Source of the DNA: Phycicoccus flavus
Lineage (GTDB): Bacteria > Actinomycetota > Actinomycetes > Actinomycetales > Dermatophilaceae
NCBI RefSeq assembly: GCF_004025965.2
Contig: NZ_SAYU02000022.1
Coordinates: 1-56,051, forward strand
DNA length: 56,051 nucleotides
Reading direction: 5' to 3'
The position numbers and the translations under genes were made by a program. The notes under the pieces are model-generated. The model did not search any database, was not told the origin of the DNA, and saw only the letters and a program-made list of their open reading frames with translations. Positions 1 through 56,051 of this stretch are shown here, one piece after another; positions within the stretch are counted from its first letter, which is position 1, and each line of letters begins with the position of its first letter.

Positions 1-125
1 GGCCATCGGTGAGGCTCCTTCTCGACGAGTACTTGGCGGTACACATCGAGAATCTCGCCGGTGGCCCCCTTCAGTCAGAGAGCCGCGCCGTCACCCCAAA
101 CCCCACCACTCCACGGGACGCTGTC

Positions 126-352
126 GGACGTCGGATGGGGTCCCTCACGGCAAACGCTCCCGCAGCGGAACGAATCGCTTCCGATTCGGACGCATCTCTC
201 ACCGGGGGCACCCACTGAGGCGGGAGGCGGGAGAATGGAGGCGGAAGCCAGAAGTCAGAGGGCGGACGTCGAACAATGTCCCTCGTGGGAAACGCTCCCG
301 CAGTGGAACGGATCCCCTCCGATCCGGATGCATCTCCTACCCGGGGGTAGTC
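126..352. repeat. two tandem imperfect repeats, 138-bp period, each with a conserved hairpin
   Basis: Copy A is 126-213 and copy B is 264-352. They align without gaps at an offset of 138 until one extra base in B near 340. Each contains an inverted repeat at the same place: A has CGAATCG (171-177) and CGATTCG (182-188); B has CGGATC (309-314) and GATCCG (321-326). One base pair differs between copies in a compensatory way (A-T in A, G-C in B). A second short stem (CGCT ... AGCG in A, 155-168) becomes CGCT ... AGTG in B, which keeps pairing through G-U if the plus strand is transcribed. The function is unknown: it could be a structured RNA leader, a protein-binding site or a mobile repeat. Confidence 0.6.
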
Positions 353-470
353 ACCGGGGTGGACGGCAGAGGGCGGCAAGCCGATCTCGTGTCCCCGGCC
401 ACCGGCTCCGGTGTCACCCGGCGCACCCGCGTGGTCACCGTTGCGGCCGACCCGGGCCGCTCGGTCTCCC

Positions 471-476
471 TAGGCT
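471..476 (+). promoter_or_regulatory. candidate -10 box for the MDR oxidoreductase
   Basis: TAGGCT matches the TANNNT -10 form seen before many genes in this window. It would start a leader of about 40 bases containing a 6-bp hairpin (488-504) and a purine-rich ribosome site at 511-518. No convincing -35 was found. Confidence 0.4.
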
Positions 477-523
477 GGGCCCGGGCACCGGCCTCCTCGG
501 CCGGCACCGAGAGAGGGACGACG

Positions 524-1567
524 ATGGCCGACGCGGCGACGATGCGGGCGGTGCTGCTGACCCGGCACGGCGGGCCCGAGGTGCTCGAGGTCCGTGAGGT
601 GCCGCGGCCGGAGCCCGGCCCCGGTCAGGTGCTCGTCCAGGTCGCGGCCGCGGCCCTCAACAACACCGACGTCTGGACCCGCGAGGGCGCCTACGGGCGT
701 CCCGGGCCGCCGGCCGGATGGCTGGGGCCGATGAACCTGCCGCGGATCCAGGGCGGTGACGTCGCCGGCACCGTCGCCGCCGTGGGCCCGGGAGGTGACG
801 ACGCGCTCGTCGGCGCGCGGGTGCTCGTCGACCCCGCGGTCTACGACGGCGACGGCCCCGACGCCCACCCCGTCGACATCCTCGGCAGCGAGCGGGACGG
901 CGGCTACGCCCAGTTCTGCGTCCTGCCGGCCGAGCGCGTGCACCGGGTGGACGGCTCACCGCTCACCGACGCCGAGCTCGCCTGCCTGCCCATCGCCTAC
1001 GGCACCGCGCTCGGCATGGTCGAGCGCGGCGGCGTCCGGGCCGGGCACACCGTCCTCGTCACCGGGTCCTCCGGCGGCGTGGGGCTCGCCGCCGTCCAGC
1101 TGTGCGCGGCCCGCGGCGCCCGGGTCCTCGCGCTGAGCAGCACCGCGTCGCTGGACGCGGTGCGCGACGCCGGGGCCGACGTCGTCCTCGACCGCACCGC
1201 CGGGTCGCTCACCGAGCAGGTCCGCGAGGCCGCACCGGACGGCATCGACGTCGCGGTCGACGTCGTCGCCGGCGAGACCCTCGAGGCCGGCGTCGAGACG
1301 CTGCGCGACGGCGGGCGCTGGGTCGTCGCCGGTGCCCTCGGCGGCCCCGAGGTCACCCTCGACGTCCGCCGGCTCTACCTGCGCAACCGGGTGCTGCTCG
1401 GCTCGACCATGCACACCCCCGCGCACTTCGACCTGCTCGTCGGCATCGCCCGCCGCGGCGAGGTGCGGCCCGTCGTCGCGCGGACCTTCCCGCTCGCGGA
1501 CGCCGCGCAGGCCCAGCAGGAGCTGGAGTCCCGGCGACACGTCGGCAAGCTCGTCCTCCTGCCCTGA
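524..1567 (+). CDS. zinc-independent MDR-family oxidoreductase (quinone oxidoreductase-like)
   Basis: This is a 347-residue medium-chain dehydrogenase/reductase: an N-terminal GroES-like domain (about 1-150) followed by a Rossmann domain with the nucleotide loop GSSGGVG at residues 181-187. The usual catalytic-zinc cysteine position near residue 46 reads NNTD instead, and there is no four-cysteine structural zinc lobe. This points to the zinc-free quinone oxidoreductase/zeta-crystallin branch, which reduces quinones or activated alkenes with NADPH. The ATG at 524 was chosen because GAGAGAGGGA lies a suitable distance upstream; a second ATG at 542 is possible. The gene stands alone, tail to tail with pepN. 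The substrate cannot be inferred. Confidence 0.85.
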   Translation: MADAATMRAVLLTRHGGPEVLEVREVPRPEPGPGQVLVQVAAAALNNTDVWTREGAYGRPGPPAGWLGPMNLPRIQGGDVAGTVAAVGPGGDDALVGARVLVDPAVYDGDGPDAHPVDILGSERDGGYAQFCVLPAERVHRVDGSPLTDAELACLPIAYGTALGMVERGGVRAGHTVLVTGSSGGVGLAAVQLCAARGARVLALSSTASLDAVRDAGADVVLDRTAGSLTEQVREAAPDGIDVAVDVVAGETLEAGVETLRDGGRWVVAGALGGPEVTLDVRRLYLRNRVLLGSTMHTPAHFDLLVGIARRGEVRPVVARTFPLADAAQAQQELESRRHVGKLVLLP

Positions 1568-1589
1568 GCGCCCCGCCCGCCGGGACCGT

Positions 1590-4088
<2,499 letters not shown>

Positions 4089-4095
4089 GGACCCC

Positions 4096-4101
4096 AGCCA
4101 A
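4096..4101 (-). promoter_or_regulatory. candidate -10 box of pepN (leaderless geometry)
   Basis: On the minus strand this reads TTGGCT, with seven bases between it and the pepN ATG. That is the spacing of a leaderless transcript. It faces the nagB -10 box in the same 50-bp divergent gap. Confidence 0.4.
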
Positions 4102-4125
4102 CCAGACCCACCGGGCGCGGGGGCC

Positions 4126-4131
4126 TAGGCT
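4126..4131 (+). promoter_or_regulatory. -10 box of nagB (leaderless geometry)
   Basis: TAGGCT is followed by exactly seven bases (GGCGGCG) and then the nagB ATG at 4139, so transcription would begin at or next to the start codon. There is no separate Shine-Dalgarno sequence, which supports the leaderless reading. Confidence 0.55.
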
Positions 4132-4138
4132 GGCGGCG

Positions 4139-4927
4139 ATGGAGGTCCTCGTCGCACCCGGTCCCGAGCAGGCCGCCGAGCGTGCCGCCGCCGCCGTCCT
4201 CGACGGCCTGGCCCGCGCCGCCGGCCCCGCACCCGTCCTCGGCCTCGCCACCGGCTCCTCGCCGCTGGGGCTCTACCGCGCGCTCGGGCGGGCCGTCGCG
4301 CAGGGGCGTGCGGACTTCGCCGACACCCACGGCGTCGCCCTCGACGAGTACGTCGGGCTGCCCCCGGGTCACCCCGAGGGCTACCGGCAGGTGCTGCTGC
4401 GCGAGGTGTGCTCCGTCGTCGGCCTCGCCCCCGAGCGGCTCGCCGTCCCCGACGGCTCGGTCGCCGACCTCGACGCCCTGGAGCGGGCGGCCGCCGACTA
4501 CGAGGCCCGGATCGCGGCGCTCGGAGGCGTCGACGTGCAGATCCTCGGCATCGGCGCCAACGGCCACCTCGGCTTCAACGAGCCCGGGTCGGCCCTCGCC
4601 TCGCGCACCCGGGTCAAGCGCCTCTCGGCCCGCACCCGCCGCGACAACGCCCGCTTCTTCCCCGGCGCCGACGACGTCCCGACGCACTGCCTCACCCAGG
4701 GCCTCGGGACGATCCTCGACGCCCGCCGCCTCGTCCTCGTCGCCACCGGCGACGGCAAGGCCGACGCCGTCGCCGCCGCCCTGGAGGGCCCGCTCACGGC
4801 GTCGGTGCCGGCCTCGGTGCTCCAGTGGCACCCCGACACCGTCGTCTGCCTCGACGAGGACGCCGCCGCGGGGCTGCGCAACCGGCAGTACTACGACGAC
4901 TCCGCCGCCGGCCTCCCGGAGTCCTGA
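4139..4927 (+). CDS. nagB: glucosamine-6-phosphate deaminase
   Basis: This enzyme converts glucosamine-6-phosphate to fructose-6-phosphate and ammonia, feeding amino-sugar carbon into glycolysis. The 262-residue length is typical. Visible motifs are the phosphate loop GLATGSSPLG (35-44), LDEY (68-71) with the catalytic acid Asp69, and NGHLGFNEPG (141-150) with the ring-opening histidine His143. The ATG at 4139 is fixed by the -10 box seven bases upstream. No nagA or sugar-transport gene is adjacent, so the gene stands alone, divergent from pepN and convergent with htpX. Confidence 0.93.
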   Translation: MEVLVAPGPEQAAERAAAAVLDGLARAAGPAPVLGLATGSSPLGLYRALGRAVAQGRADFADTHGVALDEYVGLPPGHPEGYRQVLLREVCSVVGLAPERLAVPDGSVADLDALERAAADYEARIAALGGVDVQILGIGANGHLGFNEPGSALASRTRVKRLSARTRRDNARFFPGADDVPTHCLTQGLGTILDARRLVLVATGDGKADAVAAALEGPLTASVPASVLQWHPDTVVCLDEDAAAGLRNRQYYDDSAAGLPES

Positions 4928-4942
4928 CCCTCACCCCTCACT

Positions 4943-4962
4943 CCCGCCCTGTGGAGGGCGGG
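4943..4962. terminator. hairpin terminator between nagB and htpX
   Basis: CCCGCCCT (4943-4950) and AGGGCGGG (4955-4962) form a perfect 8-bp stem with a GTGG loop. It lies between the convergent nagB and htpX stops and could end transcription from both sides. There is no T-tract, which is common in high-GC genomes. Confidence 0.6.
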
Positions 4963-4968
4963 TCGCCC

Positions 4969-5859
4969 TCAGGAGGGGTCGATGCGGTGGCCGTAGGCCA
5001 TCTGCTCCAGGCGGGCGATGCGCTCGGCCATCGGCGGGTGGGTGGCCATGAGCCGCGAGACGTCCTGGGCCCGGAACGGGTTGGCGATCATCATGTGGCT
5101 GGCGTTGACGAGCTGCCGCGACGGGGCGAGCGGGGCCCGGGCGGTCCCGGACTCCAGCTTGCGCAGGGCGCTCGCCAGGGCCAGGGGGTCGCCGGTGAGG
5201 CTCGCGCCGTCCTCGTCGGCGTCGTACTCGCGGGTCCGGGAGATCGCCATCTGGACGAACATCGCCGCGATCGGCGCGAGGATGGCCAGGGCCAGGCCGG
5301 CCAGCGGGTTGCCGCCGTCGCGGCGGTCGCCGCCCCCGAAGATCATGCCGAAGGACAGGAACTGACCGATGGTCGAGATGACACCGGCGATGGCCCCGGC
5401 GACGGAGGCGGTGAGGATGTCGCGGTTGTACACGTGCATGAGCTCGTGGCCGAGGACGCCGCGCAGCTCGCGCTCGTCGAGGAGGCCGAGGATGCCCTCG
5501 GTGCAGCAGACGGCGGCGTTCTCCGGGTTCCGGCCGGTCGCGAAGGCGTTGGGGGCCTGGGTCGGCGAGACGAACAGCCGCGGCATCGGCTTGCCGGCGC
5601 GGGTCGAGAGCTCGCGGACGATGCGGTACATCGCGGGGGCCTGGGCCTCGGTGACGGGGTAGGCGTGCATCGCCTTGATGGCGAGCTTGTCGGAGTTCCA
5701 GTAGCCGTAGGCGCTGGTCCCGACCGCGATGAGGGCGAAGAGCAGGATGAAGACGCTGCTGCCGGTCCGCACGGCGATGAAGTAGCCGATGCCGAGGAGG
5801 ATCGCCCACAGCCCGCCGAACAGGGCCGCCGTCTTCAGCCCGTTGAAGTGGTTGTGCAT
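4969..5859 (-). CDS. htpX: membrane zinc metalloprotease HtpX
   Basis: This 296-residue M48-family protease of membrane-protein quality control has two N-terminal membrane segments (about 10-30 and 35-53), the zinc motif HELMH (138-142), two further hydrophobic segments (about 150-170 and 186-205), and the third-ligand glutamate in REYDAD near residue 215. It starts 39 bases after the nuoN2 stop on the same strand and has no clear promoter of its own, so it may be the last gene of the nuo2 transcript. From memory, htpX also sits next to a partial nuo cluster in Streptomyces; I could not verify this here. Confidence 0.93.
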
Positions 5860-5898
5860 GTCGGGTGAACGCTGCCGGGAGGCGATTCGGTTCCGCGC

Positions 5899-7353
5899 CT
5901 AGCCGAGCGAGCCGAGCAGCAGGTGCGGCAGCGCGCTCGTCAGGGCGAGCACCGCGGTCCCGAGGACGAGGACGACGGCGGTGGAGCGCGGGCGGGCCGG
6001 CCGTGCGCCGCCCTCGTCCGGGGCGGGCGCCAGCAGCACCGCGAACCACCGCAGGTAGACCGCGAGCCCGACGACGACGGCGAGCACCCCGACGAGCGCC
6101 ACCGGCCAGAGCCCCGCGGCGACGGGCGGCGCCAGCGCGAGCACCTTGACGACGAGCCCGACGACACCCGGCGGCAGCCCGGCGAGGACGAGCAGCGCCA
6201 GGGCGAGCGCGCCGCCGGCCAGCGGGTCGCGGCGCACCAGCCCGCGGTGGTCCTCGAGGCTGCGCGCACCGGTGCGGGCGAGCGCGGCGAAGGCCACGGT
6301 GGTCGCGGTGGCGTAGACGAGGACGTAGGCCGCCGAGGCCCGCAGTCCCTCGGCGGTGGGGGCGGTGAGCGGCACGAGGACCCACCCGGCCTGCGCCACC
6401 GTCGACCAGGCGAGCAGCCGGGCCGGGTCCCGCTGGCGCAGCGCGACGACGGTGCCGAGCCCGAGCGAGGCCAGCGCCGGGGCGGCCAGGACGGCGGTGG
6501 GGGCGAGGCCGCCGATCTGCGCGCCGGCGAGGGCCGAGACCGGCACGAGCAGCGCGGCCGCGGCCGACAGCTTCGAGGCCGCCGCGAGGAAGAGCGCCGT
6601 GCCGAGGTCGGCGTGCGCGTAGGCCTGCGGGGTCCAGGCGTGGAAGGGCACGAGCGAGAGCTTGAACCCCAGCCCGGCGACGAGGACGACGAGCGCGAGG
6701 ACGAGGACCGCGCGCCGCTGCGGGTCGGTCCAGGCCAGACCCGCGGTGTCGGACGCGAACGCGGCGTCGCCGGTCGCCGTGAGCCAGAGGGCCGCCCCGA
6801 GGACGAGCAGCGCGAACGACACGAGCGAGGTGACCAGCAGGCTCAGGGCGGCGTGCGCGGCCGGGCGGGTGCCGCGCAGCGCGACGAGGGCGACGGCGGG
6901 GACCGTGGCGAGCTCCAGCGCCACGAGCCAGCTCCCGAGGTCGCGGGCGGCGGCGACGGCGACGCCGCCGGTGGTCGCCGCGAGCAGCAGCGTCGCCGTG
7001 ACCGCGCCGTCGCGCGGCCGGGGTCGACCGTCGTGCCGGACGGCGAGCGCGGCGGCGGCCGCGAGCAGGACGCCGGTCTGGAGGGCCGAGGTGCGCGGGT
7101 CGGCGGTCCACAGGCAGGCGCCGTCGGGGGCGGGCAGGCACAGCGTCCGCAGTGTCGCGCCGCCGGCCCGCAGGGGCCCGGTGGCGGCCGCGACCGCCCC
7201 GACGACGAGGACGGCCGCCGCCGCGGGCAGCGCCCACCGCCCGCCGCCCCGGCGCGGCAGCAGCGCGTCGCCGAGGAGGACGAGGACGACGCCGACGGCC
7301 GGCGCCAGCGCGGGGGCGAGGACGAGGGGGTCGACGGTGACGAGGGCGCTCAT
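5899..7353 (-). CDS. nuoN: NuoN-like antiporter subunit of the second, partial complex I
   Basis: This 484-residue membrane protein of about 14 hydrophobic segments belongs to the Mrp-antiporter-like family of proton-channel subunits. It keeps the key charged sites: the TM5 glutamate in VALELATVP and the TM7 lysine in FKLSLVPFHAW. It is shorter than and clearly diverged from the NuoN of the complete operon (20856-22427). The ATG overlaps the nuoM2 stop as ATGA. It is the last complex I gene of this set. Confidence 0.9.
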   Translation of the reverse strand: MSALVTVDPLVLAPALAPAVGVVLVLLGDALLPRRGGGRWALPAAAAVLVVGAVAAATGPLRAGGATLRTLCLPAPDGACLWTADPRTSALQTGVLLAAAAALAVRHDGRPRPRDGAVTATLLLAATTGGVAVAAARDLGSWLVALELATVPAVALVALRGTRPAAHAALSLLVTSLVSFALLVLGAALWLTATGDAAFASDTAGLAWTDPQRRAVLVLALVVLVAGLGFKLSLVPFHAWTPQAYAHADLGTALFLAAASKLSAAAALLVPVSALAGAQIGGLAPTAVLAAPALASLGLGTVVALRQRDPARLLAWSTVAQAGWVLVPLTAPTAEGLRASAAYVLVYATATTVAFAALARTGARSLEDHRGLVRRDPLAGGALALALLVLAGLPPGVVGLVVKVLALAPPVAAGLWPVALVGVLAVVVGLAVYLRWFAVLLAPAPDEGGARPARPRSTAVVLVLGTAVLALTSALPHLLLGSLG

Positions 7354-8828
7354 CGGGCCCCGACGATCCGGGCGACGGCGTCGCCGGTGGTCGTGAGGAG
7401 GACCATCGGCGCGACCCCGAGCGCGACGACGGCGACGGCGAGCACCCCGAGGACCCAGCGCTCCGGGCCGGTGGTGTCCGGGGTGCGGGCGGCCTCGGGG
7501 TCCGGGCGGTCCCCGGCCCAGACGATCCCCGCGACGCGCAGGGCGTAGGCCGCGGCGAGGGCGGCCCCGACCGCCGCCAGCACCGCGCAGGTGACGAACA
7601 CGACCCGGGGCCGGTCGCCCGCCGGGACCCAGGCGGCGTAGAGCGCGAGCCACTCGCCCCAGAACCCGGCGAGACCGGGCAGGCCGAGGCTCGCGGCGAG
7701 CCCGAGGAGCAGGAGGAAGCCGAGCCGGGGCGAGGTCTCGCGCAGGGCCGGCCGTCGCACCGCGAGGTCGACCGAGCCCCACCGCTGCTTGAGCCCGCCG
7801 ACAAGGACGAAGAGCAGCGCCGAGACCGCCCCGTGCGCGACGTTGCCGTAGAGCGCGGCCTGCAGCCCGGTCTCGGACCCGGTGGCCAGGGCGAGGACGA
7901 CGAAGCCCATGTGCGCCACCGACGAGTAGGCGACGAGGCGCTTGAGGTCGCGCTCGACGAGGCAGACGAGCCCGCCCCAGAGGATGCCGACCGTGCCGGC
8001 GACGGCGAGCGCCGGCGCGAGGGTGGCGACGCCGTCCGGGGTGACGGACACGGGCAGCCGGACGAGCCCGTAGGTCCCCATCTTCAGCAGCACGGCGGCG
8101 AGGAGCACCGACCCGGCCGTCGGCGCCGTCGTGTGGGCCGGCGGCAGCCAGGTGTGCAGCGGGAACACCGGCACCTTGACGGCCAGGCCGACGACGAGCA
8201 GCAGCGCCACCGCGAAGCCGGCCCCGCCGAGGCCGGACCCCCGGGCCGCGGCGAGCGCGACGAGGTCGGAGGTCCCGGCGCGGGCCACGAGCAGGAGGAT
8301 GCCGACGAGCATCACCGTGGAGCCGACGGCGGTGTAGAGGACGAAGCGCTGCGCGGCCCCGGTGCGGGCCCGCGGGTCGTGCCCGTCGCCGTACCGGGAG
8401 ATGAGCAGCCACATCGGGACGAGGACGACCTCGAAGGCGACGAAGAAGAGGACGGCGTCGCGGGCGGTGAAGGTGGCGAGCGCGCCGGCCTCGACGAGAA
8501 GGAGGCAGCCGAGGAACGTCGCGGGCGAGCCGCCGGCCGGGACCTCGACCCAGGCGTGGCCGGCGACGAGCACCCCGACCGCCGCCGTGAGCAGCACGAG
8601 CGGGACCGAGACGCCGTCGACCCCGAAGGACCAGCGCACCCCGAGCTCGGGCAGCCAGGGCCGGTCGACCGCCGAGTCGGCGACGACGACGGCGACGGCC
8701 AGCACCAGCGTGCCGACGGCCGCGGCGAGCGCGGTCCGGCGGGCCGGGCGGACGTCGAGCCCACGGGCACCGGTGAGCAGCCACAGCCCGGCCGCGGCCG
8801 GCAGCGCGAGCAGCAGGCTCACGACCAT
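7350..8828 (-). CDS. nuoM: NuoM-like antiporter subunit of the partial complex I
   Basis: This 492-residue multi-spanning proton-channel subunit has the conserved glutamate in FFVAFEVVLVPMW and the lysine in LAVKVPVFPLHTWLP, so the proton-translocating residues look intact. The start is the ATG at 8828, which overlaps the nuoL2 end by ten bases; the longer open frame upstream is only an extension inside nuoL2. It is a paralogue of the complete-operon NuoM at 22427-23968. Confidence 0.9.
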   Translation of the reverse strand: MVVSLLLALPAAAGLWLLTGARGLDVRPARRTALAAAVGTLVLAVAVVVADSAVDRPWLPELGVRWSFGVDGVSVPLVLLTAAVGVLVAGHAWVEVPAGGSPATFLGCLLLVEAGALATFTARDAVLFFVAFEVVLVPMWLLISRYGDGHDPRARTGAAQRFVLYTAVGSTVMLVGILLLVARAGTSDLVALAAARGSGLGGAGFAVALLLVVGLAVKVPVFPLHTWLPPAHTTAPTAGSVLLAAVLLKMGTYGLVRLPVSVTPDGVATLAPALAVAGTVGILWGGLVCLVERDLKRLVAYSSVAHMGFVVLALATGSETGLQAALYGNVAHGAVSALLFVLVGGLKQRWGSVDLAVRRPALRETSPRLGFLLLLGLAASLGLPGLAGFWGEWLALYAAWVPAGDRPRVVFVTCAVLAAVGAALAAAYALRVAGIVWAGDRPDPEAARTPDTTGPERWVLGVLAVAVVALGVAPMVLLTTTGDAVARIVGAR

Positions 8829-10699
8829 GCGAGCACCCCCGCGAGGCCGAGCAGAACGACGGCGGCGAGAACGAGGCCGACGCCGGCGCTCGGCCGCTCG
8901 CCCCGGTGCAGGCGGTCGCCGGCCCACCCGGCGGCGCGGGTGCCGACGGCGGCGGCTCGCACGTAGCCGTCGACGACCTCGGTGTCGACGAAGGCGACGA
9001 CCCGGGCCAGCCGCAGCACCGGCCGGGCGACGAGCCGCCGGTAGAGCAGGTCGGCCCCGAGGCCGCGGTCGGCGGCCGGGGTGAGGCGGCGGGCCAGGAC
9101 CTCGGCGGGGTCGCGGTCCAGCCCGCCGCGCAGGGCGACGGCCACGCCGACGCCGATGACGAGGACCGACAGCAGCACCCAGAGCGGCGACATGGGCTCG
9201 ACGGTGAAGGCGCCGGTGAGGACGACGAGCCCACCGAGGACGGTGAGCCCGGCGAGGGTCCACAGGACGGCCCGGACGGCGGCGGTGACGCCGGCCGCCG
9301 ACGGCGCCCGGCGGACGTGCGCGGTGAGGACGAGGTAGCCGCGGACGCTGTAGGCGGCGGTGACCGCCGAGGTGACGACGAGCGCGACGAGGACGAGCAC
9401 CCCCGGCCCGTCGGAGCCCACCGCCCCGTCCCAGGAGACCGCGAGGACGTTCTCCTTGGACAGCCCGCCGACGACGACGAGCGGCACCCCGGCGAGGGAG
9501 AGGAAGCCGACGAGGAAGGCGCTGCGCAGCACCGGGGCCGCCCCCGCGCTGCCGCGCAGGGCGGTGGCCGCGGTGTCACCCGCGGCCAGGGCGGCCCAGC
9601 CGATGGCGAGGAAGAGCAGTGACTTGAAGAGCGCGTGCGCGAACAGGTGCAGCAGGCCGGCGTCCGGCCCGGCCTCGGGTGGGGCGGCGGCGACCGCGGA
9701 GAGCACGACGGCGACCTGGCTCACCGTCGACCAGGCGAGCATCCGCTTGAGGTCGCTCTGGGCGAACGCGAGCAGCGCGGCGAACAGCATCGTCACCGAC
9801 ACCGCGACGCCGAGCACCCAGCGCGCCGTCGGGCTGTCGGCCAGGGCCGGGTAGAGCGAGCCGAGGACGACGGTGCCGGCGGCGACCATCGTCGCGGCGT
9901 GGATGAGCGCGCTGGCGGGCGTCGGGCCCTCCATGGCGTCGGCGAGCCAGTCCTGGAACGGCACCTGGGCGGACTTGCCGAGCACGCCGACGACGAGCAG
10001 GACGAGCAGCACGGCGCGCAGCCGGCCGTCCGGGGCGGAGCAGGCGGCGAAGGCCTCGCTCGGGTAGAGGCCCTGCCCGAGCGCGGCGTCGATGCAGTCG
10101 GTGGGCTGCACCCAGGCCGAGACGACGTCCGGGATCGAGGTGCTCGTCGCCCCCGCGGCGAGACCGACGAACGCGAGGACGACCCCGACGTCGGCGACCC
10201 GGGTGACGAGGAAGGCCTTGAGGGCGGCGCGGCGGGCGAACGGCCGCCGCGACCAGTGCCCGACGAGGAGGTAGGAGCACCAGCCCATGACCTCCCACCC
10301 GACGAGGGTGAGCACGAGGTCGGCGGAGAGGACGACGAGGAGCATCGCGGCGGTGAACAGGGACACGGTGGCCGCGAACTGCCCGTAGCGGTCGTCGGTC
10401 GCCAGGTACCACGTCGAGTACACCTGGACGGCGAGCGCGACGAGGACGACGACGGTGGCCAGGGCCGCCCGGGTGGGGTCCAGGACGAGGTCCAGCGGGA
10501 CGGCGAGGGCCCCGGCCCGGAGCCCCGGGCCCTCGGTGAGGGTGCTGCCGTCGGCCTCGGCCCAGCCGACGACCGCGACGAGCAGCGTGAACCCGCCGGG
10601 CGCGACGGCGGCGAACCGCGCGACCCGGTCGTCGGCGCGCACGGCCAGGCCGACGAGAGCCGCGAGTGCCGGCACGCCGACGAGCACCCAGGGGGTCAC
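8819..10699 (-). CDS. nuoL: NuoL-like antiporter subunit of the partial complex I
   Basis: This is a 626-residue distal proton-pumping subunit. It has the TM5 glutamate in VGWEVMGWCSYLL, the TM7 lysine in GKSAQVPFQDWL and the motif ALIHAATMV shared with the other NuoL, followed by the long C-terminal helix region. The GTG start overlaps the nuoK2 stop as GTGA. The presence of L, M and N with intact charged residues means the set can build a complete membrane arm. Confidence 0.92.
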   Translation of the reverse strand: MTPWVLVGVPALAALVGLAVRADDRVARFAAVAPGGFTLLVAVVGWAEADGSTLTEGPGLRAGALAVPLDLVLDPTRAALATVVVLVALAVQVYSTWYLATDDRYGQFAATVSLFTAAMLLVVLSADLVLTLVGWEVMGWCSYLLVGHWSRRPFARRAALKAFLVTRVADVGVVLAFVGLAAGATSTSIPDVVSAWVQPTDCIDAALGQGLYPSEAFAACSAPDGRLRAVLLVLLVVGVLGKSAQVPFQDWLADAMEGPTPASALIHAATMVAAGTVVLGSLYPALADSPTARWVLGVAVSVTMLFAALLAFAQSDLKRMLAWSTVSQVAVVLSAVAAAPPEAGPDAGLLHLFAHALFKSLLFLAIGWAALAAGDTAATALRGSAGAAPVLRSAFLVGFLSLAGVPLVVVGGLSKENVLAVSWDGAVGSDGPGVLVLVALVVTSAVTAAYSVRGYLVLTAHVRRAPSAAGVTAAVRAVLWTLAGLTVLGGLVVLTGAFTVEPMSPLWVLLSVLVIGVGVAVALRGGLDRDPAEVLARRLTPAADRGLGADLLYRRLVARPVLRLARVVAFVDTEVVDGYVRAAAVGTRAAGWAGDRLHRGERPSAGVGLVLAAVVLLGLAGVLAWS

Positions 10700-11010
10700 G
10701 CGCCCGGCTCCGCGTCGCTGCGGGCGTCGAGGTCGATGCTCCCCCGCTGCCGGAAGACCGCGAGGACCACCGCGAGCGCGACGACGACCTCGGCCGCGGC
10801 GATGGTGACGACGAAGAGCGGCAGGACGCTGCCGGCCGCCCAGCGGTCCGCACCGGCGGCCTGGGTGGCCACGAGGAGGACGAGCGCCCCGGAGAGGACG
10901 AGCTCGACCCCGACGAGGACGAGGACGGCGTTGCGGCGCCCGGCGATGCCGGTGACGCCGAGACCGACGAGCAGCGACGCCAGGAGCACCGGGCCGAGGG
11001 TGTGGATCAC
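10696..11010 (-). CDS. nuoK: NuoK-like subunit of the partial complex I
   Basis: This small membrane subunit of 104 residues has three hydrophobic segments and carries the two buried glutamates of the family, in VGVELVLSGA and AAAEVVVALA. These belong to the E-channel linking the quinone site to the antiporter subunits. Its start overlaps the nuoJ2 end by four bases. Confidence 0.9.
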   Translation of the reverse strand: MIHTLGPVLLASLLVGLGVTGIAGRRNAVLVLVGVELVLSGALVLLVATQAAGADRWAAGSVLPLFVVTIAAAEVVVALAVVLAVFRQRGSIDLDARSDAEPGA

Positions 11011-11534
11011 GACGCCCCCCTCCGCCGGGAAGGGGCGCCGGCGTCCGGGCGGCGGGCGACCGCCAGTGCCCCGACGAGGGCGGCGAGCAGCAGGAGCGAG
11101 AGCAGCTCGAAGGGCCAGACCCAGGTGCCGAACAGCTGCCCGGCGACCTGCTGGGAGCCGACGTCGGCGCGCTGCACGGTGCCGTCGGCCAGCGGCACGA
11201 GGACGGTGGCGAGCAGCCCGGCGCTCGCCAGGCCGAGCAGCCCGGAGCCGAGGCGTCGCCAGGGGCCGACGGTGTGCGCGAGGTCGGGTCCGACCGGGGC
11301 CCGGGTGAGCATGAGCGCGAAGAGGACGAGGACGACGACGGCGCCGACGTAGACGAGGACGAGCACGAGCGCGACGAGCTCGGCCCCGAGGACGAGCAGC
11401 GCGCCGGCCACCCCGAGCAGGGCGACGACGAGCCAGAGCGCGGCGTGGACGACGTGGCGCGTGGTCACGGCGAGGAGACCGCCGACCACCGCGAGCACGC
11501 CGCTCGCCGCGAAGGCGGTGTCGAGCGCGGTCAC
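11007..11534 (-). CDS. nuoJ: NuoJ-like subunit of the partial complex I
   Basis: This 175-residue membrane subunit has five hydrophobic segments. The recognisable segment [18 protein letters not shown] corresponds to the TM3 pi-bulge helix of NuoJ. The GTG start at 11534 overlaps the nuoI2 stop (GTGA); the longer frame upstream lies inside nuoI2. It lacks the roughly 80-residue polar C-terminal tail present on the other NuoJ in this window. Confidence 0.88.
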
Positions 11535-12166
11535 GTCGGGTCCTCCCGCACGACCTTCGGACGGACGGTGCGGGGCGGACGGGCCGCCGCCGCGCCCCCG
11601 GGCGCCCGCGGGGTGCGCGCCGGCCGGTTCGCGGCGGCGACCTCGGCCGGCTCGGCGGCCTTGTCGTCGAGGGCGGGCGGCGGCGGCACGGTGGCCATCC
11701 ACTCCCCCAGGCGCTCCTTCTCGTGCAGCAGGTCGCGGATGTCGGTCTCGGCGTACTCGAACTGCGGGCTCCAGAACAGCGCGTCGAAGGGGCAGACCTC
11801 GATGCAGATGCCGCAGTACATGCACAGGGAGAAGTCGATGGCGAAGCGGTCCAGGACGTTGCGCTGCCGCTCGCGGCCGCCGGGCGTGGGGGCCGGGACG
11901 GTCTCCTTGTGCGAGTCGATGTGGATGCACCAGTCCGGGCACTCGCGGGCGCAGAGCATGCACGAGGTGCAGTTCTCCTCCAGCAGCGCGATGACGCCGC
12001 GGCTGCGCGGCGGGAGGCTCGGCGCGACGTCCGGGTACTCCGCGGTGTGCGCCGGCCGCATGGCGGTGCGGGCCGTCGTGGCCAAGCCCTTGAGGACGCC
12101 GGGCAGCCCGCCCGAGCCGCGGGTGTCCTTCGGCTGCTCGTGGCGGCCGCGGTGCTTCTCGCTCAC
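11531..12166 (-). CDS. nuoI: NuoI-like 2x[4Fe-4S] ferredoxin subunit of the partial complex I
   Basis: This 211-residue electron-carrying subunit has two CxxCxxCxxxC clusters: Cys66, 69, 72, 76 and Cys115, 118, 121, 125. In a complex without NuoE, F and G, this subunit would be the natural entry point for electrons from a soluble ferredoxin. The C-terminal 40 residues are rich in alanine, proline and arginine and differ from the other NuoI. The GTG start at 12166 overlaps the nuoH2 stop. Confidence 0.92.
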
Positions 12167-13119
12167 CAGCCCAGCACCACCCCGGTGCCGGTGAGCACGA
12201 GCTGCGCCAGCGCCAGCGGCACGAGCCACAGCCAGGCCAGGCGCTGCAGCTGGTCCTCGCGCAGCCGCGGCCACGCCACCCGCACCCAGACGACGACGAG
12301 CGCGACGGCGAGCCCCTTGAGCAGCGTCCACAGCCAGCCGAGCGCGTCCGGGACGGGGCCGTGCCAGCCGCCGAGCCACAGCACCGCGAAGAGGAGGGAG
12401 ACGACGACGATGCCGGCGTACTCGGCGAGGAGGAAGAAGGCGAAGCGCAGGCCGGTGTACTCGGTCCAGGCGCCCATGACGAGCTCGGCGTCGGCCACCG
12501 GCATGTCGAAGGGCGGGCGCTGCAGCTCCGCGGCGCCGGCGACGAGGAAGACGACCGCCCCCGGCAGCTGCCAGAGCAGCCACCACGGGCTCCAGGCGTC
12601 CGCGAGCGCGACGAGCGAGAGCGAGCCGCCGGCCAGGGCGACCGACGCGACGGCGAGGACGAGCGGCAGCTCGTAGGAGACGAGCTGGGCGGCGGCCCGC
12701 AGCCCGCCGATGAGGGAGTACTTGTTCGCGCTGGACCAGCCGGCCATGAGGGTGCCGAGCGCGCCGACCGACGTCGCGGCGAGGACGAGGAGCACCGAGC
12801 CCGGCACGTCCACCGCGGCGAGGCCCGGGTGGACCGGGACGAGGGCGAGCGCCAGCAGGTAGGGCACGAGGGCGACCGCGGGGGCCAGCCGGAAGACCCA
12901 GCGGTCGGCGGCGGCCGGGGTCACGTCCTCCTTCTGGAGGAACTTCACGCCGTCGGCGACGAGCTGGGCCCAGCCGTGGAAGCCGCCGGCGTACATCGGG
13001 CCCAGGCGGCCCTGCATGTGGGCCATGACCTTGTGCTCGGCCTGGCCGACGAGCAGCGGCAGGACGAGGAAGGCGGCGAGGGCGGCGACCGCGCGCAGGG
13101 CGGCCTCGAGCAGCGTCAC
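12163..13119 (-). CDS. nuoH: NuoH-like quinone-site membrane subunit of the partial complex I
   Basis: This membrane subunit anchors the peripheral arm and lines the quinone channel. It has about eight hydrophobic segments, the loop motif [17 protein letters not shown] and the signature [17 protein letters not shown] with [16 protein letters not shown]. The GTG at 13119 (318 residues) is preferred because it overlaps the nuoC2 stop as GTGA, like the junctions around it; a GTG at 13131 would add four residues. In the complete operon nuoD, E, F and G separate nuoC and nuoH; here nuoC2 abuts nuoH2 directly. Confidence 0.9.
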
Positions 13120-13637
13120 CGCGGACCCCACTCCGGCGGCGGGACGCCGGGTGCCTGGACGCGGCGGCGGCTCGGCGAGCGGGAGGACTCGTGGCCCTCC
13201 CCCGGCTCCTTGCCGCCCGGCCAGGGCCGGCTCGCGCGGGCGGCGAGCTGGAAGGACTTGCGCAGCGGCGTCCCCTCGAAGCCGTCGGGCAGCAGGAGCG
13301 GGCGCAGGCCGAGGCCGGTGCCGTCGTCGAAGCCCTCGACGTCGATGCCGAACATCTCGTGGGTCTCGCGCTCGTGCCAGGCGGCGCCGGGGAAGACGCC
13401 GGTGACGGACGGGAGGGCCTCACCGTCGGCGAGGCGGGTCGTGAGGAGGAGGCCGCGCAGCGCACCGGGCGACCGGACGTCGTAGAGGTGGCAGACGACG
13501 TCGTAACCGGGGGCGGCCTCGTCGTAGGTGCGGTCGACGGCGCTCAGCCAGTCGAGGAAGGCGAAGCCCTCGTCACGGGCCGCGGCGACGGCCCCGCGCC
13601 ACGCCGCGCGCTCCACCGTCCTCGCCTCGTCGACCAC
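13116..13637 (-). CDS. nuoC: NuoC-like subunit of the partial complex I
   Basis: This 173-residue 30-kDa-type subunit is recognised by [18 protein letters not shown] (residues 81-98) and [12 protein letters not shown]. The last 40 or so residues are a polar tail with no similarity to NuoD, so this is not a NuoCD fusion. The start codon GTG at 13637 lies seven bases after a TAGAGT box, so this gene probably opens its own transcript for C2-H2-I2-J2-K2-L2-M2-N2. NuoC normally docks on NuoD, which is missing from this locus. Confidence 0.88.
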
Positions 13638-13644
13638 GCCCGGC

Positions 13645-13650
13645 ACTCTA
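13645..13650 (-). promoter_or_regulatory. -10 box of the nuoC2-N2 transcript (leaderless geometry)
   Basis: On the minus strand this reads TAGAGT, then GCCGGGC (seven bases), then the nuoC2 GTG. It means the lower half of the nuo2 set has its own promoter and does not rely on the nuoA2 transcript, which would have to cross arr. Confidence 0.5.
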
Positions 13651-13672
13651 GCGAGCCCCCGCGCCCCCACTT

Positions 13673-13717
13673 TCTCGCCTGATCCCGCGACCCTCGGGTT
13701 CGCCCACCCTCCGTTCC
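13673..13717 (+). repeat. left direct repeat flanking arr
   Basis: This 45-bp block matches 14337-14381 at 39 of 45 positions with no gaps and in the same orientation. It lies just upstream of the nuoC2 promoter. The pair brackets the arr gene, and the right copy touches the yrdB-like stop codon. Confidence 0.7.
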
Positions 13718-13730
13718 CCGGCGAACCCGA
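13694..13730. repeat. 11-bp inverted repeat between nuoC2 and arr
   Basis: TCGGGTTCGCC (13694-13704) and GGCGAACCCGA (13720-13730) are perfect inverted repeats 15 bases apart in the divergent gap. They could be an operator for either gene or a hairpin. They overlap the left direct repeat. Confidence 0.45.
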
Positions 13731-13795
13731 AGCTTCCGGCGCGCAGGTCCTCCCCCTGACGCCCGGAGGACGGCCCGTCCAGCGCGAGCGGGCGC

Positions 13796-13801
13796 TAGGG
13801 T
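13796..13801 (+). promoter_or_regulatory. -10 box of arr
   Basis: TAGGGT would start a leader of about 40 bases containing a GAGGAG ribosome site at 13835-13840, seven bases before the arr GTG. No -35 is evident. Confidence 0.4.
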
Positions 13802-13847
13802 CTGGCCCGACAGCAGCAGCAGCCCCGACCGTCCGAGGAGCCCCGCC

Positions 13848-14309
13848 GTGCAGGAGCCCTCGAGCGACCACCCGCGCGTCACCTACGACTCCTGCGACGG
13901 GATCGGCGGCCCCTTCTACCACGGGACGGCAGCGCTCCTGGAGCCCGGAGCCGAGCTGGTCCCCGGGCACCGGTCGAACGTCGAGACGACCCGGGTGATG
14001 AACCACGTCTACTTCACCTCGCTCGTCGCGACGGCCGCGTGGGGCGCCCAGCTGGCCGCCGCGCTGCGCGGCCGCGAGGACCGGGGCCACGTCTACGTCG
14101 TCGAGCCGACGGGCCCCTTCGAGGACGACCCCAACGTCACGGACAAGCGCTTCCCCGGCAACCCCACGCGCTCCTTCCGGGCCCGCACCCCGCTGCGGGT
14201 GGTCTCCGAGCTGCGCGACTGGGAGGCGCACTCCCCCGAGGCGCTCGCGACGATGCTCGACAGCCTGTCCCGGCTGCGGGAGCAGGGGCTCGCCGTCATC
14301 GAGGACTAG
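13848..14309 (+). CDS. arr: rifampin ADP-ribosyltransferase (Arr)
   Basis: This 153-residue enzyme transfers ADP-ribose from NAD+ to the C23 hydroxyl of rifamycins and inactivates them. Family landmarks are FYHGT with His25, the NHVYFTS region with Tyr55, and VEPTGPFEDDPN (85-96) with its conserved acidic residues, followed by DKRFPGNPTRS and LRVVSELRDWE. The length is close to that of the mycobacterial Arr. It lies on the plus strand inside an otherwise minus-strand nuo2 set, convergent with the yrdB-like gene and divergent from nuoC2, and is bracketed by 45-bp direct repeats. It is probably an acquired resistance gene, though its base composition is like that of its neighbours. Confidence 0.93.
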   Translation: MQEPSSDHPRVTYDSCDGIGGPFYHGTAALLEPGAELVPGHRSNVETTRVMNHVYFTSLVATAAWGAQLAAALRGREDRGHVYVVEPTGPFEDDPNVTDKRFPGNPTRSFRARTPLRVVSELRDWEAHSPEALATMLDSLSRLREQGLAVIED

Positions 14310-14336
14310 GCGCGTCCCCGGGCCGCGGCCCCAGAC

Positions 14337-14381
14337 TCTCGCCCGATCCCGGAACCGTCGGGTCCGCCCACCCTCCGTGCC
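14337..14381 (+). repeat. right direct repeat flanking arr
   Basis: This is the second copy of the 45-bp block at 13673-13717 (39/45 identical). It ends on the base before the yrdB-like stop codon (14382), so the duplicated stretch reads as the 3' flank of that gene. Confidence 0.7.
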
Positions 14382-14795
14382 TCAGTCCTGCGGAGTCGGG
14401 TCCACCGGCCGGTGCAGGACGGACTGAGCCGCGACGACGACGACGCCGAGCAGCCCGACGACCCAGGCCCACGCGGCGTGACCGCTGACGGCGAGGCTGG
14501 CCGCCACGGCGACGACGAGCACGGCGGCCACCGCCGAGCGCGGGCCGGCCGCGAGCCGCCGCGCGCCCTTCGGCGCCATGAACCTCCCCCACAGGAGCAG
14601 GACGAGCCCGACGGCGACCGCTCCGGCGACCCAGCCGGCGACGCCCCCGCCGACGAGGTCGTGGACGACGACCCCCACCCCGCCGAAGAGGGCGAGCTCG
14701 GTGACGAAGGCGGCGACCGCCAGCAGCAGGAGCGCGGGCGTCGAGATGGCCGCGGCGTCGTGGGCGGGGCCGCGCGGCGGTCCGTCGGCGCTCAC
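14382..14795 (-). CDS. YrdB/DUF2568-like small membrane protein
   Basis: This 137-residue protein has about four hydrophobic segments and the family-like stretch [14 protein letters not shown]. That motif and the size match the YrdB (DUF2568) family, whose function is not known. The GTG start at 14795 overlaps the nuoB2 stop as GTGA, so it is cotranscribed with nuoA2 and nuoB2. It sits where nuoC2 and nuoD2 would be expected next. It is not a complex I subunit as far as I can tell. Confidence 0.65.
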
Positions 14796-15373
14796 GGCCG
14801 GGCGACCAGCCCGCGGGTGACGTCGGCGGCGGTGGCCGCCCGGTGCCCGGCGAAGCGCCCGGCCCGGCGGGCGGCGATGGCGGGACCGCTCAGCCGCTCG
14901 TCGGCGATCTTCTCCTGCAGCCGGATGATGCCCTGGAGCAGCGCCTCGGGCCGCGGCGGGCAGCCGGGCACGTAGACGTCGACGGGGACGATCTGGTCGA
15001 CGCCCTTGGTCACCGAGTAGCTGTCCCAGTAGGGCCCGCCGCTGTTGGAGCAGGCCCCGAAGGAGATGACGTACTTCGGCTCGGGCATCTGGTCGTAGAG
15101 GCGCCGGATGGCCGGCGCCATCTTGTCGGTCACCGTGCCGGACACGACCATGAGGTCGGCCTGGCGCGGCCCGGGCGCGAACGGGATGACCCCGAGGCGG
15201 ATGAAGTCGTGCCGGCCCATCGACGTCGCGATGAACTCGATGGCGCAGCACGCGAGCCCGAAGTTGAAGACCCACAGCGAGTAGCGCCGCCCCCAGTTCA
15301 GCACCACGCGCACCGGCTTGGGAGCGTACCGGGAGACCGGGCCGACCTTCGGCGTGGGCAGGTCGACGCTCAC
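14792..15373 (-). CDS. nuoB: NuoB-like N2-cluster subunit of the partial complex I
   Basis: This 193-residue subunit holds the terminal [4Fe-4S] cluster N2 that reduces quinone. The tandem cysteines Cys42-Cys43 in FGLACCAIE, Cys108 in [10 protein letters not shown] and Cys138 in VPGCPPRPE are all present. The C-terminal 30 or so residues (rich in alanine and arginine) differ from the other NuoB. The GTG start overlaps the nuoA2 stop. NuoB packs against NuoD in known complexes, so its retention without nuoD is notable. Confidence 0.92.
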
Positions 15374-15735
15374 GGCAGGTCCCAGCGCAGGAGGCCGCGG
15401 CGGGCGGCGTGGACCAGGCCGAGGAGGACGACCCCGACGAAGACGAGCACCTCGACGAGCGAGGCCACCCCGAGGTCGGCGTCGCGCAGGACCAGCGCCC
15501 ACGGGAAGAGGTAGACGGCGTCGACGGCGAAGACGACGTAGAGGAAGGCGAAGGAGAGGTAGCGCACCTGCGACTGGGCCCAGCCGGCGCCCACGGGGTC
15601 CACCCCCGACTCGTACGTCGTGCGCCCGGCCGGCGTCGCGGCCCGGGGCGCGACGAGCCGGCGCGCGAGCATCGCCGCCGTCACGAGCAGCACGCCCGCG
15701 AGGACGACGGCCGCGACCGCGAGGTAGCCCTCCAC
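15370..15735 (-). CDS. nuoA: NuoA-like subunit of the partial complex I
   Basis: This 121-residue membrane subunit has three hydrophobic segments and the family motif YESGVDPVG (the ECG loop of NuoA reads ESG here), then [24 protein letters not shown]. The cysteine of the canonical YECG loop is replaced by serine. The GTG start at 15735 is set by a TAGGGT box seven bases upstream. It is the first gene of the nuoA2-nuoB2-yrdB-like transcript and is divergent from korA. Confidence 0.9.
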
Positions 15736-15742
15736 GGCGCCC

Positions 15743-15748
15743 ACCCTA
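15743..15748 (-). promoter_or_regulatory. -10 box of nuoA2 (leaderless geometry)
   Basis: On the minus strand this reads TAGGGT, then seven bases (GGGCGCC), then the nuoA2 GTG. It shares a 150-bp divergent region with the korA promoter. No Rex-like operator is visible in this region. Confidence 0.5.
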
Positions 15749-15813
15749 GCGAGCGGGCTTCGACGTCCGTGCCGCAGCGCGGGACGCGGGTGAGCCGGCC
15801 CGCGGCCCGGACG

Positions 15814-15819
15814 TAGCAT
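15814..15819 (+). promoter_or_regulatory. -10 box of korA
   Basis: TAGCAT lies about 66 bases upstream of the korA GTG. The predicted start (about 15826) coincides with the first base of a hairpin (15827-15854), so the transcript would begin with that stem. Confidence 0.45.
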
Positions 15820-15826
15820 GGAAGGC

Positions 15827-15854
15827 GGTGCGCCTGCCCCGCGGGGAGGGCACC
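15827..15854 (+). other. 5'-terminal hairpin in the korA leader
   Basis: GGTGC (15827-15831) pairs with GCACC (15850-15854), and inside lies the self-complementary CCCCGCGGGG. A stem at the very 5' end of the mRNA could protect it from decay or affect translation. Its role is inferred only from position. Confidence 0.4.
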
Positions 15855-15885
15855 GACCCACGACTTCCAAGCTCCCAGGACCACC

Positions 15886-17751
15886 GTGACCAGCAAGACC
15901 GCCCAGACCCTCGACCGCGTCGTCATCCGGTTCGCCGGTGACTCCGGGGACGGCATGCAGCTGACGGGCGACCGCTTCACCTCCGAGACCGCGGCGGTCG
16001 GCAACGACCTGTCGACGCTGCCGAACTTCCCGGCCGAGATCCGCGCCCCCCAGGGCACGCTGCCCGGCGTCTCGAGCTTCCAGCTGCACTTCGCCGACCA
16101 CGACGTCCTCACCCCCGGCGACGCCCCCGACGTCCTCGTCGCGATGAACCCGGCGGCGCTCAAGGCCAACCTCGGCGACCTGCCCCGCGGCGCCGTGCTC
16201 ATCGTCGACACCGACGAGTTCACCAAGCGCAACCTCGCGAAGGTCGGCTACGCCGCGAGCCCGCTGGACGACGGCAGCCTCGACTCCTGGCACCTGCACC
16301 CGGTGGCGCTCACCTCGATCACCGTCGAGGCGCTCGCGGAGTACGGCGGGCTGTCGCGCAAGGAGAAGGAGCGGGCGAAGAACATGTTCGCCCTCGGCCT
16401 GCTCTCCTGGATGTACACCCGCCCCACCGACGGCACGAAGAGCTTCCTCACGAAGAAGTTCGGCGCCAACCCCGAGCTCCTCGCCGCCAACCTCACCGCC
16501 CTCGAGGCCGGCTGGAGCTACGGCGAGACCACCGAGGACTTCGCCTCGACCTACGTCGTCGGGCCCGCCCCGATGCCGCCGGGCACCTACCGCAACGTCA
16601 CCGGCAACACCGCGCTCGCCCTCGGGCTCGTCGCCGCCGCGCACCGCGCCGGGCGGCCGCTGGTCCTCGGCTCCTACCCGATCACGCCCGCCTCCGACAT
16701 CCTCCACGCGCTCTCCGGCATGAAGCGGCACGGCGTCACCACCGTGCAGGCCGAGGACGAGATCGCCGGGGTCGGGATCGCCCTCGGGGCGTCCTACGGC
16801 GGCGCGGTCGGCGTCACGACCACCTCGGGGCCGGGCATCGCGCTGAAGTCGGAGACCATCGGCCTGGCCGTCTCCCTCGAGCTGCCGCTCGTCGTCGTCG
16901 ACATCCAGCGCGGCGGACCCTCCACCGGGCTGCCGACCAAGACCGAGCAGGCCGACCTGCTCCAGGTGATGTTCGGCCGCAACGGCGAGTCGCCCGTCCC
17001 CGTCGTCGCCGCACAGACCCCGGCCGACTGCTTCGCCGCCGCCCTCGACGCCGTGCGGATGGCGACGACGTACCGCACGCCGGTCGTCCTGCTGTCCGAC
17101 GGCTACCTCGCCAACGGCTCCGAGCCGTGGTCGGTCCCGGACGTCGCCGACCTGCCGGCGCTCGACGTCGGTCTCGCCACCGAGCCCAACGCCACCGACG
17201 ACGCCGGCGAGCCGGTCTTCCGCCCCTACCTGCGCGACCCCGAGACCCTGGCCCGGCCGTGGGCGGTCCCCGGCACGCCCGGCCTGGAGCACCGGATCGG
17301 CGGCATCGAGAAGGCCGACGTCACCGGCGACATCAGCTACGACCCGGACAACCACGACCGCATGGTCCGGCTGCGGCAGGCCAAGGTCGACGGCATCACC
17401 GTCCCCGACCTCGAGGTCGACGACCCCACCGGCGACGCCCGGGTCCTCGTCCTCGGCTGGGGCTCGACCTACGGGCCGGTCGCCGCGGCCACCCGCACCG
17501 TCCGCAACGCCGGGAGCGCCATCGCCCGCGCGCACCTGCGTCACCTCAACCCCTTCCCGGGCAACCTCGGCGACGTGCTGCGCCGCTACGACCGCGTCGT
17601 CGTCCCCGAGATGAACACCGGACAGCTCGCGCTCCTCCTGCGCGCCAAGTACCTCGTCGACGTCCGCTCCCACACCTCCGTGCGCGGCCTGCCGTTCACG
17701 ACGGTCGAGCTCGCCGACGTCCTCTCCACGACCCTCGAGGAGATCCGATGA
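15886..17751 (+). CDS. korA: 2-oxoacid:ferredoxin oxidoreductase, fused gamma-alpha subunit
   Basis: With KorB this oxidises a 2-oxoacid (probably 2-oxoglutarate) to its acyl-CoA and reduces ferredoxin. The 621-residue chain opens with the gamma domain (RFAGDSGDGMQLTGDRF, from about residue 15, through about 190), then the alpha domain with NTALALGLVAAAHRAG, GSYPITPASDIL, QAEDEIAG and TTSGPGIALKSE, as in actinobacterial KorA. The GTG start is preceded by a weak AGGA. The stop overlaps the korB ATG. It lies divergently from the partial complex I set, which supports a shared role in ferredoxin-linked electron transfer. Substrate preference cannot be read from sequence alone. Confidence 0.9.
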   Translation: MTSKTAQTLDRVVIRFAGDSGDGMQLTGDRFTSETAAVGNDLSTLPNFPAEIRAPQGTLPGVSSFQLHFADHDVLTPGDAPDVLVAMNPAALKANLGDLPRGAVLIVDTDEFTKRNLAKVGYAASPLDDGSLDSWHLHPVALTSITVEALAEYGGLSRKEKERAKNMFALGLLSWMYTRPTDGTKSFLTKKFGANPELLAANLTALEAGWSYGETTEDFASTYVVGPAPMPPGTYRNVTGNTALALGLVAAAHRAGRPLVLGSYPITPASDILHALSGMKRHGVTTVQAEDEIAGVGIALGASYGGAVGVTTTSGPGIALKSETIGLAVSLELPLVVVDIQRGGPSTGLPTKTEQADLLQVMFGRNGESPVPVVAAQTPADCFAAALDAVRMATTYRTPVVLLSDGYLANGSEPWSVPDVADLPALDVGLATEPNATDDAGEPVFRPYLRDPETLARPWAVPGTPGLEHRIGGIEKADVTGDISYDPDNHDRMVRLRQAKVDGITVPDLEVDDPTGDARVLVLGWGSTYGPVAAATRTVRNAGSAIARAHLRHLNPFPGNLGDVLRRYDRVVVPEMNTGQLALLLRAKYLVDVRSHTSVRGLPFTTVELADVLSTTLEEIR

Positions 17752-18836
17752 CCACCGTCGACCTCGGCCTGCCCACGACCGGCCTCCAGCACGTCCCCCA
17801 CCTGCCGGACGACGCGCCCGCGCAGACAAAGCGCGACTTCACCTCCGACCAGGAGGTGCGCTGGTGCCCCGGCTGCGGCGACTACGTCATCCTCGCCGCC
17901 GTCCAGTCCTTCCTGCCCTCGCTCGGGCTGCGCCGGGAGAACATCGTCTTCGTCTCCGGCATCGGCTGCTCCTCGCGCTTCCCGTACTACCTCGACACCT
18001 ACGGGATGCACTCCATCCACGGACGGGCGCCCGCCATCGCCACCGGCCTCGCGACCTCCCGGCCCGACCTGTCGGTGTGGGTCGTCACCGGGGACGGCGA
18101 CGCGCTGTCCATCGGCGGCAACCACCTCGTCCACGCGCTGCGCCGCAACGTCAACATGACGATCCTGCTGTTCAACAACCAGATCTACGGACTCACCAAG
18201 GGCCAGTACTCCCCCACCTCGCGGCCGGGCACGGTGACGAAGTCGAGCCCGCTGGGGTCGGTCGACGCCCCGTTCAACCCCGCCTCGCTGGCCCTCGGGG
18301 CCGAGGCGACGTTCGTCGCGCGGGCCATGGAGTCCGACCGCGCCGAGCTCACCACCGTGCTCAAGGCCGCCGCCCAGCACCGCGGCACGGCACTGGTCGA
18401 GATCTACCAGAACTGCCCGATCTTCAACGACGGCGCGTTCGAGGTGCTCAAGGACCGCACCCAGCAGGCGGCCCGCATCGTCCGGCTGCGCTCCGGGGAG
18501 CCCGTCACGGTCGGGCCCGAGGACGACCGCCGCGTGCTCGTCCGGGTCGCGGGCGGTGCCTCGGAGTTCGTCCCGGAGGCCGAGGTCGGCGCGCGCGAGG
18601 TCGTCGTCCACGACGCCGCCGCCGACGACCCGTCCGGGGCCTTCGCCCTGTCGCGGCTGGACTCCCCGGAGATGACGCACGTGCCGATGGGGATCTTCCG
18701 GCAGGTCTCGCGGCCGACGTACGACGACCTCGTCCGGGCCCAGGTCGACGCCGCGGTCGAGACCGCGGGCGGGCCCGCCACGGACGACGACCTCGCCGCG
18801 CTCCTGCGAGGACGCGACACCTGGACCGTGGGGTGA
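17748..18836 (+). CDS. korB: 2-oxoacid:ferredoxin oxidoreductase, beta subunit
   Basis: This 362-residue TPP and [4Fe-4S] subunit contains WCPGCGD (Cys40, Cys43), GIGCSS (Cys74) and a fourth cysteine in QNCPIFND. The TPP/Mg site is GDGDAL (115-120) with NNQIYGLTKGQ (143-153). The ATG overlaps the korA stop by four bases and the gene's stop overlaps the next start as GTGA. No separate ferredoxin gene is present in the window, so the electron carrier is encoded elsewhere. Confidence 0.92.
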   Translation: MTTVDLGLPTTGLQHVPHLPDDAPAQTKRDFTSDQEVRWCPGCGDYVILAAVQSFLPSLGLRRENIVFVSGIGCSSRFPYYLDTYGMHSIHGRAPAIATGLATSRPDLSVWVVTGDGDALSIGGNHLVHALRRNVNMTILLFNNQIYGLTKGQYSPTSRPGTVTKSSPLGSVDAPFNPASLALGAEATFVARAMESDRAELTTVLKAAAQHRGTALVEIYQNCPIFNDGAFEVLKDRTQQAARIVRLRSGEPVTVGPEDDRRVLVRVAGGASEFVPEAEVGAREVVVHDAAADDPSGAFALSRLDSPEMTHVPMGIFRQVSRPTYDDLVRAQVDAAVETAGGPATDDDLAALLRGRDTWTVG

Positions 18837-19828
18837 CCGAGGGCGGCTCGACGCCCCCCGCCCCCGGCGCGGCCCCCGACGACGGGTCCGACGCGGCCGC
18901 GGAGGTCCGCCGCGGCACCGGCTACGGGTTCCTCGCCTACGGCATCTGGGGGCTGTTCCCGCTCTACTTCGCGGCCCTCGCGCCGGCCGGGGCCTTCGAG
19001 ATCCTCGCCCACCGGATCCTGTGGACGCTCGCGGTCTGCTCCCTCGTCCTCCTCGTCCGCCGCGACCTGCGGTGGGTGCGCGACCTCCTCGCCCGGCCGC
19101 GACTGGCGGCGGGCATCACGGTGGCCGGCCTGCTCATCGCCGCCAACTGGACGATCTACGTCCTCGCGGTCCTCACCGACCGGACCTACGAGGCCGCGCT
19201 CGGCTACTTCTTGAACCCCATCGTCACCGTCGCCCTCGGTGTCCTCGTCCTGCGCGAGCGGCTGCGGCCGCTGCAGTGGGTCGCCGTCGGCATCGGCGCC
19301 CTCGCGTCGGTGTGGCTCGCCGTCGCCGGGGGCGTCGTGCCGTGGATCCCCCTCGCGCTGGCGTTCTCCTTCGGCCTGTACGGGCTGACGAAGAAGCGGG
19401 TCGGGGCCTCGCTCACCGCCATGCGCTCGCTCGCCGCCGAGACCGCCGCCCTCTCGCCCGTCGCGGTCGTCGTCCTCCTCGTGCTCGCGGCGCAGGGGGC
19501 GACGACCTTCACGACGGGCGGCCCGGTGCACGCCGCGCTGCTCGTGCTCGCGGGCGTCGTCACGGCCGTTCCGCTGCTGCTCTTCGCCGCCGCCGCCCGG
19601 CGCATCCCGCTCGTCACCGTCGGGCTCATCCAGTTCGTCACGCCGGTGCTCCAGCTCGTCGTCGGCGTCACCCTGCTCGGTGAGCACGTCTCGGGCCGGC
19701 TGTGGATCGGCTTCGGCATCGTCTGGGTCGCGCTGCTCGTCCTGTCCTACGACTCGGTGACCGCCGCCCGCCGCCACCGCCGCGCCCGCCGGACCGTCGC
19801 CCCGGAGGTCCCGGAGCCGACGCGCTGA
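18833..19828 (+). CDS. rarD: EamA/RarD-family transporter
   Basis: This 331-residue membrane protein has about ten hydrophobic segments. It begins with a polar tail of about 30 residues, then GYGFLAYGIWGLFPLYFAAL and AHRILWTL, which are typical of RarD (drug/metabolite transporter superfamily). The GTG start overlaps the korB stop. The substrate is unknown; RarD proteins are often labelled chloramphenicol-sensitive permeases, but that label is weakly supported. It is cotranscribed with korAB, and its stop lies inside a palindrome shared with the opposing prenyl synthase. Confidence 0.85.
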   Translation: MTEGGSTPPAPGAAPDDGSDAAAEVRRGTGYGFLAYGIWGLFPLYFAALAPAGAFEILAHRILWTLAVCSLVLLVRRDLRWVRDLLARPRLAAGITVAGLLIAANWTIYVLAVLTDRTYEAALGYFLNPIVTVALGVLVLRERLRPLQWVAVGIGALASVWLAVAGGVVPWIPLALAFSFGLYGLTKKRVGASLTAMRSLAAETAALSPVAVVVLLVLAAQGATTFTTGGPVHAALLVLAGVVTAVPLLLFAAAARRIPLVTVGLIQFVTPVLQLVVGVTLLGEHVSGRLWIGFGIVWVALLVLSYDSVTAARRHRRARRTVAPEVPEPTR

Positions 19829-19841
19829 CCCGCGGGTCAGC
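19824..19841. terminator. 18-bp perfect palindrome covering two convergent stop codons
   Basis: GCTGACCCG and CGGGTCAGC abut as a perfect palindrome. The TGA of the RarD-like gene (19826-19828) and the TGA of the prenyl synthase on the other strand (19837-19839) are both inside it. It probably works as a short bidirectional terminator. Confidence 0.5.
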
Positions 19842-20859
19842 CGACGCGGGTGACGACCCCCGTGGCCAGGGCGTGCAGCGCGTCCCGGGCCTCGCTGCCG
19901 GGCAGCGACCCGAGGACCTCCTGGGCCCGGGCGGCCGCGGCGAGGGCGTGCTCGCGAGCCCGGTCCATCGCGGGGTTGACGCGCAGGAGGGTGAGGGCCT
20001 CCTCGAGCGCGGCGTCGTCGTCGAGGTCGCCGGCGAGGAGCTGCCGGAGGCGCGCGTCGGCCGGGTCCTGCGAGGCGAGGACGTAGAGGACCGGCAGGGT
20101 GCGCTTGCCCTCGCGCAGGTCGGTGCCGGGCGTCTTGCCGGTCTCGTCGGCGCCGGACGCGATGTCGATGAGGTCGTCGGCGAGCTGGAAGGCCATGCCG
20201 AGCCGCTCGCCGTACTCGCGCATCACCTCGACCGTGTGCTCGTCGCAGCCGCCGAACATCGCGCCGTAGCGGGCGGCGGTGGCGATGAGCACGCCGGTCT
20301 TGTCCTCGAGGACCGAGAGGTAGTACGCCACGGGGTCGGTGCCCTCGGGGCAGGGCCGGTCGTCGCGGATCTGGCCGGAGCACAGCCGCACGAACGTCTG
20401 GGCCTGGATCTTCACGGCCTGGGGTCCGAGGTCGGCGACGATGTCCGAGGCCGTGCCGAAGAGCAGGTCCCCGACGAGGATGGCCGTCGAGTTGCCGTAG
20501 CGGGCGTTGGCCGACGGCGCCCCGCGGCGCACGTCGGCCTCGTCCATGACGTCGTCGTGGTACAGCGAGGCCAGGTGGGTGAGCTCGACGCCGGTGGCGG
20601 CGGCGACGACCCGATCGTCCGCGCCGGTGCCGAGCTCGGAGGCCAGCAGGGTCAGCAGCGGCCGGAACCGCTTGCCCCCGGCGAGAGCCAGGTGCGAGGC
20701 GGCCTCGGCGACGAAGGGGTCCTCGACGTCGACCCGCGCGGCGATGAGGTCCTCGACGGCGGCCAGCCCGGCGACGAGCCGCTCACGCAGGTCCTCGCCC
20801 GCGCCCGGCAGCGCGAGCACCGACGGCGTTCCCCGCTGGGCCTGCGGCCCGGCGCTCAC
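19837..20859 (-). CDS. long-chain trans-polyprenyl diphosphate synthase (menaquinone side chain)
   Basis: This 340-residue prenyltransferase condenses isopentenyl diphosphate to an allylic primer. It has GGKRFRP (61-67), the first Asp-rich motif DDVMD (102-106) and the second DDLID (228-232). The residues before the first motif (THLASLYH) are not bulky at every chain-stopping position, which suits a long product such as octa- or nonaprenyl diphosphate; the exact length is not readable. The GTG start overlaps the nuoN stop (GTGA), making it the fifteenth gene of the nuo operon, so quinone-tail supply would be coupled to complex I. It resembles the mycobacterial GrcC1 type. Confidence 0.88.
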   Translation of the reverse strand: MSAGPQAQRGTPSVLALPGAGEDLRERLVAGLAAVEDLIAARVDVEDPFVAEAASHLALAGGKRFRPLLTLLASELGTGADDRVVAAATGVELTHLASLYHDDVMDEADVRRGAPSANARYGNSTAILVGDLLFGTASDIVADLGPQAVKIQAQTFVRLCSGQIRDDRPCPEGTDPVAYYLSVLEDKTGVLIATAARYGAMFGGCDEHTVEVMREYGERLGMAFQLADDLIDIASGADETGKTPGTDLREGKRTLPVLYVLASQDPADARLRQLLAGDLDDDAALEEALTLLRVNPAMDRAREHALAAAARAQEVLGSLPGSEARDALHALATGVVTRVG

Positions 20860-22427
20860 AGGAGGAAGGACGAGGCGTTCCCGGCGAGCTGGAGGACCCA
20901 GGTCGGGAACACCCCGGCGACGACGGTGATGAGCACGCCCAGGGTGATGGCGACCGTCGAGGGCACCGACGGGGTCAGCGCGACGACGCCGGGGGTCGGC
21001 TCGGTGAAGTACATGAGCACGATGAGGCGGACGTAGACGAACGCCGTGACCGCCGAGGCCAGCACGCCGACGACGACCATGACGACCCCCGCCGTGCCGG
21101 ACTGGACGGCCGGCGCGAAGGTCGCGAACTTGGCCGTGAACCCGGAGGTCAGCGGGATGCCGGCGAAGGCCAGCAGCAGGAAGGCGAACGCGCCGGCCAC
21201 GACCGGGTGGTTGCGCCCCAGGCCCGCCCACTGCGACAGGTGCGAGGCCTCCGAGCCGTCCTGGCGGACCATCGTCACGATGGCGAAGGCGGCGATGGTC
21301 GTCGCGCCGTAGGCGAGCAGGTAGAACATCACCCCGCCGATGGCGGCCTTCGAGAAGGCGAGCACGCCGACGAGGATGAACCCGGCGTGCGCGACCGAGG
21401 AGTACGCGAGCAGCCGCTTGACGTCGGTCTGGGTCACCGAGAGCACCGCCCCGACGACCATCGTGAGGATGGCGACGACGACGACGCCGAGCTGCCAGTC
21501 CCACCGGTTCGAGCCGACGCCGACGTAGGTGAGCCGGAGGATGGCGCCGAAGGCGGCGAGCTTGGTGCACGCGGCCATGAACCCGGTGACCGGGGTCGGG
21601 GCGCCCTGGTAGGCGTCCGGGGTCCACGAGTGGAAGGGCACGGCGCCGACCTTGAAGAGCAGCCCGACGAGGGTGAGCACGACGCCCGGCAGCAGCAGGC
21701 CGTCGAGCTCGCCGGCGTTCGTCGTGATGGCCGTCCCGATCCGGCCGAGGTCGGAGGACCCCGCGTAGCCGTAGAGCAGGGCCGCGCCGAAGAGGAAGAA
21801 CGCGCTGGAGAACGCGCCGAGGAGGAAGTACTTCAGCGCCGCCTCCTGCGACAGCAGCCGCCGCCGGCGCGCGAGCCCGGTCATCACGTACAGCGGCAGC
21901 GAGAGGACCTCGAGCCCGACGAACATCGTGATGAGGTCGTTGGCGGCGACGAACACCATCATCCCGAGCACCGCGAAGAGGGTGAGCGGGAAGACCTCGG
22001 AGGTCGCGTAGCCGGCCCGGGTGGCGGCCGTCTCCTGGGCCGAGCCGGGCGTGGAGGCACCCATCGGGGTGAAGGCGTCGGACCCGGTGCCGCCGAAGCG
22101 CTCGGCCATGACGAGGACGCCGATGACCGAGAGGCCGAGCAGCGTGCCCTGGAGGAAGAGGGCGACACCGTCGATGGCCATCGACCCGCCAAGGGTCACG
22201 GCGAGGTGGTCGCGGCTCCAGACGGCGAGCACGGCCAGCGCGACGAGCAGCGTCCCGATGGTCAGCCCGACCTGGATGCCGTGCCGGCGCTCGCGCGGCG
22301 CGAAGGCCTCGACGAGGACACCGACGAGGGCACCGGCGACGACGACCATCATCGGGGCGATCGCGAGGTAGTCGATCTGCACCTGCTCGAAGGCGGCGGG
22401 CAGGGCGGCGGACACGACGGCGGGCAT
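20856..22427 (-). CDS. nuoN: NADH-quinone oxidoreductase subunit N
   Basis: This 523-residue proton-channel subunit of complex I has about 14 membrane segments. It has the TM5 glutamate in MFVGLEVLSLPLYVM and the TM7 lysine in GLLFKVGAVPFHSWTPDAY. The ATG at 22427 overlaps the nuoM stop by one base (TGATG). It is the last complex I gene of the complete operon and is followed directly by the prenyl synthase. Confidence 0.95.
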   Translation of the reverse strand: MPAVVSAALPAAFEQVQIDYLAIAPMMVVVAGALVGVLVEAFAPRERRHGIQVGLTIGTLLVALAVLAVWSRDHLAVTLGGSMAIDGVALFLQGTLLGLSVIGVLVMAERFGGTGSDAFTPMGASTPGSAQETAATRAGYATSEVFPLTLFAVLGMMVFVAANDLITMFVGLEVLSLPLYVMTGLARRRRLLSQEAALKYFLLGAFSSAFFLFGAALLYGYAGSSDLGRIGTAITTNAGELDGLLLPGVVLTLVGLLFKVGAVPFHSWTPDAYQGAPTPVTGFMAACTKLAAFGAILRLTYVGVGSNRWDWQLGVVVVAILTMVVGAVLSVTQTDVKRLLAYSSVAHAGFILVGVLAFSKAAIGGVMFYLLAYGATTIAAFAIVTMVRQDGSEASHLSQWAGLGRNHPVVAGAFAFLLLAFAGIPLTSGFTAKFATFAPAVQSGTAGVVMVVVGVLASAVTAFVYVRLIVLMYFTEPTPGVVALTPSVPSTVAITLGVLITVVAGVFPTWVLQLAGNASSFLL

Positions 22428-23968
22428 CACTTCGCACTCCCGGAGGCTTCGGCGGCGGGGGACGGGTCGGTGACGCCGACGATCTCCATCGTCGTCCGCA
22501 CCGCCGGGTTGAGGACGTCGAGCACGGGCTTGGGGTAGAAGCCGAGCACGACGAACGCGGCGATGATGGGCGCGACGACCCACCGCTCGCGGTGGCTGAG
22601 GTCGGCCGGGACCGCGTCCTCGGGGAACGCCGGCTTCGGGCCGGTCATGACCCGCTGGTACATGAGGAGGATGTAGAGCGCCGCGAGGACGATGCCGAGC
22701 GCGGCGATGACGGCCGCCACCTTGTAGCGCATGAACGTGCCCTGGAGCACGAGGAACTCCGACACGAAGGTCGACAGGCCCGGCAGGGCGAGCGAGGACA
22801 GGCCGGCGACGAGGAAGGTGCCGGCGAGCACGGGCGTCACCCGCTGCCAGCCGCCGTAGTCCGGGATCCGCTTGCTGCCGTGGCGCGTCACGAGGAACCC
22901 GGCGATGAGGAACAGCGCGGCCGTCGAGAAGCCGTGGTTGATCATGTAGAGGTTGGCGCCGGCGCCGCCGACGCTCGTCATCGCGAAGATGCCGAGGACG
23001 ATGAAGCCGAAGTGGCTGATCGAGGTGAACGCGATGAGCCGCATCATGTCGGTCTGGCCGATCGCGAGCAGCGCGCCGTAGACGACGGAGATGACAGCGA
23101 GGGTGAGCACGACCGGCGTCGCCCACTGCGAGGCCTCGGGGAAGAGCTGGAGGCAGAAGCGGATCATCCCGTAGGTGCCGACCTTGTCGAGCACGCCGAC
23201 GAGCAGCACGGCGGTGGCCGGGCGGGCCTCGGTGGCGGCGTCCGGCAGCCAGGTGTGGACCGGCCACATCGGCGCCTTGACCGCGAAGGCGATGAAGAAG
23301 CCGACGAACATCCAGCGCAGCGCCCCGGTGGAGCCGTTCACGTTGCCGACGAGCTGCTCGACGAGGAAGCCGTTCTCGCCGCCCGGGCCCGCGAAGTACA
23401 CGGCGATGACCGAGACGAGCATGACGAGCCCGCCGGCCAGGCTGAAGAGGAGGAACTTCACGGCCGCGTACTGCCGCTGCGGGCCGCCGTAGAGCCCGAT
23501 GAGGAAGTACACCGGGATGAGCATGGCCTCGAAGAAGACGTAGAAGAGGAACACGTCCGTGGCCGCGAACACCCCGACCATGAACGCCTCGAGGACGAGC
23601 ATGAGCGCGAAGTAGCGCTTGAACCGGCCGGGGGTGTCGACGACCTCGTCGTTCCACGCCGCGAGGATGCACACCGGGGTGAGGATCGCGGCCATGACGA
23701 TGAGCGCCAGGGCGATGCCGTCGACCCCGAGCGCGTAGGACACCCCGAACTGGGGGATCCACGAGTGGGTCTCGGTGAGCTGGAACATCCGGCCGGACCC
23801 GGCGTCGAACGCGACCCAGGCGAGCACGGCGAGGACGAGCGTCACGAGCGAGGCGCCGAGCGCCACCGGACGGGCCAGCCGCACCGAGCCGGTGGGCAGC
23901 GCCGCGACGACGACCGCGCCGAGCACCGGCACGACCATCATCAGCGTGAGCAGGGGCAGGGAGGTCAC
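22427..23968 (-). CDS. nuoM: NADH-quinone oxidoreductase subunit M
   Basis: This 513-residue antiporter-like proton pump subunit has [14 protein letters not shown] with the TM5 glutamate and [21 protein letters not shown] with the TM7 lysine. The GTG at 23968 is preferred because it overlaps the nuoL stop as GTGA; a GTG at 23980 would add four residues. The C terminus ends in a short polar tail. Confidence 0.95.
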
Positions 23969-25896
23969 TGGATCACCCACAGAGCACCGAGGACGGCGAC
24001 GACACCGGTGAGCATCGTCAGGGCGTACGAGCGGGCGTAGCCGGTCTGGAGCCGGCGCAGCCGCGAGGAGAAGCCACCGACGAGGGCGGCCATGCCGCCG
24101 GCCGCACCGTCGACCCCCCGCGCGTCGGCGAAGACGAGGGAGCGGGTGAGGTGGGTGCCGGGCCGCATGAACAGGCCCTCGTTGACGGCGTCCTGGTAGA
24201 GGTCGACCCGGGCGGCGCGGGTGAGCACCGACGCGCGGGGCGCGACCTCGGGGACGTCCTCGCGCCAGTAGGAGCGCCAGGCCAGGTAGATGCCGCCGAC
24301 GACGAGGAGCAGCGTGATGCCCATGAGCGGCAGCGTGCCGATGACGGCGTCGGCCTCGGGGTGCTCACCGACCACCGGCTCCAGCCAGTGCTCGATGGCG
24401 TGCGTCGGGCCGAGCGCGAGGCCGAGGAAGGCCGAACCGACGGCGAGGACCATCATCGGGATCGTCATGATCTTCGGCGACTCGTGCGGGTGGACGTCCT
24501 CGGTCCAGCGCTTCTCGCCGTGGAAGGTCATGAAGAACAGCCGCGACATGTAGAAGGCGGTGATGCCGGCGCCGACGAGCGCCGCGCCGCCGAGGACCCA
24601 CGGCCGCCAGCCCTCGCCGGTGAAGGCGGAGTGGATGATCTCGTCCTTGGACCAGAAGCCGGAGAACGGCGGCAGCCCGATGATCGCGAGGTAGCCCAGG
24701 CCGAAGGTCGCCCAGGTGATCTTCATGGCCCCGGAGAGCCCGCCGAACCGGCGCATGTTCACCTGGTCGTTCATGCCGTGCATCACCGAGCCGGCGCCGA
24801 GGAACATGCCGGCCTTGAAGAAGCCGTGGGTGAGCAGGTGGAAGATCGCGAAGGCGTACCCCACCGGCCCGAGCCCGGCCGCGAGCATCATGTAGCCGAT
24901 CTGGCTCATCGTCGAGGCGGCGAGGGCCTTCTTGATGTCGTCCTTGGCGCAGCCGACGACCGCCCCGAAGAGCAGCGTCACGGCGCCGACGAGCGCGACG
25001 GCCAGGGCGGCGTCCGGTGCGGCGTCGTAGATGACGTGCGAGCGCACGACGAGGTAGACGCCGGCGGTGACCATCGTCGCCGCGTGGATGAGCGCCGACA
25101 CCGGGGTCGGGCCGGCCATGGCGTCGCCGAGCCAGGACTGGAGCGGGAACTGCGCGGACTTGCCGCAGGCGCCGACGAGCAGCAGCAGGCCGATGGCGAC
25201 GAGCGTGCCCTGGCCGGCGTTCGCGACGCCCTCGTTGACGGTGGCGTAGGAGACCCCGCCGAAGCTGATGAACATCGTCATGATGGCCAGCGACAGGCCG
25301 AGGTCGCCGACCCGGTTGACGATGAACGCCTTGTTCGCCGCGGTGGCGTAGGCGGGGTTCCAGTTCCAGAACCCGATGAGCAGGTAGGACGCCAGGCCGA
25401 CGCCCTCCCAGCCGACGAACAGCAGGAGGTAGCTGTCGCTGAGGACGAGCAGCAGCATCGCCGCGACGAAGAGGTTGAGGTAGGCGAAGAAGCGCCGCTT
25501 GTCGGGGTCGTGCTCCATGTACCCGAGCGAGTACACGTGGATGAGGGACCCGACGAACGTGATGAGCATGACGAACGCCACCGACAGCGGGTCGACGAGC
25601 AGCCCGAGGTCGAGGTCGAAGGAGCCCGCCGGGATCCAGCTCCACAGCGTCAGGTGGTGCGCGCGCTCCTCGGCGGAGGCGCCGAGCAGCTGGACGAGCA
25701 CGACGACACCGAACGCGAAGCTCGCCCAGGACATCCCGGTGGCCAGCGCCGGACCGAACCGGTTGGTCCGGCGGCCGCCGAGGAGGAGGATCGCCGCGCC
25801 GAGCAGCGGGAGCGCGACGAGCAGCCACGCGGCCGAGGCCGCGCCGCTCGCGTCCGCCGCCGCGGGGACGCCCTCCGCGGTGATGAGTGAGTGCAC
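23965..25896 (-). CDS. nuoL: NADH-quinone oxidoreductase subunit L
   Basis: This 643-residue distal proton-pump subunit includes [33 protein letters not shown] and ALIHAATMV, with a long C-terminal amphipathic helix. The GTG start is preceded by AAGGAG, one of the few clear Shine-Dalgarno sites in this operon, because here there is a nine-base gap after the nuoK stop instead of an overlap. Confidence 0.96.
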
Positions 25897-25905
25897 CAGT
25901 GCTCC

Positions 25906-26205
25906 TTACAGCTTCAGCAGGTTCGCGTCGTCGACCGAGGCCGACCGGCGGGACCGGAAGATCGCCATGATGATCGCGAGCCCGACGACGACCTCGGCGG
26001 CGGCGACGACCATGACGAACAGGGCGAGGACCTGGCCGTCGAGGTTGCCGTGCATGCGGGCGAAGGTGACGAAGACGAGGTTCGCGGCGTTGAGCATGAG
26101 CTCGACGCCCATGAAGACGATGATCGCGTTGCGGCGGGTGAGGACGACGGCGCCGCCGATGACGAAGAGGACCGTCGCCAGGTAGACGTAGTTGACGAGG
26201 CTCAT
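25906..26205 (-). CDS. nuoK: NADH-quinone oxidoreductase subunit K
   Basis: This 99-residue three-helix subunit carries the two conserved membrane glutamates, in [15 protein letters not shown] and [13 protein letters not shown]. The ATG overlaps the nuoJ stop. Length and motifs are typical of the family. Confidence 0.95.
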
Positions 26206-26978
26206 CGGTCCCTCCCCTCCGCGACGTCGCGCTCGATGTCGCGCTCGTCCTCGACCCACAGCTCGGGGCTGACGTTCTGCTCGCGGGCGGTGAGCACCCG
26301 GGAGACCGACAGCTCGGCGGGCGTGCCGTCGGGCAGCAGCGCCGGGGTGTCGACGGCGTTGTGGCGGGCGTAGACGCCGGGGGCCGGCAGGCCGGCGAGG
26401 TGCTTGCCCTCGCGGAAGCGGCGGCGGCTCCACTCCTTCTGGTCCGGGCCCTTGCCGAGCCGCTCGCGGTGAGCGAGGACCATGGCGCCGAGCGCGGCCG
26501 TGATGAGCAGGGCGCTCGTGATCTCGAAGACCCAGACGTACCGGCCGAAGATCAGCTCGGCGACGCCGGAGACGTTGCCGTTCTCGGCGTTGAGGGTGGC
26601 CAGCGCCGTGACGTCGGCCCCGCCGATGTTGGCCTTGCCGACCTGGAGGCCGAGGAGCAGCCCGAGCCCGACGGCGAGGACCGCCGTGGCCCAGCGCTGG
26701 CCGGTGATGGTCTCGACGAGGCTGTCGCTGGAGTCGACGCCGACGAGCATGAGCACGAAGAGGAAGAGCATCATGACCGCGCCGGTGTAGACGAAGATCT
26801 GGATGACCCCGAGGAAGTCCGCGTCCTGGGCGATGTAGAACACCCCGAGGATGATCATCGTCAGCGCCATCCCGAGGGCGGCGTGGACGGCCTTGCGGGC
26901 GAACACGAGCCCGAGGGCGCCGAGCACCGACAGCGGCCCGAGGATCCAGAACATCACCTCCTCACCGGAGCCGGTCAC
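26202..26978 (-). CDS. nuoJ: NADH-quinone oxidoreductase subunit J, with polar C-terminal tail
   Basis: This 258-residue membrane subunit has the characteristic [20 protein letters not shown] segment. About 80 residues after the last membrane helix form a charged tail that ends in acidic and arginine-rich sequence, longer than in enterobacterial NuoJ and absent from nuoJ2. The GTG start overlaps the nuoI stop as GTGA; an internal ATG nine codons later is an alternative. Confidence 0.93.
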
Positions 26979-27592
26979 GAGGTCACCTCCGCGTCGTCGT
27001 CGCTGCGGGTCCGGCCCGCGACCACCTCGCGCTGGGCGTCGGTGGCCTCGGTGACCTTCCCGAGGTAGTAGTCGCGCTCCTCCAGGCCGTCGACCATGGG
27101 GAACGGCGGCTGGAGCATCCCCGGCTGGAGCGGGGCCAGCAGCTGGTCCTTGGTGTAGATGAGGTCGGCGCGGTTGTCGTCGGCGAGCTCGTACTCGTTG
27201 GTCATCGTGAGCGCCCGGGTGGGGCAGGCCTCGATGCACAGCCCGCAGAAGATGCAGCGCAGGTAGTTGATCTGGTAGACGCGCCCGTAGCGCTCGCCGG
27301 GGCTGAAGCGCCCCGCCCCGTCGCCGGTGTCGTCGTTGTTCGCGCCCTCGACGAGGATCGCGTCGGCCGGGCAGGCCCAGGCGCACAGCTCGCAGCCGAC
27401 GCACTTCTCGAGCCCGTCGGGGTGGCGGTTCAGCTGGTGGCGACCGTGGAAGCGCGGCTGGGTCGGGCGCTTCTCCTCGGGGTACTCCTCGGTCGCGACC
27501 TTGCGGAACATCGTCGAGAACGTGACGCCGAACCCGGCGACGGGGGCGAACAGGTCGGAGAAGAAGCCCTTGCCCCTCTGCTCGTCAGCCAC
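26975..27592 (-). CDS. nuoI: NADH-quinone oxidoreductase subunit I
   Basis: This 205-residue peripheral-arm subunit has two [4Fe-4S] clusters, [12 protein letters not shown] and [12 protein letters not shown], that relay electrons from NuoG to NuoB. The N-terminal amphipathic stretch ([19 protein letters not shown]) lies on the membrane. The GTG start lies inside the end of nuoH, with an eight-base overlap. Confidence 0.96.
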
Positions 27593-28973
27593 GAGTGGCC
27601 TCCTCGGTGTCGGACGTCCCGGTCAGGGCCGGCGCGGAGAGCGAGGGCTCCCGCAACCGCTGGCCGGGCATGGGGGGGACGGGGTGGCCGCCCGCGTACG
27701 GGTCGATCTCGTCCTCGACGTGCGGGTGCAGCGCGGCCTCCTTGCGCTCGGCGCGCGCGTCCCACATCCAGCCGCCGACGAGGGCGAGGACGGCGACGAC
27801 GCCGACGAGCGCCAGCGAGCTGCCGGGGAAGACCCGGCCGGCGACGGTGACATCGGGCAGGAAGGTCATCCAGCCGTTCTGGCCGGCGCGGAAGAAGGCG
27901 ACGAGGACGACCCAGAGCAGGGTCGAGGGGATGAGGAACTTCCACCCGAAGCGCATGAACTGGTCGTAGCGCACGCGCGGGAGGGACCCGCGCAGCCAGA
28001 CGAAGACGAAGATGAAGGCCCAGAGCTTGGCGGTGAACCAGAACAGGCCCCACCAGCCCTCGTCGAACATGCCGCCGTTGATGGCCGCGATGCCGGGAGG
28101 GGCCGCGTAGCCGCCGAGGAACATCGTCGTGGCCAGCGCCGAGACGGTGAACATGTTGATGTACTCGCCGAGGAAGAACATGGCGAAGCGCATCGAGCCG
28201 AACTCGGTGTGGAAGCCGCCGGTGAGCTCGCCCTCGCCCTCGGCGAGGTCGAAGGGCAGGCGGTTGGTCTCGCCGACCATGGTGATGACGTAGACGAAGA
28301 AGCTGAAGAACGCCGGGACGACGAACCACAGGCTGCTCTGCGCCGCGACGATCTGCGAGGTCGACATCGAGCCGGCGTAGAGGAACACAGCGACGAGCGA
28401 GAGCCCCATGGCGATCTCGTAGGAGATCATCTGCGCCGAGCTGCGCAGGCCGCCGATGAGCGGGTAGGTCGAGCCCGAGGACCAGCCGGCGAGCACGACG
28501 CCGTAGATGCCGACGCCCGCGACGGCGAGGACGAGCAGCACGGCGACGGGGGTGTCGGTGAGCTGGAACGGCGTCGTGTGCCCGAACATCGACACCTCGC
28601 CCGCCATCGGCATGATCGCGAACGAGACGAAGGCCATCGTCGCGGTGATGAGCGGGGCGAGGGTGAAGACGATGACGTCCGAGGCCTTGGGCCGCACGTC
28701 CTCCTTGAGCATGAGCTTCATGCCGTCGGCGAGGGTCTGCAGCAGGCCGAAGGGGCCGTTGCGGTTCGGGCCGGGACGCTGCTGCATCCGGCCGATGACG
28801 CGCCGCTCGAACCAGATGACGAGCAGGGTCGAGAGCAGCAGGTAGACGAAGATCAGCAGCGCCTTGACCAGGGTCAGCCAGAGCGGGGTGTCGGTGAAGT
28901 CCGCGACCGGGTTGTCGTTGGTCGCGGCGGTCAGCGCCGCGAGGTCCGGGAGCGCGCTGGCGGGCAGGCTCAT
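27585..28973 (-). CDS. nuoH: NADH-quinone oxidoreductase subunit H
   Basis: This 462-residue quinone-channel membrane subunit has [18 protein letters not shown] and [20 protein letters not shown] followed by [16 protein letters not shown], all hallmark NuoH. A C-terminal cytoplasmic tail of about 70 proline- and acid-rich residues extends beyond the usual end. The ATG overlaps the nuoG stop. Confidence 0.96.
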
Positions 28974-31450
28974 GAGACACCCTCCTTGGTGACGGAGACG
29001 AGCGTGCCGGGCGCGCCGCCCAGCGTGCCCCGCAGGTCGCAGTCCTGCGAGTTCGTGGGCAGCCACACGACGTGGTCGGCCATCTCGGTGAGCACGACCG
29101 GGGCGGTGACCGTGACGCCCTCGGCGCCCCGCACGGTGAGGGCGTCGCCCTCGACCACACCGAGCGCGGTGGCGGTGACCGGGGAGACCCGCGCGACGGC
29201 CGCCGGGGCCGTGCCGGCGAGGAACTGCTCGCCGTCCTGCATCCGGCCTCGGTCGAGCAGGTGGCGCCAGGTGGCGAGGACGAGGGTGCCGTCGGTGAGC
29301 TCGGGCACCTGGCCCGGCTCGACCGTCGGGGCCTGCGGACGCGCCCCGACCCACGGTCCGAGCTGCTGCATCTCGCCGCGCACCTCGCGCAGCGTCCGGG
29401 TGCCGAGGAACTCGCCCATCTCGTCGGCGAGCATGGCCAGGGCCCGGTAGTCGCTGACGTAGGTGGTCTCCAGCGCCTCCTCGAAGGGTCGCAGGCGGCC
29501 CTCCCAGTCGACGAACGTGCCGCCCTTCTCGGCGTGCGCCGCGACGGGCAGCACGACGTCGGCGACCTCGGTGACCGCGGAGCGGCGCAGCTCGAGGGAG
29601 ACGAGGAACGGACGGGCCAGGGCGAAGGCGGCTCCCGGGATGCCGAGGTCGGCGGGGTCGACCCCCCCGACGACGAGCGCGTCGACCTCGCCGGAGGCGG
29701 CGCCCGCGACGATGCCGGCGGTGTCGCGGCCCGGCGTGGCCGGGAGGTCCCCGACCCCCCAGACCGAGGCAACCTGCTCGCGCGCCGTGGCGTCGGCGAC
29801 GGGACGGCCGCCGGGCAGGAGGCTCGGCAGCGCGCCGGCCTCGAGGGCGCCGCGCTCGCCGGCGCGCCGCGGCACCCACGCGAGACGGGCGCCGGTGGCC
29901 TCGGCCAGGGCGAGGACGGCCGACAGGGCGCCTGGCACCGTGGCCAGCCGCTCGCCGACGAGGATCACCCCGCCCTCGCGCAGCGCGTCGGCCGCGTCGG
30001 AGACGAGGTCCCCGCCGGAGCCGGCCGCGACCGCGCGCAGGACCTCGGGCTCGGTGCCCGGGGCGGTGGGGATGAGCGTGCCGCCCATCTTGGCCAGGCC
30101 GCGGGTGGCGACCGGGGACACCGCGAAGACGCGGGTGCGGGTCTTGCGGTACGCCTTGCGCAGCCGCAGGAAGACGATCGGGCTCTCGTCCTCGGGCTCC
30201 AGCCCGACGAGCAGGACGCCCGCGGCCGCCTGGAGGTCGGCGTAGGTGACCGAGCCGTCGCCCGGGCCGGTGCCGACGACCTGCGAGCCGAGGAACTGCT
30301 CCTCCTCCGCCGAGTGCGGGCGGGCGCGGAAGTCGACGTCGTTCGTGCCGATGACGGTGCGGGCGAACTTGCCGTACGCGTAGGCGTCCTCGGCGCTCAC
30401 CCGGCCGCCGACGAGCACCGCCGGCGAGTGCGCGGCCCGCAGGCCCTCGGCGGCGCGCTCCAGGGCCTCACGCCAGGAGGCGACCCGCAGCTCGCCGTCC
30501 TCGCCGCGCACCATCGGCAGCTCGACGCGGTCGCCGACCTGGGTGTAGGCGAAGGCCCAGCGGCCCTTGTCGCAGTTCCACTCCTCGTTGACCTCCGGGT
30601 CCGCCTGCGCCAGCCGGCGCAGCACCGAGCCGCGCCGGTGGTCGGTGCGCTGCGAGCAGCCGCTGGCGCAGTGCTCGCAGACGCTCGGGGTCGACACGAG
30701 GTCGAAGGGGCGGCTGCGGAAGCGGTAGGCCGCGCCGGTGAGCGCGCCGACCGGGCAGATCTGGACGGTGTTGCCGGAGAAGTAGGACTCGAACGGCTTC
30801 TCCTCGTAGATGCCGACCTGCTGCAGCGCGCCGCGCTCGACGAGGGCGATGAACGGGTCACCGGCGACCTGGTCGGAGAAGCGGGTGCAGCGGGCGCACA
30901 GCACGCAGCGCTCGCGGTCCAGCAGCACCTGGCTGGAGATGTTGATCGGCTTGGGGTAGGTCCGCTTGACGTCCTCGAACCGGGAGCCGCCGCGGCCGTT
31001 GCTCATCGCCTGGTTCTGCAGCGGGCACTCGCCACCCTTGTCGCAGACGGGGCAGTCCAGCGGGTGGTTGATGAGCAGCAGCTCCATGACGCCCTTCTGC
31101 GCCTTGTCGGCGCCCTCGGACGTGTACTGCGTCTTGACGACCATGCCCGGGGCGACGGTCATCGTGCACGAGGCCTGCGGCTTCATCCGTCCGGGCGGGC
31201 CCTGCATCTGCGTGGGCTCGCCGGGGGTGCCGTCGGGGCCGGGGCGGCCGGGCATCCACACCTCGACGAGGCACTGGCGGCACGCGCCGACCGGGTCCAG
31301 GCCGGGGTGGTCGCAGAAGCGCGGGATATCGATCCCGGCCTGCTCGGCGGCCCGGATGATGAGGGTGCCCTTGGGCACCGACACCTCGAGGCCGTCGATC
31401 GTCAGCGTGACGAGCTCGGCCGGGGCCTGGGTCTGCGTCGTCGCGGTCAT
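28970..31450 (-). CDS. nuoG: NADH-quinone oxidoreductase subunit G
   Basis: This 826-residue Fe-S subunit carries electrons from NuoF through several clusters. The N-terminal [2Fe-2S] cysteines are Cys46, Cys57, Cys60 and one near 95. Next come [17 protein letters not shown] and the ferredoxin-like CVLCARC ... CPVGAL cluster, then CEHCASGC in the molybdopterin-oxidoreductase-like domain, which here has lost its cofactor role. The ATG overlaps the nuoF stop. There is no counterpart in the second nuo set. Confidence 0.96.
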
Positions 31451-32775
31451 GCGGAGACGGTCTCCTTCGCGTGGCCGTCCTTCGCCCACAGCGTCGAGGC
31501 CGCCGGGTCGAACGGACAGCCGCCGTGGGTGAGGTGGGCGAGGTACTCGTCGCGGAAGTACTCGATGGAGCTCGTGATCGGGCTCGTCGCGCCGTCACCG
31601 AGCGCGCAGAAGCTGCGGCCGAGGATGTTGTCGCAGATGTCGAGGAGCTTGTCGAAGTCCTCCTCGCTGCCCTCCCCGTGCTCGATCCGGCCGAGGATCT
31701 GCTTGAGCCACCACGTGCCCTCGCGGCACGGGGTGCACTTGCCGCAGGACTCGTGCTTGTAGAAGTCGGTCCAACGGTCGACGGCGCGCACGACGCAGAC
31801 GGTGGAGTCGAACACCTGGAGCGCCCGGGTGCCGAGCAGCGACCCGGCCGCGGCGACGGACTCGAAGTCGAGCGGGACGTCGAGGTGCTCCGCGGTGAAG
31901 ATCGGGGTGGACGAGCCGCCCGGGGTCCAGAACTTGAGCTCCTTGTCCGGGTCGCGCATCCCGCCGGCGAGGTCGAGCAGCTCGCGCATCGTGATGCCGA
32001 GCGGCGCCTCGAACTGGCCGGGGTTCTTCACGTGCCCGGAGAGGCTGAAGATGCCGAAACCGGTGGACTTCTCGGTGCCCATGCCGGTGAACCAGTCGGC
32101 GCCCTCGAGGACGATCCCGGGGACCGAGGCGATGGACTCGACGTTGTTCACCGAGGTCGGGCGGGCGTACAGCCCCGCGGCGCCGGGGAACGGCGGCTTG
32201 CTGCGCGGCTGGCCGCGGCGCCCCTCGAGGCTGTCGAGGAGCGCGGTCTCCTCGCCGCAGATGTAGGCGCCGGCGCCGGCGTGGACGGTGATCTCGACGG
32301 TGCGTCCGCTGCCGAGGACGTTCTCGCCGACGAGGCCGGCCTCGCGGGCCTCCTCGACCGCGCGCAGCAGCCGACGGTAGACGTGGACGATCTCGCCGCG
32401 GATGTAGATGAACGCGTGCTCGCAACCGATGGCCATCGAGCTGATGACGACGCCCTCGATGAGGACGTGCGGGTTGGCGAGCATGAGCGGGGTGTCCTTG
32501 CACGTGCCCGGCTCGGACTCGTCGGCGTTGACGACGAGGTAGCGCGGCCCGCCGTCGGGCGGGGCCATGAACGACCACTTCATCCCGGTGGGGAACCCGG
32601 CGCCGCCGCGGCCGCGCAGCGAGGAGTCCTTGACCGCGGTGAGGATGGCCTCGGGCTCCATGCCGACGGCCTTGTCCAGCGCGCGGTAGCCGCCGGAGTC
32701 CCGGTAGCTCTGCAGCGTCCAGGCCCGCGGGTCGTCCCAGGTGCGGGTGAGGATCGGGGTCAGCGTGTCGGTCAT
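31447..32775 (-). CDS. nuoF: NADH-quinone oxidoreductase subunit F (NADH and FMN site)
   Basis: This 442-residue subunit oxidises NADH through FMN. It has [13 protein letters not shown] (55-67), [15 protein letters not shown] in the FMN/NADH fold, and the C-terminal [4Fe-4S] ligands [14 protein letters not shown] with a further cysteine in [10 protein letters not shown]. The ATG overlaps the nuoE stop. This NADH-oxidising subunit has no paralogue in the partial cluster. Confidence 0.97.
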
Positions 32776-34162
32776 CGGTCACCCTTCCCGTCGCGGCGGC
32801 GGTCGCGGGCGTCGGTGAAGCCCGCGGCCCGCGCCGCCTCGGCGTCGCGGAACCACACCTCGGCGCGGGTGCGCCCGTACCAGGGCGACTGCGGGGTGTG
32901 GAAGAGCATGGAGTCGGCGTTGCCCTTGACGTCCCAGCCACGGGGGCCGGTGCCGTCGGGGCCGGACCGCGCGGACAGGTCGCCGAAGCCGCCGTCCTCG
33001 AAGCCGCTGCGGTCCTCGGCGCGCTCGGTCGTCTCGTCGAACAGGCTCGCCGACGGCGAGGCGTCGTGGTCGGCCGGCACGCTGGCGCTCTGGGCCGAGA
33101 CGTTCGCGGCCCGGTCCTTGGCATGCTCGAGGTCCGCGGACTGGGCGGGCGCGATGTCGACGGCGTCGGCCTTGCGCACGGGCTCACGGGCGACGCCGGA
33201 GACGCCGTCACCGGTGGAGACGACCGGCGGTCCGGCCGGGGCCTCCTCCTTCGCCTCCTTCTCGCCCTTCTCGGGGGCCTTGCCGCCGGCGTCTGCGGCG
33301 TGCTTCTCGCCCGGGGTGTCGTCGGTCTCGTCGCGCTCGGCGGCGGGCTCGGCCTTCTCGGCCTTGGCCTCGTCGTGGGCGGGGGTGACCTCGGTGCTGC
33401 CCTGGGCGTCGAGCTCGGGGGCCTCGTTGTGGTCGCGGCCGCCGGCGCCCTCGGGGGCGGTCCAGCCGTTGCGCTTGGCGATCTCGAGGCCGACGAGCGA
33501 GGCGGGGCCCGCGGCGACGCCCTCGTCGGCGAGGCCGTCGGAGAACCCGGCGAGGGTGCGGCTCATCTCCTTGAACGAGCACACCCGGTTGGGGCCCCGG
33601 GTGGGGCGCACGTCGCGGCCGTCGCGCAGGTCGTCGACGAGCTGCGTCGCCGACTGCGGCGTCTGGTTGTCGAAGAACTCCCAGTTGGCCATGACGACCG
33701 GCGCGTAGTCGCACGCCGCGTTGCACTCGACGCGCTCGAGGGTGATGGTGCCGTCCTCGGTGGTCTCGTCGTGGCCGACGCCGAGGTGGTCCGAGAGGGT
33801 CTCCCAGATCTCGTCGCCGCCCATGATCGCGCACAGCGTGTTCGTGCAGACCCCGACGGTGTACTCGCCGTTGGGGTGGCGCTTGTACTGCGTGTAGAAC
33901 GTCGCGACGCCCGAGACCTCGGCGGTCGTGAGGTCGAGCAGCTCGGCGCACAGGTCGATGCCGCGCCCGGTGACGTAGCCGTCGACCGACTGCACGAGGT
34001 GCAGCAGCGGGAGCAGCGCCGACCGCTTCTGCGGGTACTTGGCGATGACCTCAGCGGCGTCGGCGCGGAAGCGCGCCTCGACGTCGGCGGGGTAGGGCTC
34101 CTTGGACACCTCGGGCACCGTGAGGTGCCCGGAGGCGGACTGCAGACCGAAGTCTCCGGCCA

Positions 34163-34163
<1 letters not shown>
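32772..34163 (-). CDS. nuoE: NADH-quinone oxidoreductase subunit E with long linker and C-terminal sunset-like domain
   Basis: Residues 1 to about 235 are a normal [2Fe-2S] thioredoxin-like NuoE with ligands Cys106, Cys111, Cys147 and Cys151. The chain then runs on to 463 residues, about twice the usual length. Residues from about 240 to 405 are rich in Glu, Lys, Ala and Asp and look disordered. Residues 410-449 contain GNADSMLFHTPQSPWYGRT and AEVWFRDAEAARAAGF, which I recognise as the small actinobacterial domain often called the sunset domain; its role is unknown. The reading frame is uninterrupted and flows into nuoF with an ATGA overlap, so this is not a frameshift artefact. Confidence 0.93.
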
Positions 34164-35565
<1,402 letters not shown>

Positions 35566-35566
<1 letters not shown>

Positions 35567-36417
35567 CAGCTGTACGCCCTCCGCTCGTCGGGCGGCGGGA
35601 CGACGCCGCCCTTGTACTCGACGGGGATGCCGCCGAGCGGGTAGTCCTTGCGCTGCGGGTGGCCGGGCCAGTCGTCCGGCATGAGGATGCGCGTGAGGGC
35701 CGGGTGGCCGTCGAACTCGATGCCGAACATGTCCCAGACCTCGCGCTCGTGCCAGTCGTTGCCGGGCCAGACCTCGACGACCGACGGGACGTGCGCGTCG
35801 TCGTCGGGGCAGGTGACCTCGAGGCGCAGGCGGCGGCTGCCGTGGGTGATCGACAGCAGCGGGTAGACGGCGTGCAGCTCGCGGCCGGGCTCGCCGGGGT
35901 AGTGGACGCCGGAGACGCCCATGCACAACTCGAAACGCAGGTCGGGGTGGTCGCGCAGGACCCGGGCGACGGCGACCAGGTGCTCCCGGGCCACGAAGAG
36001 GGTCATCTCGCCGCGGTCGACGACGACCTTCTCGACGGCGTCGTCGTAGCCGACGGACTCGCCGAGGGCACGGCCCAGGATGTCGGCGACCTCGTCGAAG
36101 TAGGACCCGTACGGGCGGGCGCTGGCGCCGGGCAGGAGGGTCGGGGTGACGAGCCCGCCGTAGCCGGAGGTGTCCTGGCCGCGGGTGGCCCCGAACATGC
36201 CGCGCCGCTCGCCGATCTTCACCGGCTCGCTGTCGACCGGCGACAGCTCGGCCCAGCGGCCGACGCCGGTGGCGTGCGCGACGTCGACGGCCTGGCGGTC
36301 GTCGTCGGTGCGGGTGTCAGCGGAGTCGACCTCCTTGTCGGGCAGCGTCGTGCCCTCGCCGGACTCGAGCCCGGTGCCCTCGGGGGAGGTGTTCTTCTCG
36401 GCCTTCTCGTCGCTCAT
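35566..36417 (-). CDS. nuoC: NADH-quinone oxidoreductase subunit C
   Basis: This 283-residue 30-kDa-type subunit has [20 protein letters not shown] and [11 protein letters not shown], the hallmarks of the family. The N-terminal 70 or so residues are acidic and low in complexity (rich in Glu, Asp, Thr), an actinobacterial extension. The ATG overlaps the nuoB stop. It contrasts with the much shorter nuoC2 product. Confidence 0.95.
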
Positions 36418-37013
36418 GCCAGGAGGTTCTTCCCGGCCGGCGCCGCGATGTGCGCGAAGTGGTCGTGCGTCGGCGCCATCTGCGAGGTGGGCGTCGCCGA
36501 GAGGGCGGCGGCCTCGGCCGCGCGCGCGGCGGCGACCCGGTTGACCCCGAGCTTGCTGTGCTGGATCTGGCCGTGCAGCTCGATGATGGCGTTGAGCAGC
36601 ATCTCCGGGCGCGGCGGGCAGCCGGGCAGGTAGATGTCGACCGGGATGACGTGGTCGACGCCCTGGACGATGGCGTAGTTGTTGAACATGCCGCCGGAGG
36701 ACGCGCAGACGCCCATGGAGATGACCCACTTGGGGTTCGGCATCTGGTCGTAGACCTGCCGCACGACGGGCGCCATCTTCTGGCTCACCCGTCCGGCGAC
36801 GATCATGAGGTCGGCCTGGCGCGGCGTGGCGGCGAAGCGCTCCATGCCGAAGCGCGCGATGTCGTAGTCGGGGGTGCCGACGGCCATCATCTCGATGGCG
36901 CAACACGCGAGCCCGAAGGTCGCGGGCCAGATCGAGCCCTTGCGCATGTAGCCGACGACGTTCTCCAACGTCGTGAGGGCGAACCCCGCGGGCAGCTTCT
37001 CCTCGAGTCCCAT
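36414..37013 (-). CDS. nuoB: NADH-quinone oxidoreductase subunit B
   Basis: This 199-residue subunit holds cluster N2. [11 protein letters not shown] gives the tandem cysteines, [10 protein letters not shown] and LPGCPPRPE give the others. The ATG at 37013 is preferred over the adjacent GTG because GAGGAGG lies four bases before it. Confidence 0.96.
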
Positions 37014-37053
37014 CACGCCTCCTCGGCGGTCGTCAGGAATAGGTGGTCCGTGC

Positions 37054-37416
37054 TCAGTCCCACTCGAGACCGCCCCGCTTCCACACGTAGGCGTACGCGA
37101 CGAACACGGTGACGATGAACAGGACCATCTCGACGAGGGCGAAGAGCCCGAGCTGGTCGAAGGCGACCGCGAACGGGTAGAGAAACACCGACTCGATGTC
37201 GAAGATGATGAAGAGCATCGCCGTGAGGAAATACTTGATCGGCACGCGCCCGCCGCCCACCGCGCGCGGCGTGGGCTGGATCCCGCACTCGTAGGCCTCG
37301 AGCTTGGCCCGGTTGTAGCGCTTGGGCCCGACGACGAGGCTCGTCCCCACCGACAGCACCGCGAAGCCGAAGCCGAGCGCGAGGAGGATGAGGAGAGGGA
37401 CGTAGGGGTTGCTCAT
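37054..37416 (-). CDS. nuoA: NADH-quinone oxidoreductase subunit A
   Basis: This 120-residue membrane subunit has three hydrophobic segments and the canonical loop AYECGIQP, followed by [22 protein letters not shown]. It is the first gene of a roughly 17.6-kb operon that runs through nuoN into the prenyl synthase. An AAAGGGGAG ribosome site precedes the ATG. The 40-base gap to nuoB is the widest inside the operon. Confidence 0.96.
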
Positions 37417-37494
37417 CGCGGGAGAACTCCCCTTTCGCTGCTCGACTGCGTCGGGTGGGCGCCGGGCGCCTGGTCCACGTGCTGGTCCCTGGTC

Positions 37495-37500
37495 ATCCTA
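37495..37500 (-). promoter_or_regulatory. possible second -10 box of the nuo operon
   Basis: On the minus strand this reads TAGGAT and would give a leader of roughly 70 bases. It lies downstream of the Rex-like site, so transcription from it would escape repression at that operator. It is supported only by resemblance. Confidence 0.3.
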
Positions 37501-37522
37501 GGGGGAGGGACCGACGCCGCAT

Positions 37523-37543
37523 CCAGGGGCGGGACGCCCCTGG
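37523..37543 (-). other. hairpin in the nuo operon leader
   Basis: CCAGGGGCG (37523-37531) and CGCCCCTGG (37535-37543) form a perfect 9-bp stem with a three-base loop, between the main promoter and nuoA. There is no T-rich run after it on the minus strand, so it is more likely an mRNA-stability or pausing element than an intrinsic terminator. Confidence 0.45.
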
Positions 37544-37589
37544 GGTCGCTGCGCTGCGCGCGCTCTGTGCCGGTCACCGGTGCCTTCGC

Positions 37590-37607
37590 TTGTGAACGTC
37601 TTCACGA
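37590..37607. promoter_or_regulatory. Rex-type operator of the nuo operon
   Basis: TTGTGAACGTCTTCACGA matches the Rex operator TTGTGAA-N4-TTCACAA at 13 of 14 conserved positions. It overlaps the start point expected from the -10 box at 37616-37621, the position of a repressor. Rex senses the NADH/NAD+ ratio, and in Streptomyces Rex is known to control respiratory genes including nuo. The rex gene itself is not in this window. Confidence 0.7.
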
Positions 37608-37615
37608 ACGCCCCG

Positions 37616-37621
37616 AGTCTA
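37616..37621 (-). promoter_or_regulatory. main -10 box of the nuo operon
   Basis: On the minus strand this reads TAGACT, about 195 bases before the nuoA ATG. The expected start is about seven bases downstream, inside the Rex-like palindrome. No good -35 is seen. Confidence 0.45.
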
Positions 37622-37655
37622 GGACGGGCCCCCAGCGACGCGCACTGAGGCTCAC

Positions 37656-38369
37656 CTAACCCTCGACGGTGCCTCCGCCCGGCCGGCGCGCCCGGTGCAG
37701 CGCGACGATCCCGCCGGAGAGGTTGCGCCACTGCACCCCGGTCCAGCCGGCGTCGGCGACCTGCTCGGCGAGCCCCCGCTGGTCCGGCCAGGCCCGGATC
37801 GACTCCGCGAGGTAGACGTAGGAGTCGGGGTTGCTGCTGACCCGCCGGGCGACCCGCGGCAGCGAGCCCATGAGGTAGCGGGAGTACACGGTGCGCAGCG
37901 GGGCGAGGGTCGGGCTGCTGAACTCGCAGACGACGAGGCGTCCGCCGGGCCGGGTGACCCGGAGGAACTCCCGCAGCGCGGCGGCGGGGTCGGCGACGTT
38001 GCGCAGCCCGAAGGACATCGTCACGACGTCGAAGGAGCCGTCGGCGAAGGGCAGGCGCATCGCGTCGGCGGCGGTGAACCCGAGGTCGGTGCGCCGGCGC
38101 CGGCCCTCGCGCAGCATCCCGAGGCTGAAGTCGGCCGGGACGACGTCGACGCCGGAGTCCGCGAAGGGCTCGCTGCTCGTGCCCGTTCCGGCGGCGATGT
38201 CGAGGACCCGCTCGCCGGGCTCGGCGGCGCAGGCGGCGAGGACGGCCCGCCGCCACAGCCGGTCCTGGCCGAGGGAGAGCACGTCGTTGGTCACGTCGTA
38301 GCGGCGCGCGACGTCGTCGAACATCGCGGCGACGTCGCGGGGGTCCTTCTCGAGGGAGGCGCGGGACAT
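37656..38369 (-). CDS. menG: demethylmenaquinone methyltransferase
   Basis: This 237-residue SAM-dependent methyltransferase makes menaquinone from demethylmenaquinone, the last ring step. It has [20 protein letters not shown] near the N terminus, the SAM motif [12 protein letters not shown], and the UbiE/MenG signatures [18 protein letters not shown] and [14 protein letters not shown]. The ATG is six bases after a GAGGAT box, suggesting a leaderless mRNA. It is divergent from menF over 59 bases and lies upstream of the nuo operon on the same strand. Confidence 0.93.
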
Positions 38370-38375
38370 GCCGCC

Positions 38376-38381
38376 ATCCTC
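38376..38381 (-). promoter_or_regulatory. candidate -10 box of menG (leaderless geometry)
   Basis: On the minus strand this reads GAGGAT, followed by six bases (GGCGGC) and the ATG. It shares the 59-bp gap with the menF promoter. Confidence 0.35.
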
Positions 38382-38413
38382 GCACCGCTGCCGGGGAGCC
38401 CGCCGGTGCGCCG

Positions 38414-38419
38414 TATCGT
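38414..38419 (+). promoter_or_regulatory. -10 box of menF
   Basis: TATCGT lies nine bases before the menF ATG, so the transcript would be leaderless or nearly so. Confidence 0.45.
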
Positions 38420-38428
38420 GGGGTCCCG

Positions 38429-39739
38429 ATGACCACGTTGCCCGCGGACCGCTCCGCGCACCCCGCGGCCGCCCCGCTCGTCGCCCGCACCGTGCCGCTC
38501 GACCCGGCACTGGCCGCCGACCTGCTCGCGCTCCTCCCGCCCGGCGACCCGACCTCGTCCGCCTCGTGGGTGCGCCGCGGCGAGGGCGTCGTCGGCTGGG
38601 GCCGGGCCGCGTCCGCGTCGGCGTCGGGACCCGGCCGGTTCGCCGAGCTGGAGCGGTGGTGGTCGGCGCTGGCCGGCTCGGCCGTCGTCCGCGACGAGGT
38701 CGCGCTGCCGGGCACCGGGCCGGTGGCCTTCGGCTCCTTCGCCTACTCCGAGGCCTCGCCCGCCGGGGCGACGCTCGTCGTGCCGCAGGTCGTCGTCGGC
38801 CGGCGCGGCGGGCGGGCGTGGATCACCACCGTCGCCGTCGGCCCGGACGTCGCGGGCCTCCCCGGCCCCGTCGACGTCCGGCCCCGGCCCGAGGCCGACC
38901 CGCCGCGCGACGTCGCGTTCGCCGACGGCGCCCTCTCCCCCGGCGACTGGGCGGGCGCCGTCGCCGAGGCCGTCCGGCGGATCACCGCGGGCGAGCTGGA
39001 CAAGGTCGTCCTGGCCCGTGACCTCGAGGTGAGCACCGGCGCCCCGGTCGACGTGCGCTGGCTGCTGCGGCGGCTCGCCGAGCGGTACGACACGACGTGG
39101 GTCTTCGCCGTCGACGGCCTCGTCGGGGCCACCCCGGAGCTGCTCGTGCGCCGCGAGAAGGGCCTGGTCACCTCCCGGGTGCTCGCCGGGACGATCCGGC
39201 CGACCGGCGACGACGCCCACGACCTCGCCCTCGCGGCGTCGCTGGCGCGCTCGAGCAAGGACCTCGAGGAGCACGAGTACGCCGTGCGGTCGGTGGCCGA
39301 CGCGCTCGCGCCGCACTGCTCGTCGATGAACGTCCCCGAGGCGCCGTTCGTCCTGCACCTCTCCAACGTCATGCACCTCGCCACCGACGTCACCGGCGTC
39401 CTCGACGACGCGACGTCCTCGCTGGCGCTGGCCGCCGCGCTGCACCCGTCGGCGGCGGTGTGCGGCACCCCGACCGCCGCCGCGGACGCCGTCATTGCCG
39501 AGCTCGAGCAGCTCGACCGCGGGCGCTACGCCGGCCCGGTCGGCTGGGTGGACGCCGCGGGCGACGGCGAGTGGGGCATCGCGCTGCGCTCGGGCGCGGT
39601 GGACCCGCTCGACCCGAGCCGGATGCGGATCTTCGCCGGCTGCGGCATCGTCGCCGGGTCCGACCCGGACGCCGAGCTCGCCGAGTCCTCGGCCAAGCTC
39701 GTCCCGATGCGCGACGCCCTCACCGCCGCGCCCCGCTGA
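38429..39739 (+). CDS. menF: isochorismate synthase
   Basis: This 436-residue enzyme converts chorismate to isochorismate, the first committed step of menaquinone synthesis. The chorismate-binding domain shows [37 protein letters not shown] and [18 protein letters not shown]. Isochorismate synthases for siderophores (EntC/DhbC) look similar; the surrounding menG, menJ, menD, menC and menB support MenF. It is convergent with the MenJ-like gene across a 56-bp palindrome. Confidence 0.92.
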
Positions 39740-39752
39740 CCTCGTTGCTTCT

Positions 39753-39808
39753 TCCCGAACGTGTGTGAACACGCCGGGGATCCCCGGCGTGTTCACACAC
39801 GTTCGGGA
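39753..39808. terminator. 56-bp perfect palindrome between convergent menF and menJ
   Basis: The 28 bases 39753-39780 are the exact reverse complement of 39781-39808, with no spacer. Centre GGGGATCCCC; outer ends TCCCGAACG and CGTTCGGGA. RNA from either strand would fold into a very long hairpin. It sits 14 bases after menF and 19 before the end of the opposite gene, so a bidirectional terminator is the simplest reading. Confidence 0.75.
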
Positions 39809-39826
39809 GAGGTGGGGGGGTCGGGG

Positions 39827-41062
39827 TCAGGTGAAGGGCGGCCGGGCGTCGACGGCGACCGACCGGGTGCCCGCCCAGCGCCACACGCGGGCGGCGGTGT
39901 CGCGGTCCTCGTCGGTGATGAGGTTGCCCATCCACCGCAGCGCCAGCGTCATGAGCCAGTCGCTGCGCATCCCCACCGGCCCGAGGGCCGAGAGGATCCG
40001 CGGCACGGTGAACACCCCGGCCAGCCGCCGGGCGACGGAGAACGCCTCGCCGTACTGCTCGCGCAGCAGCGCCGGCCACACCGCCGAGAGGTCCTCGTCG
40101 ACGTGGTCGGCGACGAGCCGGCCGGTCTCGAGCCCGTAGTCGATGCCCTCGCCGTTGAGCGGGTTCACGCAGGCCGCGGCGTCGCCGACGAGCGCCCAGT
40201 TGCGTCCGGCCACCCCGCTGACGGCGCCGCCCATCGGCAGCAGCGCGCTCGTCGGCATCCGGCCCTCGCCGGAGAGGCGGAACTCGGCCCGCCGCTCCTC
40301 GGTGTAGTGGCGCATGAGCGGCTTGATCGCCACCGCCGCGGGACGCCTGGTCGTCGCGAGCGTGCCGACGCCGACGTTCACCTGGCCGCCGCCGAGGGGG
40401 AAGATCCAGCCGTAGCCCGGCAGCGCCTCGCCGGACTCGCCGCGCAGCTCGAGATGGCTGCTGATCCACGGGTCGTCGGAGCGCTCGGAGTCGACGTAGC
40501 AGCGCCCGGCCACCGCGTACACCGTGTCCTGGTGCCACTGCCGGCCGAGGACCTTGCCGAGCCCGGAGCGCACGCCGTCGGCGACGACGAGCCGCTCGCA
40601 GGCGATCTCGTCCGTCGTGCCGTCGGACCGCCGGAAGGTCACCGAGCGCACCCGCCCGTCCTCGACCGTCGCGTCGACGGCCTTGGCGTCCTCGACGCCG
40701 GTGGCGCCGGAGTCCAGGGCCGCCTGCCGGATGCCGGCGTCGAGCTCGGTGCGCGGCACGGCCGAGCCGTGGTCGGGCAGGGTGCCGCCCGGCCACGGCA
40801 GGTGCAGCGTCTGCCCGAACCCGTGCGCCCGCAGCCCTCGGTTCACGGCGTGGCCGCGCACCCAGTCGCCGAGGCCGAGCCGGTCCAGCTCGTGGATGGC
40901 CCGCGGGGTGAGGCCGTCGCCGCAGGTCTTGTCGCGCGGGAAGGTCGCGGCGTCGGCGAGGACGACGTCGCGCCCGGCGCGGGCGAGCCAGGCCGCGGCC
41001 GCGGACCCGGCGGGGCCGGCGCCGACGACGAGGACGTCGGTGGAGGCGGGGGTGTCGGGCAC
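39827..41062 (-). CDS. menJ: geranylgeranyl reductase-family flavoprotein, probably menaquinone reductase MenJ
   Basis: This 411-residue FAD-dependent reductase has the dinucleotide fold VLVVGAGPAGSAAA near residue 10, DKTCGDGLTPRAI, and the C-terminal FAD motif WALVGDAAACVNPLNGEGIDYG. The family saturates isoprenoid double bonds. In mycobacteria MenJ reduces one unit of the menaquinone tail and its gene lies close to menG and the prenyl synthase, as here. A role in lipid or carotenoid reduction cannot be excluded. The GTG start is six bases after GAGAAT. Confidence 0.85.
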   Translation of the reverse strand: MPDTPASTDVLVVGAGPAGSAAAAWLARAGRDVVLADAATFPRDKTCGDGLTPRAIHELDRLGLGDWVRGHAVNRGLRAHGFGQTLHLPWPGGTLPDHGSAVPRTELDAGIRQAALDSGATGVEDAKAVDATVEDGRVRSVTFRRSDGTTDEIACERLVVADGVRSGLGKVLGRQWHQDTVYAVAGRCYVDSERSDDPWISSHLELRGESGEALPGYGWIFPLGGGQVNVGVGTLATTRRPAAVAIKPLMRHYTEERRAEFRLSGEGRMPTSALLPMGGAVSGVAGRNWALVGDAAACVNPLNGEGIDYGLETGRLVADHVDEDLSAVWPALLREQYGEAFSVARRLAGVFTVPRILSALGPVGMRSDWLMTLALRWMGNLITDEDRDTAARVWRWAGTRSVAVDARPPFT

Positions 41063-41068
41063 GGGTCG

Positions 41069-41074
41069 ATTCTC
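41069..41074 (-). promoter_or_regulatory. candidate -10 box of menJ (leaderless geometry)
   Basis: On the minus strand this reads GAGAAT, then six bases (CGACCC), then the GTG. It supports the chosen start. Confidence 0.35.
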
Positions 41075-41147
41075 GCAACAGCGGCGCCCGTGACCGAGCC
41101 GGGGTTCGACAGCGCGGAACCCGGTCGACGCGGGGGCGGGCGTCCGT

Positions 41148-41153
41148 GACGAT
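41148..41153 (+). promoter_or_regulatory. candidate -10 box of the Eis-like gene (leaderless geometry)
   Basis: GACGAT is followed by seven bases (GGGCGGC) and the ATG at 41161. The same seven bases precede the ppc ATG. It argues against the slightly longer reading frame that opens at 41146. Confidence 0.35.
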
Positions 41154-41160
41154 GGGCGGC

Positions 41161-42417
41161 ATGGAGCAGCGCAGTCCGTGGCGGGTCGTCGGCGTCACGC
41201 CGGAGAGCAAGGCCGCCTTCGAGGCCGTCGACGAGATCGTCTGGTTCGACGAGCCGGACCCCACCGACGAGGACCCCAGCGGCGGGCTCGACCCCGGGCG
41301 CAGCTTCGCGGCCAGCCGCACCGGGGACCCGCCGTTCGCCGGGATCTCCTCGTGGTTCGACCAGCGCCTCACCGTGCCGGGCCCGGGCGGGCCGCGGCAG
41401 GTCCGCAGCGCCGGGCTCACCTGGGTCGGGGTCCACCCCGACGAGCGGCGCCGCGGCGTGCTCACCGCGCTGCTGGAGCACCACCTCGCCGACGTGCACG
41501 CCCAGGGCGTGCCCCTCGGGGCGCTGCACGCCTCGGAGACCTCGATCTACGGGCGCTTCGGCTACGCCCAGGCCTCGTTCGGCGTGCACGTCGAGGTCGG
41601 CGGCGGCGCCGAGGTCACGGCGCCGGAGGGGCTGGAGGACGCTGACGTCCGTACCGAGCTCGCGAGCAGCGACGCCAATGACCTCGCCGCGCGCGTCCTG
41701 GCCGTCCAGCACGCCGCCGCGGCCGCCCACGTCGGCCACGTCACGCTCACCGAGCGGCACGTGGGGCGGATCCTGCGCCGCCACCCCGCGGCGGAGCGGG
41801 ACAGCGAGCCGCGCCGGGTTCTGTTCGCGGTCCGGGGCGGCGTCGACGTCGGGTACGCGCTCGTGCGCCGCAGGCACCGCTGGGCCGACTCGCTGCCCCA
41901 GGGCTCCCTGACCTGCGACGCGCTGGTCACGGTCCACCCGGCCGCCCGGTTCGCCCTGCTGCGACGGCTCGTCGCCTTCGACCTCATCGGGAGGGTCTCG
42001 CTCCCGGCGGACTCGGTCGAGGACGAGGTCGTGTGGTGGCTGGGCGGTCCCCGGGCGGTCAAGGCCCGGGTCCACGACGCGCTGTGGCTGCGGATCGTCG
42101 ACCTGCCCGCCGCCCTGTCGCTGCGCGGGTACGCCGCCGACGTCGACGTCGTCCTCGACGTCAGCGACGAGCGCTGCCCGTGGAACGCCGGCCGCTGGCG
42201 GCTCAGGGCGACCGCCGGGTCGGCGTCGTGCGAGCGCACCGAGGATCCCGCCGACGTCGCGCTGCCGGTCCAGGCCCTGGCCGGGGCGTACCTCGGCGGC
42301 CGGTCGCTGGCAGAGATGGCGCGGCAGGGCGTCGTCACGGGGACGGCCGACGCGGTGGAGCGGCTCGCGCGCGCGTTCGTCACCACCTCTCCCCCGGCGG
42401 CGGCGCTGGAGTTCTGA
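41161..42417 (+). CDS. Eis-like GNAT-family N-acetyltransferase
   Basis: This 418-residue protein is built like mycobacterial Eis: an N-terminal GNAT domain, a second GNAT-like domain and a C-terminal SCP2-like domain. The acetyl-CoA loop is VHPDERRRG (91-99). Tyr130 in IYGRFGY fits the general acid, and the chain ends in phenylalanine (LEF), whose carboxylate acts as the base in Eis. Eis enzymes acetylate amines, including aminoglycosides and lysines of proteins. The natural substrate here is unknown. The stop codon sits in a palindrome with that of menD. Confidence 0.85.
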   Translation: MEQRSPWRVVGVTPESKAAFEAVDEIVWFDEPDPTDEDPSGGLDPGRSFAASRTGDPPFAGISSWFDQRLTVPGPGGPRQVRSAGLTWVGVHPDERRRGVLTALLEHHLADVHAQGVPLGALHASETSIYGRFGYAQASFGVHVEVGGGAEVTAPEGLEDADVRTELASSDANDLAARVLAVQHAAAAAHVGHVTLTERHVGRILRRHPAAERDSEPRRVLFAVRGGVDVGYALVRRRHRWADSLPQGSLTCDALVTVHPAARFALLRRLVAFDLIGRVSLPADSVEDEVVWWLGGPRAVKARVHDALWLRIVDLPAALSLRGYAADVDVVLDVSDERCPWNAGRWRLRATAGSASCERTEDPADVALPVQALAGAYLGGRSLAEMARQGVVTGTADAVERLARAFVTTSPPAAALEF

Positions 42418-42430
42418 CCCGGCCGGTCAG
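42414..42430. terminator. palindrome covering the convergent stops of the Eis-like gene and menD
   Basis: CTGACC (42414-42419) pairs with GGTCAG (42425-42430). The TGA codons of both genes lie in the arms (42415-42417 and, on the other strand, 42427-42429). It has the same layout as 19824-19841. Confidence 0.45.
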
Positions 42431-44157
42431 TCGCGCAGGGCCGCGGCGGCCACGGCCCGCAGGTCGGCGTGCGCCCGCCGGTGGGTGGTGCGGTCGACCC
42501 GGACCCGGACGACCCGCAGGCCGGCGGGGCGCTGCGCGACGGCGGCGGCGAGGTCCTCGCGGGTGGTCACGTCCCGGAAGGGCACGCCGTGCGCGGCGCA
42601 CAGGGCGGCGAGGTCGGTGCCGGTCGGGGTGCCGAAGACCCGCTCGAACGACCCGGCCCGCTCGGGGGCGCCCGGCTCGAGGGTCGTGAAGATGCCACCC
42701 CCGTCGTCGTCGACGACGACGAGGGTGAGGTCCGGCCGAGGCTCGTCGGGGCCGACGAGCAGGCCGTTCGCGTCGTGGAGGAAGGTCAGGTCGCCTATCA
42801 GGCCGTGGGTCGGCCGGCCCGTTCCGAGGGCGACGCCCACGGCCGTCGACACGAGGCCGTCGATCCCCGCCAGCCCGCGGTTGGCGGACAGCCGGACCGG
42901 GCCGTGCGGCTCGAGCGGACGCCCCGTCGTCGCGAGGTCGAGGTCGCGCACCGGGTTCGAGGAGCCGACGACGAGGACGCCGTCGGCGGGCAGGGCGTCG
43001 TGGACGACGGAGGCGACGGCGAGCCCGCTCGGCCAGGGCAGCCCGGCCGCCGCGACGGCGTCCGCGACCCGGCGGCCCGCGTCGTCCCAGGCCCGCGCCC
43101 ACGCCGACCGCGGCCGCTCGCCGCGCACGTCGTCGGGCCCCGCCGCCAGGGCGGCCCAGGGGTGGACCTGGCCCGCGACGTGGGACGGGTCCGGCCAGTC
43201 CGCGCGGGTCGTCACGACCTCGACGGCCAGGCCCGGGTGCCGCAGCAGCGCCGCGACCGGGCGCGCCAGGGTGACCCGGCCGACGACGACGACCCGGTCC
43301 GGCGCGTGCGCGTCGACCCACTCCGTCGGGGTGAGCAGCAGCGGCCCGTGGGGCAGGGCGCGCGAACGGGCGACCGGTCCGGCGGAGGGCTCGGCGAGGA
43401 CCGGGTACCCGCGTCCCTCCGCCCACGCGACGGCGCGGAGGGCGTCCTCGCGACCGGTCTCGCCGACGACGACGAGGGTGCGCTCGACGTCCGCGATCCC
43501 CTCGGAGACCACCTCCGCCGCCCCGGTGGCGCGGCTCCAGGGCGAGCCGTCCGGACGGCCGGCGAGGGCGTCCGGCAGGGTGTCGTCACCGAGGTCGGGG
43601 ACGAGCGGCTCGCGGAACCCGACGTTCACGTGGACGGGTCCCGCGGGGCCGCCGAGAGCGCCCTGCGCGGCGCTCAGCGCGCGGACGACCGTCGTCCGCC
43701 ACGAGGCCGCCCGGCCGCCCGCGGCCTCGGGGACGACGTCGGGGGCGGGCAGGTCGGCGTCGAAGCGGGTGGCCCGGCCGAAGATGCCCGGCTGGGTCGT
43801 CGTCTGGTTGGCGCCGGTGCCCCGCAGCTCGTGCGGGCGGTCGGCGGAGAGGACGACGAGCGGCACGCCGGCGTGCGACGCCTCGAGGACGGCCGGGTGC
43901 AGGTTCGCGACCGCCGTCCCCGACGTCGTGACGACGACGACCGGCAGCCCCGACCCCTTGGCCAGCCCGAGGGCGAGGAACCCGGCGGAGCGCTCGTCGA
44001 CCCGCACGTGCAGCCGCAGCCGGCCGGCGGCCTCGGCCGCGAGCACGGCGTACGCCAGCGGAGCCGACCTCGACCCGGGCGAGAGGACGACGTCGCGCAC
44101 CCCCCCGCGCGCGAGCTCGTCGACGAGGACGGTCGCGAGCGCGGTCGAGGGGTTCAC
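42427..44157 (-). CDS. menD: SEPHCHC synthase (MenD)
   Basis: This 576-residue TPP enzyme joins 2-oxoglutarate and isochorismate in menaquinone synthesis. SPGSRSAPL (26-34) and the catalytic Glu55 in VDERSAGF are near the N terminus; TSGTAVANLHPAVLEA follows; and the TPP/Mg motif is GDLTFLHDANGLL with DDDGGGIF. The GTG at 44157 is chosen because an AAGACT box lies eight bases upstream and the alignment to family N termini begins there; the open frame extends to 44241. It is in convergent orientation to the Eis-like gene. Confidence 0.94.
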   Translation of the reverse strand: MNPSTALATVLVDELARGGVRDVVLSPGSRSAPLAYAVLAAEAAGRLRLHVRVDERSAGFLALGLAKGSGLPVVVVTTSGTAVANLHPAVLEASHAGVPLVVLSADRPHELRGTGANQTTTQPGIFGRATRFDADLPAPDVVPEAAGGRAASWRTTVVRALSAAQGALGGPAGPVHVNVGFREPLVPDLGDDTLPDALAGRPDGSPWSRATGAAEVVSEGIADVERTLVVVGETGREDALRAVAWAEGRGYPVLAEPSAGPVARSRALPHGPLLLTPTEWVDAHAPDRVVVVGRVTLARPVAALLRHPGLAVEVVTTRADWPDPSHVAGQVHPWAALAAGPDDVRGERPRSAWARAWDDAGRRVADAVAAAGLPWPSGLAVASVVHDALPADGVLVVGSSNPVRDLDLATTGRPLEPHGPVRLSANRGLAGIDGLVSTAVGVALGTGRPTHGLIGDLTFLHDANGLLVGPDEPRPDLTLVVVDDDGGGIFTTLEPGAPERAGSFERVFGTPTGTDLAALCAAHGVPFRDVTTREDLAAAVAQRPAGLRVVRVRVDRTTHRRAHADLRAVAAAALRD

Positions 44158-44165
44158 GGGTGTCG

Positions 44166-44171
44166 AGTCTT
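44166..44171 (-). promoter_or_regulatory. candidate -10 box of menD (near-leaderless)
   Basis: On the minus strand this reads AAGACT, eight bases before the chosen GTG. It is a weak match. Confidence 0.3.
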
Positions 44172-44262
44172 CCAGCCCGGGCGCCTCGGACCGGTCACGA
44201 CGTCCGACGGCGTCGGCGAGGCCTCGGGCGCGTCCCGTCACCGGGACGGGGCGGGGGCGGGC

Positions 44263-46386
44263 TCAGGCGTCACCGACCAGCGCGCCGAACCGCAGCCCGA
44301 CGTACCCGCTGACCGCGCTCGTCCCGCCGACGACCGTGACCCGCGTGGGCGCGAGCTCGAGCAGGGCCTGGCCCGCGTCGGGGGCGACGGCGACGCTCCG
44401 GGTGAGCAGCACGGGGAACCCGCCCCGGCCCGCCGCGGCCCCACCGGTGAGCCCGTCGGGGAAGGTCCGCCCCGAGGCGACCCAGGCACCGCGCGAGCTC
44501 GACCAGAACCGTTCGGCGACCTTCCGCGCGACCTGGTAGCGGTTCTCGCCGCCGACCCGCTCGACCCCGGTGCCCGGCAGGATCTCGCCGACGCGCGCGA
44601 GGACCTCCGAGCGCACGGCCTGCTCGCCGCCGAGGACGTAGACGCGGGTCGGCCGCAGGTCACGCAGCGCCCGCTCGGTCGCCGCGGGCAGCCGGCCGGC
44701 GCGGGTCAGGAGCACCGGCGCCCCGCTGCGCGCCGCTGCCGGCGTCGCCGAGAGGGCGTCGGGGAAGTCCTCGCCGGAGGTCAGGAAGACGGGCGAGGCG
44801 CCGGCGGGGAACCAGCCGGGCCGGGCCGCGACGCCCGCGGCGACGGCGTACCGGTCGGCGCCGTCGACCCGCTCGACCGTCGGCGCGAGACGCCGCAGCT
44901 CGACGAGGACGTCGTCGTCCACGGCCTCGGCGCCCCCGACGACGACGATCCGGTCCGGCGCGAGCCGCGCGATCTCCTCGCGCGTGACGACGGGCAGGCC
45001 GCTGCGCCCGGTGAGCAGCACCGGCGCCCCCCGCTTCGCCGCGGCGGCGCTGCCGGCCAGCGCGTCGGGGAACCGGGAGCCCGTCGCGACGATCACCTCG
45101 TCGGCGCCGCCCGGGTAGGTAATCCGGCTGACGTTCGCCGCGACGACGTACCGGTTCGCCCCGTCGACGCGGGACGACGACGTCGTGGCGGGCGAGACCT
45201 GGAGGATGGTGTCGCTGCCGTTGGACGTCGTGAGGTACAGCCGGCCCCCCGGTCCGGCGACCGAGCCGCGGAGGCGGCCGTAGGCGTTCTTCAGGAGGAT
45301 CTGGGGTGCACCGAGGGAGCCGTCGGCCGCGACGTCGAAGCGCAGCACCTCGGAGTCCTTGAGGACGCTGACGAAGAGGTCGCCCTGCCAGTCCTGCCAC
45401 TGCGAGCCGCGGGCGAAGGAGGCCCCGGACGTCGCGACCGTGCGGTCCCCGGACGCCCAGACCGGCGGCAGGTAGTCACCGGCGGGCCCGCACCCGGACG
45501 TGCTGTTCGGCCGACCGGCACCGGTGTAGCAGGGCCAGCCGTAGTTCCCGCCGGGCCGCAGCAGGTTCACCTCGTCGTCGACGCTCGGCCCGTGCTCGAC
45601 CTCGTAGACGCGGCCGGTACCGGGCTGGAAGGCGATCCCCTGCGGGTTGCGGTGCCCCATCGACCACACGGCGTCCCGGCGACCGTCGATGACCGGGTTG
45701 CCGACCGGAACCCTGCCGGTGCGGGTGATGCGCAGCACCTTGCCGTTGAGGCTGCCCCGGTCCTGGGCCCGGGAGGCGACGGCCGCGTCGCCCATGCCGA
45801 CCCACAGCAGGCCGTCGCCGTCCATCTCCAGGGCGCACCCGTTGTGGGTGGTCGCGGCCGCCATGCCGGTGAGGATGACCGTGGGGCTGCCGACCGAGAG
45901 CGTCGGCCCGAGGAGGACCTGGTAGCGCAGCACCTCGTTGACCCACGGCGCGCCGCCCGTCGGGCCGTCGGGGTCGCGGGAGGCGCAGACGTAGACGTAG
46001 GGGTGGCGCTCGTAGTCGGTGTCGACCGCGACGCCGAGCGCGCCGGACTCACCGGAGGCCCGCACGTCGGGGATGGTGACGACCCGCTCCTCCTCGGGCC
46101 CCGGCACGCCGTCGCTGGAGAAGACGAGCCTGCCCTCGCGCAGGGTCGTCACCATCCGTCCGTCGGGGAGGAAGCCGACGTCCCACGGGATCGGCACGCT
46201 CTGGTCGAGGACCGTGCGCGTCGTCGTGGTCGGCGCCACGTCGGCCCGGGCGACCGGGGTCGCGACCGGCAGCGCCGGAGCGGGGGTCGCGGTGGCCGCC
46301 GCGAGGGCCAGGACGAGGACCGGCAGGGCGGCGAGGGCCGCGGGCCGGCGGATGCGGACGGACCGGCGTGAGGTCATGGTGGTCAT
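44263..46386 (-). CDS. secreted sorbosone/glucose dehydrogenase-like beta-propeller with three cell-wall-binding repeats
   Basis: This 707-residue exported protein starts with a twin-arginine-like signal region (SRRSVRIRRPAALAAL ...), cleaved around residue 45. Residues of about 50-395 form a PQQ-dependent sugar dehydrogenase-type six-bladed propeller, with WDVGFLPDGRM, TTHNGCALEMDGDG, MGHRNPQGIAF and YEVEHGPSVDDEVNLL. From about 400 to the end are three cell-wall-binding type 2 repeats, each with RVxGxNRY-like and FPDAL(T/S)-like motifs. It is probably surface-attached; the sugar substrate and use of PQQ are unproven. The ATG at 46386 follows GGAGG closely; a TACCGT box lies at 46408-46413. 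Confidence 0.85.
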   Translation of the reverse strand: MTTMTSRRSVRIRRPAALAALPVLVLALAAATATPAPALPVATPVARADVAPTTTTRTVLDQSVPIPWDVGFLPDGRMVTTLREGRLVFSSDGVPGPEEERVVTIPDVRASGESGALGVAVDTDYERHPYVYVCASRDPDGPTGGAPWVNEVLRYQVLLGPTLSVGSPTVILTGMAAATTHNGCALEMDGDGLLWVGMGDAAVASRAQDRGSLNGKVLRITRTGRVPVGNPVIDGRRDAVWSMGHRNPQGIAFQPGTGRVYEVEHGPSVDDEVNLLRPGGNYGWPCYTGAGRPNSTSGCGPAGDYLPPVWASGDRTVATSGASFARGSQWQDWQGDLFVSVLKDSEVLRFDVAADGSLGAPQILLKNAYGRLRGSVAGPGGRLYLTTSNGSDTILQVSPATTSSSRVDGANRYVVAANVSRITYPGGADEVIVATGSRFPDALAGSAAAAKRGAPVLLTGRSGLPVVTREEIARLAPDRIVVVGGAEAVDDDVLVELRRLAPTVERVDGADRYAVAAGVAARPGWFPAGASPVFLTSGEDFPDALSATPAAARSGAPVLLTRAGRLPAATERALRDLRPTRVYVLGGEQAVRSEVLARVGEILPGTGVERVGGENRYQVARKVAERFWSSSRGAWVASGRTFPDGLTGGAAAGRGGFPVLLTRSVAVAPDAGQALLELAPTRVTVVGGTSAVSGYVGLRFGALVGDA

Positions 46387-46407
46387 CCCCTCCGAGAGCG
46401 TGAGAGA

Positions 46408-46413
46408 ACGGTA
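46408..46413 (-). promoter_or_regulatory. candidate -10 box of the propeller/CWB2 gene
   Basis: On the minus strand this reads TACCGT, in the 32-bp gap after the hydrolase gene. It would give a leader of about 15 bases with GGAGG in it. Confidence 0.35.
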
Positions 46414-46418
46414 GGTGC

Positions 46419-47579
46419 TCACGGCGGGGCCCGCACCCCGGACGGGCGGACCCTGCCGAGCCGGGCCGCGCCGCCGGCCGACCGGGTCACCGCCACCTCC
46501 GTGACCCCGCGGACCGGGCGGTGGAGGAAGGCCGCCGCCGAGACCTCCCAGGCCGCCAGCCCCGGGACGGCGCCCGCCGGCGCGTCCTCGGCGGCGCGCA
46601 CCGTGCGCTCGTACCCGGACAGGGCATGGCGGCGCACGTCCACCGGTGGTCCCGCCCCGGCCCGGACGGTGAGCCAGGACGGCGTGGCGGGGTTGGGCGT
46701 GAGGTCCAGGGTGGGCACGGGGTCGTCGGCGTGCTCGACCGAGAGGACCCGGACGGTCTCCGGCACGGCGAACACCCCGACCGGAGCCCCGGTCGTCAGC
46801 ACGTGGGTCACGTGGTGCGTGCGGGTGAAGCCGGGGTCGGCAGCGAGCGCCGCCGCGTGGATGCCGCCCTGGCTGTGGCCGACGAGCAGCACCGGGTCGT
46901 CCGGGCGGGCCCGCCCCGACGCGGCCCGGGCCCGGTCGAGGGCGGCCACGACGCCGGCCGCGGCCAGCGTGGCGTCGCCGGTGACCGCCCGGACGTCGCT
47001 CGTCGCGTCGAACGGGTTGTCGCCGGCACGGGGTGACCACTGCTGGGTCCCGGGCACGGCCACGACCCAGGCCGACCCGCCGGCTCCGTCGTCGAGCTCG
47101 ACGACGCGCACCCGCCCGCCGTCCAGCCCCTCGCCCAAGGCGACGAGGTCCGCCGGGCCGGCCGGGGACGGCACCGCCCGGTCCACCGGCACGGGACGGA
47201 CGTCCACCCCGCGGGGACCGTCCGTGAGCAGCCCGGCCCGGGCCGCCGTCACCGCGCCCCGGTGCACCCCATCGAGGACGGCCGTCACCGCCCGCTCGAC
47301 CTCGACGTACGCCCGTGCCGTGACCGACAGCCGCGCCGCCAGCACCTCGAGGCCGAGGGCCGCACCCCACAGGCCCGTCGGGCCCGTCAGCCGCACCCCG
47401 TCGGCCTCGACCCGCAGCCAGGACCCGAGCAGCCCGGGCCGGCGGATCAGGTCCGGGCTGCGGCACCGCTGCACCGCGGCCGCGAGCAGCGCCGCGTCCT
47501 CGCGCAGCAGCTCCGCGGCCTCGGTGAGCCGCGCCGCGACCGCCGCCAACGCCTCGGAGCGCACCGAGACCCGGCTCAC
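46419..47579 (-). CDS. alpha/beta hydrolase with N-terminal helical (WXG100-like) domain
   Basis: This 386-residue protein opens with about 120 residues of alanine-rich helices (two helical pairs around GPTGLWGAALGLEVLAARL) that resemble the WXG100/LXG-type bundles placed before type VII-linked enzymes. A lipase-like alpha/beta hydrolase fold follows, with the nucleophile elbow GHSQGG in the middle, an acid in HADDPVPTLD and a histidine in DVRRHALSGYE. The GTG start overlaps the stop of the small upstream gene (GTGA), so the two are a translation-coupled pair. There is no signal peptide. The substrate is unknown. Confidence 0.7.
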   Translation of the reverse strand: MSRVSVRSEALAAVAARLTEAAELLREDAALLAAAVQRCRSPDLIRRPGLLGSWLRVEADGVRLTGPTGLWGAALGLEVLAARLSVTARAYVEVERAVTAVLDGVHRGAVTAARAGLLTDGPRGVDVRPVPVDRAVPSPAGPADLVALGEGLDGGRVRVVELDDGAGGSAWVVAVPGTQQWSPRAGDNPFDATSDVRAVTGDATLAAAGVVAALDRARAASGRARPDDPVLLVGHSQGGIHAAALAADPGFTRTHHVTHVLTTGAPVGVFAVPETVRVLSVEHADDPVPTLDLTPNPATPSWLTVRAGAGPPVDVRRHALSGYERTVRAAEDAPAGAVPGLAAWEVSAAAFLHRPVRGVTEVAVTRSAGGAARLGRVRPSGVRAPP

Positions 47580-47848
47580 GACGCCTCCCGCACGGGGTCC
47601 GCGGCCCCCTCGGCGCGGGCCACGGCCGCGAGGGCCACGACCGACTCCTCCAGCCACCCGAGCTCGTCGGCCAGGCGGGCCAGCCCGGCGCGGCGCTCGT
47701 CCACGAGCTCCCGGTAGCGGTCCGCGGCCTCCCCCTCCCACCACACCAGGGCGTACCGGGCCAGGGCCACCCGCCGTGCCTCCACCGACTCGCGCGCCAG
47801 CCGCACCCGGACCGCCAGCGCCTCGATCTCCCCCGTCGCGTGCCCCAC
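47576..47848 (-). CDS. small WXG100-like helical protein
   Basis: This 90-residue protein is predicted as two helices separated by WWEGEAADRYRELV, which matches the WxG turn of ESAT-6/WXG100 proteins; the length also fits. It is translationally coupled to the hydrolase whose N terminus has a similar helical look, so the two may form a heterodimer or a carrier/enzyme pair. No type VII secretion machinery is in the window. The GTG at 47848 was chosen for its GAGGAGAG ribosome site; it is too short to assign a specific role. Confidence 0.6.
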   Translation of the reverse strand: MGHATGEIEALAVRVRLARESVEARRVALARYALVWWEGEAADRYRELVDERRAGLARLADELGWLEESVVALAAVARAEGAADPVREAS

Positions 47849-47968
47849 CGGCCGCCCCCTCTCCTCGCCTCCACCCCACCCCGCGGACCGGCCGGACACC
47901 ACCCCGACCGGCGAGGATGTGGACGACGACGGCCCACCCCGTCCCCTGTGGATGACGGTGGCGGCACC

Positions 47969-47974
47969 TACGCT
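47969..47974 (+). promoter_or_regulatory. -10 box of mtr (leaderless geometry)
   Basis: TACGCT, then GAGCCCC (seven bases), then the ATG at 47982. Confidence 0.5.
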
Positions 47975-47981
47975 GAGCCCC

Positions 47982-49379
47982 ATGCCGCACCACGACCTCG
48001 TCATCATCGGCAGCGGGTCGGGCAACTCGCTCCTCACCCCCGACCTCGCCCGGCTGGACGTCGCCATCGTCGAGAAGGGCGTCTTCGGCGGCACCTGCCT
48101 CAACGTCGGCTGCATCCCGACGAAGATGTTCGTCATGCCCGCCGACCGGGTGGTCGAGGCCGACGACGCCTCCCGGCTCGGCGTGGACTTCCCCGCGCCG
48201 AGCGTGGACTGGCCGGCGATCCGCGACCGCATCTTCGGCCGGATCGACCCCATCTCCCGCGGCGGCGAGGAGTACCGGCGCGGCCAGGACCACGTGACCC
48301 TGTACCGCACCCGGGCCCGCTTCGTCGGCGAGCGCCGCCTGGCCCTCGACACCGGCGAGGAGCTCACGGCCGACCGGGTCGTCGTCGCCGCCGGCAGCCG
48401 CGCCGTCGGCCTGCCCGTCGAGCACCTCGAGGGCCCCGACCCCGAGCGCGGCATCCACACCTCCGACACCGTCATGCGCATGGACACCCTGCCCGAGCGG
48501 ATGGTGATGATCGGCGGCGGCTACGTGGCCTGCGAGATGTCGCACGTGTTCGCCGGGCTCGGGGTGCAGGTGACCCAGGTCCAGCGCTCGTCGCGGCTGC
48601 TCATGAACGAGGAGGAGGCCGTCTCGCAGACCTACACCGACGTCGCGAGCGGCCGCTACGACGTCCGGCTCCGCTCGACGGTGACGAGCGCGACGCCCGT
48701 CGACGGCGGCTGGCTCCTCGAGATCGCCGGCCCGGACGGCTCGTCGACGCTCGAGACCGACGCCGTGCTGCTCGCCGTCGGCCGCCGGCCCAACGCCGAC
48801 CTCGTCGACGCCGTCGACGGCGGCATCGACACCCACCCGGACGGGCGGATCGTCGTCGACTCCCAGCAGCGCACGAGCGCCGAGCGGGTCTGGGCCCTCG
48901 GCGACGTCAGCTCGGAGTGGCAGCTGAAGCACGTCGCCAACCACGACGCGAAGGTCGTCGCCCACAACCTGGCCGTCGACCTCGGCCGGGTCCCCGGACC
49001 GCCGCAACACAACGACCTCTTCCCCGTGCCCCACGCCGTCTTCGGGAACCCGCAGGTCGCCTCCTTCGGCCCGACGGCCCGCGAGCTCGAGGCCGACGGC
49101 ACCCCGTACGTCACCTACACCCAGCAGGTGGGCGACGTCGCCTACGGCTGGGCGCTGGAGGACGAGGTCGGGCACCTCACCGTCCACGCCTCCCCCGACG
49201 GGCACCTCCTCGCGGCGCACATGGTCGGCCACCAGGCCTCGAGCATCATCCAGCCGCTCGTGCAGGCGGCCTCGCTCGGGCAGACCGCCGCGGAGGTCGC
49301 CCGCGGCCAGTACTGGATCCACCCGGCGCTCGCCGAGGTCGTCGAGAACGCGCTGCTCGGGCTGCCGCTCGAGCACTGA
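47982..49379 (+). CDS. mtr: mycothione reductase
   Basis: This 465-residue FAD disulfide reductase regenerates mycothiol from mycothione with NADPH. The N-terminal IIGSGSGNS differs from the GxGPGG of lipoamide dehydrogenases and matches mycothione reductases. The redox disulfide is GGTCLNVGC (Cys39, Cys44) and the catalytic His447 lies in the C-terminal HPALAEVVE. A second nucleotide fold is MIGGGYVACEMSHVF. Lipoamide dehydrogenase is the main alternative but is less likely. The DinB-like gene at 55246 may be another mycothiol user. Confidence 0.9.
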   Translation: MPHHDLVIIGSGSGNSLLTPDLARLDVAIVEKGVFGGTCLNVGCIPTKMFVMPADRVVEADDASRLGVDFPAPSVDWPAIRDRIFGRIDPISRGGEEYRRGQDHVTLYRTRARFVGERRLALDTGEELTADRVVVAAGSRAVGLPVEHLEGPDPERGIHTSDTVMRMDTLPERMVMIGGGYVACEMSHVFAGLGVQVTQVQRSSRLLMNEEEAVSQTYTDVASGRYDVRLRSTVTSATPVDGGWLLEIAGPDGSSTLETDAVLLAVGRRPNADLVDAVDGGIDTHPDGRIVVDSQQRTSAERVWALGDVSSEWQLKHVANHDAKVVAHNLAVDLGRVPGPPQHNDLFPVPHAVFGNPQVASFGPTARELEADGTPYVTYTQQVGDVAYGWALEDEVGHLTVHASPDGHLLAAHMVGHQASSIIQPLVQAASLGQTAAEVARGQYWIHPALAEVVENALLGLPLEH

Positions 49380-49460
49380 CGCCGGGCGCCGCGCGGTCGT
49401 GGCCGTCGGCGCGCGGGGTGCCGAGGAACAGCCGGGTCCGGCGGACGGTGAGCGGCGGGG

Positions 49461-50462
49461 TCATCGGCGGTCTCCCCCGGTGAGGTGGCGGTGGGCGGCG
49501 GCGACCCGTTCGCGCCACCAGGCGACGCGGTCCGGCGCGGCGGCCCAGCGCTCCAGCAGACCGGGGTCGGCGTCGACCCGGCGGACCGGCAGCGCGCCGT
49601 CCCGCGGCAGCAGCGGGTCGGCGGCGACGTCGCCCTCCAGCAGCGCGACGGTCCCGAGGCCGCAGGCGTGCTCGAGCGAGGGCAGCGCGGCGGCCAGGGC
49701 CACCCCGGCGGCGATGCCGACGCTGGTGTCGACGGCGGAGGACACGACGGCGGGCAGGCCGCAGGCGTCGACGACCTCCAGGGCGCGCCGCACCCCGCCG
49801 AGCGGGGCGACCTTGACGACGACGAGGTCGGCAGCCTCCAGGTCGCGCACGCGCAGCGGGTCCTCGGCCTTGCGGATGGACTCGTCGGCGGCCACCGGGA
49901 CCTCGACGCCGCGCCGGGCCAGCAGGAGCCGGAGGTCGCGCAGCTCCTCGACGCCGGCGCAGGGCTGCTCGGCGTACTCGAGGTCGTGGACGGCCAAGCG
50001 GGCGAGGGCGTCGGCGGCGGCGTCGACACCCCACGCGCCGTTGGCGTCGACCCGGACCCGGCCGGCGGGCCCGAGCCCGTCGCGGACGGCGGCGACCCGG
50101 GCGAGGTCGTCGGCAAGGGTCTGCCCGGGCTCGGCCACCTTGACCTTGGCCGTCGTGCAGCCCGGGTAGCGGGCGAGCACGGCCGGCACGTCGGCCGCGG
50201 CGACGGCCGGGACGGTGGCGTTGACGGGTACCCGGTCGCGCACCGGCGCCGGCGGGGCCTGCCACGCCGACTCGACCGCGGCGGCGAGCCAGCGTGCGGC
50301 CTCGGGCGCCTCGTACTCGAGGAAGGGCGCGAACTCGCCCCAGCCGGCCGGCCCACGGAACAGCGCGGCCTCGCGCACCTGCAGGCCGCGGAAGGGCATC
50401 CGCATCGGGACCGCGACGACGTGCAGGCCGTCGAGGAGGTCGGCGAGCGGCGGGACGGGCAC
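49461..50462 (-). CDS. menC: o-succinylbenzoate synthase
   Basis: This 333-residue enolase-superfamily enzyme dehydrates SHCHC to o-succinylbenzoate in menaquinone synthesis. It has the catalytic lysine in TAKVKV (Lys106/Lys108), metal ligands Asp139 (RVDANGAW), Glu165 (YAEQPC) and Asp193 (AADES), and Lys217 in VVVKVAPLGG. The GTG at 50462 lies six bases after TACGGT. It is divergent from menB with about 105 bases between them, and convergent with mtr. Confidence 0.93.
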   Translation of the reverse strand: MPVPPLADLLDGLHVVAVPMRMPFRGLQVREAALFRGPAGWGEFAPFLEYEAPEAARWLAAAVESAWQAPPAPVRDRVPVNATVPAVAAADVPAVLARYPGCTTAKVKVAEPGQTLADDLARVAAVRDGLGPAGRVRVDANGAWGVDAAADALARLAVHDLEYAEQPCAGVEELRDLRLLLARRGVEVPVAADESIRKAEDPLRVRDLEAADLVVVKVAPLGGVRRALEVVDACGLPAVVSSAVDTSVGIAAGVALAAALPSLEHACGLGTVALLEGDVAADPLLPRDGALPVRRVDADPGLLERWAAAPDRVAWWRERVAAAHRHLTGGDRR

Positions 50463-50468
50463 CCGGCC

Positions 50469-50474
50469 ACCGTA
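50469..50474 (-). promoter_or_regulatory. -10 box of menC (leaderless geometry)
   Basis: On the minus strand this reads TACGGT, then GGCCGG (six bases), then the GTG. Confidence 0.5.
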
Positions 50475-50554
50475 GGGCCCGGCGCCGCCCCGGCGGTCCC
50501 GGGTCGGGTGCCCGGGTGGTCGCCGGGGCGACCGGCCCGGCACCCGGGCCCGGC

Positions 50555-50560
50555 TAGCCT
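50555..50560 (+). promoter_or_regulatory. -10 box of menB (leaderless geometry)
   Basis: TAGCCT, then GACCCCC (seven bases), then the GTG at 50568. Confidence 0.55.
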
Positions 50561-50567
50561 GACCCCC

Positions 50568-51509
50568 GTGACGGCGATCGACGGCGTGAGCGAGACCTTC
50601 GACCCCGCGGCCTGGGAGCCGGTGCCGGGCTTCGAGGGCCTCACCGACGTCACCTACCACCGCGCCGCCGGGCTCGGGTGCGTGCGGGTGGCCTTCGACC
50701 GCCCCGAGGTCCTCAACGCCTTCCGGCCGCACACCGTCGACGAGCTGTACCGCATCCTCGACCACGCCCGCCGCACCCCCGACGTCGGCGTCGTCCTCCT
50801 CACGGGCAACGGACCCGGGCCCGAGGGCACCGGGGCGGCCGGCAAGCGGGCCTTCTGCTCCGGCGGGGACCAGCGGATCCGCGGCCGGTCGGGTTACCAG
50901 TACGCCGCCGGCGAGACCGCCGACACCGTCGACACCCTGCGGGTCAAGGCCGAGGGCGGGCGGCTGCACATCCTCGAGGTGCAGCGCCTGATCCGGACCA
51001 TGCCCAAGGTCGTCGTCGCCGTCGTGAACGGCTGGGCGGCCGGCGGCGGGCACAGCCTGCACGTCGTCTGCGACCTGACGATCGCCTCGCGCGAGCACGC
51101 CCGGTTCAAGCAGACCGACGCCGACGTCGGCTCCTTCGACGGCGGCTACGGGTCGGCCTACCTCGCCCGGATGGTCGGGCAGAAGCGGGCCCGGGAGATC
51201 TTCTTCCTCGGGCGCACCTACTCCGCCGACGACATGCGCGAGATGGGCGCGGTCAACCTCGTCGCCGACCACGCGTCGCTGGAGTCCGAGGCAGTCACCG
51301 TGGCCCGCGAGATCCTCGGCAAGTCGCCGCAGGCGCAGCGGATGCTCAAGTTCGCCTTCAACCTCGTCGACGACGGGCTCATGGGCCAGCAGGTCTTCGC
51401 CGGCGAGGCCACCCGCCTCGCCTACATGACCGACGAGGCGCTCGAGGGCCGCGACCAGTTCCTCGAGAAGCGCGACCCCGACTGGTCCCCCTTCCCCTGG
51501 CACTTCTGA
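50568..51509 (+). CDS. menB: 1,4-dihydroxy-2-naphthoyl-CoA synthase
   Basis: This 313-residue crotonase-fold enzyme closes the naphthoquinone ring from o-succinylbenzoyl-CoA. It shows CSGGDQ (97-102), the oxyanion region GWAAGGGHSL (155-164) and DVGSFDGGYG (186-195), and the C-terminal RDPDWSPFPW, which is diagnostic of MenB. The 30-residue N-terminal extension is typical of actinobacteria. The start is fixed by the -10 box. Bases after the stop form two overlapping hairpins. Confidence 0.96.
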   Translation: MTAIDGVSETFDPAAWEPVPGFEGLTDVTYHRAAGLGCVRVAFDRPEVLNAFRPHTVDELYRILDHARRTPDVGVVLLTGNGPGPEGTGAAGKRAFCSGGDQRIRGRSGYQYAAGETADTVDTLRVKAEGGRLHILEVQRLIRTMPKVVVAVVNGWAAGGGHSLHVVCDLTIASREHARFKQTDADVGSFDGGYGSAYLARMVGQKRAREIFFLGRTYSADDMREMGAVNLVADHASLESEAVTVAREILGKSPQAQRMLKFAFNLVDDGLMGQQVFAGEATRLAYMTDEALEGRDQFLEKRDPDWSPFPWHF

Positions 51510-51528
51510 CCCCTCACCGCCTCCCGGC

Positions 51529-51596
51529 CTCGGTGACATTTCGGGGTGACCCCGAAATGTCACCGAGACCCCCGTGACGAAACCGGGGTCTCGGTG
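51529..51596 (+). terminator. overlapping hairpins after menB
   Basis: Hairpin 1: 51529-51547 pairs with 51549-51567, a 19-bp stem with a one-base loop. Hairpin 2: CACCGAGACCCC (51561-51572) pairs with GGGGTCTCGGTG (51585-51596). They share bases 51561-51567, so they cannot both form. They sit between menB and ppc on the same strand. A terminator is likely; the overlap could allow two states. Confidence 0.6.
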
Positions 51597-51710
51597 ACGA
51601 ACCGGGGTGTCGCGCCCGTCGGCGTCCCCGCCCGCCCCACCCGCACCACCCGCACCGCCTCTGCGGGTTCGCCGGTCGGACGCGGACACACGCCCGTCAC
51701 GTGACTCGCG

Positions 51711-51716
51711 CAAGAT
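51711..51716 (+). promoter_or_regulatory. candidate -10 box of ppc (leaderless geometry)
   Basis: CAAGAT, then GGGCGGC (seven bases), then the ATG at 51724. The seven-base spacer is the same as before the Eis-like gene. Confidence 0.4.
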
Positions 51717-51723
51717 GGGCGGC

Positions 51724-54552
<2,829 letters not shown>

Positions 54553-54572
54553 CCCGGCTGCCGGGCTGGGTC

Positions 54573-54667
54573 CCGGGAACGGGCCGACGACCAGCACGGG
54601 GCCGCCGACCGTCGACCCGCCGCACCGGAGGCCGACCGGCCGCTGCGTGTCGTCCGCCCGTTCCCGG
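54573..54667. repeat. widely spaced inverted repeat between ppc and the marR gene
   Basis: CCGGGAACGGGC (54573-54584) and GCCCGTTCCCGG (54656-54667) are perfect 12-bp inverted repeats 71 bases apart, between convergent genes. They may help end transcription; the wide spacing makes this weak. Confidence 0.3.
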
Positions 54668-54698
54668 CCGCCGTCCCCCGGCCGCCGGCGCCGGCAGG

Positions 54699-55187
54699 TC
54701 AGCGCTCGGCGGGCACGTCCGGGTCGAGGTGGCGGTAGGGGTCGGTGACCTCGCGCAGCCGGTGCAGGGTCTCGACGAGCCGGGCCAGCTCGTCGGCGCC
54801 GAGGTGCTCGGCCCACTCCCGGTAGATGGCGGCCTCCTCGCGGGCGGCGACCTCCTGGACGGCCCGCCCGCGCGCGGCCATCCGGACGATCCGCGCCCGC
54901 GCGTCGTCGGGGTCGACGACCCGCTCGACGTAGCCGTTCTCCTCCAGGCGGTCGACGAGGAAGGACGCCGTCTGTTTCGTCACCTGCGCCGACTCCGCGA
55001 GCTCGCCGAGCCGGACCCCGTCGCCGCGGATCCGGGCGGCCACCCGCCCCTGCGCGATCGTCGTGTCGGTGAACCCGGCGGCGTGGACCGCGGCGAGGAT
55101 CCGCTGCTCCATGGCCCGGTGAGCGACGAACATGAGCACCCCCACACCCGGTCCGTCGCCATCTGCCCGCCACCCTTGCCGCGCCAT
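54699..55187 (-). CDS. MarR-family transcriptional regulator
   Basis: This 162-residue winged-helix regulator has the recognition region RLGELAESAQVTKQTASFLVDRLEENGYVERVVDPDDARARIV, a clear MarR pattern (helix-turn-helix then the DDAR wing). The N-terminal 18 residues (MARQGWRADGDG ...) are not typical, so a GTG about 14 codons in (VGVLMFVAH) could be the true start. It is divergent from the DinB-like gene, with a palindrome between them that is probably its own operator. Confidence 0.85.
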   Translation of the reverse strand: MARQGWRADGDGPGVGVLMFVAHRAMEQRILAAVHAAGFTDTTIAQGRVAARIRGDGVRLGELAESAQVTKQTASFLVDRLEENGYVERVVDPDDARARIVRMAARGRAVQEVAAREEAAIYREWAEHLGADELARLVETLHRLREVTDPYRHLDPDVPAER

Positions 55188-55198
55188 GATCGTCAGAG

Positions 55199-55220
55199 TA
55201 TCGTACTAATTGGTTCGATA
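55199..55220. promoter_or_regulatory. MarR-type operator
   Basis: The 22 bases from TATCGTAC to GTTCGATA form an interrupted palindrome around AATT, with 18 of 22 positions self-complementary. They lie midway between the marR-like gene and the divergent DinB-like gene and overlap the latter's TAGCCT -10 box, the layout of an autoregulated MarR pair. Confidence 0.65.
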
Positions 55221-55224
55221 GCCT
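55219..55224 (+). promoter_or_regulatory. -10 box of the DinB-like gene
   Basis: TAGCCT gives a short leader with GGGAGG before the GTG at 55246. It overlaps the right edge of the MarR-type palindrome by two bases. Confidence 0.45.
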
Positions 55225-55245
55225 GACGACCAACGGGAGGACGCC

Positions 55246-55923
55246 GTGCCGACACCGATCACGCAGGATGAGAGCTGGCGCGTCATCGACGCGGTCCGGG
55301 TCGAGGTCGCGGACCTCTTCGACGGCCTGACCCCCGAGCAGCGGCGCCGGCCGTCCCTGTGCGACGCCTGGACGGTGCGCGACGTCGCCGCGCACCTGTC
55401 GATGGCGGCCCTGGCGAGCACCGGGTTCGCCCTCCGGACCGCGGCCCGGCAGGGCTTCCGGTTCGACGCCGTCATCCGGGAGGGCACCCTCGCGTGGTCC
55501 CGCGGCCTCGACGACGCCGCCGTCAGCGGCAGCCTGCGCGGGCTCGTCGGGGTCCGCCGGCTGGCCCCCAGCACCATGTGGCGCGACCCGCTCATCGACG
55601 CGCTGGTCCACGTCCACGACCTCGCCGACCCGCTCGGACTCCCGGTCACCGAGCATCCCGAGGCCGCCGCGACCGCCGCCGACTGGGCGTGGGGCCGGCC
55701 GCCGCTGGGCTTCCCGTTCCTGCCCACCTGGCGGCTGCGCGGGCTGCGTCTCGTCGCCACCGACGTCGACTGGGCCCGCGGTGCCGGCGACGAGGTCCGC
55801 GGCCCGGTCACCGACCTGCTGCTGGTGTCCACGGGTCGACGGGGCGCCTACCCGCGCCTCGAGGGCCCCGGCGCCGACCGGGCCCGCGCGGTGGTCGCCG
55901 AGCCGAAGGGCGCCCCCGCCTAG
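55246..55923 (+). CDS. DinB-fold, probably mycothiol-dependent enzyme (maleylpyruvate-isomerase-like)
   Basis: This 225-residue protein has the N-terminal LCDAWTVRDVAAHL (His50) and the central DALVHVHDLADPLG (His122, His124, Asp125), the metal-binding triad of the DinB/MDMPI four-helix family. Members use mycothiol as cofactor or thiol substrate. The C-terminal LLLVSTGRRGAYPRLEGPGAD is family-like, so the protein is close to full length even though its TAG stop is one base before the putative IS end. The ligand is unknown; control by the adjacent MarR protein suggests response to a small toxic compound. Confidence 0.8.
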   Translation: MPTPITQDESWRVIDAVRVEVADLFDGLTPEQRRRPSLCDAWTVRDVAAHLSMAALASTGFALRTAARQGFRFDAVIREGTLAWSRGLDDAAVSGSLRGLVGVRRLAPSTMWRDPLIDALVHVHDLADPLGLPVTEHPEAAATAADWAWGRPPLGFPFLPTWRLRGLRLVATDVDWARGAGDEVRGPVTDLLLVSTGRRGAYPRLEGPGADRARAVVAEPKGAPA

Positions 55924-55969
55924 ATGTACCCGGCCAGGACGTTGGTGACGGATAGGCGTTGACGACGAG

Positions 55970-56024
55970 GAGAACCTCCGGGTGGGGTGTGGGTGTCTAA
56001 GTCCTACTCCGCCCGGAGGTTCTC
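55970..56024 (+). promoter_or_regulatory. inverted repeat that masks the transposase ribosome-binding site
   Basis: GAGAACCTCCGGG (55970-55982) is the exact reverse complement of CCCGGAGGTTCTC (56012-56024). The right arm contains the GGAGG Shine-Dalgarno sequence and touches the GTG start. An RNA that enters from upstream would pair the two arms; an RNA started in the 29-base loop (TAAGTC-like -10 near 55998) would lack the left arm. Confidence 0.65.
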
Positions 56025-56051
56025 GTGGCCCACGCTAACGCTCGTCTGACT
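56025..56051 (+). CDS. IS481-family transposase, N-terminal fragment
   Basis: Only nine codons are in the window: GTG then codons for AHANARLT. The sequence M-A-H-A-N-A-R-L-T is the usual start of IS481-type transposases. GGAGG lies six bases upstream. The rest is beyond the window, so the assignment is provisional. Confidence 0.6.

Follow-up and report, generated by a model that had tools for sequence, protein, structure and literature searches.

How can a complex I-like enzyme work when its locus encodes neither an NADH module nor NuoD? The question is raised by a window of 56,051 nucleotides from Phycicoccus flavus, the whole stretch of DNA that was analysed, which carries a complete operon (nuo1) and a partial set of nuo genes (nuo2).

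Make-up of the nuo2 locus

Ten subunits (NuoA2, B2, C2 and H2 to N2) were located by Pfam and tblastn on the minus strand of the window, at about 5899–15732 (Table 1). Among the nuo2-locus frames tested with Pfam, no match to NuoD, E, F or G was obtained, and there is no NuoD in the window besides NuoD1 of the other operon. These searches confirm the core of the original prediction, a complex I set lacking NuoEFG that adjoins genes for a 2-oxoacid:ferredoxin oxidoreductase, as well as the start of korAB about 150 bases from nuoA2 on the opposite strand. Its reading of the residues also held. The cluster ligands are intact (CC..C..C in NuoB2, two 4Fe-4S motifs in NuoI2), and in an alignment against nuo1 the TM5 Glu, TM7/TM8 Lys/His and TM12 Lys/Glu of NuoL2, M2 and N2, which we take to be the key charged positions of the pump subunits, match the nuo1 positions. 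In nuo1 itself, NuoG, F and D were named, and A to C and H to N were found by tblastn; the frame tried for NuoE1 gave no NCBIfam match. Menaquinone-type genes are also present in the window.

Table 1. Features of the nuo2 locus and its surroundings (positions in the window).
Feature	Position	Strand	Family or motif
htpX-like M48 peptidase, downstream of nuoN2	4969..5859	-	PF01435
nuoN2	5899..7353, start approximate	-	PF00361
nuoM2	7350..8828, start approximate	-	PF00361
nuoL2	8819..10699	-	PF00361 + PF00662
nuoK2	10696..11010	-	PF00420
nuoJ2	11007..11513, start approximate	-	PF00499
nuoI2, two 4Fe-4S motifs	11531..12166	-	Fer4 families; TIGR01971 below cut-off
nuoH2	12163..13131	-	PF00146
nuoC2	13116..13670, start approximate	-	PF00329
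arr-like gene, between nuoC2 and nuoB2	13848..14309	+	PF12120
DUF2568 orf, after nuoB2	about 14382..14741, start approximate	-	PF10823
nuoB2	14792..15367	-	PF01058; N2 ligands intact; Thr versus Arg of NuoB1
nuoA2	15370..15732, start approximate	-	PF00507
korA, putative 2-oxoacid:ferredoxin oxidoreductase alpha	15886..17751	+	POR_N, POR; divergent from nuo2
korB (putative)	17757..18836	+	TPP_enzyme_C; NCBIfam PorB_KorB just below cut-off
nuoD1 (nuo1 operon), shown for comparison	34163..35404	-	Thr at HRGxE site, quinone Tyr kept

The locus differs from its earlier description by the DUF2568 orf and the plus-strand arr-like gene that lie between nuoB2 and nuoC2. The DUF2568 orf likewise follows nuoB2 in 5 genus members. 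The arr-like gene is absent from the nuoC2-nuoB2 interval in the 15 relatives with stretches spanning it (two more are interrupted by contig ends), and is no part of the complex. In 7 genus members, nuoA2B2 and nuoC2 are separated by 14–17 kb. Because of these gaps and of the opposite-strand gene inside the locus, a single transcript across the whole of nuo2 is unlikely. The two inserted genes, and the loss of parts in relatives such as G019, might also be taken as signs that nuo2 is a decaying, functionless copy in the P. flavus genome. We find this highly improbable, as all nuo2 genes are open with their residues intact, and NuoH2, NuoD2 and NuoB2 are 87–95% identical within the genus.

A second nuoD on another contig

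NuoD had been considered missing, and the complex was supposed to borrow it from the complete operon. The nuo2 locus is indeed without nuoD, and both operons share the window. However, the genome contains a second nuoD (nuoD2) on another contig (G000:C122:6788-7966), full length and in an open frame, directly 3′ of a gene for a MidA/NDUFAF7-type methyltransferase. A nuoD2 located elsewhere and dedicated to nuo2 had been named beforehand as a refuting result, and such a gene was found. The encoded protein is 41% identical to NuoD1, and 81–95% identical to the NuoD2 of 16 of 28 relatives, with a further relative at 57%.

Class-wide (148 genomes), nuoH2 was detected in at least 41 genomes and nuoD2 in at least 67 among the matches listed, from which weak fragments may be missing. 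On the same count, 39 of the 41 nuoH2 genomes have nuoD2, and the two with no nuoD2 match are only 72% and 80% complete. Of 20 stretches from other classes, 19 have nuoD2 inside a nuo2-like cluster. Comparison across actinobacteria thus speaks against a loss of NuoD, since nuoD2 co-occurs with nuoH2; it bears out the linkage to korAB in part, as frequent but not universal.

The neighbouring methyltransferase has a Methyltransf_28 domain (PF02636), and MidA was found in 24 of 29 nuoD2 genomes versus 0 of 14 genomes without nuoD2. According to excerpts of PMC3829151 and PMC8042128, NDUFAF7/MidA performs arginine methylation of NDUFS2 at R85. As in that system, a Methyltransf_28 protein adjoins a NuoD with the HRGxE arginine; unlike in it, there are two NuoD copies here, and MidA is genetically linked to just one. 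MidA appears to serve that copy only.

Residues at cluster N2 and at the quinone site

At the N2-side pair of positions, NuoB1/NuoD1 have Arg/Thr and NuoB2/NuoD2 have Thr/Arg, in every row read. The site of NDUFS2-R85 is Arg in 98 of 98 NuoD2 and Thr in NuoD1 (6 of 6, and 11 of 11 in a second NuoD alignment set of 66 rows, each of at least 300 residues). The neighbouring NuoB site is Thr in 57 of 57 NuoB2 and Arg in 20 of 20 NuoB1. Every NuoB/NuoD pair type read has one Arg; a NuoB2-NuoD1 combination would have none, with Thr on both subunits. This pattern makes a NuoB2-NuoD1 pairing unlikely; with a second nuoD that exists and tracks nuo2, borrowing of NuoD1 can be given very little credence.

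At the position of the quinone tyrosine (mammalian Y108), NuoD1 keeps Tyr, but all 78 NuoD2 of the class and 16 of 20 from other classes have Trp. The Y108 column was set by an offset of +23 from R85, the same spacing as R121-Y144 in the excerpt of PMC8042128. A Leu at this site of NuoD2 was ruled out, the Leu column being position 102 and not 108. Trp at the Tyr108 site weakens the case for canonical quinone chemistry, not that for homology, and quinone reduction may therefore be altered. One could go further and propose that nuo2 uses ferredoxin to drive ion pumping and that its Trp-bearing NuoD2 pocket serves a terminal acceptor other than a respiratory quinone. The exchange of Tyr for Trp favours this proposal, as do the reduced relatives described below, which keep the N2 side and lose segments that we take to be quinone-facing. 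However, 97 of the 98 NuoD2 retain the quinone His59, and those full sets that belong to the class have a conserved Glu160 segment, with Glu in all 50, so that we consider a non-quinone acceptor rather unlikely.

Linkage to KorAB

KorAB is made of a POR gamma/alpha fusion and a TPP-binding beta subunit (Pfam). KorB scored 250.6 bits against NCBIfam PorB_KorB (cut-off 261.9), and the naming, including the 2-oxoglutarate specificity, is putative and derives from homology. The korAB genes are divergent from and adjoin nuoA2B2 in 16 of 23 full stretches, and among 23 stretches that are reduced or cut, 15 have them beside nuoB2; the 20 stretches from other classes showed no kor gene close to nuo2. 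The kor-nuo2-htpX neighbourhood that had been suggested for Streptomyces was found in genome L138, and an excerpt of PMC13118837 mentions nuoA-C with korA/korB in Streptomyces. KorAB as an obligate partner was not upheld: 4 of 29 nuoD2 genomes lack KorA, and 8 of 14 without nuoD2 have it (Fisher p 0.055, kinship ignored).

Feeding of the nuo2 complex by KorAB, through NuoI2 to menaquinone, is plausible. This route is one that we infer, because kor adjoins nuo2 in many, not all, genomes and because of the Trp in NuoD2. For the mycobacterial enzyme, the excerpt of PMC2773412 leaves the physiological acceptor unidentified. That system resembles ours in having KorAB in an aerobic actinobacterium, and differs in that korAB is here divergent from nuoA2B2. 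For KorAB of actinobacteria, the nuo2 complex is a candidate acceptor.

Relatives without the membrane arm

Some relatives keep only NuoB2-C2-D2-I2, usually with KorAB. Within a sample of 80 named loci, 22 genomes of which were tested for subunits, Motilibacter deserti, Streptosporangium violaceochromogenes and Microbispora sp. H11081 had nuoD2 and nuoI2 and no nuoH2 match. The membrane arm would have been lost at least three times, three changes being the minimum of the tree, which are read as losses because outgroups possess the arm. The large reduced clade, into which G012 from the window's own family falls, comprises 25 rows with long branches, and may reflect false grouping or gene transfer. 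Eight same-genus rows were dropped from the tree and from the table of NuoD2 alignment windows.

In the reduced forms, segments of NuoB2 and NuoD2, presumably those facing the quinone and NuoH, are altered or lost, as is the NuoI2 N-terminal helix, and the N2 side is kept. The NuoD2 alignment windows quoted here were hand-picked as the most relaxed of all, and the NuoB2 and NuoI2 tables are unpicked, some of their terminal windows being gap effects. For this comparison G019 and G043 were dropped from the reduced group, 12 of the 20 other-class rows were left out, and G096 was labelled neither full nor reduced. Three of 23 reduced NuoB2 rows are gapped or have letters missing at the Cys pair; the CC pair is visible in all three in another alignment, and they were counted as alignment faults.

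Eight reduced stretches lack kor, and in 7 of them nuoN1 lies 1–7 kb upstream of nuoB2. This would fit a NuoB2-C2-D2-I2 core that docks, in P. flavus as in the reduced genomes, on the nuo1 membrane arm as an alternative module for electron input. But the segments that we take to face NuoH and the quinone are lost in the reduced forms together with the NuoI2 helix, and the window holds a full nuo2 membrane arm; we regard docking as improbable. As to a new acceptor gene shared by the reduced loci, no common candidate emerged from the few korA-nuoB2 and midA-nuoD2 gaps examined, whose contents differ between genomes (beta-helix protein, ABC-2 transporter, P450, sensor kinases). Tentatively, and with slightly less than even confidence, we propose that NuoB2-C2-D2-I2 is the functional unit, with MidA for its maturation, KorAB as its usual partner and the arm as an option; the armless core might then be a soluble or peripheral, non-pumping enzyme fed by KorAB and working without quinone.

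Proposed mechanism and relation to known systems

Taken as a whole, nuo2 is probably best explained as an actinobacterial split complex I of 11 subunits, without an NADH module of its own and with NuoD2 encoded elsewhere, acting as a KorAB-fed quinone-reducing pump. Its parts, the second nuoD, the co-occurrence and the residue-level match are established at the level of sequence. NuoA2-D2 and H2-N2 would assemble as a single complex, and MidA would methylate the N2-near arginine of NuoD2 during assembly. Low-potential electrons, mostly from KorAB acting on 2-oxoglutarate, would enter at NuoI2, via ferredoxin or by direct handover, and pass through N6a, N6b and N2 to menaquinone, or to a related acceptor in the modified site, with proton pumping by the membrane arm.

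For Streptomyces, a split between nuo2 and nuoD2 has already been published: in the excerpts of PMC3765725 and PMC8388888, nuoA2, B2 and H2-N2 are contiguous, N-module genes are absent, nuoD2 lies elsewhere, and the data suggest a single operon. The absence of N-module genes and the separate nuoD2 are common to both. Unlike in P. flavus, where two genes interrupt the cluster, the excerpted description lists no nuoC2 and says nothing of korAB, MidA or altered residues. Four features did not turn up in the open-access literature searched: the link to MidA, the exchange of Arg and Thr, the Trp, and genomes restricted to NuoB2-C2-D2-I2. The complex I of a strict anaerobe, as excerpted, also has no NADH module, with ferredoxin or a 2-oxoacid oxidoreductase as proposed input and menaquinone as output, but its host is strictly anaerobic and the excerpt does not mention a split of subunits between loci. 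Campylobacter complex I likewise lacks NADH input in a host that has a 2-oxoglutarate:acceptor oxidoreductase (excerpt of PMC4257069), but its donor is flavodoxin (cited in the excerpts of PMC3765725 and PMC11238625).

The apparently one-sided MidA link would make the role of the N2-near arginine testable against an internal control. Complex I is usually seen as an inseparable redox-driven pump; if our proposal for the armless core is true, its Q-module would be living on its own. From a cluster of all eleven genes, through the split set, to the redox core only, often beside 2-oxoacid:ferredoxin oxidoreductase genes, these genomes form a natural series in which the role of a Q-module deprived of its pump can be studied.

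A dedicated NuoD gene outside the nuo2 locus

The nuo2 cluster was verified with Pfam and tblastn (Table). As predicted originally, NuoD, E, F and G had no match in the frames checked at this locus, and korAB is divergent from it. The cluster ligands are intact, as originally predicted: NuoI2 retains both 4Fe-4S motifs and NuoB2 all four N2 cysteines. The charged residues of L2, M2, N2, H2 and K2 that align with nuo1, the other nuo operon (with its own NuoD, F and G), are retained as well. Menaquinone-type genes flank nuo1.

Table. Features of the window, of its genome (G000) and of stretches (L-numbers) from compared genomes (G-numbers)
Feature	Position	Strand	Remark
nuoA2, B2, C2, H2, I2, J2, K2, L2, M2, N2	~15732 (nuoA2) down to 5899 (nuoN2)	minus	Pfam, tblastn
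htpX	after nuoN2		Pfam/tblastn
korA, korB	from 15886	opposite to nuo2	Pfam/tblastn
nuo1	about 20.9-37.4 kb
UbiE/MenG-like, chorismate-binding enzyme, FAD/geranylgeranyl reductase-like, polyprenyl synthase	37656-41062, 19837-~20900		menaquinone-type
DUF2568 orf	14382-14741	minus	between nuoB2 and nuoC2
arr-like (rifampin ADP-ribosyltransferase family)	13848-14309	plus	nuoB2-nuoC2 gap, opposite to nuo2
NuoH-like gene	G000:C46:39952-40719		third, distant, 29% identity
two sensor histidine kinases	L138:11987-14908 (G083)		between nuoA2 and korA
nuoH2 remnant	L129:8900-9300 (G019)		long internal pieces gone
Proton_antipo_M genes	L126:4872-9230 (G055), L134:11152-12222 (G049)		near nuoD2

The original prediction had nuo2 without a NuoD of its own, so that it would borrow one from the complete operon or work differently. 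Against this, searching the genome of the window (153 contigs, 98% complete) with PF00346 gave two NuoD genes: NuoD1, inside the window, and another, nuoD2, on contig C122, co-occurring with nuoH2 as detailed below. Counted from its presumed start, nuoD2 is an uninterrupted frame of 392 residues, beginning five bases past the end of a Methyltransf_28 gene (PF02636, MidA/NDUFAF7 family), in a neighbourhood of folate genes and ftsH. Where one contig bears both (G006, G009, G083), nuoD2 and nuo2 lie about 104-225 kb apart. In G010, nuoD2 and korA are each in two pieces (L021/L029 and L415), by frameshifts or assembly errors. Extra Proton_antipo_M genes lie near nuoD2 in two genomes, one of which (G055) nevertheless has a full nuo2 elsewhere. 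The third NuoH-like gene of G000 is possibly part of a hydrogenase-4-like membrane complex.

Among 29 genomes (own and relatives), 17 have nuoH2 (at least 71% identity) and 17 nuoD2 (at least 81%), with a mismatch only in G002 (93% complete, 710 contigs; nuoH2 without nuoD2) and G019 (nuoD2 present, nuoH2 gutted). In G012, nuoH2 is absent and the NuoD2 match is at 57%. Across 148 genomes of the class, nuoH2 was present in 41 (one as fragments), nuoD2 in 67 and both in 39 among the matches listed, from which weak fragments may escape; the two genomes with nuoH2 alone among these matches are 72% and 80% complete. Of 20 stretches from other classes in the phylum, 19 have NuoD2 inside a nuo2-like cluster, 18 of them at most 130 bases from H2 and one next to C2 and B2. 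Fifteen of the 20 showed all eleven genes, and in four MidA comes after nuoN2, on the same strand. The four most divergent rows may be the main complex I of their genomes rather than a second one. Because NuoD2 is inside the cluster in these classes, we infer that the ancestral form was one cluster with D in place, nuoD2 and midA having moved away later in the window's class. In the tree, every NuoD2 row is separate from NuoD1. On these sequence grounds, NuoD2 is to be assigned to nuo2.

An Arg/Thr swap, MidA and the quinone site

Arg85 of NDUFS2, the mammalian NuoD counterpart (HRGxE), adjoins cluster N2 and is dimethylated by NDUFAF7, while in Thermus NuoB arginine R83 occupies the same space, with Thr in NuoD (parts of PMC3829151 and PMC8042128). 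The Arg85 site holds Arg in 98/98 NuoD2 and Thr in 6/6 NuoD1 (11/11 in a larger set). The neighbouring NuoB site, which we take to be R83 by counting positions along the Thermus sequence, holds Thr in 57/57 NuoB2 and Arg in 20/20 NuoB1. Both NuoB/NuoD pairs thus place a single Arg next to N2, and pairing NuoB2 with NuoD1 would be predicted to leave none.

With a query from the window's genome (E 0.001; diverged copies may escape), MidA was found in 24/29 genomes with nuoD2 versus 0/14 without, and inside the fetched stretch in 28/33 nuoD2 stretches. A strict link is opposed by G142, G153 and G163 (97-99% complete), where nuoD2 retains the Arg and MidA was not detected.

In columns placed by their verified offset from R85, 97/98 NuoD2 retain the quinone histidine (H59). 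Trp takes the place of the quinone tyrosine (Y108; Y144 in Yarrowia, Y87 in Thermus) in 78/78 NuoD2 of the class and 16/20 of other classes; Tyr remains in all NuoD1 read and in four other-class rows, which are among the most divergent. As complete sets have Trp too, this is not decay, and we read the NuoD2 quinone site as altered.

Linkage to kor and the nuoB2-nuoC2 junction

The original prediction tied korAB to nuo2. Within the class, kor adjoins nuoA2B2 in 16/23 full-set stretches (some of them truncated) and nuoB2 (gap at most 2.4 kb) in 12/20 reduced ones, which lack the membrane arm; it is also beside nuoB2 in 3/3 further stretches (G042, G086 and G096, the last having nuoA2 and labelled neither full nor reduced). 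In 7 of the 8 reduced stretches without adjoining kor, nuoN1 lies 1-7 kb upstream. In other classes, kor adjoins the nuo2-like cluster in 0/20 stretches. KorA is missing from 4/29 nuoD2 genomes (two of the other 25 have it as fragments) and present in 8/14 without nuoD2; the link is therefore frequent, not obligatory. In G083 (9.7 Mb), the two kinases between nuoA2 and korA suggest regulation of the divergent pair.

In seven genus members (G001, G003, G004, G005, G008, G009, G010) 14-17 kb separate nuoA2B2 from nuoC2, so that the junction looks like an insertion hot spot; the two are close in G006, G007 and G011. DUF2568 follows nuoB2 in five members (G003, G005, G009, G010, G011). The arr-like gene occurs in none of 15 relatives whose stretch spans the junction; two further stretches end short of it.

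Reduced sets

Among the matches listed, 28 of the 67 nuoD2 genomes have no nuoH2 beyond fragments. NuoI2 is present in 28 of 29 nuoD2 genomes (28 of these 29 without full nuoH2) versus 0/14 without nuoD2. The reduced locus reads korAB, divergent from nuoB2-C2-I2, without A, H and J-N, htpX being next in several. Parsimony on the tree suggests at least three losses of the arm, long branches making the large reduced clade uncertain. G019, with B2, C2, I2, htpX and nuoD2 present and J-N not found at its nuo2 locus, looks like a recent case. Its nuoH2 remains a single open frame of about 125 residues, which may encode a short membrane anchor or simply be decaying. NuoI2 is found in 21 of 22 named genomes, three of which have NuoD2 and NuoI2 without NuoH2: Streptosporangium violaceochromogenes, Microbispora sp. 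H11081 and Motilibacter deserti, whose genome is probably that of G105. In all these comparisons, genes may be missed where an assembly is a draft.

Overall agreement with the full-set consensus is 0.59 for 25 reduced rows versus 0.58 for eight other-class rows. It falls to 0.17 versus 0.82 around Asp/Glu160 of NuoD2 (ELGAITPIF), 0.15-0.28 versus 0.64-0.90 in NuoB2 28-36 and 46-72, and 0.05-0.25 versus 0.53-0.65 in NuoI2 19-54 (N-terminal helix region), segments presumably facing quinone, NuoH or the membrane, as in complex I structures. The HRGAEKLFE and LANRHDWLS segments, N2 cysteines and 4Fe-4S motifs are retained. Our reading is that in reduced sets electron transfer up to N2 would be under selection, and the quinone/pump interface not.

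Known features and proposed mechanism

Like the set described here, the Streptomyces nuo2 has no N-module and a separate nuoD2 (parts of PMC3765725 and PMC8388888); data in the former suggest a single operon. A 2026 paper mentions nuoA-C and korA/korB together in the vicinity of a Streptomyces regulator (PMC13118837), and the parts consulted of a 2025 census of incomplete complex I sets do not name this type (PMC12361115). In open-access main texts, we found none of the MidA link, the Arg/Thr swap, the Trp and the B2-C2-D2-I2 core. The split set being known, the novelty would therefore lie in these four comparative results.

From the genes, residues and distribution observed, we infer the following route. 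In the full form, KorAB would convert a 2-oxoacid to acyl-CoA and CO2, and pass electrons to NuoI2 via ferredoxin or by direct contact. From there they would reach N2 in NuoB2, then an acceptor in the NuoD2/NuoB2/NuoH2 pocket, most likely menaquinone, and the transfer would be accompanied by proton pumping. The reduced form would keep the same electron wire, with no pump.
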